The notes under the pieces were generated by a model, which did no database searches, had not been told where the DNA came from, and saw only the letters and a program-made list of their open reading frames with translations. Shown piece after piece: positions 1-45,603 of a DNA stretch of 45,603 nucleotides (position 1 is the stretch's first letter; the number at the start of each line of letters is the position of its first letter). This stretch comes from a virus, in the IMG/VR virus record IMGVR_UViG_3300049484_000302, positions 1 to 45,603 of that record, one strand, 5' to 3'. Both the position numbers and the translations under genes were made by a program.

Positions 1-1240
1 CGTCACTCGGCACGACCGCTTCGGACTCGTCCACAGCGAAGCCTAGAAGCCTAGGGTGCGAGTAGGGGATGCGCTGCAGGTCGATTATCCACCGGCCACC
101 AGCCTCGTTCGCGCCGACTGACCGATAGCCGTCCTCGGTGGCTTCCATGACGCGCTCGACGTGACCGAAGCCCTGGTCCTTCGGCTCGCGCCAGTAGACG
201 CACAGCGCTCCGAGAGGTGGAAGCTCTCCCGCCTGGGCTTCGCCGGCCGCGATCCACCGCGAGCGCCGGCCTGCCTTGGCGTCGCGCTCGATCTCGCGCG
301 CTCCCGCGCGCCACGGTGGCGCTTGCTCTCCGGGCCCGAGCACCTGCTGCTCCGCGTAGCCCTGCGCTGCTGCGCAGAAGCTCACACTTTGGCCCTTGAT
401 CACCTGGCCCGAGAGCGCGCCCCCAATGCGCGCGCCCTGGCGCTCGCATCCCGACAGGTACTGGGCCACGCGCTCGACAGGCACCGGAAGGTTGGACCAT
501 CGGGTTGCTTCGGCGAGGCACCAGGCCAATGCGCGCTCGCGCAGCGGACGCTTCGGATCTACCGCCGCCATGGGCTCGGTGAGCGCGCGACTATGAGACG
601 TCTCGACACCAGGCTGGCGCAGCACCCTCAGTGCTCCCTCATGGCTCACGTAGGGCGCCAGCTCCGGGTCTTGCAGCACGTCCCGCAGATCTGCGTCGTG
701 ACCGTCTACCTCGCAGGCGCGCCGAGCCAACCGCAAAGTCTGAGAATAATCTCTGTGCTGAGGGTTGTGCGCGGTACCGAGCGGCTGCCAGACCTTGATT
801 CCTGGAATGGTCTGTGACGGGTACTTCGCGCTCGTGCCGAACCAACCATAGTTGGCCGCCTTGCCAGCGCGGAGCTGGTTGCTCAACACCCAGCTCTTGC
901 CGACCGTGCAGATCAAGCCTTCGCGACCGTCGAGATCCTTGTCGATCTCTGCGCTGTGCTGAGCGGCCGTCTTCTTGGTCACGTCGCCAGGGTGGGGCTC
1001 GATGCGTACGTCGGCCTGCATCCAGATCAGGTCTTCGATCTTCGGAGTCGTCAGCAGAGCACCGTAGAGGTGCAGGTCTGCAATGAGCTGCGCTTCTTCG
1101 GCGGTCACCGCCACCCGAATGCCATTGATCTTCAGTGCGTCCGCGAACACCCAGAGCCGCACGGGTCCCGACACGATCGGCACCCACCTGTAAGCAACGT
1201 CCACCGTTCCTGCTGAGATGGCTTCCGGTAGGGTCGGCAT
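1..1240 (-). CDS. CHAP-like peptidoglycan hydrolase, C-terminus cut by window edge
   Basis: Open reading frame of 413 codons from ATG at 1240, with no stop before the left edge. The C-terminal half (residues ~280-405) reads like a CHAP/NlpC-type cysteine amidase. The candidate nucleophile is Cys289 in SFCAAAQ, followed by His360 in GFGHVERV and a polar residue near Asn378 in GANE. The N-terminal half (residues 1-180) is soluble and unrecognised; it contains a GTAHNPQHRDYSQ stretch. There is no signal peptide, so release would need the holin-like gene at 4195 or packaging in the particle. It follows two small genes (1248, 1504) in the same direction with a 7-base gap, in a run of lysis-type genes. 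The active-site assignment is by motif spacing only. Confidence 0.6.
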   Translation of the reverse strand, partial: MPTLPEAISAGTVDVAYRWVPIVSGPVRLWVFADALKINGIRVAVTAEEAQLIADLHLYGALLTTPKIEDLIWMQADVRIEPHPGDVTKKTAAQHSAEIDKDLDGREGLICTVGKSWVLSNQLRAGKAANYGWFGTSAKYPSQTIPGIKVWQPLGTAHNPQHRDYSQTLRLARRACEVDGHDADLRDVLQDPELAPYVSHEGALRVLRQPGVETSHSRALTEPMAAVDPKRPLRERALAWCLAEATRWSNLPVPVERVAQYLSGCERQGARIGGALSGQVIKGQSVSFCAAAQGYAEQQVLGPGEQAPPWRAGAREIERDAKAGRRSRWIAAGEAQAGELPPLGALCVYWREPKDQGFGHVERVMEATEDGYRSVGANEAGGRWIIDLQRIPYSHPRLLGFAVDESEAVVPSD

Positions 1241-1247
1241 GTTCTCT

Positions 1248-1499
1248 TCACTCCAGCAGCTCGGGCGTGGTTTGGAGCACGTACCCGATGGCCACCATGC
1301 CCATCGCCCAGGTCACGAGCTGACGCGCCACCGACTCCTCTTCGCGCCTGAACCCGAACGCCTGGTAGTGCTGCTCCTCGAACTCCGAGTATTCGTCAGC
1401 GCGTTCCTCAGCTTCCTTGCTGAGCGCCGCGTCCACTACGAACAGCAGACCAATGCCGCCGAGTGCAGCACCGAGCAGCAGACTGCGATCGACCGCCAT
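1248..1499 (-). CDS. Small two-helix membrane protein
   Basis: 83 residues. A hydrophobic segment at ~7-26 is followed by an acidic stretch (KEAEERADEYSEFEEQ) and a second hydrophobic segment at ~60-78, giving a hairpin topology. It lies 4 bases after the M23-like gene and 7 bases before the CHAP-like lysin gene, so all three are probably co-transcribed from the promoter at 2117-2159. Function is unknown. In this context it may be a lysis accessory or a particle-membrane protein. Confidence 0.65.
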   Translation of the reverse strand: MAVDRSLLLGAALGGIGLLFVVDAALSKEAEERADEYSEFEEQHYQAFGFRREEESVARQLVTWAMGMVAIGYVLQTTPELLE

Positions 1500-1503
1500 G
1501 GCG

Positions 1504-2109
1504 TCAGCCCAGGGTGACGCTGACCGGCAGCAGCATGTAGCCCGTGGGAGCCGGGAGCTTCATTCCGCACTTCGCCACTTGCTCGGGCACCACGAGCTGG
1601 CGCCCGCCCTCGCACCAGTTCGGGCCCTCGGCGCTGGTGGAGCGTCGCTTGGCGCTGAGGCGCAGGCCCCGCGTGGCAAGCCAGCTGGCGGGCTCCAGGG
1701 GCGCCCAGCTCACCACGCCGCCCACGCGCTCGGCACGCAGCACGGAGAACGCCAGGCGCCTCGCCAGGCCCAGCTGCTGGCCCACCCAGACGTGCTGGCC
1801 AGGCTGCACCTGGAGCTGCAGGCCACCCTTGCTGAGGTCCGCCTGGTAGCGCACGACCACGGGCTCCACCTCCGAGGCCAGCTCGATGACCGGCCCCTGC
1901 GCCGAGACGATCACTCCCGACGTCGCCGCGTAGACGGGCTCGGCCTCGCCAAAGCTCTCCAGCACGAGGTCCGTGTTGCAGTCTTGGGCTCCCGCACAGC
2001 GGAAGGCGAATGCGTCACGCATCACGGCGCGCTGGGGGTTCCAGAGCGTGCGCACCGCAGCGCCCACGCCGAGCGCGGTCCAAATGAGGGCTCCGATCGG
2101 GACGGCCAT
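1504..2109 (-). CDS. Membrane-anchored M23/LytM-like beta-barrel protein
   Basis: 201 residues from ATG at 2109, chosen over a GTG at 2118 because the inferred -10 (2117-2122) overlaps the GTG. An N-terminal hydrophobic segment (~3-20) is followed by a region that reads like the beta-rich part of LytM/M23 endopeptidases: VYAATSGVIV, then PGQHVWVGQQLG. The zinc-binding HxH of active M23 enzymes is not visible, so it may be a non-catalytic, cell-wall-binding or structural derivative. A cysteine pair (CAGAQDC) lies near residue 40. It is first in a three-gene unit ending with the CHAP-like lysin. Assignment rests on two short motif-like stretches and is moderate. Confidence 0.5.
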   Translation of the reverse strand: MAVPIGALIWTALGVGAAVRTLWNPQRAVMRDAFAFRCAGAQDCNTDLVLESFGEAEPVYAATSGVIVSAQGPVIELASEVEPVVVRYQADLSKGGLQLQVQPGQHVWVGQQLGLARRLAFSVLRAERVGGVVSWAPLEPASWLATRGLRLSAKRRSTSAEGPNWCEGGRQLVVPEQVAKCGMKLPAPTGYMLLPVSVTLG

Positions 2110-2116
2110 GCAAAGC

Positions 2117-2159
2117 ACTGTACCGCCCGGCCGGAGCCCGGCTCAAGTTTTGGTGCAGC
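2117..2159 (-). promoter_or_regulatory. Promoter for the 2109 gene, TGCAC-box class
   Basis: Minus strand: GCTGCAC box (2159-2153), then CAAAAC, -35 TTGAGC (2146-2141), 18-base spacer, -10 TACAGT (2122-2117). The ATG is 7 bases beyond the -10, so the mRNA would be leaderless or nearly so. The box-to-minus-10 distance is 30 bases, identical to the related promoters at 6431, 28212, 34630 and 45146. Confidence 0.6.
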
Positions 2160-2161
2160 TC

Positions 2162-2267
2162 TCAGTCCACGACCTTGCGGCCAAGGACTTTCCAGAGGCG
2201 AATCGCCGAATCGGTGAGCCAGAAGTACCCGCTATCGGAGACCGGTGACTGCGCGAACCTCAGCCAG
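2162..2267 (-). other. Out-of-frame continuation of the 2508 gene
   Basis: An open frame in the -1 register directly continues the upstream gene and encodes about 34 residues, including SGYFWLTDSAIRLWKVLG, which looks like the end of a winged-helix domain. It has no ATG, GTG or TTG start of its own. One extra GGCT unit in the tandem repeat at the junction, or a -1 ribosomal slip, would fuse it to the upstream frame as ...LLLGLAGWLRFAQ. Confidence 0.45.
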
Positions 2268-2508
2268 CCAGCCCGAGAAGTAGCACCTCCTGCCGTGCAC
2301 CGAGTACGTCCAGCGGCTTCTCCTCGAAGCCCAGTGACTGGTGAGACCGGCGTGATTCCTGATCCAGCGCCAAAACCTCCAAGCAGGCGCGGAATTGTTC
2401 TTCGGTCAGCCCCGTAATGGCTCGCTGTGCGGGATGAAACCCTACATTGCTGGGGATGATGTCGGCGTAGAACTCGGACAGCTCGTGCACCCACTTCGCG
2501 TCTGCCAT
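2260..2508 (-). CDS. Unknown small protein, probably frameshifted at its end
   Basis: 82 residues from ATG at 2508, preceded by a strong GGAGG ribosome site (GAGGAGGACACCA). I do not recognise the family. The product is soluble and contains FYADIIPSNVGFHPAQRA and a helical LTEEQFRACLEVLAL stretch. It stops (TGA at 2262-2260) right after three tandem GGCT units. The -1 frame then stays open for about 34 more codons to 2162 with protein-like sequence. The intact ancestor was therefore probably about 117 residues, possibly a winged-helix protein. Confidence 0.6.
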   Translation of the reverse strand: MADAKWVHELSEFYADIIPSNVGFHPAQRAITGLTEEQFRACLEVLALDQESRRSHQSLGFEEKPLDVLGARQEVLLLGLAG

Positions 2509-2519
2509 TGGTGTCCTCC

Positions 2520-2657
2520 TCAACCGTACATGCCCGGAAACTCGACGCCACCTTCCAGCTCACCGATGGCGGTGTCCAGCTCCTCGAACGTCTCGCGCAG
2601 CTCCGCCTCGGGGCTCGCGTAACCGTGTCACCCGTGACGCGGCACGGTGTTACGCAT
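2520..2657 (-). pseudogene. Small gene with an in-frame stop at codon 10
   Basis: An ATG at 2657 overlaps the stop of the preceding gene as TGATG, the coupling pattern used elsewhere here. It reads MRNTVPRHG, then TGA, then stays open in the same frame (HGYASPEAELRETFEELD... ending EFPGMYG) to a TGA at 2522-2520, just upstream of the next gene's GGAGG. Either the gene is interrupted, or the nine-residue peptide is a leader. An inverted repeat (GCGTAAC/GTTACGC) covers the interrupted 5' part. TGA is the ordinary stop throughout the window, so recoding is unlikely. Confidence 0.4.
2617..2655. promoter_or_regulatory. Inverted repeat GCGTAAC...GTTACGC, copy 1
   Basis: Seven-base arms at 2617-2623 and 2649-2655, with CGTGACG inside. 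A second element with the same arms and the same inner CGTGACG is at 34502-34532. The half-site GTAAC/GTTAC is also the core of the iteron-like repeats at 23215-23390, so the same protein may bind all three places (inference). Confidence 0.45.
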
Positions 2658-3025
2658 CACCGCCGGCCGCGCCGCGCTTTCGGCGCCCGGCGCTTCTGCC
2701 GGCGGCGAGGGGCCACTGGCTTGGCGCGCCGTAGCCGCTGGTTCTTGGTGAGCGAGATCCCGAGCACACCCTGTGGCCGTTGTGCCAGCGCTGCGAACTG
2801 CAAGATCGTCGCGCCCGCTGCCACGATCAGCTCGTTCTGGTCGGGCACCGTGCCCTTGGCTAGATAAGCTCCTGCCATGTCGAGCAGCCTGCCAGGAGCG
2901 CCCTGCACGACGCACCGCAGGCACTTGTCGCCTTGAGCAAACCACTGGTCATGCTCTGCGCAGTGCTGCTCACCCGCGAGCGTGCGCATCGCGGCCTCGC
3001 GTTCAGCTTTGGTCGTTCGGGTCAT
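2657..3025 (-). CDS. Small zinc-finger protein with basic tail
   Basis: 122 residues from ATG at 3025. Residues ~21-38 hold a CxxHxxWxxGxxCxxC cluster (HCAEHDQWFAQGDKCLRC) that should bind one zinc. A helical middle follows, then an Arg/Lys-rich tail from ~100 (RRRQKRRAPKARRGRR) that could bind nucleic acid. The gene just upstream (3050-3253) carries the same cysteine/histidine cluster and is a paralogue. It overlaps the interrupted small gene downstream by TGATG. Function unknown. Confidence 0.7.
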   Translation of the reverse strand: MTRTTKAEREAAMRTLAGEQHCAEHDQWFAQGDKCLRCVVQGAPGRLLDMAGAYLAKGTVPDQNELIVAAGATILQFAALAQRPQGVLGISLTKNQRLRRAKPVAPRRRQKRRAPKARRGRR

Positions 3026-3049
3026 TGCACATCCCTTGCGAACAACGAA

Positions 3050-3253
3050 TCAAACGTGAAGGTGACGACCCTCTGCAGGGGGTCTCCGCAGGGGGTCTCC
3101 GCAGATGAGGCACCGCTCACCGTCATGCCAACCGTTGTGGTCCTTGCACCACCGTTGGCCCGCCAGAGCGCCCAGAGCACGCTCGCGCGCGCTGGGCCCT
3201 CGTGGTGACCTGGCGCGCACGAATCTCCTGAGCGCCTTGACTCTGCGGCTCAT
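3050..3253 (-). CDS. Zinc-finger paralogue, C-terminus shifted by 13-bp duplication
   Basis: 67 residues from ATG at 3253 (ATGA overlap with the metallopeptidase stop). A basic N-terminus precedes a CxxHxxWxxGxxCxxC cluster (WCKDHNGWHDGERCLIC), matching the neighbour at 2657. The last 14 codons follow an exact 13-bp tandem duplication (3078-3090 and 3091-3103). Removing one copy gives a frame that continues QRVVTFTFDSLFARDVQ and stops at a TGA overlapping the next gene's ATG, the usual coupling in this operon. The present C-terminus therefore looks frameshifted. Confidence 0.65.
   Translation of the reverse strand: MSRRVKALRRFVRARSPRGPSARERALGALAGQRWCKDHNGWHDGERCLICGDPLRRPPAEGRHLHV
3078..3103. 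repeat. Exact 13-bp tandem duplication
   Basis: Two adjacent copies of GGGGGTCTCCGCA (plus strand) inside the 3' end of the 3050-3253 gene. Thirteen is not a multiple of three, so the duplication changes the reading frame. The pre-duplication frame restores a typical ATGA overlap with the following gene. Confidence 0.9.
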
Positions 3254-3789
3254 CGCAGCCCCTGGGGCCTCGCCTTGCCGCGCTCGAAGCTCTGCAGCAT
3301 GCAAGGGCCCGTGTAGCCAATCACGAGCCCGGTAGCGAGCTGCGCCACCGCGTCGGCCGTGAACTCCACCGCGTCCTCGTCTCGTTTCTCCCAGTCCTTT
3401 ATCCAGCGCGCCCACTGCTTGTCGGTGAAGTCCTCACGCTTGCGGAGCTGCGCTGACCGGTCGTGCCCGAGAACGAACTCTCCCGCGTACAGGAAGTCGC
3501 ACGCATGACCCAGCTCGTGCGCCAGGATGGCCAGCACCATTCGCTCGTCCAGCTCGACCATCTCTGGGGCGACGATGATCGCCTTGCCGTCGTCTCGGCA
3601 GGCCGCGAAGTGCCTCGGGCTGTCGTGCACCCAGGGCGCCACGTAGAGCTGAGTCTTCCCGCAGCGCACAAGCGCAGGATGCTCCACGAACACTTCCTGC
3701 ATCGCGTGGAAGTAGGGCTCGATGATCGCGAGCGCTTCGTCGCAGCTCAGGTCCGTGCTCGTGTCGGGGCACGCGGTCGCGGTGGTCAC
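3250..3789 (-). CDS. HExxH zinc metallopeptidase (gluzincin-like)
   Basis: 179 residues from a GTG at 3789 that overlaps the upstream stop (GTGA); a longer frame exists but would run through the neighbour. The motif HELGHACDF supplies two zinc ligands and the catalytic Glu. Downstream, DAVEFTADAVAQL offers a third, glutamate, ligand (ExxxD), the gluzincin arrangement. Several cysteines (SCDEAL, VRCGK, FAACRDD) could form disulfides or bind metal. No signal peptide or membrane helix is clear. It may process virion or host proteins or assist lysis; the substrate is unknown. Confidence 0.65.
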   Translation of the reverse strand: MTTATACPDTSTDLSCDEALAIIEPYFHAMQEVFVEHPALVRCGKTQLYVAPWVHDSPRHFAACRDDGKAIIVAPEMVELDERMVLAILAHELGHACDFLYAGEFVLGHDRSAQLRKREDFTDKQWARWIKDWEKRDEDAVEFTADAVAQLATGLVIGYTGPCMLQSFERGKARPQGLR

Positions 3790-4211
3790 CGGTACTGCGG
3801 TTGGGCGCGCTGAGCCAGCGTCTGGCTCATGGCTGCGACCTGCTGTTCCTGGATGTGGTTGGCCATCACGCCAGCCTTGATCTGCCGCTGGCACTCGTCG
3901 GGCGTGATCGCCACGAGCAGCACGGCGCGGCACTGGTTGCAGCCGACGTTCGGGTGCATGCCTCCGATGGCGGGCTCGTGCACCCAGCCCGGAGGCACGA
4001 GGCGGTTCGCTCCGTACACGAACTCGTCCCAGCTCACCAGGATGCCGTTCGGCTGGCCGCAGTTGTCGCAGTTCACGGTGTACCAGACGCCTTGGCGCTG
4101 GTTGTCGAGCCGCGCCTTGGCCTGGTGATGCTCCTCGGCGCCTTGTCCGCCGAGCGCTCCGAAGCCGAAGCTCGACAGGTCCACGTCTTGAAATTCAGGA
4201 TGGCGAGACAT
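3786..4211 (-). CDS. Zinc-ribbon protein, unknown function
   Basis: 141 residues. Two CxxC knuckles (NCDNCGQPNG and GCNQCRAVLL) about 50 residues apart form a likely zinc ribbon. Around them are WDEFVYGANRLVPPGW and a glutamine-rich C-terminal helix (IQEQQVAAMSQTLAQRAQPQ). The 5' end overlaps the holin-like gene by 17 bases and the 3' end overlaps the peptidase start (GTGA). No family recognised. Confidence 0.7.
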   Translation of the reverse strand: MSRHPEFQDVDLSSFGFGALGGQGAEEHHQAKARLDNQRQGVWYTVNCDNCGQPNGILVSWDEFVYGANRLVPPGWVHEPAIGGMHPNVGCNQCRAVLLVAITPDECQRQIKAGVMANHIQEQQVAAMSQTLAQRAQPQYR

Positions 4212-4563
4212 CGTTCTTCTTCTCCTCGGCCGCAGCCGTCTTGATCTTGGCCGCCTTAGCAGCCTTCTTGGCGTCGAGCGAGAATAACCGACTCACCGCC
4301 TCGTGACCACCCACGGCAGTAATGCCAGCAAAGACGCCGATGACAGCGTCGATGATTGCTCGCTTGATCTCGGACGCTCCACTGGCCGAGGTCACCGCCC
4401 CCAGGATGACTGCAGGCAGCGCTCGGTACTGCGTCGGTAGCCTGAAGAAGCTCGCTGGGTGCACCTTCTTCCAACCGAAGATCACCGCACCCACCAGCAT
4501 CGCGATGCCGATGTAGAAGAGCCTCGGGTCGATGGCATCCAGGTAAGCCTTGAACTCGTGCAT
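4195..4563 (-). CDS. Holin-like membrane protein
   Basis: 122 residues. Hydrophobic helix at ~15-31, a weaker one near 49-62 and another at ~68-88, followed by a strongly charged Lys/Ala-rich tail (KKAAKAAKIKTAAAEEKK). Size, helix number and charged tail suit a phage holin, and the gene sits between an amphipathic coiled-coil gene and lytic-type genes. Holins make inner-membrane holes that release lysins. The assignment rests on topology and position; a structural membrane protein is possible. Confidence 0.5.
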   Translation of the reverse strand: MHEFKAYLDAIDPRLFYIGIAMLVGAVIFGWKKVHPASFFRLPTQYRALPAVILGAVTSASGASEIKRAIIDAVIGVFAGITAVGGHEAVSRLFSLDAKKAAKAAKIKTAAAEEKKNDVSPS

Positions 4564-4565
4564 GA

Positions 4566-4838
4566 TCAGCCTCCGGTCATCTTGTAGCGGCCCGCGTTGG
4601 CCGCGAGCGCCGGGCGCAGCGAGTCACGCAGGCGCTGCGGAACCTTCTCGGCCTCGATCGTCCTCACCAATGCAATGAGTTTGTCGAGCGCTGCATTGCA
4701 GAGCTTCTCAGCTGTGCTCTGTTGTTGAAACGCGCGCATGACGGGAGCCTTGATGACCGCTCCGGACGGCGCCCGCTGTGGCATCGTAGGCGGCTCGTCC
4801 AACGGGAACTCGACCTCGATTACTTGGCCCTCGTCCAT
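4566..4838 (-). CDS. Small soluble protein of unknown function
   Basis: 90 residues from ATG at 4838, overlapping the preceding gene by 19 bases. An acidic, proline-rich N-terminus (VEFPLDEPPTMPQRAP) leads to a helical C-terminal half (STAEKLCNAALDKLIALVRTI) ending in a basic stretch. No membrane helix. It lies directly upstream of the holin-like gene, 2 bases from its ATG. Possibly a lysis or assembly accessory; unassigned. Confidence 0.65.
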   Translation of the reverse strand: MDEGQVIEVEFPLDEPPTMPQRAPSGAVIKAPVMRAFQQQSTAEKLCNAALDKLIALVRTIEAEKVPQRLRDSLRPALAANAGRYKMTGG

Positions 4839-5182
4839 GTCTCCAATGCTCCTGTGACTCTGCCCACTTTTTCGGTGAGCTGGTTGACGGATTGGGTGGT
4901 GTGGCTCGTGTAGGCCGAGAACTCGTCGCTCGTGACCGCGGTGTTCTGTCGCGTCTCGATCGCTGCACAGCGGTGCTCTAGTTTGTCGAACCCGCGGCGC
5001 ATCTCCTCTTTCAGCTCGTCGATGTCCTTGCCCGTGACCTCGGGCGCCGGCAGCGATGGCGTAGGGAGCGCCGCCTGCTCGTCGAGCTGGCGCTTGAGCG
5101 GGCGCGCAAACGCGGCCCAGCTGGCCACGAATGACGCGCCTCCCGCGCCCAGAATCCCGCCTATCAACTCGACGATTCCCAT
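4820..5182 (-). CDS. Membrane-anchored coiled-coil (spanin-like) protein
   Basis: 120 residues. A Gly/Ala-rich membrane segment (~4-26) is followed by a proline-containing linker (ALPTPSLPAPEVTG) and a long amphipathic helix (~50-118) with heptad pattern (IDELKEEMRRGFDKLEHR). One N-terminal anchor with a periplasmic coiled coil resembles inner-membrane spanins. It also resembles small coiled-coil proteins often encoded beside holins. It sits between the coat candidate (stop 3 bases upstream) and the holin-like genes. Confidence 0.55.
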   Translation of the reverse strand: MGIVELIGGILGAGGASFVASWAAFARPLKRQLDEQAALPTPSLPAPEVTGKDIDELKEEMRRGFDKLEHRCAAIETRQNTAVTSDEFSAYTSHTTQSVNQLTEKVGRVTGALETWTRAK

Positions 5183-5185
5183 GCG

Positions 5186-6016
5186 TCAGTCCTGGTTGGG
5201 TCCAGCTCCGGTGAAGATGTAGATCCCAGAGCCTTCCGGAGAGTCCGATCCGTAAAGCTTGCCGAACGTCAGATCTGCTCCGGTCGCCCCGAAGTCCCAC
5301 GGCTCGGCAACGCGGTTCGTGATCTTGAGCGCCTCGACGATCATCTGGTCGCCGCGCGCCAGGAAGAACTTCGGGGGGAAGAACATCGCGTTCCTCACCA
5401 CGTCTGCCCCTGGACCGAAGGTGGACGGATCGAAGATCCCTTGCTCGTGCACACCCAACAGTCCACCCGGCAGCAACGGAAGGTCGTCCAAGATCTCGGT
5501 GCTCGGTGGCGTGACGTACTCACGCGGCCGAAGCTTGATCTCCACTGGTCCTGCCAGCGGAGTCGGCTGCTGCAGCTCGACGTTGTCGTACGCGGCGGGA
5601 ATGATCAGTCGCTGTGGATTGGCGACGTCGGAGCTGTCGGGCGCACCAGGGAATTGCTGGTTGATGTGGTACGGCGTGCGACGGTTGCGGTAGTCCGTCA
5701 CGTTGCGCATACGCCACTTCACACGGTACCCGTACGTCGCCGTGAACACCTGATCGCCTTCGGCGTAGAACGCCATCGGCAACCACATGGCCACGAGCGC
5801 CCCCATCGGCACATCGAAGTAGCGCAGCAGGTTCGGACTGAAGCCTGGCTTGCCCGCATCCGGATCTCGCGGCGGACGCTGCCCGTTCTCATCGGGCGCG
5901 TACATCGCGATCGGTGCCGTGCCGGATTTGCCCTGATACGTGTCCTCGAAGCCATCGAACGGCTTGAGCACGCGCTGCAGACTGAATTGCGGATCGAACA
6001 GGACGTTTTCAGCCAT
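5186..6016 (-). CDS. Beta-rich soluble protein, candidate coat protein
   Basis: 276 residues, no signal, no membrane helix and no cysteine clusters. It is rich in aromatic and proline residues, with alternating beta-strand-like stretches, for example FTATYGYRVKWRMRN near residue 95 and FFLARGDQMIVEALKITN near 220. Size and strand-rich composition would fit a viral coat protein; double-jelly-roll coats of small membrane-containing phages are about 270-300 residues. A good ribosome site (AGAGGAA) precedes ATG at 6016. It follows a membrane protein gene behind the promoter at 6439-6482 and precedes the lysis genes. I recognise no family signature; a structure prediction would decide. Confidence 0.4.
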   Translation of the reverse strand: MAENVLFDPQFSLQRVLKPFDGFEDTYQGKSGTAPIAMYAPDENGQRPPRDPDAGKPGFSPNLLRYFDVPMGALVAMWLPMAFYAEGDQVFTATYGYRVKWRMRNVTDYRNRRTPYHINQQFPGAPDSSDVANPQRLIIPAAYDNVELQQPTPLAGPVEIKLRPREYVTPPSTEILDDLPLLPGGLLGVHEQGIFDPSTFGPGADVVRNAMFFPPKFFLARGDQMIVEALKITNRVAEPWDFGATGADLTFGKLYGSDSPEGSGIYIFTGAGPNQD

Positions 6017-6431
6017 CGGAATTCCTCTTGTAGGCGCGATAGCCGAGATAGCCGCCGACGCCCAGGCCGAAGAGCGCGAGCGTGGCTGAGCGGGTGCCTT
6101 CAGCTAGGTTTGGTGGACTGCTCGCCCAGGCCGAGCGCGCTCGAAGCGCATTCCGCATGCCGCCGAAGAGCAGGAGACCAGCGCCTGCTCCGAATCCACC
6201 TCCAAGCCATGCGCCCGCGCCGGTGGCAAGCGCAGCTCCCACGAGCGCCAGGCCGGCGTTTCTGCGAGCTGTGCCGGCATCAGCCGCCGACGGCACGAGC
6301 GGAGCTGGAGCTGGCGCCACGAGCGGGCTCGGGCTTGGCTGCACCTGCAAGTGCTCGGGCGCAGCTGGAGCCGAGGACGCCTGGGGCTCGGGCGTGGAGA
6401 CGAGGTAATCGGACAGGCTGGGCCCGTGCAT
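6009..6431 (-). CDS. Membrane protein with proline/alanine-rich N-terminus
   Basis: 140 residues from ATG at 6431, 7 bases beyond the inferred -10. Residues 15-50 are Pro/Ala/Ser-rich (PSPSPLVAPAPAPLVPSA). Two Gly/Ala-rich hydrophobic segments (~58-92) and one at ~114-133 follow, ending in a basic tail (YRAYKRNSDG). The pattern of a Pro-rich domain plus C-terminal helix and basic tail matches the structural-type proteins at 35-45 kb. It overlaps the coat-candidate gene by 8 bases, so the two are probably made together. Confidence 0.6.
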   Translation of the reverse strand: MHGPSLSDYLVSTPEPQASSAPAAPEHLQVQPSPSPLVAPAPAPLVPSAADAGTARRNAGLALVGAALATGAGAWLGGGFGAGAGLLLFGGMRNALRARSAWASSPPNLAEGTRSATLALFGLGVGGYLGYRAYKRNSDG

Positions 6432-6438
6432 GACCAAA

Positions 6439-6482
6439 AGTCTACCTGGACGCCTGGGCCGGTCGCTACTTTCCGTGCACTT
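6439..6482 (-). promoter_or_regulatory. Promoter for the 6431 operon, TGCAC-box class
   Basis: Minus strand: AAGTGCACGGAAAGT (6482-6468), 23 bases, then -10 TAGACT (6444-6439) and ATG at 6431. The same 15-mer with the same 23-base gap to TAGGCT occurs at 45021-45064. The -35 here is weak (GCGACC), so the 15-mer may be an activator site. Confidence 0.65.
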
Positions 6483-7057
6483 CAGTGCGGATAGCAAACC
6501 AGCGAGCGCGGTTTTCGCCGGTGAACCTCGCGGTAGAGGCAGTCCCGCATCCGAAGCACGCGGCGCGTGAGCTTGGGCATCGGCGCACGCTTGCCTTTGC
6601 TGGTGCGCAGGCAGTAGCCACCCCCAACCTCGGGGCGACCGCCGTAGCCCTGATAGAGCGAGAGGTACTCCGCGACGGTTGGTGCGCGCCGGAGCTTCTT
6701 CGCACAGAACCGTCTCGAATTGCTCAGCGTGATGGCCGCGTGCACGAGGTTCGTGCCCCCGTCTTGCAGGCTCGCGATGCGCTGCTTGCAGGCCTCCGAC
6801 TCGATGCTCTCCTGGCACTCGCGATAGTTGCGCGCGCGCACCTGGCCGAGGCCCACGTACAGCTCTCCCTCTGCCGTGTACTTCAGCCCCGCTCGGAAGC
6901 GTGATTCGTGAGCCGAGATTGCGACAATCAAGAGCGGGTCGAGCTTGCGGGTGCGTGCCTCGTGCTCCACCGCACGGGCATAGTGCTGCACGACTGGGGT
7001 GCTGAGCTGCGGCGCCATGATCTGGATGGCCAGCGCGATGCGCGCGAGGCTCAGCAT
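6482..7057 (-). CDS. Lytic transglycosylase (SLT family)
   Basis: 191 residues. The lysozyme-like core is visible: LIVAISAHESRF with catalytic Glu51, then VGLGQVRARNY (the GLGQ motif) at ~68-78, and LSLYQGYGG near residue 137. These enzymes cleave the glycan backbone of peptidoglycan. A hydrophobic N-terminus (~1-15) could be a signal or anchor. Cysteines at CQESIESEAC and later positions may form disulfides, suiting export. Its 5' end is close behind the 7062 gene. It could serve entry (in the particle) or lysis. Confidence 0.8.
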   Translation of the reverse strand: MLSLARIALAIQIMAPQLSTPVVQHYARAVEHEARTRKLDPLLIVAISAHESRFRAGLKYTAEGELYVGLGQVRARNYRECQESIESEACKQRIASLQDGGTNLVHAAITLSNSRRFCAKKLRRAPTVAEYLSLYQGYGGRPEVGGGYCLRTSKGKRAPMPKLTRRVLRMRDCLYREVHRRKPRSLVCYPH

Positions 7058-7061
7058 CAGC

Positions 7062-7403
7062 TCACGGGCCCCGCTCGTCGGCGCACCGAGCGCAGCAGGT
7101 TAGCCCCTCCGACAGGTCGCGCTTACAGAACTGGCAGACGCCCGTTGGCGTGACCTTCGCCAGCCGCCATCCGTAGGGCGCAATCGCCCGGTTGAACTCC
7201 GCTAGCTTCAAGGGGTCGTCGAGCAACCTCAAGCTCTCCTCGAACACGCCGCGGGTCATCTGCTTCACATACTCACGAACACTCACCCCCGCGTGATCGG
7301 GACAGAGCCAGCCATCCAGGGTCTGGTCGCGCGCGACTCCGTTGGGATGCAGCACCTCGCAGCCGGCCCACTCACAGCGCTTGGGCTGGTCGTCGGCAGA
7401 CAT
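7062..7403 (-). CDS. Double zinc-finger protein, unknown function
   Basis: 113 residues. N-terminal cluster RCEWAGCEVLHPNG...WLCPDHAG and C-terminal cluster GVCQFCKRDL...LTCCARCADERG each have the spacing of a zinc site, separated by a helical middle (EYVKQMTRGVFEESLRLL). The gene ends 4 bases before the transglycosylase ATG and follows the 7407 gene by 3 bases. No family recognised. Confidence 0.7.
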   Translation of the reverse strand: MSADDQPKRCEWAGCEVLHPNGVARDQTLDGWLCPDHAGVSVREYVKQMTRGVFEESLRLLDDPLKLAEFNRAIAPYGWRLAKVTPTGVCQFCKRDLSEGLTCCARCADERGP

Positions 7404-7406
7404 TTT

Positions 7407-7670
7407 CTAGCCCTTGCTCCGCTTCGGGTCGCGCGAGCGCGGGTACGTGTACTCGGCCTGGTGCTGCTGCCACCTGTCGTAGACGATGAGCGACGAGGGC
7501 TGGTTCGCCTTCGCAACCTGTCGAGCGCAGCGGACCGCGTTCAGCTTGTTGGTGAACGGCCGGACACCGTCTGCGCTGCGCACCTCCCAAGTTCCGCCCC
7601 CGCTCACCACTCGCGACGTTGTCCTCACCCACCTGACTTCGACCTTGTAGAGTTTCTTGATCTGTTTCAT
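7407..7670 (-). CDS. DUF2188-like small protein
   Basis: 87 residues from ATG at 7670, overlapping the upstream stop by one base (TGATG). The arrangement GTWEVRSADGVRPF, then a helix with alanine and arginine (NAVRCARQVAKAN), then SSLIVYDRWQQ, resembles the short DUF2188-type fold found in many phages and bacteria, whose function is unknown. I chose this start over one 19 codons upstream that would overlap the neighbour. Confidence 0.6.
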   Translation of the reverse strand: MKQIKKLYKVEVRWVRTTSRVVSGGGTWEVRSADGVRPFTNKLNAVRCARQVAKANQPSSLIVYDRWQQHQAEYTYPRSRDPKRSKG

Positions 7671-7882
7671 CACGCGCTCTTCTTTCTGGCGCTCTCTAAC
7701 ACGTCGTCGCGATAAGAGATGGCGCATGCCTCTTTACAGAAGCTGTGCTTCGTTTCCTCGCCGCACCACGCACACCAGCCCATCGGCTTGGGCGCAAAGA
7801 GGCAGCACACCGAGGCGCTCAGGTAGTTCAGGTGCCGTTTTGCGCAACGGACGCAACGGTGCGTGTTCTGCGTGTGCGCCAT
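7670..7882 (-). CDS. Small cysteine-rich zinc-finger protein
   Basis: 70 residues from ATG at 7882. Successive pairs are HRCVRCAKRH, ASVCCLF, GWCAWCGEE and SFCKEAC, which can make two zinc sites. The SFCKEACAISY part resembles treble-clef knuckles. Coupled by TGATG to the DUF2188-like gene and separated from the 7888 gene by 5 bases. Function unknown. Confidence 0.65.
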   Translation of the reverse strand: MAHTQNTHRCVRCAKRHLNYLSASVCCLFAPKPMGWCAWCGEETKHSFCKEACAISYRDDVLESARKKSA

Positions 7883-7887
7883 CGCAT

Positions 7888-8505
7888 TCAGTCCTTGTCG
7901 GAAGAGTCCTCGCCCTCGGTTGGGATCAAGCGCACGGTCACACCCGCGCCCGACGAGGACTGGGAAGCTGCCGGCAGAAGTCTCTCGGTGCTCTTGTCCA
8001 GCGCCTGCTGCACAGCCTGCACCGAACGGTCGCATTCCATGCGCGCCCAGGTGATCAACTCGATCGTCTCGAACGCTGCCAGCTCTTCCTCGATCTGAGA
8101 ATTCAGGTTGGCCGTGCGCGTGCGAATCTCCGAGAGCTTCTGTTCGAGCTTGCGCACGAGCATGCGCTTGTGAGGGGCGCACAGCGCGGGCCCTCCCCAG
8201 GCGTCGTCCTCGATGACGTACATCGGCGTCTGGTGATAGAGCGCTCGATGGCCCAAGAGGTCACGGTCGAGCTTGCTGCGCGTGAGCACCGGGTACGGAT
8301 CGGTGGCCGCAGCCTTCAGGCACACGAGGCAAGCCATGCGCCCGTCGGGCAACATCTCGCCGCGCTCGCGGAGCTGGCGGCGCGCTTCCTCGCGCTGAGC
8401 CTCTTCTTCGCGGCGCGCCTTCTGTTGCTCTTTCACGACGCGCCAGATCATCCAGCTCACAGCTGCCGACAAGGCCGCAAAGAACGGGAGCTGCCAGAGC
8501 TGCAT
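7888..8505 (-). CDS. Membrane-anchored coiled-coil zinc protein
   Basis: 205 residues. One N-terminal membrane helix (~5-23), a highly charged helix (~24-48, KEQQKARREEEAQREEARRQ), a CxxC (ACLVCLKAA) at ~59-62 with a further Cys and His pair downstream (ALCAPHKR), and a second coiled coil (~115-170). The tail is acidic and serine-rich. Coupled to the 8505 gene by TGATG. Function unknown; the build suggests a membrane-tethered scaffold. Confidence 0.65.
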   Translation of the reverse strand: MQLWQLPFFAALSAAVSWMIWRVVKEQQKARREEEAQREEARRQLRERGEMLPDGRMACLVCLKAAATDPYPVLTRSKLDRDLLGHRALYHQTPMYVIEDDAWGGPALCAPHKRMLVRKLEQKLSEIRTRTANLNSQIEEELAAFETIELITWARMECDRSVQAVQQALDKSTERLLPAASQSSSGAGVTVRLIPTEGEDSSDKD

Positions 8506-8693
8506 CAGCTCGCCCTGGGCTCCGAGCCTTCGTGCACGGACACGGCCGCGATGAGGCTGTTGCCCTTGGTGTTGTAGCTGACCTGAGCCAGTACGCGCAC
8601 CGTGCTCGGATCGACGCCGTTCTTGCGCAGCACGTAGTCACGCAGCGCCTCGGCAATCTCTTCGCTCGTCAGCGCAGCCAGGATTGTTTCCAT
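8505..8693 (-). CDS. Small soluble protein, unknown function
   Basis: 62 residues, helical N-terminus (ILAALTSEEIAEALRDYVL) followed by strand-like sequence (VRVLAQVSYN, SLIAAVSVHE). First gene of the operon running left to about 6482, with a promoter carrying tandem GCTGTCA boxes directly upstream and the ATG 11 bases past the -10. Its leading position could suit a regulator, but no DNA-binding motif is evident. Confidence 0.6.
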   Translation of the reverse strand: METILAALTSEEIAEALRDYVLRKNGVDPSTVRVLAQVSYNTKGNSLIAAVSVHEGSEPRAS

Positions 8694-8704
8694 GCTTCGG
8701 GTTC

Positions 8705-8733
8705 CCCTATCACGCCGCTGTCAACGCTGTCAA
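8705..8733 (-). promoter_or_regulatory. Promoter with tandem GCTGTCA operator
   Basis: Plus strand GCTGTCA at 8717-8723 and 8726-8732 (9-bp period). On the minus strand this gives -35 TTGACA (8733-8728), 17-18 bases, and ATAGGG or TAGGGG as -10. The ATG of the 8505-8693 gene is about 11 bases downstream. Confidence 0.6.
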
Positions 8734-8734
8734 T

Positions 8735-9253
8735 TCACAGCCAGTCCCGCCATGGCCAGACTTCGCAACCCGGCCCGTCTACCTCGGTGAGGTACCCATC
8801 CAACGTGCGATCATAGACCGCGAGGATGAGATCCTTCGGGTACGGATCTTTCTGCCCCACGAACATCAGCCGACCGTTCAGGAGCAGCGTGCGCGCGTAC
8901 GGGAACACGTTGTCGCGGTACCAGTTGCTGCCGACTGCCGCAGGCACCAGGAACAAGATGCGCGCGCCGAGCTGGGACTCCGCTGCGCACTTGGCGGCCC
9001 ACGGAGCGATGTTTCCAAACGGAGGGTTGAGCCAGTTGTACCACGGAGAACGCGGCCACGGCTGCCTCAGCGCGTTGTCGCGCTTGGTGAAGTAGCTCTT
9101 GCACTGCGCGTTCTTCGCGGATGCCGCAAGATCGAACCGCGGCGCTCCGAAGCGTCGCTTCACGGCCTTCATAAAGTCGGCCGGCGTCTGGTAGTCCTGG
9201 CGTGACTTGCCTCGCGCAAGTGCTGCACCTGTTCGTTTCATCGTCACCGTCAT
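8735..9253 (-). CDS. Phage DNA N6-adenine methyltransferase (Dam family)
   Basis: 172 residues. The opening DYQTPADFMKAVKRRFG, then FDLAAS, CKSYFTKRDNAL and the catalytic motif WLNPPFGNI (an NPPF version of DPPY) match the phage Dam-type methylases that act on GATC or related sites using S-adenosylmethionine. ATG at 9253 overlaps the upstream winged-helix gene (ATGA). Likely roles are protection from restriction or marking of the element's own origin, which holds a dense GATC cluster at 23321-23361. Site specificity is inferred from the family. Confidence 0.85.
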   Translation of the reverse strand: MTVTMKRTGAALARGKSRQDYQTPADFMKAVKRRFGAPRFDLAASAKNAQCKSYFTKRDNALRQPWPRSPWYNWLNPPFGNIAPWAAKCAAESQLGARILFLVPAAVGSNWYRDNVFPYARTLLLNGRLMFVGQKDPYPKDLILAVYDRTLDGYLTEVDGPGCEVWPWRDWL

Positions 9254-10014
9254 TTCTTCTCTCCAACATCGCTGGCTTGACCACAACTCACCCGCAGCCA
9301 GCGCCCCAGGGCATCTACCGCTGAGGCTTCTGCTTCCATGAGTGATGGGGCAACGCGCTCCAGCACCGCGATGCACGTCTGCATCACCTCTTTCGTGAGC
9401 CGCGCCCTGCTCCCGGTCTCTACGTTGGTCTCCTCTCCGCGCTCCAAACGATACTCCCAGAGACCTTTGTGGCCGTTGCCGGCCCTGCGGGCATGAATGC
9501 ACCGGCCTCCGAACTTAGGCTTTCTCAAGTCACGGATGCGCGCAGAGACCGATGTTTCCATGCCTCCCGCCGCGCCGGCCAGCTCGCTGATCGTGTGCCA
9601 CTTCTCGTCCCACAGCACCTCCAGCACGCGCCGCAACTGGCTCGTCAGTCGCGCGTGGTCACGGCTCGGGTCATAGGTGCTTCCGTCAAAGTGAGTGCGA
9701 CGCACTGGCTCCGTAGCGTCCGCTGGGGGCGGCGGCGGGCGATGCCCTGGCAGCGGATAGCCTGGCCACGGCGTCGTGAGCCACATACCGCCTTCTTCGC
9801 GGTAGCACTCGCCCTCTGCGCACCCGTGGTGACACGCCCCACCATCGTGGGGGCAGCGGCGCTTCTCTGTCGGTTCAGCTCCAGCGGGCTCGGGGCCGTT
9901 ACCTATTGCTGACGCAGCTTCAACCGGTTTCGGTGCGGCACCCGAGCCGCCGGAGTCCTCTGCTTCGAGCGCGCCAAACAGGCTCACCTGGCCGGCGCTG
10001 ATCCTTCGTCGCAT
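9250..10014 (-). CDS. Winged-helix protein with N-terminal cysteine cluster
   Basis: 254 residues from ATG at 10014. Residues ~52-72 hold a dense Cys/His cluster (RRCPHDGGACHHGCAEGEC), a probable metal site. Residues ~125-195 read as a winged helix: LRRVLEVLWDEKWHTISELA, then METSVSARIRDLRKPKFGG, the layout of phage HTH proteins. The C-terminus (TKEVMQTCIAVLERVAPSL) is helical. It has its own promoter with GCTGTCA boxes and is translationally coupled to the Dam-type methylase, so it may regulate it or this operon. Confidence 0.6.
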   Translation of the reverse strand: MRRRISAGQVSLFGALEAEDSGGSGAAPKPVEAASAIGNGPEPAGAEPTEKRRCPHDGGACHHGCAEGECYREEGGMWLTTPWPGYPLPGHRPPPPPADATEPVRRTHFDGSTYDPSRDHARLTSQLRRVLEVLWDEKWHTISELAGAAGGMETSVSARIRDLRKPKFGGRCIHARRAGNGHKGLWEYRLERGEETNVETGSRARLTKEVMQTCIAVLERVAPSLMEAEASAVDALGRWLRVSCGQASDVGEKK

Positions 10015-10021
10015 ACCTCGT

Positions 10022-10058
10022 GAGCTATCACGCGACAGCGCTGCTGTCAACGCTGTCA
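10022..10058 (-). promoter_or_regulatory. Promoter with GCTGTCA boxes upstream of 10014
   Basis: Boxes on the plus strand: GACAGC (10034-10039), GCTGTCA (10043-10049) and GCTGTCA (10052-10058). Minus strand -35 TTGACA (10050-10045), 17 bases, TAGCTC (10027-10022). The ATG is at 10014, 7 bases on. It also separates the end of the helicase gene from the next operon. Confidence 0.6.
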
Positions 10059-12665
10059 GACCTCCGGCTCGACCCAGCCTGGCAGCGCGAGCATTTCGCC
10101 GCCGCGGTTGGGCTTGAGCTTGCCGATCATCTGACCAAAGAGCACGCCAGCGATCTCGGTCTCGCTCAGCTCCACGCCTTCGAGCACTTCCTTGGCCGTC
10201 TTGAGCTTGCCCATGAGCAGGTCACCCAGGTACTCGTCGATCGTGCCGGCCGCATCGAAGTAGGTGATCGTCACCTTGTCGCCCACGCTGCCGATGCGAT
10301 GGATCCGGTCCTCGGCCTGGGCCAGCGCAAACGGGCTCCAGACGCGCTCCAGGAAGTACATCTCCGAAGCGCGCGTGAGCGTGATCCCTTCCTTGGCGAT
10401 CTCGATCGAGCACACCAGCACATCCAGGAACTGGCGCTGGTCCACCGGGGCGTTGAGCGGCAGCCCCTGCTGGAATGCGTCGATGTCCTGCTGATACTGC
10501 GCCTTCGTCTGGTCAGTGCTCACGCGACCGACGCGCACACCAGCTTCCTTGAGCGCCGAGTAGATTGCGATCTGGGCCTCACGGTGAAAGGCCATCACGA
10601 CGAGCGGCCTGCCGCTTTCGAGCTGCTCCATGACCTCTTCGACGAAGCCCTCGACTTTGCCCATCGCACAGAGTCGGCGCAGAGTCGCGATCTTGACCAT
10701 CGCCTCTGCACGCGAAGCGCGATCCATCGCCTCCCAGCCTCCCTCTTCCTTGATGTAGCGAAGCAGATCCTTGGCGGCGCGCTCGTAGTCCTTGGCGATG
10801 TCCTCGCTCAGCGTCAGGAGCTTGGTCTGTCGCCACTTCTTCGGCAGGTCCGGCAAGACCTCTTCCTTGGTCTTGCGGATCATGTACGTGCCACTGATGC
10901 GTTCGTGCAGCTCCAGCGTGTTTGAGGCGCCCTCGTACTTGATGACCGTTCGGCCACCGGGCGTGTAGACCTCTTTCGGGTCGCAGTATTGCTCTCCGTA
11001 CGGACGGAAGCTCGGAAACTCCCTGGGTGCCACCAGGTTGAGCTGGCTGAAGAGATCACAGGGGCTCTTGTTCGCCATGGGCGTGCCCGAAAGCATGAAG
11101 CGCCGCTCGATGGGCTGCGCCATCTGCCAGACGGCCTTGGCGCGGTTCGAGCCTTGGAGCCGCGGCTCCCACCGACCGCGCTCGTCCTTCTTCCAGTACA
11201 CGCGCAGCGTCTTGATGTAGTGGCTCTCGTCACAGATGAGCGTCTTGAACTCTCGGCCTTCGAGCGGCTCCACGAAGCGATCTGCCACGTCGTAGTTCAC
11301 TATCAGCACGTCGGCCTTCAAGGCCTGTGCAATGACGTCTGGCTTCTTCACGTCCTTGCCTTCGAGCTTCATCGTGGTCCAGTCTGGACGCCAGCGCGCG
11401 ACCTCGCGCATCCAGTTGACCTTGAGCGCGCTCTTGCAGACGATCAGCACAGGAGCGTCGGCCGCTGCCAGGCTGATGACGCTCTTACCGGTGCCCTGGT
11501 CGTAGGCCAAGATCCCGCTCCCACGGTCGCAGAGCCAGATCGCAGCCTCGCGCTGGTACGGGAACATGGTCTCAGGAAACTCGCGGCGCACTGCTTCCTT
11601 CTTCAGCGGCCCAGTGTCCTCCTCGACGGTGGACTTTTCCTTCTGCGTCGGCGCCGTGAAGCGCACGTCGCGCATGCCCATCGTGAGCCCGCCGTACGCG
11701 CGGCCGTGAAGGAATCCCTTCTCGGCCATCGAGCGCTCGGCGTTCGCCAGGGTGAGAGCGATCACGCGCACGCGGTCGGGGCTCACCCAGGCCACGACCA
11801 TCTCCTCACCCTTGTACCAAATGTGATCGCCAGCATCGACGGTCTTGGCGTCCTTGGTCAGCGTACCCGGCTCGGGACTGGTGCCCTTCTCCGGGCCCGT
11901 TCCGGCCGGCGCCTGGGCAGTCGATGGTTCCGGCACCGGCTGCTTCTCCCGCGGCACCACGAAGATCTCGCCGTTGGGCAGCACGCCCATCCGTCCGGCG
12001 AGCGTAGCGACCATCGCGTTCAGGATCTTGAGCCACGCGATCTCGGTGCCAGGGAAGACCGACTCCCAGTTGCCGCTCTCATCCTTGCGGTTGCGGATGC
12101 CAGCCGCCTTCAGCGCGTCCATCGTCGGACGCCACACGTTACTTTCGAGCCCTGGTAGCTTGAGCTGCCACTGGCCGTTACCCTTGTCCACCACCACGAT
12201 GCCCGGAGGCTTCTTGCCGGTGTCGATGACGTTGCCCTCTTCGTCGTACTTGACGCCGAGGATGTAGATGTTCTTCAGCGCCTCGTAGGTGCCCGGATAG
12301 CCGAGGGCGCTGGTGATCTCCATCGCGCTGCCGATGTACCAAGCCTTGTCGGTGGCGTTTGTTTCCCAGGCGTGCCCTGCCGCGTGGATGGCTGCGCTCA
12401 CGGCCTTGCGCGCGTTGGGCATCTTCTCTGCCACCGACGCCCGCATGGTCGGCGGTGCGGTCTCCAGTGCGTGCTCGAAGGCCTCCTGGTCCATCGGCTC
12501 GGTGGACACGAAGACGCCGTGCTTCTCTGCACAGTAGGGTCCGCAGCCTCGCTCGACGCTCTCAGGGTCGCGCAGGTCGCGGTGACAGAAGACACAGCTC
12601 TGCGCCAGCATCCGTGTGCCGCCCTCTTGCTCGTAGCCCATGTTCGCGGCGTAGTGCTCGGTCAT
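10056..12665 (-). CDS. SNF2-type DEAH helicase/translocase with N-terminal zinc finger
   Basis: 869 residues. An N-terminal treble-clef-like finger (CVFC...RGCGPYC, Cys24/27/41/45) precedes a ~300-residue linker. The ATPase follows: Walker A GTGKS (~391-395), DEAH-box variant DESH (~479-482), motif III SGTP (~526-529), and a C-terminal helicase lobe ending with QAEDRIHRIG (motif VI). Full-length SNF2 lobes are present. Enzymes of this kind move on double-stranded DNA using ATP; phage members probably act in recombination, replication or defence evasion. Coupled by TGATG to the 12665-12907 gene. Confidence 0.85.
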   Translation of the reverse strand: MTEHYAANMGYEQEGGTRMLAQSCVFCHRDLRDPESVERGCGPYCAEKHGVFVSTEPMDQEAFEHALETAPPTMRASVAEKMPNARKAVSAAIHAAGHAWETNATDKAWYIGSAMEITSALGYPGTYEALKNIYILGVKYDEEGNVIDTGKKPPGIVVVDKGNGQWQLKLPGLESNVWRPTMDALKAAGIRNRKDESGNWESVFPGTEIAWLKILNAMVATLAGRMGVLPNGEIFVVPREKQPVPEPSTAQAPAGTGPEKGTSPEPGTLTKDAKTVDAGDHIWYKGEEMVVAWVSPDRVRVIALTLANAERSMAEKGFLHGRAYGGLTMGMRDVRFTAPTQKEKSTVEEDTGPLKKEAVRREFPETMFPYQREAAIWLCDRGSGILAYDQGTGKSVISLAAADAPVLIVCKSALKVNWMREVARWRPDWTTMKLEGKDVKKPDVIAQALKADVLIVNYDVADRFVEPLEGREFKTLICDESHYIKTLRVYWKKDERGRWEPRLQGSNRAKAVWQMAQPIERRFMLSGTPMANKSPCDLFSQLNLVAPREFPSFRPYGEQYCDPKEVYTPGGRTVIKYEGASNTLELHERISGTYMIRKTKEEVLPDLPKKWRQTKLLTLSEDIAKDYERAAKDLLRYIKEEGGWEAMDRASRAEAMVKIATLRRLCAMGKVEGFVEEVMEQLESGRPLVVMAFHREAQIAIYSALKEAGVRVGRVSTDQTKAQYQQDIDAFQQGLPLNAPVDQRQFLDVLVCSIEIAKEGITLTRASEMYFLERVWSPFALAQAEDRIHRIGSVGDKVTITYFDAAGTIDEYLGDLLMGKLKTAKEVLEGVELSETEIAGVLFGQMIGKLKPNRGGEMLALPGWVEPEV

Positions 12666-12907
12666 CACGACTCCGGTGCCTCCAGCTGTTCCAGCTCGTT
12701 CATGCCGTTCTCGATGTTGACCATCGCGTCGTCGAGGTTGCTGATCCAGTCCTCGACGCTCCGGGCGCGCTCCGTCTCTTTCCACTTGTCGGTCGTGCTC
12801 TCGTACTCCTGGCGCGCACGCTCCGCCTCCTCGCGGAGCCACTCCACGACGTCGTGCAGCTTCGCGAGCTTGCTTTCGAGCTTGCGCTGGCTGATCCGGA
12901 AAGCCAT
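12665..12907 (-). CDS. Small coiled-coil protein
   Basis: 80 residues, almost entirely a charged amphipathic helix (RKLESKLAKLHDVVEWLREE, then ERARQEYESTTDKWKETERA). No membrane helix or cysteine. Overlaps the acidic-protein gene by ATGA and the helicase by TGATG, so all three are made from one mRNA. It could be a partner of the helicase; unknown. Confidence 0.7.
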   Translation of the reverse strand: MAFRISQRKLESKLAKLHDVVEWLREEAERARQEYESTTDKWKETERARSVEDWISNLDDAMVNIENGMNELEQLEAPES

Positions 12908-13626
12908 CAGTCCGTCCTCCAGTACGGCAGGCCGCTCTTCGTCTCGCGGATCTCGCCGTCGTAGCTCGACAGGAAGTGGCCGGCGCCATCGACGTTCACG
13001 GCTTTCTGCGCCGCCGCCTCGATGTCGATGCCGGCGATCTTGATCGCCTCTTTGATGCCGTCCGCGTCGCCCAGCATCTCCTGCAGGTACGCGACCGGGT
13101 CCTTGAGGTCGGCTTCGGTCTTCTGCTCGGCGAGCGCCTCGACGAGCCCGTCACGGTCGTCGATTTCATACTCCTCGTCCTCGTTTTCCGTGAGGTACTG
13201 CACAAGATCTGAGTCGCTCTCGGCCTCGCGGATCAGGTCGTCGTCTCCCATGTCGTTGTAGTAGTCGTAATTCGACGACTGCGTGTCCGACTCCAGGTCT
13301 CGGCGCAGCCGACTGACGTTGATGTGGGACTCCAGGAAGTCCTGGCTGAAGATCTCGGGCTCGCTCTCCAGGTCTTGGGTCACCACCGCGATGGCCAGCT
13401 GCTCGACGGCGTCATCGTCGCGAGCAACGACGTAGCCCTGTTTGCCCATCTCGACGTACCAGAACGTGTCCGTCCCGAACGAGCTGAAGCCCCGCCCCTC
13501 GTCGTCGATGCTCAGGTCATCAGGGTCCACGTCCAGCTCGCGGGACATTTCGAGCAGGACGCTGTCCTCGTCATCGAAGTCCACGTCGCCCGCCAGTGCC
13601 GCCTGAACCACGCCGCGTTTTGCCAT
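12907..13626 (-). CDS. Very acidic protein, unknown function
   Basis: 239 residues from ATG at 13626; aspartate and glutamate dominate (DVDFDDEDSVLLEMSREL, MGDDDLIREAESDSDLVQ). The C-terminus is more ordinary and could be a fold (DGIKEAIKIAGIDIEAAAQ). Such charge density is typical of DNA-mimic anti-defence proteins, but also of scaffold or histone-binding proteins, so the role is open. First gene of the operon leading to the SNF2 helicase, behind a GCTGTCA-box promoter. Confidence 0.65.
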   Translation of the reverse strand: MAKRGVVQAALAGDVDFDDEDSVLLEMSRELDVDPDDLSIDDEGRGFSSFGTDTFWYVEMGKQGYVVARDDDAVEQLAIAVVTQDLESEPEIFSQDFLESHINVSRLRRDLESDTQSSNYDYYNDMGDDDLIREAESDSDLVQYLTENEDEEYEIDDRDGLVEALAEQKTEADLKDPVAYLQEMLGDADGIKEAIKIAGIDIEAAAQKAVNVDGAGHFLSSYDGEIRETKSGLPYWRTD

Positions 13627-13636
13627 GTCACTCCCA

Positions 13637-13673
13637 ATCCTAATCCGTGACAGCAATGCTGTCAACACTGTCA
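13637..13673 (-). promoter_or_regulatory. Promoter with palindromic TGACAGC operator
   Basis: TGACAGC-AAT-GCTGTCA (13648-13664) is a perfect inverted repeat, with a further ACTGTCA at 13667-13673. Minus strand -35 TTGACA (13665-13660), 17 bases, -10 TAGGAT (13642-13637), ATG at 13626 (10 bases between). This is the best-formed member of its class. Confidence 0.65.
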
Positions 13674-14807
13674 GTCCACGAGGTACTTTCCGGCCAGAAA
13701 CCCGAGGCCCAGCGTCGCGGCCATCTGCCAGTAGCTCAGCCCGGTGGGGTAGAACCCCGCGGGCACGAAGTTTCCGCCGGGGCCAGGGCAGCAGCGGTCG
13801 AACAGTCCCAGGCCGGCGACCGAGTACGGGCTCCTGGTCTCCGCGTTCCAGCGCGGAGCGAGCAGCGTCTGCCAGATGGCGCGCTGCACGTGCCACGCCT
13901 GGAAGACGTGATCGGCCGCGACCGTGCCGCCGTAGTCGAAGTCGTAGAAGTTGCCGTAGGCGCGCACGATGTTCGGCATCGGCATGCTCGTCCACGTCTT
14001 GGTCGGACCGGGCGTCGTGGCCCAGGGCTTGTTGCCAGCCTTGTCCGGCTTGTCACCGATGGTGACCGGGAAGGCGTTGGACGGAAAGCCTTGAACGAGC
14101 TGCGCGAAGTCGGTCGTGATGTGCTTGGGTGTTCCGCCCTCGGCCTGGTACTCGGGCAGCTCACTGAGACGCTTCGCGCTCGCCTCGAACACTGCCGCGG
14201 TGCTCGCCGTGGTGTTGCCCACCTGTGCTTCCAGCGCGGCCGACTGTTTGATGTTCGTGTGGGTGGAAACGAACACCGGCCCCAGGAACGGATCCTTCGC
14301 GCCCGTGCCACGCTCCGAGCGCACTCCGGTCATCAGCGCCTGCGCGCCGTACTCGGCCCAAGGCGCGAGCGCTTGCGGCACGAAGCCTGCTGGTGAGCGC
14401 GACACCATGAGCGCGTCGAGCAAGATCACCATGTCGATCATCTTGCGATCGGTTGCGCTCTTCAGGACGTTGCCCACGAACGTGCCGCCGGCCGAGAATC
14501 CGATCAGGCAGATGCGCCTGGGCTCGATGCCACGGGCCTGCGTCGCGAGCAGTCCCGCGAGCACACTGTCGGTGCCGCCGCCCTTCTCGCGGTACATGGC
14601 GGCCTCGCGAGCGAACGGCGTGCCGCCCCAGGGCTCGCGCGGTGCTCGCGCAGTATCGCTGGGCGCCATCCACACGTCGGAGCCGATGCCGGCCAGACTG
14701 ATGATGTGCGGCGACTCTTTGAACAGCTCCGTCGGCTGCGCCAGGTTGCGAGCGCGCGCCTGGGGTGGCGTTGCAAAGCAGCTGATAATACAATCCTTGA
14801 CTGCCAT
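13671..14807 (-). CDS. Tail-anchored alpha/beta-hydrolase-like protein
   Basis: 378 residues from ATG at 14807. ICLIGFSAGGTF near residue 105 is a nucleophile elbow (GxSxG), followed by VILLDALM with a possible acid at ~131. A His such as in AADHVFQAWH could complete a triad. The last 18 residues (QMAATLGLGFLAGKYLVD) look like a membrane tail, as in many proteins at 35-45 kb. The substrate is unknown; lipase, esterase or a non-catalytic structural role are possible. Its start overlaps the divergent HNH gene by two bases, leaving no room for a conventional promoter between them. Confidence 0.5.
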   Translation of the reverse strand: MAVKDCIISCFATPPQARARNLAQPTELFKESPHIISLAGIGSDVWMAPSDTARAPREPWGGTPFAREAAMYREKGGGTDSVLAGLLATQARGIEPRRICLIGFSAGGTFVGNVLKSATDRKMIDMVILLDALMVSRSPAGFVPQALAPWAEYGAQALMTGVRSERGTGAKDPFLGPVFVSTHTNIKQSAALEAQVGNTTASTAAVFEASAKRLSELPEYQAEGGTPKHITTDFAQLVQGFPSNAFPVTIGDKPDKAGNKPWATTPGPTKTWTSMPMPNIVRAYGNFYDFDYGGTVAADHVFQAWHVQRAIWQTLLAPRWNAETRSPYSVAGLGLFDRCCPGPGGNFVPAGFYPTGLSYWQMAATLGLGFLAGKYLVD

Positions 14808-15516
14808 GTCGTCACCCATCGTGCACCGCCCCAAGGGCACGAGGCAAGAAAAGCGCTGTTACTCATGTCGGGCCTCAAAATCGCTCGCTGAATTTTCGCG
14901 CTCGTCTGCACGCCCGGACGGGCTTCACGTCTATTGCAAAGCCTGTTGCTCGCAGAGAGCCAAGTCTCTGGCGGAGCGGAGACGCAAGAACAAGCCTCTC
15001 GTGCCCACGAGGAAACGGTGTGGTGATTGTGACCGCATGCGCGCCGCGAGCTGTTTTCATAAACGCGCACTGTCCCACGATGGGCTGGCACGACACTGTA
15101 AGGATTGTCGCCGCGCCTACATGAAAACCCCCGCTGTGCGCTTGCTCGCCACGAAGGCGCAGATGCGGCGTTATTATGCTCACCACGAGGAAGCAAAAAG
15201 GCGCGCGAGAGAGCGACACCGCTCCAAGATGCGCACCGATGCCAAGTATCGATCGAAAAAGCGTCGCGCTGGAAGAGCGGCGGCACAACGCTCCCGAAGC
15301 AAGACACTCGTGTCCGCTGATAACCAGAAGCGACGGGCGCGCCGTGCGTTAGCGACGGCCGTTGCCAACGGTTCCTTGTTCAAGCCAAAGAGCTGCCCCG
15401 TTTGCGCCTCCAGAAAGAACCAGATTGAGGCTCACCACCTCGATTACCAGCAGCCGCTAGTTGTCGAGTGGCTCTGCTCGCTGTGTCACGGAGAGAGGCA
15501 CCACAAGCACCTTTAG
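14806..15516 (+). CDS. HNH endonuclease-like protein with tandem zinc knuckles
   Basis: 236 residues. Two related zinc repeats (RCYSCRASKSLAEFSRS...YCKACC and RCGDCDRMRAASCFHK...HCKDCRRAY) precede a very basic linker. The C-terminal HNH-like core is CPVCASRKNQIEAHHLDY...WLCSLCHGERHH. HNH nucleases of this kind are often free-standing homing enzymes in phages. It is the only plus-strand gene in a 16-kb minus-strand run, ends tail-to-tail with its neighbour without a gap (TAGCTA), and overlaps the divergent ATG upstream. These signs suggest insertion. Confidence 0.7.
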   Translation: MSSPIVHRPKGTRQEKRCYSCRASKSLAEFSRSSARPDGLHVYCKACCSQRAKSLAERRRKNKPLVPTRKRCGDCDRMRAASCFHKRALSHDGLARHCKDCRRAYMKTPAVRLLATKAQMRRYYAHHEEAKRRARERHRSKMRTDAKYRSKKRRAGRAAAQRSRSKTLVSADNQKRRARRALATAVANGSLFKPKSCPVCASRKNQIEAHHLDYQQPLVVEWLCSLCHGERHHKHL

Positions 15517-15834
15517 CTACGGAACCCTCACCCATTCCAGGCCGCAGTGGGCGCACTTCACGTGCACGTGGCCGGCGCCACGGCTACATCGGCCAGCGCA
15601 GTCAGGGAAACTTCCCTTGTTCATGCCGCACGTCGGACAGGTGCCCGTGCCGCTGCTCAGCTTCTGCACGATGAAGCTCTCTCCGCTCTCGGATCCCGCC
15701 ATGGCCTGCAGCGCTCTGTAGCGTTCGAGCGCAGCACGAAGCGAGCGCAGCTCGGGGCGTGTCGAGTGACGCCCAATGAGCAGACCCGCGAAGAGCGCTG
15801 TGGCTGCCGCCCAGGTGACGAGCAACGCGGTCAT
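15517..15834 (-). CDS. Membrane-anchored zinc-ribbon protein
   Basis: 105 residues. N-terminal membrane helix (~3-22), a helical linker (ELRSLRAALERYRALQ), then two zinc knuckles: TCPTCGMNKG...CAGRC and VKCAHCGLEW. The zinc part would be cytoplasmic or lumenal depending on orientation. Coupled to the 15831 gene by overlap. Its stop abuts the inserted HNH gene. Function unknown. Confidence 0.65.
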   Translation of the reverse strand: MTALLVTWAAATALFAGLLIGRHSTRPELRSLRAALERYRALQAMAGSESGESFIVQKLSSGTGTCPTCGMNKGSFPDCAGRCSRGAGHVHVKCAHCGLEWVRVP

Positions 15835-16151
15835 TCCCCAGAAGCGTCTCCGTGCGCACCGTCCGCGCTCGCGTCGATGCCGCCATCCTCTGAGGTTTGC
15901 TCGCGCGAGCAGCGACAGCTGACGATCAGCCAGTGCATGTCCTTCCCGGTCGCGACTTTCCAGTCAACTTGAGCGCCTGGGGTGCACACCACGTCGCCGC
16001 CGGTGCCGGCCAGGTGGTCATACACGACCTCATCGCGGCATGGCTCAGGGCTACCGGTACGCCAGAGTAATCCGCTGAGCAGGGCGGTGCCCGTGATGAG
16101 CGCACAGGCGCTGGCACCCAGGGCGAGGTGGAACCAGAGCTTTTCTGCCAT
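15831..16151 (-). CDS. Small membrane-anchored cysteine protein
   Basis: 106 residues. A membrane helix (~8-30) precedes a probably exported domain with four cysteines (EPCRDE, VVCTPG, SCRCSRE) and an acidic tail. Starts 9 bases after an inferred -10 in the divergent control region shared with the sliding clamp gene. Unknown function; with the 15517 gene it forms a short membrane-protein operon. Confidence 0.6.
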   Translation of the reverse strand: MAEKLWFHLALGASACALITGTALLSGLLWRTGSPEPCRDEVVYDHLAGTGGDVVCTPGAQVDWKVATGKDMHWLIVSCRCSREQTSEDGGIDASADGAHGDASGE

Positions 16152-16160
16152 CGCTTCCGT

Positions 16161-16207
16161 ATACTACCAACGCTGCCATTGCTGTCAATGGGCGGACCTG
16201 CTATAGC
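16161..16207. promoter_or_regulatory. Divergent promoters with shared operator
   Basis: Plus strand: -35 TTGCTG (16179-16184), 17 bases, -10 TATAGC (16202-16207), ATG at 16215. Minus strand: -35 TTGACA (16188-16183), 16 bases, TAGTAT (16166-16161), ATG at 16151. Both -35 boxes fall in the inverted repeat CCATTG-CTGT-CAATGG, and GCTGCCA-TT-GCTGTCA (16172-16187) keeps the 9-bp period. One bound protein could block both directions. Confidence 0.65.
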
Positions 16208-16214
16208 CCGAGCT

Positions 16215-17330
16215 ATGCAGCTCACTGTACCCAAGGCTCCGTTTCTGGCAGCGCTCCAGCGCTGTGCCCCCGCCGCCGAGCAACATCGGCCTCACGCCAC
16301 CGCCGGCATGGTGCTTCTGACCGCTGCGGAGGGAAAGCTCGTGGTCTCCGCCACGAACCTCCAGCTCCTCATCGAGGACAAGCTGGGCGCTACGATCAAG
16401 AAGGCCGGCGACGTCGTGGTCTCGTGCCGCCGACTCACGGCGCTCGTTTCGGTGATGGGCGATACGCTCACCTTGTCGGTGGACAAGGACCACAAGCTCA
16501 AGCTCAGCTCGGGGGGTCAACGCAAGGCGCAGATCGCGGGCCTCGCTGCAGCCGACTACCCACAGCTCTCGCGCCCTGACGGGTTAACGGTCGTCGAGCT
16601 TCCCGCGGGTTCCCTACGCGCCGTGATCGAACAGGTCGAGCACGCCGCGGGCGACACCGACCGCGCGTTCCTGGACGGCGTGCTGGTCGAGTCTGCTGGT
16701 GGCGGCATCGACGCCGTGGCGCTCTGCTCCAGCCGTGTGGCTCACACGCGGCTGGCCGTCGCCTGTCCCGAGGGCTCCTGGTTCATTCCGCGCTACGCGA
16801 TCAAGCCGCTCTTGGGGATCTGTGGCTCCGGTGACGATGCGTCGGTGAGCTTCGCCGTCAGCGAGCAGCGTCACCTGTTTCTGCAGTCCGGCTCCGTGAG
16901 CATCGCGGCCGTGCTTCCGGCCGAGTCCTTCCCGCCCTGGCGCAAGATGCTGGATACGATGCAGCGTGAGCCCGTCGCGCGTGTCAGTGGATTGTTTCTG
17001 GGCAACGCGGTGCGCGCGGTGCTCGCCGCGGCCTCGCAGTCGGACGAGACCGTAGAGCTGAAGTTCGATGCTGAAGCCAAGTCGCTTGGGGTGGCCGTCC
17101 ACGACCTCGCGAGCGGCAACCACGCCGAGGACTCCATTCCATGTGCTCCGCTCGACCAGAGCCGCAGCTGTACGACGCGCGTCCAGGGCCGCTACCTCCA
17201 GTCCGCTCTCACCGCCGCCAACGGAGAGGTGACGCTCGAAGTGGCCTCCGTAGCGGACGGCGCGCCGCCGGCCTTGTTTCTCTCGACTGACGAAGGCTAC
17301 CTGTCGTTGATCATGCCCCTCGCAAAGTGA
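16215..17330 (+). CDS. dnaN: DNA polymerase III sliding clamp (beta subunit)
   Basis: 371 residues, the usual beta-clamp length. The N-terminus MQLTVPKAPFLAALQRCAPA, the KLVVSATNLQ segment, the AADYPQL segment and VQGRYLQSALTAA...LSLIMPL near the end match the three-domain clamp fold. Clamps encircle DNA and tether polymerase and other enzymes. No polymerase is seen in this window, so it probably recruits the host replisome to the element. It has its own promoter with almost no leader and heads the plus-strand group to 18348. Confidence 0.88.
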   Translation: MQLTVPKAPFLAALQRCAPAAEQHRPHATAGMVLLTAAEGKLVVSATNLQLLIEDKLGATIKKAGDVVVSCRRLTALVSVMGDTLTLSVDKDHKLKLSSGGQRKAQIAGLAAADYPQLSRPDGLTVVELPAGSLRAVIEQVEHAAGDTDRAFLDGVLVESAGGGIDAVALCSSRVAHTRLAVACPEGSWFIPRYAIKPLLGICGSGDDASVSFAVSEQRHLFLQSGSVSIAAVLPAESFPPWRKMLDTMQREPVARVSGLFLGNAVRAVLAAASQSDETVELKFDAEAKSLGVAVHDLASGNHAEDSIPCAPLDQSRSCTTRVQGRYLQSALTAANGEVTLEVASVADGAPPALFLSTDEGYLSLIMPLAK

Positions 17331-17337
17331 CCTCCCC

Positions 17338-17766
17338 ATGAGCAACATCGCATCGCACACCAAAGCAAACCAGGCCGTCGTGCGGTTCTGGATCTGGAAG
17401 CAGCGCACCGACGAGCGCGTCTACGTGTCCACTGCGGCGCCGGGACCGCGCGCCAGGGCGGGTTTGCGCGCTGACGGCTACAAGCTTTATGCCGTGGACG
17501 TGCGGCTGCCCGACGAAGCCTTCGTGCCCGAGCACGACGCCGTGCTCGAAGCAGGAGCGGAGCTGCTCGATGGCTCCCTGGTGCACGTCGGCGACCGCAT
17601 CGAGCTTACCGGACACTACGCAAACGATACCCAGACCGGCCACTGCTCTAGCGTCACAGGGATCTACATCGCGGTGCGCTGGGACAAGGACGGCATGGAG
17701 GGCTCGTACACTCCCAGTGCTTTCCGCGAGCTGGTCGCTTCGGGTCGCCTCAAGGTGAACCCGTGA
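17338..17766 (+). CDS. Small soluble protein, unknown
   Basis: 142 residues, ATG 8 bases after the clamp stop. Strand-rich with conserved-looking patches (VRFWIWKQRTDERVYVS, GYKLYAVDVRLPDEAFV, GSLVHVGDRIELTGHY). No cysteine cluster or membrane helix. The small beta-barrel-like VHVGDRIELTG stretch is suggestive of an SH3/KOW-type fold but not diagnostic. Overlaps the next gene by GTGA. Confidence 0.65.
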   Translation: MSNIASHTKANQAVVRFWIWKQRTDERVYVSTAAPGPRARAGLRADGYKLYAVDVRLPDEAFVPEHDAVLEAGAELLDGSLVHVGDRIELTGHYANDTQTGHCSSVTGIYIAVRWDKDGMEGSYTPSAFRELVASGRLKVNP

Positions 17767-18104
17767 GCACCAAGCGCATAGTGAAGAGTCGGCGGCGTCG
17801 CATGCCTCCGCGGCCGGAGCTGACCGATCCTTCGCGCGCTCTGCTCGTGCTGGCGTCCGATGTGCGTGGGCGCGTGACGCTTGCCGACGCAGCGGACGCT
17901 ACGAAGTCCGTGGAACTCAGCATCGTCTCCGAGCTGGTAGAGGACTCTCGTCGTTGGCGCGAGGACGGCCGCGTGGACACCTGCCTCGTCATGCTCACCG
18001 TGCAGCAGGGCAGCGAGGCCATCAGCACAGTGATCCTGCGCGCCGAATCGGCCAGGCTCTGGCTGCGCAACGCAAGCCGGCTGCTCGATGGCTACGAGGA
18101 CTGA
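17763..18104 (+). CDS. Small basic-N-terminus protein, unknown
   Basis: 113 residues from GTG (GTGA overlap with the preceding stop). A strongly basic N-terminus (TKRIVKSRRRRMPPRP) is followed by a soluble domain with DTCLVMLTVQQGSEAISTV. Might bind nucleic acid through its start. Part of the clamp operon, 4 bases before the next gene. No family recognised. Confidence 0.6.
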   Translation: MSTKRIVKSRRRRMPPRPELTDPSRALLVLASDVRGRVTLADAADATKSVELSIVSELVEDSRRWREDGRVDTCLVMLTVQQGSEAISTVILRAESARLWLRNASRLLDGYED

Positions 18105-18108
18105 GCCC

Positions 18109-18348
18109 ATGGCTGCGCGCAAAGCGTCTACCAAGGAACTGCCTGCTCCGCCTGTCGGCCCAGTGCGCTGGCGGGTGTCCATTCAGAGCGCCAGGAGCGC
18201 GGTCATCTTCATCCGGTACGAGAGCCACCACGTCCTGGCGCGCACAGCGTTCGACGCCTGGCGAGAGTCGCCGTTCTACAACCGTGGCTGCGCGTTCTCG
18301 GACGTGGTGTGCGAACAAGATTCCGAGACCGCCAAGAAAAGCAAGTGA
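18109..18348 (+). CDS. Small protein, unknown
   Basis: 79 residues from ATG at 18109, 4 bases after the previous stop. Central strand-like segment VRWRVSIQSARSAVIFIRYE, then HHVLARTAFDAWRESPF. Last gene of the clamp operon; it faces the minus-strand operon ending at 18373 across 24 bases that contain a short imperfect repeat but no clear terminator. Confidence 0.6.
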   Translation: MAARKASTKELPAPPVGPVRWRVSIQSARSAVIFIRYESHHVLARTAFDAWRESPFYNRGCAFSDVVCEQDSETAKKSK

Positions 18349-18372
18349 GCGAGAGCATCGCTACTGAGTGAG

Positions 18373-18615
18373 TCAGTATTCGACGCTGAGCATCAGCTCG
18401 ACGCTCGGGTGGCTGCTGCGCTCGTCGAGCACGTCGATGCGCAGGGCGTTGCGCTCGCAGAGCGGTTGCACCACGGCCACCAGCTCGGCCAGCGTTTGGA
18501 TCTCGCGCACCCAGTCGCCGCTCTCCGCGTCGAGCTTCCAGCCCGGAGGCAGCTGCTCGTCCTTCAGCTCGTACCGGCAGTCACCCACGGTGATGCCCTT
18601 CAACCAGATGCGCAT
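18373..18615 (-). CDS. Small protein, unknown
   Basis: 80 residues; AGGAAAA ribosome site 5 bases before ATG. Soluble, with DCRYELKDEQLPPGWKLD and a helical stretch LAELVAVVQPLCERNAL. Last of six minus-strand genes reading from 20160. No family recognised. Confidence 0.6.
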   Translation of the reverse strand: MRIWLKGITVGDCRYELKDEQLPPGWKLDAESGDWVREIQTLAELVAVVQPLCERNALRIDVLDERSSHPSVELMLSVEY

Positions 18616-18637
18616 GCCGGTTTTCCTAGCACAGCAC

Positions 18638-19150
18638 TCAGGTCATCGTCACGAACGGCGGCGACGAGAGCTTGACCTGCACGAAGCCCAGCAGGCCGGA
18701 CATCCGGATCGGATCCACCAGTTGCCACCGGAGCGTGTACGGGCTCACGCCCACCTTGCTGTTCACGGTGATCAGCATCAGCTCGTCCACCTCGCCGTTC
18801 TCGATGCGCGTCAGCGCTTCGAGCAAGATCTTGCGGCAGTTGGCGCGCTGCTGCTCGATGCTCGAACCCGGCAGCGAAGGCGGCACGAGGCGCAGCACGA
18901 CGCCACGCGGCTCCTCGGGGGCCGAGGCCGACGCCGGTGGCAGGCTCTCGGTGGCCACCTGCTGCTGTCGCACACAGACCTCACATGGCAACCCTTCCGT
19001 GAAGGGCCGGCTGCCGCACTTGGGGCACGACGGCGTTGGGCCTGTCTCCGCGCGGTACCCACAGTTCGAGCACGGCAAGCCAGGTGTGTACGCGCCCTCA
19101 CCGTCAAAGCCGTCCGCTGAAGATTTGCCGCACTCGGGACACTTGTTCAT
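18638..19150 (-). CDS. Protein with three zinc ribbons
   Basis: 170 residues from ATG at 19150. The first 60 residues hold repeated CxxC knuckles: KCPECGKS, PCSNCGYR, SCPKCGSR and PCEVCVRQ, enough for two zinc ribbons. An Ala/Pro/Ser linker leads to a C-terminal domain (~95-170) with RKILLEALTRIENGEVDELM and TLRWQLVDPIRMSGLLG. Coupled to the 19147 gene by ATGA. Likely a nucleic-acid or protein adaptor; unproven. Confidence 0.65.
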   Translation of the reverse strand: MNKCPECGKSSADGFDGEGAYTPGLPCSNCGYRAETGPTPSCPKCGSRPFTEGLPCEVCVRQQQVATESLPPASASAPEEPRGVVLRLVPPSLPGSSIEQQRANCRKILLEALTRIENGEVDELMLITVNSKVGVSPYTLRWQLVDPIRMSGLLGFVQVKLSSPPFVTMT

Positions 19151-19554
19151 GTCGTTGCCTTCCGTTTCATCAGGAGCGCGCAGCGCTGACAGAACGCGGC
19201 CCGCTTGTCCTTGGTCAGATCGACCGCTTCGAGCTTCACGTGCACGATACGCGGCCGGTAGAATTCTGGGAACGCCAGCGGCCACGTGCGCCCACCGCGC
19301 GTCACCTGGCCGTCGGCGTCCGTGAGCTGGGTGCGGTCGTCGCGGTTGTCCTCCCAGCCCTGCAGCTCCGCCAGTACCCAGCTCGTCGGGTGGTCCTTCT
19401 TGCGCCTGATGTTGCAGCCGTGCGGAGCCCTGCAGCGCTGTGCCGGCAACCCTGCCTCCCAGGCGTGGTTCTCGCCGCACTCGCCCTGGCACTCGCAGCG
19501 CGCACCGGCGCGCTTGATGAGCGCGCCTTCATGGTGGGGGTCGGGCTCGATCAT
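19147..19554 (-). CDS. Degenerate HNH-family zinc protein
   Basis: 135 residues. The pattern RCECQGECGENH...RCRAPHGCN followed after ~75 residues by AFCQRCALLMK parallels phage HNH proteins (usual core CQCxGxCGxxH ... VxLTxAHLxH ... CQRCHxxYD). Here the central histidines (AHL.H) are replaced (HVKLEAVDL) and the last CH is CA, so nuclease activity is doubtful. Both ends overlap neighbours (ATGA). More likely a zinc-binding relic or regulator. Confidence 0.5.
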   Translation of the reverse strand: MIEPDPHHEGALIKRAGARCECQGECGENHAWEAGLPAQRCRAPHGCNIRRKKDHPTSWVLAELQGWEDNRDDRTQLTDADGQVTRGGRTWPLAFPEFYRPRIVHVKLEAVDLTKDKRAAFCQRCALLMKRKATT

Positions 19555-19745
19555 GGCGCGCCCTGACGCCTCTTGGTCACAAGCCCACCCGGCATGCAGT
19601 CGCCCACGCGCACGTCGCGCTCGACGCACACGTGCACCTGGCCGATCTTTAGCGCCAGGTAGCACCCCAGGCAGCGTGTTGGGTCTCGCCAGGCATGCTC
19701 ACGGATCGGTTGCCCACAGGCCTTGCAGAGAAGCTGGTCCGTCAT
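19551..19745 (-). CDS. Small zinc-finger protein
   Basis: 64 residues from ATG at 19745 (ATGA overlap). LLCKACGQPIREHAWRDPTRCLGCYLAL forms a clear CxxC...CxxC zinc site; a second part (VHVCVERDVRVGDCMPGG) follows. Function unknown; one of several cysteine-rich genes in this operon. Confidence 0.65.
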   Translation of the reverse strand: MTDQLLCKACGQPIREHAWRDPTRCLGCYLALKIGQVHVCVERDVRVGDCMPGGLVTKRRQGAP

Positions 19746-19951
19746 TCGCTCCACCCTGTCCAGTCCTTGAGCTGCTTCGCCGTGAGCACCGCGCGGTCGT
19801 ACACGTAGCGCTCTTGAGGGTCGGCCTTCGGGCTCTCCGCGTTGAACTCGACCGCGTAGCCGTCAACAGCACGCGCGGTCACAGTGAGCTTCCCGCGCCA
19901 GCGCAGTCCCGGCGGGAGGTCGAGCTTGAGCGGGAAGAGTGAGCGACTCAC
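19742..19951 (-). CDS. Small beta-rich protein, unknown
   Basis: 69 residues from GTG at 19951 (GTGA overlap). Strand-like sequence LKLDLPPGLRWRGKLTVTAR and ERYVYDRAVLTAKQLKDWTG. No cysteine or membrane segment. Unassigned. Confidence 0.6.
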   Translation of the reverse strand: MSRSLFPLKLDLPPGLRWRGKLTVTARAVDGYAVEFNAESPKADPQERYVYDRAVLTAKQLKDWTGWSE

Positions 19952-20160
19952 GGCATCTTCTCCGTGATGGGCACGCGCTCCTGATCGTTCCACTGCGCGC
20001 GGTAGCCACGATGGTCGCCCTCGTGGCCCTGGCGCTTCACGCAGAACGTCGCTCCGTCGCCCACGGGACACACCGAAGGGCACTGCCTGCGCGAGCCGCT
20101 CACCATCAGCTCGGCGATGACCACCGAGGCGGCTGCCCGCTCTTTCTGTTGTGCTGCCAT
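19948..20160 (-). CDS. Small cysteine protein, first gene of minus operon
   Basis: 70 residues from ATG at 20160. Helical start (AAQQKERAAASVVIAELM) then RQCPSVCPVGDGATFCVKRQGHEGDHRGYRAQW, a Cys3-His pattern resembling short phage zinc proteins with CxxxxGHxGxH. Its start lies 8 bases past an inferred -10 (TAGCAT). It leads six overlapping genes to 18373. Confidence 0.6.
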   Translation of the reverse strand: MAAQQKERAAASVVIAELMVSGSRRQCPSVCPVGDGATFCVKRQGHEGDHRGYRAQWNDQERVPITEKMP

Positions 20161-20197
20161 TGACGGCAATGCTACCGTCCTAGGGACCGCTGCGCAA
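20154..20197 (-). promoter_or_regulatory. Promoter and operator of the 20160 operon
   Basis: Minus strand -35 TTGCGC (20197-20192), 17 bases, -10 TAGCAT (20174-20169), ATG at 20160. CATTG-ACGG-CAATG (20157-20170) has the same arms and spacer length as the operator at 16177-16192, and GCTGCCATTG is shared exactly. On the plus strand TTGACG...TAGGGA may serve the YqaJ gene, but its spacing (15) is short. Confidence 0.5.
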
Positions 20198-20256
20198 CTG
20201 GGACATTTCGTGACCGACCGCAGCTTGCCTCTGGGCTAGCTCGGGAACACGATGGG

Positions 20257-20296
20257 CAAAGAAAAAGGCGCCCCCAGGATCAGGACTGGGGGCGCC
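20257..20296 (-). terminator. Leftward rho-independent terminator
   Basis: Perfect 11-bp stem GGCGCCCCCAG / CTGGGGGCGCC (20267-20277, 20286-20296), 8-base loop, followed on the minus strand by TTTTTCTTTG. It points left, in the leader of the rightward YqaJ gene and upstream of the leftward operon, so it would stop antisense transcripts entering from the right. In rightward mRNA it would be a strong hairpin just before the start codon. Confidence 0.75.
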
Positions 20297-20314
20297 GTGA
20301 GACGGAGACTGACG

Positions 20315-21271
20315 ATGACGACCCAACGGATACCAGCGGTTTCGCGCGACGTCAACTTCCCTCTCGCTGTGCCCCTGGTCAGCGGCGACGGGGACCCGGC
20401 AAAGTGGCTCGAAGCGCGACGGCAGCTCATCACGGCCAGCGAGGTGCCAGCGGTGCTCGGGCTCGTGCCTGGCGCCCCACGGCTCTGGTACGAGAAGCGC
20501 GGCATGCTCGAACGCGAAGACCTCTCCGCGATCGAGGCTGTGCAGATGGGTCACGACCTCGAACCGGTCAACGCGCAGCTCTTCGCGCGCAAGACGCAGC
20601 GGCGTGTGCAGCGCTCGCAGATGCTCTACCGCTCGCGCGAGTACCCGTGGCTCGGCGCAACGCTCGACTACGCGCAGTGGGATGCCGCGCTCCACGGCGA
20701 CGACGCTGGTGTACTGGAGTGCAAGAGCACGGGCAACAAAGACAACTGGCCCGAGGACGGCGAACCCGCGACGCACTATCAGGCGCAGCTCCAGACGCAG
20801 CTCCTGGTCGTCGGCGCGAGCTGGGGATCACTCTCGGCGATCATCGGCAGCCCGACGATGCACCACCGACACCTCGACTATGAGAAGCACGATGGCTTCT
20901 GTGAGCTGGTGCTCGACAAGACCTACGCCTTCTGGAAGTCGATCGAAGACGGCAACCCGCCAGTCGATGGTTCCTGGGACACGAACGATGCGCTTCGGCA
21001 TCTCACTCTCGGCACGCTTGCTGGCACCACGACGCAGCTTCGCACCGAGGCGATCGAGTGGGCCGAGATGTGGCTCGAAGCGAAGAAGCTCATCGCTGAG
21101 ACCGAGAAGCAGAAGCTCTACTTCGAGAACCTGCTGATGACCGCGATCGGTTTGCACGACACGGCTGTGCTTCCCGACGGACGCGGGTTCACGTTCAAAG
21201 AGCAGCGCCGCAAGGGGTACACCGTGGAAGAGTCCTGGTACCGCGTGCTGCGCTTCAAGGACAAGTTCTAG
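20315..21271 (+). CDS. YqaJ/lambda-exonuclease-like recombinase nuclease
   Basis: 318 residues from ATG at 20315, after GGAGACTGACG; a longer start at 20252 would place a terminator hairpin inside the gene. PD-(D/E)xK features: LITASEVPAVLG, GHDLEPVNAQLF (Glu83), GATLDYA (Asp118), GVLECKST (Glu135, Lys137), HYQAQLQTQL (Gln157). These 5'-3' exonucleases resect double-stranded ends for annealing by RecT-type proteins, and recT follows 41 bases downstream. The C-terminal part (EWAEMWLEAKKLIAETEKQ) is a helical extension typical of phage members. Confidence 0.87.
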   Translation: MTTQRIPAVSRDVNFPLAVPLVSGDGDPAKWLEARRQLITASEVPAVLGLVPGAPRLWYEKRGMLEREDLSAIEAVQMGHDLEPVNAQLFARKTQRRVQRSQMLYRSREYPWLGATLDYAQWDAALHGDDAGVLECKSTGNKDNWPEDGEPATHYQAQLQTQLLVVGASWGSLSAIIGSPTMHHRHLDYEKHDGFCELVLDKTYAFWKSIEDGNPPVDGSWDTNDALRHLTLGTLAGTTTQLRTEAIEWAEMWLEAKKLIAETEKQKLYFENLLMTAIGLHDTAVLPDGRGFTFKEQRRKGYTVEESWYRVLRFKDKF

Positions 21272-21312
21272 GCCCTTGCGGGCCTGTTTCAAACCGAACG
21301 GAGACGAAGACA

Positions 21313-22302
21313 ATGGCAAATCTGACGACCCAAATGAACGACTTTCGCAGCGTGCTTCTGAAGATGAAGGACCAGATCGCGCTCGCGCTTCCCAAGCACA
21401 TGGACCGCGACCGGCTCCTGCGCGTGGTGCTCACCACGGTGCAGCGCACGCCCGCCATCCTGAGCTGCACGCAGCACAGTGTGCTCGCCGCGATCATGCA
21501 GTCGGCGCAGCTCGGCCTGGAGCCCGACTCGACGCTCGGCCACTGCTACCTGATCCCCTACGGCAACCACTGCCAGTTGATCATTGGCTACAAGGGCCTC
21601 ATCGAGCTGGCGCGGCGCTCCGGCGTCGTGTCGTCCGTGCGCGCTCACATCGTGCAGGCCGGCGACCTCTTCGAGTACGAGCTGGGGCTCACTCCGAAGC
21701 TCCGTCACGTGCCCCAGGACGTGCTGGAGCTGAACGACCGGCAGCAGCGCGAGAAGATCTTGGGCGCGCTCGGCAACGTGAACCCGAACATGCTCGTCGC
21801 GGCCTACGCGGTCATCGACCTCAAGGACGGCGGCCAGCACTTCGAGGTCGTCACCAAGAGCTTCGTGGATCGCATCCGAGCGGTGAGCCAGTCCGGCCGG
21901 AGCGCATCGAGTCCTTGGGCAACCTGGGAAGATCAGATGTGGCGCAAGACGGCCATCAAGCAAGGCCTCAAGTACGTTCCACTGAGCCCCGAAGACAAGC
22001 TTTCGACGGCACTGCAGGCCGACGAGCGGACGTTCGTGGACTTCTCCCAGACCGGCGAGCTGGTCAGCCTGGAAGCGCCCACCGCTAGCGCGCTCGACAG
22101 CGTGGTGGCCAACGCCGCTGGCACAACGGCGCCGAGCAACGGCAACGGACAGTCGCTGCTCACGCCGGTGACTCCCGGCGCACCGAAGACGCGCCGGCCA
22201 CGCTCGCGCGTCGCGCAGCCGCAGGCCCCCGAAGGTTCCGCTTCGGAAGCAGAAGCGGACTCCAAGCCGGCCGAGACCGATCCCGAGCTAGAAAACGCCT
22301 GA
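21313..22302 (+). CDS. recT: RecT single-strand annealing protein
   Basis: 329 residues. The N-terminal two thirds carry the RecT pattern: LRVVLTTVQRTPAILSC, IMQSAQLGLEPDSTLGHCYL, YGNHCQLIIGYKGLIELAR and, later, MWRKTAIKQGLKYVPLS. The tail (~245-329) is Ala/Pro/Ser-rich and variable. RecT binds resected strands and anneals them to homologues, working with the adjacent YqaJ nuclease. GGAGACGAAGACA precedes ATG. A terminator follows at 22323, ending this two-gene unit. Confidence 0.92.
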   Translation: MANLTTQMNDFRSVLLKMKDQIALALPKHMDRDRLLRVVLTTVQRTPAILSCTQHSVLAAIMQSAQLGLEPDSTLGHCYLIPYGNHCQLIIGYKGLIELARRSGVVSSVRAHIVQAGDLFEYELGLTPKLRHVPQDVLELNDRQQREKILGALGNVNPNMLVAAYAVIDLKDGGQHFEVVTKSFVDRIRAVSQSGRSASSPWATWEDQMWRKTAIKQGLKYVPLSPEDKLSTALQADERTFVDFSQTGELVSLEAPTASALDSVVANAAGTTAPSNGNGQSLLTPVTPGAPKTRRPRSRVAQPQAPEGSASEAEADSKPAETDPELENA

Positions 22303-22322
22303 GCGCGGTTGCTACCACCCAG

Positions 22323-22357
22323 AAAGGGCGCGCAGCTTTTTCTTGCGTGCCCTTTTT
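22323..22357 (+). terminator. Rho-independent terminator after recT
   Basis: Stem AAAGGGCGCGCA / TGCGTGCCCTTT (22323-22334 and 22344-22355, one mismatch), 9-base loop, followed by TT then CGG; the stem's T-run and the trailing T's give TTTTT. It ends transcription of the YqaJ-RecT pair before the replication operon. Confidence 0.7.
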
Positions 22358-22405
22358 CGGTGTGACCCTGCGCACCTGCGACACGTCCCTCCGGCGACGC
22401 ATTCA

Positions 22406-22448
22406 GAAACGATCGTTTCGATCTTGCCCTTTCTATGTTGGATATAGT
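22406..22448 (+). promoter_or_regulatory. Operator palindrome and promoter of replication operon
   Basis: Perfect 14-bp palindrome GAAACGATCGTTTC (22406-22419) lies upstream of a good -10, TATAGT (22443-22448). The -35 is weak (around GATCTT, 22420-22425), suggesting activation or repression at the palindrome. The ribbon-helix-helix gene starts 20 bases later, so autoregulation is plausible. Confidence 0.5.
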
Positions 22449-22468
22449 AGTCGCAGAGATCCACGATC

Positions 22469-22648
22469 ATGGCGAAGAAGAACTCACGCAGACCGTATCA
22501 GTTCATCGTGGTACTCGACGCTCGCGACCGCTCCGCTCTGGAGCTGGTGGCTGAGAACGAGCGCCTCACTCGCTCCGACACCATTCGGAGACTCATTCGT
22601 GCTGCCGCTCGGCGGCTGGAGCGCAAAGACTCAACTGCCGCTGCCTGA
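22469..22648 (+). CDS. Ribbon-helix-helix (CopG/Arc-type) DNA-binding protein
   Basis: 59 residues from ATG at 22469. RPYQFIVVLDARDRSALEL is the strand and first helix, LTRSDTIRRLIRAAARRL is the second helix, the classic RHH layout in which paired strands enter the major groove. Such proteins are usually dimeric repressors of their own operon. A 14-bp palindrome lies about 50 bases upstream of its start. It is the first gene of the operon carrying initiator, helicase loader and helicase, so it could control replication or copy number. Confidence 0.82.
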   Translation: MAKKNSRRPYQFIVVLDARDRSALELVAENERLTRSDTIRRLIRAAARRLERKDSTAAA

Positions 22649-22663
22649 AGGGGAGGGCTCGCA

Positions 22664-23602
22664 GTGACATACTACTACTTCGATTCGCGCACGTTCCGTG
22701 ACCGCAAGGTGCGCGAGGTTCTGAAGAAGCACACACACAAGTGGCTCTGGGCAGCGCTACTTGCTGGCGAAGAACGCACCCGGCTACCTGGCTTGCTGAA
22801 GCTGCGCATCACGAGTCTCGCTGACGAGGTCGAGCTGTCGTGCGACGAGACCTGGGATGGCCTCACGCTCATGGAGCGTGCTGGCATGGTCGTCATCGAC
22901 CGCGACAACGATCTGCTCCAGATCCCGAACGCGCCGAAGCACAACAGCTGTCCGAACGCCAACGTGCTGCGCGCCTGGTACGCGATCTGGGAGGAGCTGC
23001 CGCACTGCGACCTGCGCTACGAGCACATCCGGCTTTTGGTGCGCTCAGTGAACCTGGCCACGGCTTCCCTGGACCAGGCCTGGCAGGGAACCTTCGGGAC
23101 CGTGCTCCGGGCCTGGGACGGTCGGGACCCAGAGATCCGGTACCTGGCCAAGCAGCTCCGGTCGCGCTGGGTGAGACACCAGCCGCCAGGGGCTGCCGAG
23201 CCCCCTGGCCAAGGTAACGGTTACGTTGGTAACGGTTACCGCAGTAACAGTTCACCACCTAACGGTTCGGGTGGTAACGGTTCAGAGCTAACGGTTACCG
23301 AGGTAACGGTTCCCCCTCTGGATCGGGATCGGGTAAATGGATCGGGATCGGGATCGGGATCGGGAAGGGACGGTTACCAAGGTAACCGTAACGTGCAAGT
23401 GCGCGATACTGGAAATCAGGATTCCAGAGAGACTGGACGACAGGTGACCGATGAAAACAGTGGGGTCGGCGGCGACGACGATGGCTCAGGACTTGCTGGA
23501 GCGGCGGGAGGACGACCGGAGGTCCCTGTCAGCTCTGGCCAGCGAGGCGGGAGGCGCAGCCGAGTGGCTGAGCTTAATCGGGCTAAAGGACTCACCCGAT
23601 GA
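22664..23602 (+). CDS. Replication initiator-like protein (O-like) carrying the iterons
   Basis: 312 residues. The first ~175 form a folded, winged-helix-like domain (YYFDSRTFRDRKVREVLKK, KLRITSLADEVELSCDETWD, MERAGMVVIDRDNDLLQIPN) resembling phage DnaD/O-type initiators. Residues ~183-235 are low-complexity Gly/Asn/Ser (GNGYVGNGY, GSGSGSGSG) because the DNA there is seven iteron-like repeats and a GGATCG hexamer run. The tail (RRSRVAELNRAKG) is basic. The last 122-152 bases overlap the DnaC-like gene in another frame. Order initiator-loader-helicase with the origin inside the initiator gene parallels lambda O/P; the assignment is from layout and fold-like sequence. Confidence 0.7.
   Translation: MTYYYFDSRTFRDRKVREVLKKHTHKWLWAALLAGEERTRLPGLLKLRITSLADEVELSCDETWDGLTLMERAGMVVIDRDNDLLQIPNAPKHNSCPNANVLRAWYAIWEELPHCDLRYEHIRLLVRSVNLATASLDQAWQGTFGTVLRAWDGRDPEIRYLAKQLRSRWVRHQPPGAAEPPGQGNGYVGNGYRSNSSPPNGSGGNGSELTVTEVTVPPLDRDRVNGSGSGSGSGRDGYQGNRNVQVRDTGNQDSRETGRQVTDENSGVGGDDDGSGLAGAAGGRPEVPVSSGQRGGRRSRVAELNRAKGLTR
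23213..23390. other. Candidate replication origin: seven iterons, GATC run, inverted repeat
   Basis: TAACGGTT (one copy TAACAGTT) starts at 23215, 23230, 23245, 23260, 23275, 23289 and 23304: six steps of 15, 15, 15, 15, 14 and 15 bp. Next come six GGATCG units (two at 23320-23331, four at 23339-23362), each containing GATC. Then ACGGTTACC-AA-GGTAACCGT (23370-23389), an inverted repeat of the same core. All lies inside the initiator-like gene. Iterons bound by the protein of the same gene are typical of phage and plasmid origins. Confidence 0.75.
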
Positions 23603-24353
23603 CCTGACCACCGAAGAGCTGGTCAGCGAGACGCAGGTCTTCTGGCAGGACGCAGCGGTTCGGGAACGCAACTGCGAGCGGTGCCCCGAGTATGGCGGAG
23701 CCTGCGCGCGCGAGCTGTCGTGCTTCGAGCGCGGCACCTACCTGGTCTGGGAAGAGCGCCTGCCGAAAGCGAAGCGCTGCACCCGATGGAATGAGTACGT
23801 CATCCGTGAACGACTGGCCGAGTGCGGTGTGCCGTTCAGGTTGCAGGGCATGCAGGTGACGACCTTCCAGTGCGCAAACGAATCGCTGGGGCAAGCGCAC
23901 CTTGAAGCCACAGAGCTGGTCAAGTGCTGCGTTGTGAACAAAGAGATCCCGTCAGGTAGCGCGTGGCTCTTGCTCTGTGGCGACCACGGCAAGGGCAAGT
24001 CGCACCTCATGGTCGCGGCACTGCGCACCGTGCGACAAGCGCGGCCCGCGGCCCGCGTGTGGTACCAGGATTGCGTAGCACTTGAACGCGAGTTGCGAGC
24101 CACGTTCGATGACAAGCAAGCACCCGACCCGCTGCTCAAGCTGCGCGAGGCCAAGTTGCTCGCGCTCGACACGATGAACCCGTCACAGTGGAAGCCGTGG
24201 TTCCAGAAAGAGATCGAGACACTGCTGCGTGAACGGTGGGATGCTGGGCTGGCCACGATGATGGCTTCCAACGATCGGCGCGACGTTGTAGAGCGCGCGC
24301 TGGCCTCTCTGTCGCGGTTCTCTGACGAGGCAGCGATATGCACGCTAACGTGA
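23481..24353 (+). CDS. DnaC-like AAA+ helicase loader
   Basis: 290 residues from ATG at 23481; an in-frame ATG at 23451 is the alternative. Both overlap the initiator gene by more than 120 bases and no later start is available. A cysteine cluster (ERNCERCPEYGGACARELSC) may bind metal. Numbered from the upstream ATG, Walker A GDHGKGKS is at ~177-184 and LLALDTM at ~236-242 takes the Walker B place with only one acid; MMASNDRRD resembles sensor 1. DnaC/DnaI-type proteins load DnaB-family helicase at an origin, and a dnaB gene follows with a 16-base overlap. Confidence 0.78.
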   Translation: MAQDLLERREDDRRSLSALASEAGGAAEWLSLIGLKDSPDDLTTEELVSETQVFWQDAAVRERNCERCPEYGGACARELSCFERGTYLVWEERLPKAKRCTRWNEYVIRERLAECGVPFRLQGMQVTTFQCANESLGQAHLEATELVKCCVVNKEIPSGSAWLLLCGDHGKGKSHLMVAALRTVRQARPAARVWYQDCVALERELRATFDDKQAPDPLLKLREAKLLALDTMNPSQWKPWFQKEIETLLRERWDAGLATMMASNDRRDVVERALASLSRFSDEAAICTLT

Positions 24354-25798
24354 ACCGTCCAGCGCAGGCGCCGCAGCCACAGTCGCGCACAGGTCGCATG
24401 CCTCCACACGACCTGAACGCCGAGGCCGCGGTGCTGTCCGCGTGCATGCTGGACCAAAGCGCGATCGATACGGTGCGGGGCTTGATCGAGCCTGAGCACT
24501 GTTACGCCGACGCGCACAAAAACATCCTGCGCGCCATCTACGTGCTGGACGACGCTAACACGCCGGTGGATGTGGTCACGGTCGCGAGCAAACTCCGCGA
24601 CCAGCAGCTGCTGGAACAAACCGGAGGCGCCCCCTACCTGGGGCAACTGGTGGACGCGACGCCGGCCGTCGCGCACGTCGAGCACCACGCCAAGTCCGTC
24701 CGTGACATCTGGCGTGTTCGACAAGCCATCGCGCTGCACCAGCTGAAGGCGGCCGAGGGCTTCACGGCCATCGAGTCGGTGCAAGACTGGATCGAAGAGA
24801 CCGAGAACGCGCTCGCGCTGATCGGGGGCGTTGGATACGACAGCGAGCTGGAGTCGCTGGGGGAGATCGCGGGCCGCTACTACCAGTCGCTGGTCACGGC
24901 GAAGGAACGCGGTCAGGCCATCCTGGGAGCGGCTACGGGCTTCAAGGATCTGGACGAGCAGACCGGAGGACTGTTCGACGGGGACCTCTACATCGTGGCC
25001 GGTCGCCCTGGTCTTGGTAAGACGAGCCTCGCGACCGCCATCGCGCGCAACGTCGCGAACACCAGGAGCGAAGACGAGCCCGGCGACGGTGTGGCCTTCT
25101 TCTCACTGGAGATGCCACGGGACCAGATCGCGATGCGCTTCATGTGTGCCGAGGAACGTCTCGACGTGAACCTGGTGCGCAGAAGCCAGCTAAAGGACGA
25201 CGGGTGGGTCAGGTTGGCCAGCGCTGCGAACGCGCTGAGCCATCTTCCGATTTGGATCGACGACACGCCAGCGATCACGGTGAACGAGCTGCGCGCCAAG
25301 GTGCGACGGCTGCAGCGCCAGATCTTGAACGGCGACGCGAAGGTCAAGTGCCGCAAGCTCGGGCTGGTAGTCGTGGACTACCTGCAGCTGATGAAGGGCA
25401 TTCGCGAGAAGGGCGACAACCGCGAGCGAGAGGTCGCCAGTATCAGCCAGGGGCTGAAGAACCTCGCCAAGAATCTGAAGCTCCCAGTGCTTGCGCTCTC
25501 GCAGCTGAACCGGAGCGTCGAGAAGAAGGGCAGCGACAAGCGCCCGCAGCTCAGTGATCTGCGCGAGTCGGGCGCCATCGAGAATGACGCGGACTCGGTC
25601 TGGCTGCTCTATCGCGACAGCTACTACAACAAGGACGCTGGACCCGAAGTCGAGATCGACGTAGCGAAGCAGCGCAACGGACCGACGGGAGTCACCAAGC
25701 TGCACTTCGATGCCAAGCACATGCGCTACTACAGCGTCGAGACCGACACGTACGCCGACCTCATGCCACTGGTGCAGGAATGGGACCAGAACGTCTGA
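24338..25798 (+). CDS. dnaB: Replicative DNA helicase, DnaB family
   Basis: 486 residues, normal DnaB length. N-terminal domain MPPHDLNAEAAVLSACMLD (residues ~21-39) and later EEMP-type segment SLEMPRDQIAMRFMC; Walker A GRPGLGKTS (~222-230), Walker B VVVDYLQLM (~344-352), ALSQLNRSVEKK (~386-397), SDLRESGAIENDAD (~406-419). It unwinds DNA ahead of the fork as a hexamer, and should be loaded by the preceding DnaC-like protein. The genome thus encodes helicase, loader and clamp but no visible primase or polymerase here, implying use of host enzymes. Confidence 0.95.
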   Translation: MHANVNRPAQAPQPQSRTGRMPPHDLNAEAAVLSACMLDQSAIDTVRGLIEPEHCYADAHKNILRAIYVLDDANTPVDVVTVASKLRDQQLLEQTGGAPYLGQLVDATPAVAHVEHHAKSVRDIWRVRQAIALHQLKAAEGFTAIESVQDWIEETENALALIGGVGYDSELESLGEIAGRYYQSLVTAKERGQAILGAATGFKDLDEQTGGLFDGDLYIVAGRPGLGKTSLATAIARNVANTRSEDEPGDGVAFFSLEMPRDQIAMRFMCAEERLDVNLVRRSQLKDDGWVRLASAANALSHLPIWIDDTPAITVNELRAKVRRLQRQILNGDAKVKCRKLGLVVVDYLQLMKGIREKGDNREREVASISQGLKNLAKNLKLPVLALSQLNRSVEKKGSDKRPQLSDLRESGAIENDADSVWLLYRDSYYNKDAGPEVEIDVAKQRNGPTGVTKLHFDAKHMRYYSVETDTYADLMPLVQEWDQNV

Positions 25799-26115
25799 GT
25801 CAGGAGCAGGCCGCGCTCGACGCGCTCGCAAACCAGGCGTTCACGTGGCTCGTGCGCTCCGAGAGCTTTGTGACCGGTGAGCCCGCGCGGATGACGGTGG
25901 AGATCTTCGCGAGTCATCCTGACGGAGTGCTGGCAGCATGCCGTAGTTTGCAGGCCGCGCGGTGGGTCATGGACTACTCGGAGGGAAGGACGCACCTGCT
26001 GTTCGGGTACCCTGGTCTAAACTCGGCGCGCGTGAGCTTTGGTCTCTACGACGTGGCCGACGCAGTGCAGGCGCGTGCGCTACTGAGCGGAACGCTTCGG
26101 AGGGATCCAGGATGA
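25780..26115 (+). CDS. Small soluble protein, unknown
   Basis: 111 residues; start overlaps the helicase by 19 bases. Helical and strand mixture with LANQAFTWLVRSESFVTGEP, MTVEIFASHPDGVLAACRSL and RTHLLFGYPGL. No motif recognised. Overlaps the next gene by ATGA. Confidence 0.6.
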   Translation: MGPERLSQEQAALDALANQAFTWLVRSESFVTGEPARMTVEIFASHPDGVLAACRSLQAARWVMDYSEGRTHLLFGYPGLNSARVSFGLYDVADAVQARALLSGTLRRDPG

Positions 26116-26489
26116 CTCGTCGAGGGGTGCACCGCTGGGCAGCGCGCGCCTTCTGCCCAGGAACGAAGGTGAACGTCCACCGCAGCCCCACGGGCCGTTG
26201 CTGCGTCGAGCTGTGGCTACCGACGCCACACGGCAGAGAGTCTTATGAGGTTGTGCGCTGGGTTGAGTCCGAGAGCTGGGGAGACTGCGTGCGTGCGATC
26301 GAAGAGCACTTCATGTTCACCGAAGCTGCGCGCCCCGAGTGGAACTTCCGGTCACAGATACTGGTGCACGAGCGCAAGGACGAAGTGGCGCTCCGGGTGC
26401 TCGGTGGGGCCCGTGTTACCAGTCCCGCGCAGCCCGGCGCGAGTGCGTGGCAGAGCCTGTTGGAGATCGGCCGCTACCCCGTCACATAA
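26112..26489 (+). CDS. Small soluble protein, unknown
   Basis: 125 residues from ATG at 26112. Contains CPGTKVNVHRSPTGRCCVELW and ESYEVVRWVESESWGDCVRAIEEHF. Five cysteines, not in an obvious zinc pattern. Last gene of the replication operon; the next gene has its own promoter. Unassigned. Confidence 0.6.
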   Translation: MTRRGVHRWAARAFCPGTKVNVHRSPTGRCCVELWLPTPHGRESYEVVRWVESESWGDCVRAIEEHFMFTEAARPEWNFRSQILVHERKDEVALRVLGGARVTSPAQPGASAWQSLLEIGRYPVT

Positions 26490-26508
26490 GAGCCAAGAGC
26501 CCCAAAAG

Positions 26509-26538
26509 TTGCAAGGCGCCCAGGGCCAGCTCTAGGCT
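26509..26538 (+). promoter_or_regulatory. Promoter of the lipoprotein-protease operon
   Basis: -35 TTGCAA (26509-26514), 18 bases, -10 TAGGCT (26533-26538), ATG at 26548, 9 bases on. The bases before the -35 (CCCCAAAAG) match those at 28151-28158 and, in part, 2147-2155, although the TGCAC box is not conserved here. Confidence 0.5.
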
Positions 26539-26547
26539 CCGCCCGTC

Positions 26548-26811
26548 ATGCGAAAGAAGCTTCCCCTGGTTCTCTGTGTGGTCCTGTCGAGCTGCTCCGG
26601 CGTGAAGCCAGTGGCCCGCACCGTCAACGACATCGCGCGCGAGGCGTGCGAGCTGTTCTTTGCGGAGCAGCAGGGCATGAGCATGGACGTCGCTCGCGAC
26701 GTCTGCGCAGCCCGTGACGTGCTCGACCCGTTCGTCCGCGAGATCTTGTCCGCGCAGAAGGCAGCTGGCGCCGAGGCGTTGCCCGCGGCGAAGCAGAAGC
26801 AGGCGAAGTGA
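26548..26811 (+). CDS. Small lipoprotein
   Basis: 87 residues. MRKKLPLVLCVVLSSCSG is a short signal peptide with lipobox LSSC; the mature protein would be lipid-anchored at Cys16. The rest is helical and charged, with VARTVNDIAREACELFFAEQ and a Lys/Gln-rich end. Overlaps the protease gene by one base (TGATG), so they are probably expressed together and may act at the envelope. Confidence 0.7.
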   Translation: MRKKLPLVLCVVLSSCSGVKPVARTVNDIAREACELFFAEQQGMSMDVARDVCAARDVLDPFVREILSAQKAAGAEALPAAKQKQAK

Positions 26812-27551
26812 TGTTCGGTTGTCTGCCCGATCCTCCGGACACCCGCGACCGATCGGTAGAGCTGCTCGGGCTCGCGACGACTCCGCCGTCAGACGCCACC
26901 GTGCAGCGTCTCATGGCGCCGATCGCCAACCAGCTCAACACCAGCTCGTGTGTCGGGCAGGCGCTGCGTCAGGCGTACAACGTCGCCGAGTACGCGAAGA
27001 CAGGATCTCCTCCGAAGCCGACCAGCGCGCTCGGGCACTACTTCGACGGTCGTGCTCAGCACGGCACCGAGAAGGTGGACGCGGGCACCTGGGTCCGCGC
27101 TGCCATGACCGGCCTCAAATACTTCGGTGCGCTCCGAGAGCACGACTGGCCGTTCGACGCCGCGCGTGTGAACGACCGCCCGCCGTGGCGCGCATACAAG
27201 GCGGCGTACAAGACCAAGGGGCCGCACGCCTACTACCGCATCGACGGTTTCGGTGACGAGCGCCTGGACGCCATCCGCCGGTGCATCGCTTCCGAGAAGG
27301 GCGCAGTGGTGCTCGGCACGAAGGTGACCGAGGCCTTCACCGAGAACGATGGCCCCGACACCGAGGACACTCCGAAGGCCGGACAGAAGATCGCGGGCGG
27401 CCACGCCATGGCGGTCATCGCCTACGAGCCTGGTCGGTTCCTGCTTGCCAATTCGTGGGGCACGGCGTACCGCTTGAACGGTTGCATCTGGGTCACGGAG
27501 GACTACGTCGCATGGTCAGGTACACACGACATCTGGGCCTTGGTGCTCTGA
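26811..27551 (+). CDS. Papain-family (C1) cysteine protease
   Basis: 246 residues from ATG at 26811 (GTG 3 bases earlier also possible). PDPPDTRD at the N-terminus is typical of bacterial C1 members. Catalytic residues are visible: Gln41/Cys47 in NQLNTSSCVGQAL, His198 in GGHAMAVIAY and Asn214 in LANSWGT. No signal peptide or long pro-domain. Flanked by two lipoprotein genes. A role in particle protein processing, host takeover or envelope degradation is possible; the substrate is not predictable from sequence. Confidence 0.85.
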   Translation: MFGCLPDPPDTRDRSVELLGLATTPPSDATVQRLMAPIANQLNTSSCVGQALRQAYNVAEYAKTGSPPKPTSALGHYFDGRAQHGTEKVDAGTWVRAAMTGLKYFGALREHDWPFDAARVNDRPPWRAYKAAYKTKGPHAYYRIDGFGDERLDAIRRCIASEKGAVVLGTKVTEAFTENDGPDTEDTPKAGQKIAGGHAMAVIAYEPGRFLLANSWGTAYRLNGCIWVTEDYVAWSGTHDIWALVL

Positions 27552-27811
27552 CGCTGCTGGCGCTCGTCGCCTGTCACCCCGAGCCGCCAGTCCACGGCGA
27601 CAAGCCGCTCGACGCCGGCACCCCGGCCGACTGCAAGGCCGCGTGCGACCGGATGCGCGAGCTGAAGTGCCCCGAGGGCCAGCCCGACGACGAGGGCAAC
27701 ACCTGCGAGACGGTGTGCGAGCACGTCGAGAAGAGCGGGACCGTCACGCTCGACCCGGTGTGCGTCACGAAGATCAAGGTCTGCGCGGACATCGACCGCT
27801 GTAGCTACTGA
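27512..27811 (+). CDS. Cysteine-rich lipoprotein
   Basis: 99 residues from ATG at 27512, overlapping the protease gene by 40 bases in another frame. Signal sequence GLGALTLLALVAC with lipobox LVAC. The mature part has many cysteines with CxxxC and related spacing (DCKAACDRMRELKC, TCETVCEHVEK, PVCVTKIKVCADIDRC). Similar cysteine-rich lipoproteins are common in myxobacteria-like genomes, a weak host clue. Likely exported and disulfide-bonded. Confidence 0.7.
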   Translation: MVRYTRHLGLGALTLLALVACHPEPPVHGDKPLDAGTPADCKAACDRMRELKCPEGQPDDEGNTCETVCEHVEKSGTVTLDPVCVTKIKVCADIDRCSY

Positions 27812-27816
27812 AGATC

Positions 27817-28185
27817 GTGAAGAGCCGCGTCGAAACGGTGCGTGAGTACCTGAGCGCCGCCGTCTTCGGAGAGCCGCAGCGGGTTCGAGCGCACTACGCG
27901 CTCGCTGGGAGCAGGCTTTTTGGGGATGTGCGCGCGGAGGTCCAGGTGCACACGGAGCTGCTCTGGTACCTCGAAGCGTGCGAGGCGTTCGGGTGGAAGC
28001 TCACCCTGGGAAGCGCCGCGAGCTGGGTGGTTCACTGCGAGGACGACCGGTGCGGCGTCTGTGGGGGCAACCTGCCGAGCAAGGAAGCGAAGTGGGCATC
28101 ACTCACTGGCCTCCAGCTCCGGCTGTGCGTTCGGCATCGAATCGAACTGCACCAAAAGTTGCGAGAACGAAAAAATTCTGCGTAG
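27817..28185 (+). CDS. Small protein with zinc cluster
   Basis: 122 residues from GTG at 27817. Helical first part (VETVREYLSAAVFGEP), then VHCEDDRCGVCGGNLPS and LRLCVRHRIEL, a likely CxxxxCxxC...CxxH zinc site. The gene ends 26 bases before the RuvC-like gene, and its 3' end holds that gene's promoter. Unknown function. Confidence 0.55.
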   Translation: MKSRVETVREYLSAAVFGEPQRVRAHYALAGSRLFGDVRAEVQVHTELLWYLEACEAFGWKLTLGSAASWVVHCEDDRCGVCGGNLPSKEAKWASLTGLQLRLCVRHRIELHQKLRERKNSA

Positions 28186-28188
28186 GGT
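28146..28188 (+). promoter_or_regulatory. Promoter inside the 27817 gene end, TGCAC-box class
   Basis: ACTGCAC (28146-28152), CAAAAG, -35 TTGCGA (28159-28164), 18 bases, -10 TAGGGT (28183-28188). Box-to-minus-10 gap 30 bases as in the other members. The ATG of the RuvC-like gene is at 28212, giving a leader of roughly 15 bases. Confidence 0.55.
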
Positions 28189-28211
28189 CCAAACCCGAGC
28201 GCACAAACTTC

Positions 28212-28682
28212 ATGCTCGTGCTCGGAATAGCACCAGGACTCGACGCGCTGGCGTACAGCGTCGTGTGGTGGAAAGACGACGGCGACGTGATCGCCGTTGA
28301 CTCGGATATTCTGCGCTGTAGGCCGCTTTCTCTCGAAGGAAAGCGCAATCCAGAGAAGCGCTCGCGCGTGCACATGCTCGTGCTTTCAGTCGTCGCGGAG
28401 CGCTTTCCGCCGACACGGATCTGCATCGGACCCGTCATTGACCCACGCGAGCCCGAGCTGCACGTGCAGGCCGCGCTGCTGATGATCCGGGCGGTCGCGG
28501 CGGCCGGCGGCGTGCCGGTCATCCGAATCGAAAGCGAGGCAGATCTCTTCCGCCAGCTCGACGCGCGGCCTCCACGGCTCGGGCCGGCCGTGCAGCGCCG
28601 GCTCACCGCTCCGATAGGCACCCGCGACCGGCGCATCGTGCTCGCGACCGCGGCGGCCGTTGCGGCGGGAACGGTCTCGTAA
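28212..28682 (+). CDS. RuvC-like fold protein lacking the first catalytic Asp
   Basis: 156 residues. LVLGIAPGLDALAYSVV takes the place of the RuvC start LGIDPG...TGY, but the catalytic Asp is Ala (GIAPG); an Asp follows at position 11. ICIGPVIDPREPEL, VQAALLMIRAVAAAGGVPVI and the ending TRDRRIVLATAAAVAAG resemble the later strands and helices of Holliday-junction resolvases. It may be an inactive relative or use shifted acidic residues. It has its own promoter and lies between recombination/replication and structural-type genes. Confidence 0.5.
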   Translation: MLVLGIAPGLDALAYSVVWWKDDGDVIAVDSDILRCRPLSLEGKRNPEKRSRVHMLVLSVVAERFPPTRICIGPVIDPREPELHVQAALLMIRAVAAAGGVPVIRIESEADLFRQLDARPPRLGPAVQRRLTAPIGTRDRRIVLATAAAVAAGTVS

Positions 28683-28686
28683 GTCC

Positions 28687-28714
28687 TTGTTTCACGGGTA
28701 ACACCGAGTAGAAT
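28687..28714 (+). promoter_or_regulatory. Promoter of the 28722 gene
   Basis: -35 TTGTTT (28687-28692), 16 bases, -10 TAGAAT (28709-28714), start codon GTG at 28722, 7 bases on. A GGGTAAC half-site similar to the GTAAC repeats lies in the spacer. Confidence 0.55.
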
Positions 28715-28721
28715 ATCGGCC

Positions 28722-29048
28722 GTGCTGTGCTCCAAATGCAAGGAACGCCCACGACGCGAGAAGCATCGGTGGTGCGCGCCATGCTTCGCTCAGTACACAA
28801 GGGAGCGCCGCCCAAGGTATCGAGACCTCACAGCGGACCAGAAACGAAAGGTCAACTGTCGGTCTTACACCAACGTGCTGGTGCGCCGAGGCAAGCTCAA
28901 GCGCACGCCCTGCGAAGAATGCGGCGCCAGTCGAGTCCAGGCCTATCACCCGGACTTCAATGACCCGAAGCGCGTGCGGTGGTACTGCTGGCACTGCCGG
29001 CGGCGGCTTTACGGTGTCGAGCGCCCCGTGGTACACGAGCCCCGATGA
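28722..29048 (+). CDS. Zinc-binding, HNH-related small protein
   Basis: 108 residues from GTG. An N-terminal CSKCKERPRREKHRWCAPC zinc knuckle, a basic middle (YTRERRPRYRDLTADQKRKV), then CEECGASRVQAYHPDFNDP...WYCWHCRRRLYG. The last part parallels the C-terminal HNH core of the protein at 14806 (CPVCASRKNQIEAHHLDY...WLCSLCH), with the first catalytic His changed (AYH vs AHH). A degenerate or atypical HNH protein. Overlaps the next gene by ATGA. Confidence 0.6.
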   Translation: MLCSKCKERPRREKHRWCAPCFAQYTRERRPRYRDLTADQKRKVNCRSYTNVLVRRGKLKRTPCEECGASRVQAYHPDFNDPKRVRWYCWHCRRRLYGVERPVVHEPR

Positions 29049-29518
29049 ACCTCACGAGCCTCCTGGTCTTCGCGGGCGCCGCGCTCGCGCTCTGGCTTAT
29101 TTTCTCGTTCCTGAAGAAGCGCGCCGCGCTGGGCCGCTGGGACAAGCAGCTGACCGAGTCCGAGCAGCTCTGCGGACAGCTCAAGGACTTCGGTAGCGAA
29201 TACCAGGCGTTGCACAAGAAGCACGCCGAGCTGTTCGCGATGGTGGACTCCATCGTGAAAGAGCGCAACGACATCATGGAGCAGTACCATCGGCAGGCCT
29301 CGGAGCACGCGAACGCGCAGGACATGATGATGCGCGAGGTCAAGGTGCTGACCACGCAGTACGAGCGCCTGGCCAGCCTCGTCAAAAACGCTACCGATCT
29401 GGATACCGCACAGAAGCTCGCTCAGCGTCCGCTCCGGAAGAACGAGCTGCTCGCCCAGATCGCCGAGGACTTCCGGAACGAGCACGTGCCCCCAGCCGTC
29501 GAGGAGAAGCGGGCGTAA
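29045..29518 (+). CDS. Membrane-anchored coiled-coil protein
   Basis: 157 residues. N-terminal membrane helix (SLLVFAGAALALWLIFSFL, ~5-23), then one long coiled coil to ~120 (KQLTESEQLCGQLKDFGSEY). The tail is helical and acidic. Similar in build to the spanin-like gene at 4820 and to the 7888 gene, but longer. Unknown role; a scaffold or envelope-spanning protein is plausible. Confidence 0.65.
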   Translation: MNLTSLLVFAGAALALWLIFSFLKKRAALGRWDKQLTESEQLCGQLKDFGSEYQALHKKHAELFAMVDSIVKERNDIMEQYHRQASEHANAQDMMMREVKVLTTQYERLASLVKNATDLDTAQKLAQRPLRKNELLAQIAEDFRNEHVPPAVEEKRA

Positions 29519-29533
29519 TTAGGGTGGTACCGC

Positions 29534-29562
29534 TTGAAAGAAGCGACGACACGACTTAGCCT
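29534..29562 (+). promoter_or_regulatory. Promoter of the 29571 operon
   Basis: -35 TTGAAA (29534-29539), 17 bases, -10 TAGCCT (29557-29562), ATG at 29571, 8 bases on. Drives the genes to 33471, probably including the large coiled-coil protein. Confidence 0.55.
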
Positions 29563-29570
29563 CGGCGCCA

Positions 29571-30248
29571 ATGGGAACGCACGACAGCGATGCTGCCGGT
29601 GAAGGCAGAGACTGGGCGCAGCCTCCGCGCATCGATCAAGAGCTGTACGAAGGCTATCCGACGAACGTGAAGGTCGAGCACGGGTTCGATCCGGTGGACG
29701 GTATGCCGCGCCCCGTTGCACCAGCATCCGTCAAGCTCGCGCAGGCGCCGCTTCTCTTGCCCGAGACGTTCGTCTGCATGGCCGACACGAGCAAGTTCGT
29801 GGTGCGTGACATGGACGGGGAGATCACGCGGACGTTCGAGCCGAGCGAGGTCGAGCGCGCGCCGAACGGGCGGTACCGCGTGCGCACAGGATGGTTGACC
29901 TCGCTGCTTCTCACGAAGTGGACCGAGGTCGAACCGATCCGGCCGGTGTGCAAACACTACGCGCGCCAGCTTTCGGACGTGCAAGACGATCCTGACTTTC
30001 GGTTCGTGGCGCGGCTCTGCACGTTGCGTCGCGCGGAGGACGGAGAGTTTCTCTCGGTGCGCGACTCGCAAGTGTTCGCGTGCGAGCTGCGCAGTCCGCG
30101 CGACCTGAACGGCAGCACCAAGCAGCTCGACGACTTCGACGACAACCAGATCGCCGAGAATCGGAAGAAGCAGGCAGCGAAAGAGGAAGCGGCGTTCGAT
30201 GTCGAGGCGGCGCTCGCAGCAGAAGGCGATGGAGAGACAAGCGAATGA
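29571..30248 (+). CDS. Soluble protein with conserved-looking centre, unknown
   Basis: 225 residues. Central part PETFVCMADTSKFVVRDMDG and CKHYARQLSDVQDDPDFRFV...RLCTLRR looks like a folded domain with several cysteines (CKHY, LCTL, ACELR). The C-terminus is a charged helix (AENRKKQAAKEEAAFDVEAA). No family recognised. First gene of the 29571-33471 group. Confidence 0.65.
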   Translation: MGTHDSDAAGEGRDWAQPPRIDQELYEGYPTNVKVEHGFDPVDGMPRPVAPASVKLAQAPLLLPETFVCMADTSKFVVRDMDGEITRTFEPSEVERAPNGRYRVRTGWLTSLLLTKWTEVEPIRPVCKHYARQLSDVQDDPDFRFVARLCTLRRAEDGEFLSVRDSQVFACELRSPRDLNGSTKQLDDFDDNQIAENRKKQAAKEEAAFDVEAALAAEGDGETSE

Positions 30249-30423
30249 AACGGTTCTCGGGATGCTCTGGGCTGCGCGCGTGTGTCGCGAGCAAACGTCC
30301 AGCGCTACCCCCGAGCAGTGTGCGCGTGCGATCGAGTATCGAGCGTCGCAGCTGAGCGAGATCCAACACACGTGGGACACCGGGACTGGGCAGCAAGCGC
30401 TGCATGACGACGGAGGCTGGTGA
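30229..30423 (+). CDS. Small helical protein, unknown
   Basis: 64 residues from ATG at 30229 (an earlier in-frame ATG at 30199 is possible), overlapping the preceding gene. Sequence ETVLGMLWAARVCREQTSSA and ARAIEYRASQLSEI is helical. Stop TGA at 30421-30423 overlaps the next start (TGATG). Confidence 0.55.
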   Translation: MERQANETVLGMLWAARVCREQTSSATPEQCARAIEYRASQLSEIQHTWDTGTGQQALHDDGGW

Positions 30424-30953
30424 TGGTCGATAGGGAAGAAGAAGAGCTGGACAGCGAGATGGACAACGAGGAGCCGGAAGAGGCCGAGGCCGATCCTGGT
30501 CCCGACACACTGGAGCCGATGCTCGACCTCATGGAGGAGATCGAGTCACACCGGACGCGCCTCAAGCTCGTGGTGCAGCAGGGCGTCAGCGACCCGAACG
30601 TGCCAATGGTCGAGCTGGTGGACACAGCGATGAGCCTGATCCAGGACATCGCCAACCGCGTCTACGACAACCTCTACGAGATCCGCCGCTACCTCGTCGA
30701 GACGGTCGAGCCGGTGCTGCTGGGCGGCGGAGCCGAAGGGGAAGGGGCGGACGCGGGAGGCATCGCGTTCGGAGAGTCGGATGCAGCGAGGCTCGCGCGC
30801 GTGCTCACCTGGATGAAGACGGCGCTGAGCACGGGAGAGCGACCGACGGACGAGACGGCGAAGGCACAGGTACTGGCACTGGAGGCAGACGTCGATGCGT
30901 TGCTTGGCCGCATGACGGCCGAGGCTCAGGCGCAGCGCGCTGAAGCACAATGA
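30423..30953 (+). CDS. Acidic helical protein, unknown
   Basis: 176 residues from ATG at 30423 (GTG 3 bases earlier possible). The first 30 residues are nearly all acidic; the rest is helical (VELVDTAMSLIQDIANRVYD, TAKAQVLALEADVDALLGRM). A glycine-rich loop (LLGGGAEGEGADAGG) separates two helical parts. Coupled by ATGA to the large coiled-coil gene; possibly its assembly partner. Confidence 0.6.
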   Translation: MVDREEEELDSEMDNEEPEEAEADPGPDTLEPMLDLMEEIESHRTRLKLVVQQGVSDPNVPMVELVDTAMSLIQDIANRVYDNLYEIRRYLVETVEPVLLGGGAEGEGADAGGIAFGESDAARLARVLTWMKTALSTGERPTDETAKAQVLALEADVDALLGRMTAEAQAQRAEAQ

Positions 30954-33295
30954 CCGAAGCCAGCGAACAGCCAGCTGCCGAGCAGCCCGAGGCAAGCAAC
31001 GGCCAGCAGAAGCCAAAGCGGCCGATGACGGACGCGCAACGGCGCGGCCTGGAGAAGGCTCATCAGGCCAAGCGCGAGAAGCGTGAGGAAAGGATGCGCG
31101 CGCTGGCCGAGAAGCACGCTGCGGCCGAGCTAGAGGAAGAAACGCCGTCGAGTGCAGTGAGCGAAACGGTCGAGCGTTCGGCGCGCACGGCGCACGCCGC
31201 GTTCGTCTCGGAGTTCGTGGCGGACGCCGCCGTGCCTCCCGACGAGTCGAATCTGCACCGCCGCCGCGCGCCGACGATGGAGGCCGAGGTGAGCGACATG
31301 GCCGGCGACCAGCCCGTGCCGCGCAACCTCGACGACCTGATGAGCATGGCGCCCATCGGCGACGGCCAGTATTACATCGCGGTGGAGCGCAAGGCTCCGC
31401 GTCAGTGGTCTGGCGCGCAGTGCGCAGGCATCCTGCGCAAGATCACGCGCTACATGACCACCGAGGAGTTCAAGCGCACCTACGGTGGCGGCGAATACGT
31501 GCTTGTGCTGTACGGACCACCGAAGCGTGGAGGGGTCTACGATCCCGAGACCCGGCGAGTGCGACCGAAGGCGCTGACGCCGGCCGTGCGCTTCACGGTG
31601 CCGCTACACGAGTACGCGCCGATGCTGTTCGATGATCTCGAAGACGAGGACAACGAGGAAGAAGGCGAGGGCGACGTGAGGTACGGAAACGCACCGTGGG
31701 TGAGTGGGCGACCCAAGAGCAACGCGGAGGCCAGGATGTTCGAGGCGTCGCTGGAAGCGGATGAGCGTGGCCAGGCTAGGGCAGAGCAGCGCGAGAAAGA
31801 GCGCGTGGAGCGCGAGCGCCAGCTCCAGGAAGAGGCGGCGCGTCAAGGACTCACCATGGCGCAGTTGCTCGCGCAGCAGAAGGAAAGCGAGCTGCGGCGA
31901 ATCGAAGCAGCGCATCAGCGTGAGATGGAGATCGCCGAACGCCGCCACCAGGAGAACGTGGCACTGCTCCGCACCGAGGCCAACAAGCCAGGAGAGACCC
32001 AGGCGCTCGGCACTGCGCTCAAGGGGATCCTGGAGGTGATGAAGCCCAACGGAGCTGGTGACAAGCAGCTCCAAGATCTGATCAAGAGCCACAACGACGA
32101 GATCGTTCGGCTGCAGGCGCAGATCGCCGACGCCAACGCGCGGGCAGACAACCGCATCCGGGAAGCCGAGCAACGGGCGGACCGCGCCAAGGAAGAGGCA
32201 GAGCGCCGCGCCGACCAACGCATCCAGGACATCGAGCGCCGCGCCGAAGAGCGCATGAAGGAATCGCACGAGCGCTCCGAGAAGCGCGTGCGCGAGGTCG
32301 AGGATGCTGCTCGCCGCGTCGTCGAGGATGCACGCCAGCAGGCCCAGGCCCGGCTCGACGATGAGCGCCGCAACCATGACCGCGACCTGGCCGCCAAAAA
32401 CGACTCGCACAACATGCGCGTCGAGACGCTCAAGGCGAGCTACGACACGCGCCTCGCGGCGAAGGACGAAGAGATCAGCCGCCTGCGCACCGAGTCCGAG
32501 CGCCATCGGCAGGAGGCCGAAGCAAAGGGCGACCTGCCGACGCAAGTGCAGCGGTTCGCGGCGACGGCCGAAGCGCTGGGCTACGCGAAGGACGGCGGCG
32601 GCGGCGGCGACGAAGAGAAGGTGCCGACCGACTGGAAGACGATGCTGCTCGGCCTGGGCGCCGAGCTGGTGAAGCAAGGGCCGGCGATGATCCAGTCTGC
32701 GGGGCAGACCGTGCAGCAGCTCCGCGGCCAAGCACCGCAACAGAGCGCGACGGCCCCGTACATGCAGCCCCAGCAGCGCGCACTGCCTCCCAGGTTGCAC
32801 GCGCGGGACGGCTCGGTGTTCCAGGCGGCATCCCCGGCGTTCGGCACGGAGGATGGCGCGGCCTTCATGGGCGAGACGACGATGCAACGCCCGAAGTACC
32901 CGCCGGGCTTCATGCCGACGCCGCAGGCGCCCGCGCAGGCAGCCCAGCCTGTGCAGGCCACGGTGCAGCAGCCACCGCCTCAGCAGGTGCAGACGGCAGC
33001 GCCGCCGCCGCAAGCTCAGCAACAGCAGGCAGGGGTTCAGGCGAGCGCTGACCAGATCGGCCAGTTCCGTGCGCTCCTGGAGTCGGCGCTCGCGCAGGGC
33101 AAGGACCCGGTGGAGCTGGCGAACGAGATCAAGGCCAGCGTCGGGCCGCAGATGGCCCAGGCCATCGGCCAGAGCGTGACTCCCGAGAGCGTGGTCGCCA
33201 GCCTGCAACAGATGCCTGACGGCGCGCAGAGCCCGCTCATCCGCCGCGAGGGCCAGAAGTTCCTGCGCGAGCTGCACCAGGCGATGCAGCAGTGA
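30950..33295 (+). CDS. Large coiled-coil protein with Gln/Pro-rich region
   Basis: 781 residues, the second largest product here. Basic/acidic N-terminus; a folded segment at ~120-215 (NLDDLMSMAPIGDGQYYIAV, YGGGEYVLVLYGPPKRGG); a long charged coiled coil (~260-530, for example RAEERMKESHERSEKRVREV); then a Pro/Gln-rich stretch (~590-700) and a helical end. No membrane helix. The build fits an elongated scaffold, injection or tether protein. Translationally coupled to the FmdB-like gene (GTGA). Confidence 0.65.
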   Translation: MTEASEQPAAEQPEASNGQQKPKRPMTDAQRRGLEKAHQAKREKREERMRALAEKHAAAELEEETPSSAVSETVERSARTAHAAFVSEFVADAAVPPDESNLHRRRAPTMEAEVSDMAGDQPVPRNLDDLMSMAPIGDGQYYIAVERKAPRQWSGAQCAGILRKITRYMTTEEFKRTYGGGEYVLVLYGPPKRGGVYDPETRRVRPKALTPAVRFTVPLHEYAPMLFDDLEDEDNEEEGEGDVRYGNAPWVSGRPKSNAEARMFEASLEADERGQARAEQREKERVERERQLQEEAARQGLTMAQLLAQQKESELRRIEAAHQREMEIAERRHQENVALLRTEANKPGETQALGTALKGILEVMKPNGAGDKQLQDLIKSHNDEIVRLQAQIADANARADNRIREAEQRADRAKEEAERRADQRIQDIERRAEERMKESHERSEKRVREVEDAARRVVEDARQQAQARLDDERRNHDRDLAAKNDSHNMRVETLKASYDTRLAAKDEEISRLRTESERHRQEAEAKGDLPTQVQRFAATAEALGYAKDGGGGGDEEKVPTDWKTMLLGLGAELVKQGPAMIQSAGQTVQQLRGQAPQQSATAPYMQPQQRALPPRLHARDGSVFQAASPAFGTEDGAAFMGETTMQRPKYPPGFMPTPQAPAQAAQPVQATVQQPPPQQVQTAAPPPQAQQQQAGVQASADQIGQFRALLESALAQGKDPVELANEIKASVGPQMAQAIGQSVTPESVVASLQQMPDGAQSPLIRREGQKFLRELHQAMQQ

Positions 33296-33471
33296 CCTAC
33301 GAGTACGAGTGCACGAGCTGCGGGCACCAGTGGGAGCAGGAGCAGAAGATCACCGCTGAGCCCGAGCGCGAGTGCCCGAGCTGCCACGAGCCCACCGCGA
33401 AGCGGCTGGTCTCTGGCGGCACCGGGCACGTGCTCAAGGGTGACGGCTGGTTCAAGAGCGGTGGGTACTGA
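33292..33471 (+). CDS. FmdB-family zinc ribbon protein
   Basis: 59 residues from GTG at 33292. YEYECTSCGHQWEQEQKI, ECPSCHEPTAKRLVSGGTG and HVLKGDGWFKSGGY follow the FmdB-family pattern (YEYxCxxCG, CPxC, SGGTG, LKGxGWY) end to end. FmdB proteins are small, mostly uncharacterised bacterial zinc ribbons, described as putative regulators. Stop TGA at 33469-33471 touches the stop of the convergent PP-loop gene. Confidence 0.85.
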   Translation: MTYEYECTSCGHQWEQEQKITAEPERECPSCHEPTAKRLVSGGTGHVLKGDGWFKSGGY

Positions 33472-34389
33472 TCACGCCGCCACGGTCGCTTCGGGCTCGC
33501 TCAGATAGTCGCATCCAGTCGCCTTGGTGGCGCGCTGTGCGGCGCCACAGACCGTGCACGCCTGGCGCTTCTCGCGTGAGACGCCCTGGACGAAGTCACG
33601 CAGTGCGGGGGCCTTGTAGTGCACGCCGCGCTCGGGGTTCTCGGGCAACGGACCGGGCTGCGCCTTGCGGTAACCCATGATGCTCAGACGGACGCCGCTC
33701 TTCTTCGTCGGCACCGCGAGCTTGCGAGCTTCGAGCGCTTCGATCTGCTCGAAGGTCTCGGGAAGCTCGCGAGCCAGCGTCTGCCAGTCGCGCTTCGAGG
33801 CGTAGGGGCAGAACGTGCACGCGCTCTTGCGGGGAACCGGGAAGCCGGCGTCGCGCACCAGTGACTCGCAGCGGCAGCGACAGAGGCCGCGCTCCATGAG
33901 GGGGAAGCGGTTGAGGCGCAGGCCGTTGCTCTTGCCGGCGTTGGGGTCCTTCTCGGCGCGCGCTTCCTCACCCGACTCGAAGCCGATCCAGACCTCGATG
34001 GGCTGCGTACCGAAGCGGTCGCTGGCCCAGCGCTCGAAGCGCTCCACCTTGGCGACCGTGGTGCAGATGCGGTTCGGGCCGGCGACGGGGATCTGGCCGC
34101 GGGCGTCGAGCCACGCGAAGAGCGAGCGCGCGTTGCGCACCGGGTACATCGTGCTGTCGAGCCACACGAATTCGATGCCGTGCTGAGCGCAGAGGGGCAT
34201 CACGACCTCGCGCATGTGACGGTAGGTCGAGGGCCACTCGCCGGGGTCGGAGCCGTTCGTGGTGGCCGTGCTGTCGCCGGTGTCGCAGAAGATGACGACG
34301 TCGGGCAGCTCGCCACGCTGGATGGCGTCCACGAGCATCGCAAAACTGTCCAGACCGCCACCGTAACTCAGAACCTTCGGGTTTGACAT
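33472..34389 (-). CDS. PP-loop / PAPS-reductase-like ATP pyrophosphatase
   Basis: 305 residues from ATG at 34389. N-terminal PP-loop VLSYGGGLDSFAML (residues 6-19, the SGGxDS type) and DVVIFCDTGD are characteristic of the PAPS reductase/adenine hydrolase superfamily. Conserved cysteines (GLCRCRCESL, SACTFCPYASKRDW) could form an iron-sulphur or zinc site; the end has CTVCGAAQ. Phages carry such enzymes for nucleic-acid or sulphur chemistry, but the specific reaction is not evident. It is the only minus-strand gene between 20 and 45 kb, is convergent with FmdB with no gap, and has a triple repeat upstream. Confidence 0.7.
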   Translation of the reverse strand: MSNPKVLSYGGGLDSFAMLVDAIQRGELPDVVIFCDTGDSTATTNGSDPGEWPSTYRHMREVVMPLCAQHGIEFVWLDSTMYPVRNARSLFAWLDARGQIPVAGPNRICTTVAKVERFERWASDRFGTQPIEVWIGFESGEEARAEKDPNAGKSNGLRLNRFPLMERGLCRCRCESLVRDAGFPVPRKSACTFCPYASKRDWQTLARELPETFEQIEALEARKLAVPTKKSGVRLSIMGYRKAQPGPLPENPERGVHYKAPALRDFVQGVSREKRQACTVCGAAQRATKATGCDYLSEPEATVAA

Positions 34390-34424
34390 GCTGAGGGACA
34401 CTGCAGCCGGCGTGCCACACAAGA

Positions 34425-34451
34425 TGGCAGCATTGGCAGCATTGGCAGCAC
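34425..34451. promoter_or_regulatory. Triple TGGCAGC repeat upstream of the PP-loop gene
   Basis: Three tandem 9-bp units TGGCAGCAT, TGGCAGCAT, TGGCAGCAC (34425-34451). Complement GCTGCCA with the same 9-bp period is the operator seen at 8717, 10043, 13658 and 16172. Lies in the 240-base divergent region between the PP-loop gene and the transglutaminase-like gene. Confidence 0.55.
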
Positions 34452-34501
34452 CAAAGATCGGGCACTTCGCGCCGCGTCAAGCCGGCGGGAGGTGTGTAAC
34501 C

Positions 34502-34532
34502 GCGTAACACGTGACGGCGCAACCGGTTACGC
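34502..34532. promoter_or_regulatory. Inverted repeat GCGTAAC...GTTACGC, copy 2
   Basis: Arms at 34502-34508 and 34526-34532 with CGTGACG between, matching the element at 2617-2655 but with 17 rather than 25 bases between the arms. Sits in the divergent control region. Confidence 0.5.
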
Positions 34533-34575
34533 AGCCGTGCCACGTGTTCAGCCCGGTTTGGCCGCCGGACGACGC

Positions 34576-34618
34576 AGTGCACCGTTTCTTGCGTCACGCT
34601 CCGGCGGGCCGGTAGAGT
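34576..34618 (+). promoter_or_regulatory. Promoter of the structural-type operon, TGCAC-box class
   Basis: AGTGCAC (34576-34582), -35 TTGCGT (34589-34594), 18 bases, -10 TAGAGT (34613-34618), ATG at 34630. Box-to-minus-10 gap is 30 bases, as in the other members. Confidence 0.6.
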
Positions 34619-34629
34619 CGTCCGGAGCG

Positions 34630-35166
34630 ATGTACTCCGCACCCCTCGCCCTCTCGCCGCCCCACACGATCCGTCCGTTCCGTGGGCCTGGCACCACCAT
34701 CGCCACCATGACGGAGATGGCGAAGGGCAACCGGGGCGAGCGCTCCGTGCTCGTGCGCTCGGTCACCGAGAGCATCGTGCGCGAGCTGCAGCCGAAGGAC
34801 TACCTCTCTGAGATCCTGGCGGTCCGACACTGGGTCGCAAGCCATGGCCGGTACCTGAACGACCCGCTGGCCACCGAGTTCGTCAAGGACCCGCAGCGCA
34901 TGGTCGAGGAGATCCTGGCGCACGGCAAGACCACCGTGGACTGCGACGAGCTGGCGCTCCTGATCGCAACGATGGCGCGCCAGCTCGGACGCGAAGCGGA
35001 GTTCGTGACGGTCGGGTTCGGGGCGCCGGGCAGGTTCAGTCACGTGTTCGCTCGCGTGCTCGAACCGCGCAGCAACCGCTGGATCGTTTGTGACCCCGTG
35101 GCAGGCCTCGGTGAGACCGCGATGCTTCACCGCGTGAAGACCTACAAGCTCTGGAAGCTCGACTGA
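34630..35166 (+). CDS. Transglutaminase-like cysteine protein
   Basis: 178 residues. The papain-like triad order is visible: Cys105 in TVDCDELALLIATMARQLG, His138 in GRFSHVFARV and Asp155 in WIVCDPVAG, the usual spacing in transglutaminase-like domains of phage and bacterial origin. Such domains act as proteases or crosslinking enzymes. The gene heads the membrane-protein array at 35-45 kb, and the next gene starts 13 bases later, so processing or crosslinking of those proteins is a reasonable guess. No signal peptide. Confidence 0.8.
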   Translation: MYSAPLALSPPHTIRPFRGPGTTIATMTEMAKGNRGERSVLVRSVTESIVRELQPKDYLSEILAVRHWVASHGRYLNDPLATEFVKDPQRMVEEILAHGKTTVDCDELALLIATMARQLGREAEFVTVGFGAPGRFSHVFARVLEPRSNRWIVCDPVAGLGETAMLHRVKTYKLWKLD

Positions 35167-35179
35167 AGAAGGAACAGCA

Positions 35180-35659
35180 ATGTCGTACACGACGCTCGGA
35201 CAAACCATGATGGTCGCCGCCCCGACTCTCTCGACGCGAGCGGCACCGCTGCCGTGCATCACGTCCGCAGAGAAAGCGAAGGCAGAGCTGGACTGTCGGA
35301 TCCCCGACGTGAAGGGGCTCGGCTTCACGTACGGCACGAACACGCGCTTCGCGGGACAGGACGCATGCGCCATTGCCAGGCTGCCGGTCTGCGCGACCGC
35401 TCCGGTGTTCGTTCGTGCCACGCTGCCGCCACCACCACCGGCGACCGTGCGCACGGCGACGCTCGCTCCCATCTCGACGGCGGTTACCAGCAGCATGAGG
35501 TTGCCCCCGAACGTCGTGACCGTGCCGCCGCCGCCGGAGCCGGTGCCCCAGGAGAAGAAAGCGTTCTTCGGCCTGGGCGTCGGCGGCATGCTCGCGGTGC
35601 TCGCCGTGGGAGGTGGAGCCGTCTACTACTTCACGCGCAAGAAAGCGAAGGCCGCATGA
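35180..35659 (+). CDS. Tail-anchored protein with MSY start
   Basis: 159 residues. Starts MSYTTLGQTMM; four cysteines in the middle (PCITSA, LDCRIP, DACAIARLPVCA); two Pro-rich linkers (LPPPPPATV, VPPPPEPVPQ); then a C-terminal membrane helix (~131-151) and basic end RKKAKAA. AAGAAGGAACAGCA gives a good ribosome site. The single C-terminal anchor with a basic tail means the N-terminal part faces away from the cytoplasm only if the tail stays inside. Overlaps the next gene by ATGA. No homologue recognised. Confidence 0.65.
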   Translation: MSYTTLGQTMMVAAPTLSTRAAPLPCITSAEKAKAELDCRIPDVKGLGFTYGTNTRFAGQDACAIARLPVCATAPVFVRATLPPPPPATVRTATLAPISTAVTSSMRLPPNVVTVPPPPEPVPQEKKAFFGLGVGGMLAVLAVGGGAVYYFTRKKAKAA

Positions 35660-36012
35660 GCTACGGTTCTCTTGGTGCCGAGATCTCCTGGTCGAGCAAC
35701 GGAGGGCTCAAAGCCTCCGGCATGCCGATTCCAACCCAGTCGGTGCAGACGACCACGCAGTTGACGGTCGCCAAGCCGACCGTGGTGATGCCTCTCTACC
35801 GCGCGCCAACCCCAGCGCCAGCTCCCGCCCCGGTGTCAACGTCGAGCGCCGCTGTCGCCGCCGCCGCGATGCAGGCGCTTCAGCAACAAAAGGCTGCCGC
35901 CGCGATGCAAGCGCCCCAAAGCTCGCAAGCCTCCATGCTCGGGCGCTATGCTCTTTGGGGAGTGCTCGGCCTGGGCGCGGCGCTCATCATCTACAAGCTC
36001 GCCAAGAAGTGA
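35656..36012 (+). CDS. Tail-anchored protein with MSY start
   Basis: 118 residues from ATG at 35656. MSYGSLGAEISW start, Pro/Ala-rich middle (RAPTPAPAPAPVSTSSAAVA), then a Gln/Ala-rich helix and a C-terminal membrane helix (~98-114) ending IIYKLAKK. Same plan as 35180 and 39390. Coupled by ATGA. Function unknown; probable particle-membrane or envelope protein. Confidence 0.65.
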   Translation: MSYGSLGAEISWSSNGGLKASGMPIPTQSVQTTTQLTVAKPTVVMPLYRAPTPAPAPAPVSTSSAAVAAAAMQALQQQKAAAAMQAPQSSQASMLGRYALWGVLGLGAALIIYKLAKK

Positions 36013-36020
36013 GACCAACC

Positions 36021-36689
36021 ATGCGTCCGAACTATCCGAGATACCCCAGCCAGCCCAACCGCGGTGTGCTTCCGAGCATGAACCAGATGGGTCCGAGCGA
36101 CGCGCTACCTGGCGGTGGCTCGGCCGCAGCGCCGTACTTCAAGAACAAGCTGCTGCTCCAGACGGCGCGCCAGCTCGCCGGCACCAACGAAACGGTGCAG
36201 GACGAGCCCGAGCCGGGCTATGCCTGGAACGAGCTGAAGCTGCTCGCAGAGGCCGACGACGTGAAGTGCGACGGCATCTTCGATCCACCGGGAACGCAGG
36301 CCAACATCTACCCCGACGCCGGCATTCTGGCCGCGCGCTTCGGGCTGCCAGGATACCTGGCGAGAGAGAGGATGTTCGCGGAGAGCGAGGTGATCGACGC
36401 GACCACCGGCAGGCCGACCATCCACGTCAACGCAGGCGCGGTCAGCATGGACTCCGTCGCGCAGATCGCTTTTCTGGAGCGCAACAAGTACGGCCCGATG
36501 AGTCCGGTCGTGCGCGCTGGTGGTGCGCGTGGCACGCCGCCGCAGAGCATCGTCAACGTGCGCGTGAACCCCGAGCCCATCAAGGGCCTGGGCGAAGCTG
36601 GCGGTCTCGGCACGGTGGGCTGGCTCGCCGTGCTTGGAGTCGTCGGGCTTGCCGCGGGAGCGATGTACGCGAAGTGGATGAAGGGCTGA
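36021..36689 (+). CDS. Tail-anchored protein with soluble domain
   Basis: 222 residues from ATG at 36021. A folded domain at ~35-165 (FKNKLLLQTARQLAGTNE, DVKCDGIFDPPGTQANIYP, RFGLPGYLARERMFAESE) is followed by IKGLGEAGGLG and a C-terminal membrane helix (~200-218, ending YAKWMKG). One cysteine. Part of the same array; unassigned. The soluble domain is larger than in most neighbours and could be a receptor, peptidase or structural module. Confidence 0.6.
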   Translation: MRPNYPRYPSQPNRGVLPSMNQMGPSDALPGGGSAAAPYFKNKLLLQTARQLAGTNETVQDEPEPGYAWNELKLLAEADDVKCDGIFDPPGTQANIYPDAGILAARFGLPGYLARERMFAESEVIDATTGRPTIHVNAGAVSMDSVAQIAFLERNKYGPMSPVVRAGGARGTPPQSIVNVRVNPEPIKGLGEAGGLGTVGWLAVLGVVGLAAGAMYAKWMKG

Positions 36690-36692
36690 GCG

Positions 36693-37946
36693 ATGCGCCA
36701 CTACGGTCACAGAGCGAAAGTTCACCAGCCGAACGCTCGCGCCGAAGACTTTCGGCCGGGCGACAAGGTGTTCGTGGACAGCTACACCGGGCTTGTGCCC
36801 GCAGTGGTGGTGAGCGTCACTCCCTCGGAAGAGAATCGCGAGCCGTGGCACCGAAGCCGCAACGCGAACACGGTGGCGTTCCGTGTGACCAAGACGGTGG
36901 GTTCGTACCCGAAGGGCCACGAAGACGTGATCGAAGCACGGCAGGTCGTGAGGCGGGAGTGGGTGAAGAAAACCCCGCTAGGGCAGTATCGCATCGTCGA
37001 GCCGCCGCGCGGAGGTCACCGCCCGAACCCTTTCGACCCGACCAGGGACTATGACGACTACGCTCCTGCTCACGGGCACGCCGAGGACACGTCGCGCCAT
37101 GAGAGAGAGCGAGAAGACGCAGAGTACGAGTACGAGAAGTTCGTTGCGCGGCTCGACGGACCGCCAGAGGACATCCCGAGCTTCGAGACGTGGTGGCTCC
37201 AGTTCCGAAGCAACAGCTCCGTGCTTGGTGGCGGCGAAGATCCGGGAGCCGGCACGCCGATCGCGAACCCGGACGAGGTGGACTTCTTCGAGGACGAAGG
37301 TCCGCTCTGGCAGTTCCAGTTTGGAGCATACGGCAGCACCAACCTCTACGTCTGGGCCGACGGTATGGACTCGGGCTTCGAGATCGCCGTTGAGTGGCTG
37401 GACGACCACGCGCCGGGCCTGCTCACCATGGTCAGCGAAGAGGACTACCAGCAGGCGGCGGAAGAGCTGGGCAAGGTCTGGGATCCGAGTGAGCCCGACG
37501 ACGAGATCATCGAAGCGGCCGAGACCGACATGACCATGATCGGTCACACGACGCTCAAGCACGGCAACGCCGTGGCGAGCTGGGAGTGGCATGCGCACGA
37601 GGTGGAGCGCGGCTCTCCCGAGTGGAACGAAGTCGTCGAGCGCTCGCGTGCGGAGGCCGGGATCGAAGAAGAAGACGAGGGATTCGAGGAGAACGCTTCG
37701 CTGAGCGGGCGCGACCTGGAGCTGCTGTCTGGGTTGGCTGAGCCGCCCATGCGCAGGAGAATCCCAGGACCAGGAGACAGCGTGGTGTATGACCGCAGCT
37801 ACCAGGAGCTGGCTCGACGAGGATTGATTGTCCTGCGCCAGGACCAGCCGGGGATGAGGTCGTTCGCCGATCACTACGTGCTGACTCCGCTGGGCAAGGA
37901 AACGCTGCGTGCGGCACGACTCCCCAGCTGGTCCGTGCGCAGGTAA
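36693..37946 (+). CDS. Large acidic protein with C-terminal winged-helix-like segment
   Basis: 417 residues, no membrane helix. The start has FRPGDKVFVDSYTGLVPAVV, which looks like a small beta-barrel. A Trp-rich middle (ETWWLQFRSNSSV, LWQFQFGAYGSTNLYVWADG) and an acidic stretch follow. The C-terminus (YQELARRGLIVLRQDQPGMR...YVLTPLGKETLRAA) is winged-helix-like. Modular; may link particle proteins and regulation. Unassigned. Confidence 0.6.
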   Translation: MRHYGHRAKVHQPNARAEDFRPGDKVFVDSYTGLVPAVVVSVTPSEENREPWHRSRNANTVAFRVTKTVGSYPKGHEDVIEARQVVRREWVKKTPLGQYRIVEPPRGGHRPNPFDPTRDYDDYAPAHGHAEDTSRHEREREDAEYEYEKFVARLDGPPEDIPSFETWWLQFRSNSSVLGGGEDPGAGTPIANPDEVDFFEDEGPLWQFQFGAYGSTNLYVWADGMDSGFEIAVEWLDDHAPGLLTMVSEEDYQQAAEELGKVWDPSEPDDEIIEAAETDMTMIGHTTLKHGNAVASWEWHAHEVERGSPEWNEVVERSRAEAGIEEEDEGFEENASLSGRDLELLSGLAEPPMRRRIPGPGDSVVYDRSYQELARRGLIVLRQDQPGMRSFADHYVLTPLGKETLRAARLPSWSVRR

Positions 37947-37962
37947 AAGAAGGAACCGGAAC

Positions 37963-38463
37963 ATGCAAGGCAGAACACAGCTCGGTTACCCGCTCTACAT
38001 GGACGGCAAGGAAGTGCACGGACCGGTGACGCTTCATCACGGTCCCGCGCCCATGCAGGGAGTGGGCGAATACTTCTCGGAGCCAATGAGCGGGCTTGGT
38101 CAGACCATGATGCCGCGCATCCCGGCCTACCAGGCGCCGAAGCGCTCCTGGGTCACCAAGGCCGCGGCGTTCTCGCCGCTCATGGGAGCACTGGGTGCAG
38201 CGGCGGACGCGGCGGCGGACTCGGTCGCTGCCGAGCAGACCGGCAACCAGAAGGCAGCGATGACCGCAACGGTGGCGCTCGCGCTCGTCGGAGCCGGGCT
38301 CCTGGTGCGCGGCGTCGCGGGCTACTACGCGGGCAAAGCGATGTCGCCGAGCGCGGCGGACGAAGACAAGTACGCCTGGGGTGGCGTCGCGGCGTCGGTG
38401 CTGCTCGGCACGCTCGGGCTCGGCATCGAGAGCGCAGTGGCGCTGCGCGCGCGGAAGGGATGA
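37963..38463 (+). CDS. Two-helix membrane protein with GLG motif
   Basis: 166 residues from ATG at 37963, ribosome site AAGAAGGAACC. N-terminal soluble part with SEPMSGLGQTMMPRIP, then two Gly/Ala-rich membrane helices (~101-122 and ~139-160) separated by a charged loop, ending ALRARKG. GLGQTMM repeats part of the 35180 start (LGQTMM). Overlaps the next gene (ATGA). Confidence 0.6.
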   Translation: MQGRTQLGYPLYMDGKEVHGPVTLHHGPAPMQGVGEYFSEPMSGLGQTMMPRIPAYQAPKRSWVTKAAAFSPLMGALGAAADAAADSVAAEQTGNQKAAMTATVALALVGAGLLVRGVAGYYAGKAMSPSAADEDKYAWGGVAASVLLGTLGLGIESAVALRARKG

Positions 38464-38840
38464 GCATGACGACCCTCGGAGTTCCCAGCCCGTACACGGT
38501 GCACGTTCACCCGTATCCGACTCGCTTCCACGGCGGGATCTGGACGCGGCCGGTAACGAACAGTCCTCTCATCGCGACGCCGTACGCGGTGTTCAAGCCG
38601 GACGACTTCGCGCCGGCCGCGTACGCGCGCTATCCGTTCAACGGAGTCGGTGAGCTGGACCCGAACATGCGCGCTCTCTGGGGCGTCGCGAGCACGGTCA
38701 GCATGGCGGCCAGCGCCTATCACGGCTACAAGCGCAACCAGAGCGTGGCCTGGGCACTCGCCTGGGGACTGCTGGGCGCGATGTTCCCGGTCATCACGCC
38801 GGTGATCGCGGTGGCGCAGGGATACGGCAAGAGGAAGTGA
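38460..38840 (+). CDS. Two-helix membrane protein
   Basis: 126 residues. Start MSMTTLGVPSPY; aromatic/proline-rich N-terminal part; membrane helices ~71-88 and ~96-119; basic ending GYGKRK. The N-terminal MTTLG resembles MSYTTLG at 35180. Unassigned member of the array. Confidence 0.6.
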   Translation: MSMTTLGVPSPYTVHVHPYPTRFHGGIWTRPVTNSPLIATPYAVFKPDDFAPAAYARYPFNGVGELDPNMRALWGVASTVSMAASAYHGYKRNQSVAWALAWGLLGAMFPVITPVIAVAQGYGKRK

Positions 38841-38933
38841 TTTCCAGCCGCGTGGGGCTTCCGGTGCCACACGACGATTTGGCCCCGATCCAGGAACAGC
38901 GCGCCGGAGTAGGGGCAAAACTTGCAGAAGGCA

Positions 38934-38960
38934 GGCGTCCCGCACCAGCATAGGGACGCC
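38934..38960. promoter_or_regulatory. Hairpin directly before the 38961 start codon
   Basis: Perfect 8-bp stem GGCGTCCC / GGGACGCC (38934-38941, 38953-38960) with an 11-base loop, ending immediately before ATG at 38961. It leaves no free ribosome site, so it may control translation or be an operator over a start-proximal promoter. Confidence 0.5.
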
Positions 38961-39386
38961 ATGCAGTACCAGACGCGACAAGGTGTGTTCGGGCAGATGG
39001 CCCACGGCGGCGGGATCTTCAACAACGCCATTTCGGGACTGGGCTCACTGGGCGCGACGATGCAGACGGGCATCGTGCCTCAGACAGATGTGGCAGCGCT
39101 CACGCAACAGTGCGTCAGCGTGAGCTGTAAGGGGCTCTTCGAGCCGGACGCGGTCGCGGCCTGCCTCCAATCGTGCGCTGCGAAGGCGCAAGCGCAGGCA
39201 GCGGCACCAAAGCCATCCGCTGGCGGGGGCGTCGCGCCAGCTCCACCTCCGGTGTCGCCGACAGCAGCGCAGGCCGCGATGTATCAACCGAGCGGCTTGA
39301 GCCAGAAGACGATCGCACTCGCAGTGGGCGGCGTTGCCGCTGCGGCGTTCGTGTACCTCTACATGACCAAGAAGAAGAAGGGCTGA
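38961..39386 (+). CDS. Tail-anchored protein with twin cysteine pairs
   Basis: 141 residues from ATG at 38961. Contains ISGLGSLGATMQTG, then CVSVSCKGLF...AACLQSC (CxxxxC...CxxxC, spaced like a disulfide-bonded helical hairpin), an Ala/Pro-rich linker (VAPAPPPVSP) and a C-terminal membrane helix (~117-135) ending YMTKKKKG. The cysteine pattern suggests the N-terminal part sits in an oxidising compartment. Confidence 0.65.
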   Translation: MQYQTRQGVFGQMAHGGGIFNNAISGLGSLGATMQTGIVPQTDVAALTQQCVSVSCKGLFEPDAVAACLQSCAAKAQAQAAAPKPSAGGGVAPAPPPVSPTAAQAAMYQPSGLSQKTIALAVGGVAAAAFVYLYMTKKKKG

Positions 39387-39389
39387 GCC

Positions 39390-40004
39390 ATGAGTTACCA
39401 CGCAACCGGCGCGCTCGGAGTCATCAGTCCCGCAGGCCAAGCCTGGAACACGCCGACGTATCAGGCGTGCGCCGGCCACAGCATCCAGATGTGCGGCTAC
39501 TACAACGAGACGCAGGGCTGGACCCCGCAGCAGCTCTCGCACTGCATCGACGCGGAGCAACAGAAGTGCATCGCGATTGCGCAGGCGGCGCTGGCCACCG
39601 TGCTGTCGTCGGCGCAGATCAAAGCCATGCAGGCCGCGATCAACGCGGCGCTTCAGAAGTACGACTACTGTCCGATTGCCGTGGACGGCAATCTCGGACC
39701 GGAGACATGCGGAGCGGCGGCCTGGGCGGCGGGCATCGGTGCGCCGGTGAGCGTTCCTGGAGTTTGCGGCAGTAAGATCCCGATGGGATCTGGCTTTCTG
39801 AAGGACTGCAAGCAAGCGCTCCCGACGCTTCCGGTACTCCCGCCGCCGCCGGTCAAGCCGCCGGTTGTGCCGCCGCCCCCAGTGGCGCCACCGGCGTACA
39901 AGCCGCCCGTGAAGAAGGCCAACATCATGGTCGTCGGCGCGGTGGCCACCATGGTAGCTGGCGGTGGCTACTGGCTGGCGAAGAAGAAGGGCTGGGTCAA
40001 GTGA
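39390..40004 (+). CDS. Tail-anchored peptidoglycan-binding protein
   Basis: 204 residues. MSYHATGALG start; a cysteine-containing helical domain (~25-70); PG_binding_1-like repeat at ~75-112 (IKAMQAAINAALQK...VDGNLGPETCGAAAW, the typical VDGxxGPxT core); a long Pro-rich stalk (LPPPPVKPPVVPPPPVAPP); C-terminal membrane helix (~178-196) with GYWLAKKKG. It could hold a particle or membrane to the host wall. GTGA overlap with the next gene. Confidence 0.75.
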   Translation: MSYHATGALGVISPAGQAWNTPTYQACAGHSIQMCGYYNETQGWTPQQLSHCIDAEQQKCIAIAQAALATVLSSAQIKAMQAAINAALQKYDYCPIAVDGNLGPETCGAAAWAAGIGAPVSVPGVCGSKIPMGSGFLKDCKQALPTLPVLPPPPVKPPVVPPPPVAPPAYKPPVKKANIMVVGAVATMVAGGGYWLAKKKGWVK

Positions 40005-40387
40005 GCTATCACGGGACAGCTCCTGTGAGTTCACAAGATGGTCCGTCTGCGTGGGGTCCATCTGAGTGGAATCCAGTTGCGAGACTACTTTGGAGGATCG
40101 GCCAGCTTCCGACGCCGTCGGCGCTCGGCCTCGGTCTGGGAGCTGTGGGTCTCGGCTATCTGCTCTACCGGTCGCGGAAGAAGATGAAGCGCAACCGCGC
40201 TTCAAAGCGAGGCATCGACGAGGTGGCGCGCTACGTGGCCCTGGCAGCGACCGCGCCGGACCACGACTCGAAGATGAGTTCGCTCGAAGAGGCGCGGCGG
40301 CTCAAGAGGAAGTACCGTGTCAGCCGGAAGGACGCGCCGCGCATCCGTGAGCTGGCCCAGGGCTATGCGAAGGAAATCCGAGGTTGA
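40001..40387 (+). CDS. Small membrane protein with MSY start
   Basis: 128 residues from GTG at 40001 (GTGA overlap). MSYHGTAPVSS start, one membrane helix (~38-56, ALGLGLGAVGLGYLLY), then a very basic region (RSRKKMKRNRASKRG) and a helical charged C-terminus. Here the anchor is near the N-terminus and the basic domain would be inside. Possibly DNA-contacting on the inner face (inference). Confidence 0.6.
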   Translation: MSYHGTAPVSSQDGPSAWGPSEWNPVARLLWRIGQLPTPSALGLGLGAVGLGYLLYRSRKKMKRNRASKRGIDEVARYVALAATAPDHDSKMSSLEEARRLKRKYRVSRKDAPRIRELAQGYAKEIRG

Positions 40388-40390
40388 GCA

Positions 40391-40762
40391 ATGGCGAAAC
40401 GCACCTACGCTGACACGTCCAACTTCAGGGCTCCGTTCGACGCTGCCGTCCTCCAGGGCCTCGGCACCGTCGTGCGGAGCTACCAGGACGTCGCCAACTT
40501 CCGAGCCGGTTATGACGACGGCTACTTCCAGGACAACAGCCTGTTCGGGCTTGGCGCGGTGACCGTGCCGAGCATGAGCGCCGCTCCGGCAGCGCTCCGC
40601 CGCTACCTCGAAGCGGGCGCTCCGATGCCGACGTGGCGCCGCGACCTGGGCGCTGCCACGAACCAGATCCCGCGCTGGGCCTGGGGTCTCATGGCGGTCG
40701 GCGCGCTCGCGCTCGCGTACCGAGGCTTCAAGGCGGCCAAGAAGCCCGCGACTCAAGGGTGA
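40391..40762 (+). CDS. Tail-anchored protein with two GLG motifs
   Basis: 123 residues. VLQGLGTVVRS and LFGLGAVTVPS in the N-terminal part, tyrosine/aspartate-rich spacer (NFRAGYDDGYFQDN), C-terminal membrane helix (~95-113) and KAAKKPATQG end. No known domain. Member of the array. Confidence 0.6.
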   Translation: MAKRTYADTSNFRAPFDAAVLQGLGTVVRSYQDVANFRAGYDDGYFQDNSLFGLGAVTVPSMSAAPAALRRYLEAGAPMPTWRRDLGAATNQIPRWAWGLMAVGALALAYRGFKAAKKPATQG

Positions 40763-40766
40763 GACC

Positions 40767-41669
40767 ATGGGAGCCATCGAGTTCATCGCCAGCCTCGGGA
40801 ACTACCCGCGCCTGCCCAGGCCGACGGCGCAGATGTCTGCGATCGAGAAGACGATGCTTCTGCTCGACGCAAGCAATCATGCGGGAGCGCTGATCAACGC
40901 GAAGCTCCCGAAGCCACCATGGGCCGTGGACGCTCGATGGCACGGACAGGTGCTCGCGTCGCAGCGCAGCCTGTACGAAACGCTCAGCGACAAGGCAGAC
41001 GAGCTGATCGCGGCGATCAAGATGGGCGGCAACGTCCAGCTGAACGTCGGCGCGCTCGAATACTACGACGCGCTCTGGAGCGCCTACCTGGGAGCGAGCT
41101 ACGCGGTGCCGCCGATGGGTCAGGCGCTCGGTCGTGGTGAGACCGGACTGGATGCGGAGTTCGAGCAGCGCCTGGGCGTGCTGCAGGCCGTCGCCGACCA
41201 GCTCAAGAGTGACATGCCGCTCCTGCAGAAGGGCGCGTTCGGCCCGCTGTCCACCGGCATCGACGCCATGTGGAAGAGCGTCTGCGCCGCACCCCAGAAC
41301 AAGGGCTCGTCCGAGTGCGTCCAACGTGGACTCGGCGTCGAGCCCGTAACCATCGCGGTAGGAGTCACGATCGTGCTCAGCATCGCGCTGATCATCGGGC
41401 TCTCGTACTGCGTGATCAAGTTCTACGAGCTGAAGAAGTTCAACGAGCGCTGGCTTGCGCGTTGCACGGGCCAGCAGATGGACGCTGCGACCATGCAGTG
41501 GTGCAACCAGACCGGCGGGCCGCCGCCTGCGTTCGACCCGAACGCACTGGTGAAAACGATCGCGATCGTCGCGGGCATCGGCCTGGGCGCCTACGCATTC
41601 ATCACGTTCCTGCCGCAGATCGTCGGCCGCGTCGCGGCGGCGCGAAAGGTCGGCAAGGAGGCCGGGTGA
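40767..41669 (+). CDS. Membrane protein with helical N-terminal domain
   Basis: 300 residues. A helical soluble domain (~20-185) with YETLSDKADELIAAIKMGG and EFEQRLGVLQAVADQL; membrane helices at ~194-216 and ~262-282 flanking a cysteine-containing loop (ARCTGQQM, QWCNQTGG). The largest predicted multi-pass protein of the array. GTGA overlap with the next gene. Confidence 0.6.
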   Translation: MGAIEFIASLGNYPRLPRPTAQMSAIEKTMLLLDASNHAGALINAKLPKPPWAVDARWHGQVLASQRSLYETLSDKADELIAAIKMGGNVQLNVGALEYYDALWSAYLGASYAVPPMGQALGRGETGLDAEFEQRLGVLQAVADQLKSDMPLLQKGAFGPLSTGIDAMWKSVCAAPQNKGSSECVQRGLGVEPVTIAVGVTIVLSIALIIGLSYCVIKFYELKKFNERWLARCTGQQMDAATMQWCNQTGGPPPAFDPNALVKTIAIVAGIGLGAYAFITFLPQIVGRVAAARKVGKEAG

Positions 41670-41986
41670 TCTACTCTCGATGGCGACCCGAGACAGGCGG
41701 CTACGACTACTATGAAGCCGGCCCTGGTGTGCCCCTCGGCAATGACCTGCCCAGGCCGAGTCTGGGCATGGGCTCCGCCATCGGTGTGGCCAGCGTAGAC
41801 ATTGGGCGCAAGATGCCCTTCGGCGCGAAACACGTCGGCTCGGGCTCGGTTGCCAAGGGCATGGTTACGGCCGTGAGCAGCACGAGCAGCCTCGGGGCAC
41901 TGGCGCTCAGCATCGGCTTCGGCGAGATCGCAATGGTCGTCGGCGGCGCTCTGCTCGGCTGGTGGCTTCGGGGACGCAAGCGATGA
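41666..41986 (+). CDS. Small tail-anchored protein
   Basis: 106 residues from GTG at 41666 (GTGA overlap). Tyrosine-rich start (SRWRPETGGYDYYEAGPG), glycine/serine-rich middle with SLGMGSAIGVASVD, C-terminal membrane helix (~82-100) and WLRGRKR end. ATGA overlap with the next gene. Unassigned. Confidence 0.6.
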   Translation: MIYSRWRPETGGYDYYEAGPGVPLGNDLPRPSLGMGSAIGVASVDIGRKMPFGAKHVGSGSVAKGMVTAVSSTSSLGALALSIGFGEIAMVVGGALLGWWLRGRKR

Positions 41987-43488
41987 ACACCACGCACTTT
42001 GGTTCACGCGACATCGCAGCGTGTGGGGCGCGCGCCTGCAGGGTCCACGCCACTACGGTGGCGGAGATGGTCGATTGTTCCCGTTGCCAGAAAACTGCGG
42101 CTTACAAGGCCGCGATGGCGGCGCGCCCGGCTCCGCGTTCGTCCGAAGCGCTGTCCTGGGTCAAAGGGGACGTCATCCGCACGCCGGGCGGTGACTTGAT
42201 GTTGGTGAGCCGCGACACTTTTTCCAATAGCTGGGTCGGCACATGGCTTGCTGATGGGAAGGTTGCGCGATTGTATGACGATCACCCGTGGGTGCGCGAC
42301 GGCCGTGTCCAGCTGGTGGCTTCTGGGGAAAATCAAGTGAAGTACGGAAGCTCTTTCGAGCCCAACGCCGCCTACGTGGTGAGCGCGACCATCCACGAGC
42401 CCGAGGGACAGGTCACGATCAAGGAACGCTTCTCCTCGCTGGAGAAGGCGCTCGCACGCGCCGTGGAGCTGCGTGACAGCAGTCGGCCCGTGGGAGGACC
42501 GGGACGGCGCAGCGTGATCTTCGTGGACCGGCAACGTCGCGGCAGTGCGCGCGACCTGCACCTGGCACTTTCCGCGCCGTCGCGCACGTGGGGTTTGGAG
42601 ACGGCCAGCAACGAGGCCAGTGAGATGCTGGGCTCGGAGCTGCACCGCCAGGTCGGACCTACCGAAGCGAGCGCGGGACCAGCGATGCCACCTGGCTTCG
42701 AGGGCTTTGGTGACGACGTGTTCGAGGAGAACGCAAAGAAGGCCGTGCGTTACGCGCCTCGCACTCCACCGGTAGGTCAGCGGGAATTGCTGGTGGACCG
42801 CAATGGCACCGAGTGGATCGTGATACCAGACTCGCGACTTGTTGAAGCAGAGGGTGAGCGGTTCACCCGAGAGTGGGTGGAACAGAGACTCGGTCCACTT
42901 CAGCCGAAACTGAGCACCAACCGGCCCCGACGTTACGAGCGCAACAACTCCGCGCTCGCCGCCGCCCGCGAGATCCGCCGCAAGTTCCACGACCAGGATC
43001 CCGAGCACGAGACGCCGGTGCCCTGGGACTGGCCGGCGGAGCTGCAAGAGATCGGAACCTGCGAAGCGGTGATGTACGCCTCCGCAAAGTGGCAACAGAA
43101 CCCGCGCAAGATCATCGACTACAAGCACGTGGCCGAGGGTCCACAGCGCATTCTGGTGCGCCCTGGGTTCGTGCACGATCACAGGGGCAACAAAGCGCTC
43201 AAGGTTGTCGGCCCATATCACGAGCTGAACGACATGCCCGAGGCGTTCGCGGTGCTCGACAAGATCCTCGGTGTCCAGGTCCGGCTCTACGAAGGATCCG
43301 ACGAGAATCCCATGACGCCGAACGGTGACCACGGGTACTACCAGATCGACATTCCGGGTGCCTACTTGGGAGCTGCGCAGCACCCAGAGACCGGCGAGAC
43401 GTTCCTGATCGTCTACACCAACGACGGCGTGCACTGCGTGATCGTGGGACCCAAGCTCGGTGTCGAGAAAGACGGGATAGTCGGATGA
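41983..43488 (+). CDS. Large modular soluble protein, unknown
   Basis: 501 residues from ATG at 41983. N-terminal Cys pattern (AACGARACRVH...VDCSRCQKT) may bind metal. A barrel-like WVKGDVIRTPGGDLMLVSRD segment and, near residue 270, RELLVDRNGTEWIVIPDSRL follow. The C-terminal ~150 residues (GYYQIDIPGAYLGAAQHPET, TFLIVYTNDGVHCVIVG) look like a separate beta-rich domain. The 5' 350 bases look less GC-rich than neighbours by eye. Unassigned; could be a surface or attachment protein. Confidence 0.6.
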   Translation: MNTTHFGSRDIAACGARACRVHATTVAEMVDCSRCQKTAAYKAAMAARPAPRSSEALSWVKGDVIRTPGGDLMLVSRDTFSNSWVGTWLADGKVARLYDDHPWVRDGRVQLVASGENQVKYGSSFEPNAAYVVSATIHEPEGQVTIKERFSSLEKALARAVELRDSSRPVGGPGRRSVIFVDRQRRGSARDLHLALSAPSRTWGLETASNEASEMLGSELHRQVGPTEASAGPAMPPGFEGFGDDVFEENAKKAVRYAPRTPPVGQRELLVDRNGTEWIVIPDSRLVEAEGERFTREWVEQRLGPLQPKLSTNRPRRYERNNSALAAAREIRRKFHDQDPEHETPVPWDWPAELQEIGTCEAVMYASAKWQQNPRKIIDYKHVAEGPQRILVRPGFVHDHRGNKALKVVGPYHELNDMPEAFAVLDKILGVQVRLYEGSDENPMTPNGDHGYYQIDIPGAYLGAAQHPETGETFLIVYTNDGVHCVIVGPKLGVEKDGIVG

Positions 43489-44594
43489 GCTACACGGCAA
43501 TGAACCTGCAGCCCATGGGCAAACAGATCGTGGCCCGTGGCGGATCTACCGATGGGTCCAGCATGCAGGTCTATGCGCAGACCGCAGGACAGATCGGCGG
43601 CGCGGCGATCTGCGCGGCGACTGGTGCGGGTGTGGCGGCCTCGGCGATCTGTGCGCAGGTCGGCGGCGCCATCGTCAAAATCATCGCGGGCAAGATCGGC
43701 TCTCCGGCAACTGCGGGCGCGGCCTACACGCTCTACGACATCTGGAAGACTCAGATCGTGCCGGCAGCCCGCATCGCCCAGGAGGGCTCGCTCGCCATCC
43801 GCGCTTACTTGACGATGCGCGACCAGCTCATCGACAACTTGGCTCAGCAGCTCAAGCCGCTCCAGGATCTCTCCGTCAGTCGCACATGGGCCGATAGCCG
43901 GCTCGCGCAGCTCGGCTTGCCGGGCGCGCCGGTGATGGGCAGCTGGGCGCCGCGGGCTGACCTCTGGCAGGCCTACAAGGACAACGCGGTCTGGAGCAAG
44001 AACCCGATCGGAGCGCCGCCGACCTGGAATTCGTCGCTGGCGACGCCTCTCTACCCGAAGGCCAACTTCTGCAGCACGGGCTCGATCTGGGGCTACGAGA
44101 GCCCCTCGATGAACCAGTTGTCCGCCAGCGTCGGACTGACGTGCGCGGATCTGCTGCTCCTATGGCTCTACCCGATGGGCGCTCCCTCGCCACCTGGTGA
44201 GCCCATCGACTGGGCGATGGTGGGAGCCTGGGAGCTGGCGCAGCGCTTCACTGCTCTGCCGTTCGCGAGCATCCCGCTGCACGGCGCCAGCACACTGCGC
44301 GTCGCTCGTCCTGGCGTGCAGGTGCCGCAGCTCCCATACAAGGCTGCGCAGCCGGTCGTGACGGCTACGGTGACGCCCTCGCAGTACGCCACGCAGCTCG
44401 TGCTCAAGCTGCAAGAGGCTGACGTGCAGCTTCGCAAGGAAGCTCAGCTCAAAATGACGAGCAGCGCTGCCGCTAAGATCATTGCCCTGCAGAAGGCCAA
44501 GCAGGAGCAAAGCCGGAAATTGGGGGCTCTCCTGCTCGTCGCTGGCGCCGCCGCTGCGGCGCTTCTGGTTTACCGTCGTCGTCGCGCGCGCTGA
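43485..44594 (+). CDS. Tail-anchored 369-residue protein with MSY start
   Basis: MSYTAMNLQPMG start; a Gly/Ala-rich hydrophobic stretch (~33-72, with AAICAATGAGVAASAICAQV); a long soluble middle rich in Trp and Pro (TWADSRLAQLGLPGAPVMG, YKDNAVWSKNPIGAPPTWN); a helical segment; C-terminal membrane helix (~345-362) ending in RRRRAR. ATGA overlap with the preceding gene. Function unknown; likely a structural membrane protein. Confidence 0.6.
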   Translation: MSYTAMNLQPMGKQIVARGGSTDGSSMQVYAQTAGQIGGAAICAATGAGVAASAICAQVGGAIVKIIAGKIGSPATAGAAYTLYDIWKTQIVPAARIAQEGSLAIRAYLTMRDQLIDNLAQQLKPLQDLSVSRTWADSRLAQLGLPGAPVMGSWAPRADLWQAYKDNAVWSKNPIGAPPTWNSSLATPLYPKANFCSTGSIWGYESPSMNQLSASVGLTCADLLLLWLYPMGAPSPPGEPIDWAMVGAWELAQRFTALPFASIPLHGASTLRVARPGVQVPQLPYKAAQPVVTATVTPSQYATQLVLKLQEADVQLRKEAQLKMTSSAAAKIIALQKAKQEQSRKLGALLLVAGAAAAALLVYRRRRAR

Positions 44595-44597
44595 ATT

Positions 44598-44643
44598 TTG
44601 CGTTTGCCGAGACTCACGCGCTAGTCTGCTCACTCGTAGGAGG
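44598..44643 (+). promoter_or_regulatory. Promoter and strong ribosome site for the 44652 gene
   Basis: -35 TTGCGT (44598-44603), 18 bases, -10 TAGTCT (44622-44627), then AGGAGG (44638-44643) 8 bases before ATG at 44652. Unlike most promoters here it keeps a normal leader with a full Shine-Dalgarno, suggesting high expression. Confidence 0.55.
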
Positions 44644-44651
44644 CACACAAG

Positions 44652-44909
44652 ATGTACGCAGGTTTAGGAGCCGTCAACCCAACCATGCTCAAGGCAGTGC
44701 GTGACGCCATGGTGCAGCAAATGTGCATCGACGCGGGGCGCCCTGGAGACACTGCGTGCGCCGCTCAAGCGTCAGCCATGTTCGGAACGAACAAGAGCCG
44801 AGACGAGATCGTGGCAGCCCTGCGCTCCAACACAGGAACGAAGTGGCTCCTCTGGGGAGCGGTGGGCGCCGTGGTGCTCGTCGGTGGCGCCTGGTACCTC
44901 ACGAGGTAA
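44652..44909 (+). CDS. Small tail-anchored protein, probably abundant
   Basis: 85 residues. MYAGLGAVNPTM start with the GLG motif, a helical part with two cysteines (QQMCIDAGRPGDTACAAQAS), and a C-terminal membrane helix (~64-83) ending YLTR. Own promoter, perfect AGGAGG and own terminator: a monocistronic unit. Size, single helix and expression signals suit a major membrane or coat component (inference). Confidence 0.65.
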   Translation: MYAGLGAVNPTMLKAVRDAMVQQMCIDAGRPGDTACAAQASAMFGTNKSRDEIVAALRSNTGTKWLLWGAVGAVVLVGGAWYLTR

Positions 44910-44948
44910 GAACTGCGCCCCGGTCACAGGGCAACCCCAAAAACTTGT

Positions 44949-45007
44949 CCAGGCATCGAAGACGGCGTCCCACCCCCCTCCGTCGCTTCGGTGCCTGGGC
45001 TTTTTTG
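44949..45007 (+). terminator. Rho-independent terminator
   Basis: Imperfect stem CCAGGCATCGAAG-ACGG pairing with CCGTCG-CTTCGGTGCCTGG, followed by GCTTTTTTG (44999-45007). Ends the 44652 gene, and possibly the whole array. Confidence 0.7.
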
Positions 45008-45020
45008 TGCGTTGAAATCG

Positions 45021-45064
45021 AAGTGCACGGAAAGTTGACCGGCGCCCACGAGCCTGCGTAGGCT
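45021..45064 (+). promoter_or_regulatory. Promoter, TGCAC-box class
   Basis: AAGTGCACGGAAAGT (45021-45035) identical to 6482-6468; -35 TTGACC (45035-45040), 18 bases, -10 TAGGCT (45059-45064). The 15-mer to -10 gap is 23 bases at both sites. The next start codon is 82 bases on, so this transcript has a leader. Confidence 0.65.
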
Positions 45065-45145
45065 CCGGATTACCGCATAGCGAGTACCAGCGATCATCGG
45101 AGCCGCTGGGCGCTTCCTGCGAGCGGTGCAGGGGTGCGTCCACAA

Positions 45146-45603
45146 ATGGCACGAACGGTCGGCAAAGCGTTTCAGATCTCCAAGAAGGCGGTCAAGAACT
45201 ACGGCTACGCGCGGCCGGGAATGACGCCGAACTCGCCGCCGCCGGTGACTGCCATTGCGGCCGTCAACGGCCGAGGAGCGTACGCGAAGCGCTCCGCGCG
45301 CGCCGCGATGCAAGGGCTCTCGACGAGCGCCCGCGCATCACACGCGCGCAACCTCACCCAGGCACAGCGTCAAGCCTTTGCCCGGCGCATGCGCCAGGCC
45401 AAGGCAACGAAGCATCGCTCGAACACAGACACGAGTTTCCCGAGATCCAGTCGCTACAGCATGGTGCGACCGGCTGGCTCGGGACGGACTCCGGCGCGTC
45501 CGCGCCCGGCGTCAGCAGCAACCGGAGGAAGAAGCATGAGACCGAACGTCACGGCTGCGCAGCGTCGAGCTGCGCTGGCCAACCTGAAGAAGGCGCGCGC
45601 CGC
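45146..45603 (+). CDS. Very basic protein, cut by right edge
   Basis: 152 codons and open at the edge. ATG at 45146; an in-frame GTG at 45134 is possible. Arg, Lys, Ala and Ser dominate (AFQISKKAVKNYGYARPG, ARRMRQAKATKHR, AAQRRAALANLKKARA), with no hydrophobic segment. Likely binds nucleic acid, for example as a DNA-condensing particle protein. The tail TAAQRRAALANLKKAR looks like the start of a helix-forming basic repeat. First gene after a terminator and a TGCAC-class promoter. Confidence 0.6.
   Translation, partial: MARTVGKAFQISKKAVKNYGYARPGMTPNSPPPVTAIAAVNGRGAYAKRSARAAMQGLSTSARASHARNLTQAQRQAFARRMRQAKATKHRSNTDTSFPRSSRYSMVRPAGSGRTPARPRPASAATGGRSMRPNVTAAQRRAALANLKKARA

Follow-up and report, generated by a model that had tools for sequence, protein, structure and literature searches.

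An operon of small membrane-anchored proteins, at positions 34630-44909 of a 45,603-base viral sequence (IMG/VR record IMGVR_UViG_3300049484_000302; the window hereafter means this whole stretch), reads best as coding for the virion-membrane proteins of a large tailless phage whose particle encloses a lipid membrane. We put the probability of this reading at roughly 80%; the particle would contain lipid, would lack a tail and would carry the array proteins. The original prediction, that these genes encode the particle-membrane proteome of an internal-membrane virus, is supported: gene 34630 is homologous to a structural protein, gp34, of the phage SSIP-1, in whose structural module tail-anchored proteins, some annotated as structural, also occur. 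In relatives of the window, tail-anchored genes cluster at a coat-like gene trio, one member of which models as a jelly roll, and head or tail genes of tailed phages were not found, though the profile controls in that search were weak.

Judged by sequence comparison, the window is a fragment, about one third, of a larger genome. Its ends carry no repeats. Using gene 34630 we retrieved two related IMG/VR contigs, G001 and G002, of ~125 kb each, and the window and G002 share a gene order in which window 1.5-6 kb corresponds to G002 114-122 kb, window 10-15 kb to G002 1-5.5 kb and window 16-45.6 kb to G002 15-45 kb. The window-matching order runs off one end of G002 and resumes at the other, which makes the map circular or circularly permuted. 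In all, some 20 uncultured relatives were found, with genomes of roughly 100-180 kb, and no published description of the group was found in the literature searched, the coverage of which was incomplete. The right edge of the window falls within a very basic protein (45146..), just short of three conserved genes, here called a, b and c; in relatives, where this protein is complete, the trio lies directly 3' of its gene. The genome bins (MAGs) to which trio contigs were assigned disagree (Methanomicrobiales, Pseudomonadota, Planctomycetota and Deltaproteobacteria, one each), and because of this inconsistency we claim no host.

The operon and its tail anchors

Genes were called by codon usage. 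Under our strict rule a tail-anchored protein has a mean Kyte-Doolittle hydropathy of at least 1.6 over 19 residues, a helix that ends no more than 20 residues from the C-terminus, at least 40 residues ahead of the helix and a net positive tail. The tight rightward operon at 34630-44909 contains 16 called genes, several of them joined by four-base stop-start overlaps. These genes, and three others that the argument needs, are as follows.

5186..6016, - strand: 276 aa, with conserved counterparts in 6 relatives; may be a minor capsid, vertex or spike protein
30950..33295, + strand: long protein of 781 aa encoded upstream of the operon, core (10/10 genomes); charged and coiled-coil-like by eye
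34630..35166, + strand: opens the operon; transglutaminase-like cysteine enzyme of 178 aa (E=2.2e-6 to Pfam Transglut_core, which passes the cut-off)
35180..35659, + strand: tail-anchored, 159 aa, MSY start, Pro-rich stalk; homologue in G002
35656..36012, + strand: tail-anchored, 118 aa, MSY start (hydropathy, strict rule)
36021..36689, + strand: tail-anchored, 222 aa; orthologues in 7 relatives, C-terminal helix in 8/8
36693..37946, + strand: soluble, 417 aa, no known domain; homologues in 3 relatives
37963..38463, + strand: two helices with a C-terminal anchor, 166 aa; 6-genome cluster, C-terminal helix in all
38460..38840, + strand: tail-anchored, 126 aa, best conserved of the membrane proteins (10/10 genomes; helix in 19/19 members)
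38922..39386, + strand: tail-anchored, 154 aa or shorter (alternative ATG at 38961), Pro-rich stalk (strict rule)
39390..40004, + strand: tail-anchored, 204 aa, MSY start, stalk with 40% Pro; PG_binding_3 match below cut-off
40001..40387, + strand: small protein with an internal hydrophobic stretch; start at GTG 40001, or at 40145
40391..40762, + strand: small, 123 aa, weak C-terminal helix below the strict cut; conserved, 8 genomes
40767..41669, + strand: two helices with a C-terminal anchor, 300 aa (strict rule)
41666..41986, + strand: tail-anchored, 106 aa; 7 genomes (strict rule)
42058..43488, + strand: soluble core protein, 476 aa as called, of which about the last 190 residues are conserved; 10/10 genomes
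43485..44594, + strand: tail-anchored, 369 aa, MSY start, RRRRAR tail; 69% identity to G002
44652..44909, + strand: tail-anchored, 85 aa (strict rule)
45146..45603, + strand: N-terminal part of a protein rich in Lys and Arg that runs off the contig; 52-56% identity with G001 and G002

Eleven of the 16 operon genes pass the strict rule (35180, 35656, 36021, 37963, 38460, 38922, 39390, 40767, 41666, 43485 and 44652), compared with none of the 50 other genes in the window (Fisher p=4e-9). The same rule is passed by 0/69 annotated proteins of lambda, 1/84 of Mx8, 1/26 of PRD1 and 2/34 of P23-77, and by only three proteins of SSIP-1. The C-terminal tails of the array proteins carry charges of +1 to +5. 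Seven of the eight tail-anchored genes in the original prediction pass; the eighth, 40391, has a weaker helix just under the cut. The array is real and was if anything understated, because four genes that the prediction had not listed (37963, 38460, 40767 and 41666) also qualify.

The features said to be shared by these proteins held up in part. MSY starts are indeed commoner in the tail-anchored proteins of the group (18/158 versus 35/1600; p=2e-7). Pro-rich stalks, with 15-40% Pro across the 40 residues before the helix, are found in 35180, 36021, 38922 and 39390 but are lacking in several other array proteins. The peptidoglycan-binding domain assigned to 39390 comes down to a Pfam match that falls short of the threshold (E=0.011; 16.4 bits, where 24.6 are required); similarly weak matches to PG_binding_1 occur in two array proteins of relatives. 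A further common element is the tripeptide GLG. With one representative taken per cluster, it occurs 44 times in the soluble parts of tail-anchored proteins compared with 9.7 in shuffles, and the same shuffle comparison gave no enrichment for GAG or GVG. As a hypothesis, GLG might mark where these proteins dock or are processed, perhaps by the transglutaminase-like enzyme.

Across ten genomes, the window and nine relatives, orthologues of 30950, 34630, 38460 and 42058 are always present. The number of tail-anchored genes per genome ranges from 7 to 27; under the strict rule, few are counted in the more distant members (L042-L046, L049 and L050). In nine contigs of 116-160 kb, the tail-anchored share is 93/290 for genes that lie no farther than 12 kb from candidate a and 33/1079 for genes more than 25 kb away (p=3e-41, a nominal value because the genes of related genomes are not independent). 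Scans for close relatives with 5186-6016 and 36021-36689 gave no matches. The basic protein that adjoins the trio also has membrane helices: its homologues in relatives are 593-837 aa long, with a basic part followed by two such helices, and in G001 and G002 Lys and Arg make up ~31-36% of the first 60% of the protein.

Coat-like genes and the search for tailed-phage functions

The trio encodes proteins of ~250 aa (a), ~316 aa (b) and ~291 aa (c). Counted by candidate a, it was recovered from 27 viral contigs, many of them longer than 100 kb, and from four MAG-binned contigs. All three genes are present in 9/9 of the clustered contigs of 116-160 kb and were recovered in most loci fetched, and candidate b was found in 18/18 related viral contigs searched. 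Candidate a had no match in 50,697 phage records, candidate b none in 72,556 plasmid records, and neither matched PHROG. No sequence similarity was seen between the trio and the coat proteins of SSIP-1, P23-77, PRD1, PM2 or SH1, and profile comparison revealed no relatedness among the three. The protein at 5186..6016 was also considered as the main coat protein; this was dropped, and it was demoted to a possible minor capsid protein, because the trio further downstream is better conserved.

AlphaFold2 models of a and b, built from 26-27 sequences, were of moderate quality (pLDDT 65-66; pTM 0.55 and 0.67). The model of b has an N-terminal helix followed by one jelly roll (residues 76-309). Its top matches in BFVD are capsid proteins of circoviruses and other CRESS viruses and iridovirus proteins (best E=7.6e-4, probability 0.99), with VP4 of the archaeal virus SPV1 at E=5e-3 (probability 0.95). 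Against the PDB it matched, at moderate scores, coat proteins of single-jelly-roll type from viruses that contain a membrane, namely SPV1 (Z 8.2; 140 residues at 3.9 Å), SH1 (Z 7.7), HHIV-2 (Z 6.9) and P23-77 VP17 (Z 6.9), although PHM, a non-viral enzyme with a jelly-roll-like fold, scored level with these viral matches (Z 8.3). Candidate a is predicted to be beta-rich and gave only weak, non-significant structural matches, of which SPV1 was first in Foldseek. Going by these models, candidates a and b are probably jelly-roll coat proteins.

We also looked for the functions of tailed phages. In the core gene set of the nine relatives we could recognise neither a terminase, portal or HK97 capsid gene nor a tape-measure or tail gene, and a protein-by-protein PHROG scan of the structural region of G002 revealed no recognisable tail gene. 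Among the PHROG matches listed for 89 G002 proteins were replication, glycosylation, endolysin and ParB-like families, and none of those listed was a terminase, portal, HK97 capsid, tape-measure or tail-tube family. Direct profile searches gave no match to PF05065 (HK97 capsid) in 19 virus records, with the tailed controls lambda and Mx8 equally undetected, and none to phrog_2, PF04860 or PF03237 (terminase large subunit/portal), with positive controls weak or missed. Taken alone, these profile negatives are soft, since the models scarcely picked up lambda and Mx8 or failed to detect them. A search with PF01580 (FtsK/HerA-type packaging ATPase) returned only sub-threshold P-loop fragments, the P-loop genes of the group fall into DnaB-like and DnaC-like clusters and one cluster of AAA ATPases, and no packaging ATPase was recognised in either.

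These results bear on the possibility that the group consists of tailed phages with very diverged head and tail genes, the tail-anchored proteins then forming an envelope or injection device of unusual kind. In genome size and in its replication genes the group does look like tailed phages, and one G002 protein is a strong match to a structural protein of the virions of cyanophages and phage HMO-2011. However, this cyanophage-type gene is found in only 2/9 contigs and may be an exchanged adhesin; its PHROG match was set aside. Given in addition that head, packaging and tail genes were not recognised in the core set or among the listed G002 matches, and that coat candidate b models as a jelly roll, we regard a tailed particle as very unlikely.

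SSIP-1 and other internal-membrane viruses

In a tblastn search of 50,697 phage records, gene 34630 matched only gp34 of SSIP-1 (Salisaeta icosahedral phage 1). A profile of the 34630 family built with SSIP-1 left out recovered gp34 at E=7.8e-15, and the Cys-His-Asp catalytic triad is conserved in 11/11 sequences (the window, nine relatives and gp34). SSIP-1 is a tailless icosahedral phage with an internal membrane and two major coat types (PMC6356626, PMC4958249). In SSIP-1 as in the window group, a transglutaminase-like structural protein, homologous between the two, opens the structural module, and tail-anchored proteins sit within that module. With a looser hydropathy cut, C-terminal anchors are seen in gp34, gp41, gp53 and ORFs 39, 50, 52 and 54 of SSIP-1, and gp34, gp41 and gp53 are annotated as structural. 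A PAPS-reductase-like gene is also common to both.

There are differences. The SSIP-1 genome is 43.8 kb whereas contigs of the group reach ~180 kb; on the best reading the group is about three times larger. In SSIP-1 the C-terminal helix is on the enzyme itself (gp34), unlike in the window group, and no counterpart of the P-loop protein gp40 was found in the group. Profiles of a, b and c against the six frames of SSIP-1 all gave E values of at least 0.11, thus an SSIP-1-like coat was not detected. SSIP-1 is the closest precedent for the tail-anchored array.

This relationship also bears on whether the array proteins are instead effectors through which a phage or plasmid acts on the host envelope, produced early, residing in the inner membrane, serving superinfection block, envelope remodelling or lysis, and not carried in particles. 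Phage accessory genes commonly encode small single-helix proteins, and the weak peptidoglycan-binding match in 39390 would fit such a role. Yet the operon is shared with a homologue of an SSIP-1 structural protein, three SSIP-1 proteins with C-terminal anchors are annotated as structural, and in relatives tail-anchored genes flank the coat-like trio, several of them being core genes. Since candidate b is moreover missing from the 72,556 plasmid records searched, we consider effectors quite unlikely and retain the virion-membrane reading.

Other membrane viruses offer more distant parallels. The Helvetiavirae, which have vertical single jelly rolls (P23-77, SH1, HHIV-2, HCIV-1), resemble the group in having more than one coat protein (in the group, candidates), a jelly roll (in the group, modelled for b) and C-terminally anchored membrane proteins, which there organise the lattice (PMC6414509). 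Their genomes, at ~17-31 kb, are far smaller, they have few anchors by the strict rule and they possess a packaging ATPase, which was not found in the group; no sequence similarity was seen. SPV1 (Portogloboviridae) has two single-jelly-roll capsid proteins, an internal membrane and subcapsomer proteins arrayed in the space that separates membrane from shell (PMC8459092). It is among the top structural matches of candidates a and b, but has a genome of 20 kb and an archaeal host, and no sequence similarity has been established. All the prokaryotic internal-membrane viruses compared have genomes (10-44 kb) smaller than those of the group.

A proposed particle and its meaning

We propose that the array proteins insert into the host cytoplasmic membrane through their C-terminal helix, and that their N-terminal parts, often on Pro-rich stalks, would grip the inside of a single-jelly-roll shell, the coat proteins of which would be encoded just downstream, past the end of the window. 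A patch of membrane lined by capsid would thereby be drawn in. The basic C-terminal tails, together with the basic 45146 membrane protein, would face and hold the packaged DNA, and the transglutaminase-like protein may act in the virion as an enzyme, crosslinking or trimming the array proteins. In HCIV-1 and HHIV-2, VP13 has a C-terminal transmembrane helix and forms homopentamers beneath the pentons, and GPS-II, a membrane-proximal protein that helps to position the coat proteins on the vesicle, is tentatively identified as VP10, which probably has a C-terminal helix (PMC6414509). By analogy, the array may play the role of these anchors, spread over many more proteins.

A tailless particle might alternatively use its membrane proteins mainly for genome delivery, through a tube of membrane such as PRD1 forms, and less for anchoring a capsid. 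Small membrane proteins of PRD1 serve DNA delivery according to annotation and PMC3782422. The presence of 7-27 different anchors per genome and the Pro-rich stalks fit multiple capsid tethers, however, and nothing found specifically indicates delivery, which as a main role appears unlikely. Returning to capsid anchoring, we lean on balance towards the fuller view that the window comes from a group of bacterial viruses not described before, tailless and with an internal membrane, whose genomes are ~110-180 kb, whose coat cassette has three genes and whose tail-anchored virion proteins, up to ~27 different ones, share GLG, a tripeptide possibly recognised by the conserved transglutaminase-like virion enzyme.

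Isolated tailless membrane-containing phages are small, and large phage genomes from metagenomes are readily assumed to be tailed. What is new relative to the known internal-membrane tailless phages is the large genome, the three-gene coat cassette and the greatly expanded set of anchors. If our reading is correct, jelly-roll membrane architecture would scale up to genomes of 110-180 kb in a widespread group of bacterial viruses, the missing head and tail annotations on such contigs would be accounted for, and SSIP-1, so far an orphan, would be joined to a large natural group, for the members of which the trio and the transglutaminase-like enzyme provide concrete search markers.

GLG motif in the tail-anchored proteins

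In the soluble parts of the tail-anchored proteins (window 34630-44909 and relatives) the GLG tripeptide is enriched about 4.5-fold, and in the relatives a longer GLGEYF-like motif is seen repeatedly in the basic membrane protein, which is rich in Lys and Arg, and in other array proteins.

Further genes and a tRNA call in the window

13671-14819, minus strand: alpha/beta hydrolase, weak match to phage endolysin family phrog_102 (E=7e-5)
29880-29967, plus strand: tRNA-Glu call (ARAGORN)
33472-34389, minus strand: PAPS-reductase-like gene

The hydrolase has a counterpart with 69% identity in the related contig G002, where a second, shorter relative lies at 93350. The PAPS-reductase-like gene resembles ORF 25 of the tailless internal-membrane phage SSIP-1; the membrane-containing virus P23-77 and tailed lambda each have an annotated PAPS reductase as well. 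The tRNA-Glu call is contained within a conserved gene on the same strand (29571-30248) and is probably a false positive.

Possible virion and surface genes in the group

G002 112995-114260, minus strand: relative of a virion structural family (locus L011)

Cyanophages and phage HMO-2011 have a virion structural family to which this product is strongly related (E=4.5e-95). Its gene, carried by two of the nine contigs, occurs within a group that otherwise looks non-tailed.

Among the group's core genes are those at G002 53020, 55536 and 57070, which encode one J-domain protein and two that resemble glycosyltransferases; they suggest that particles are glycosylated, or the host surface altered, in this group.
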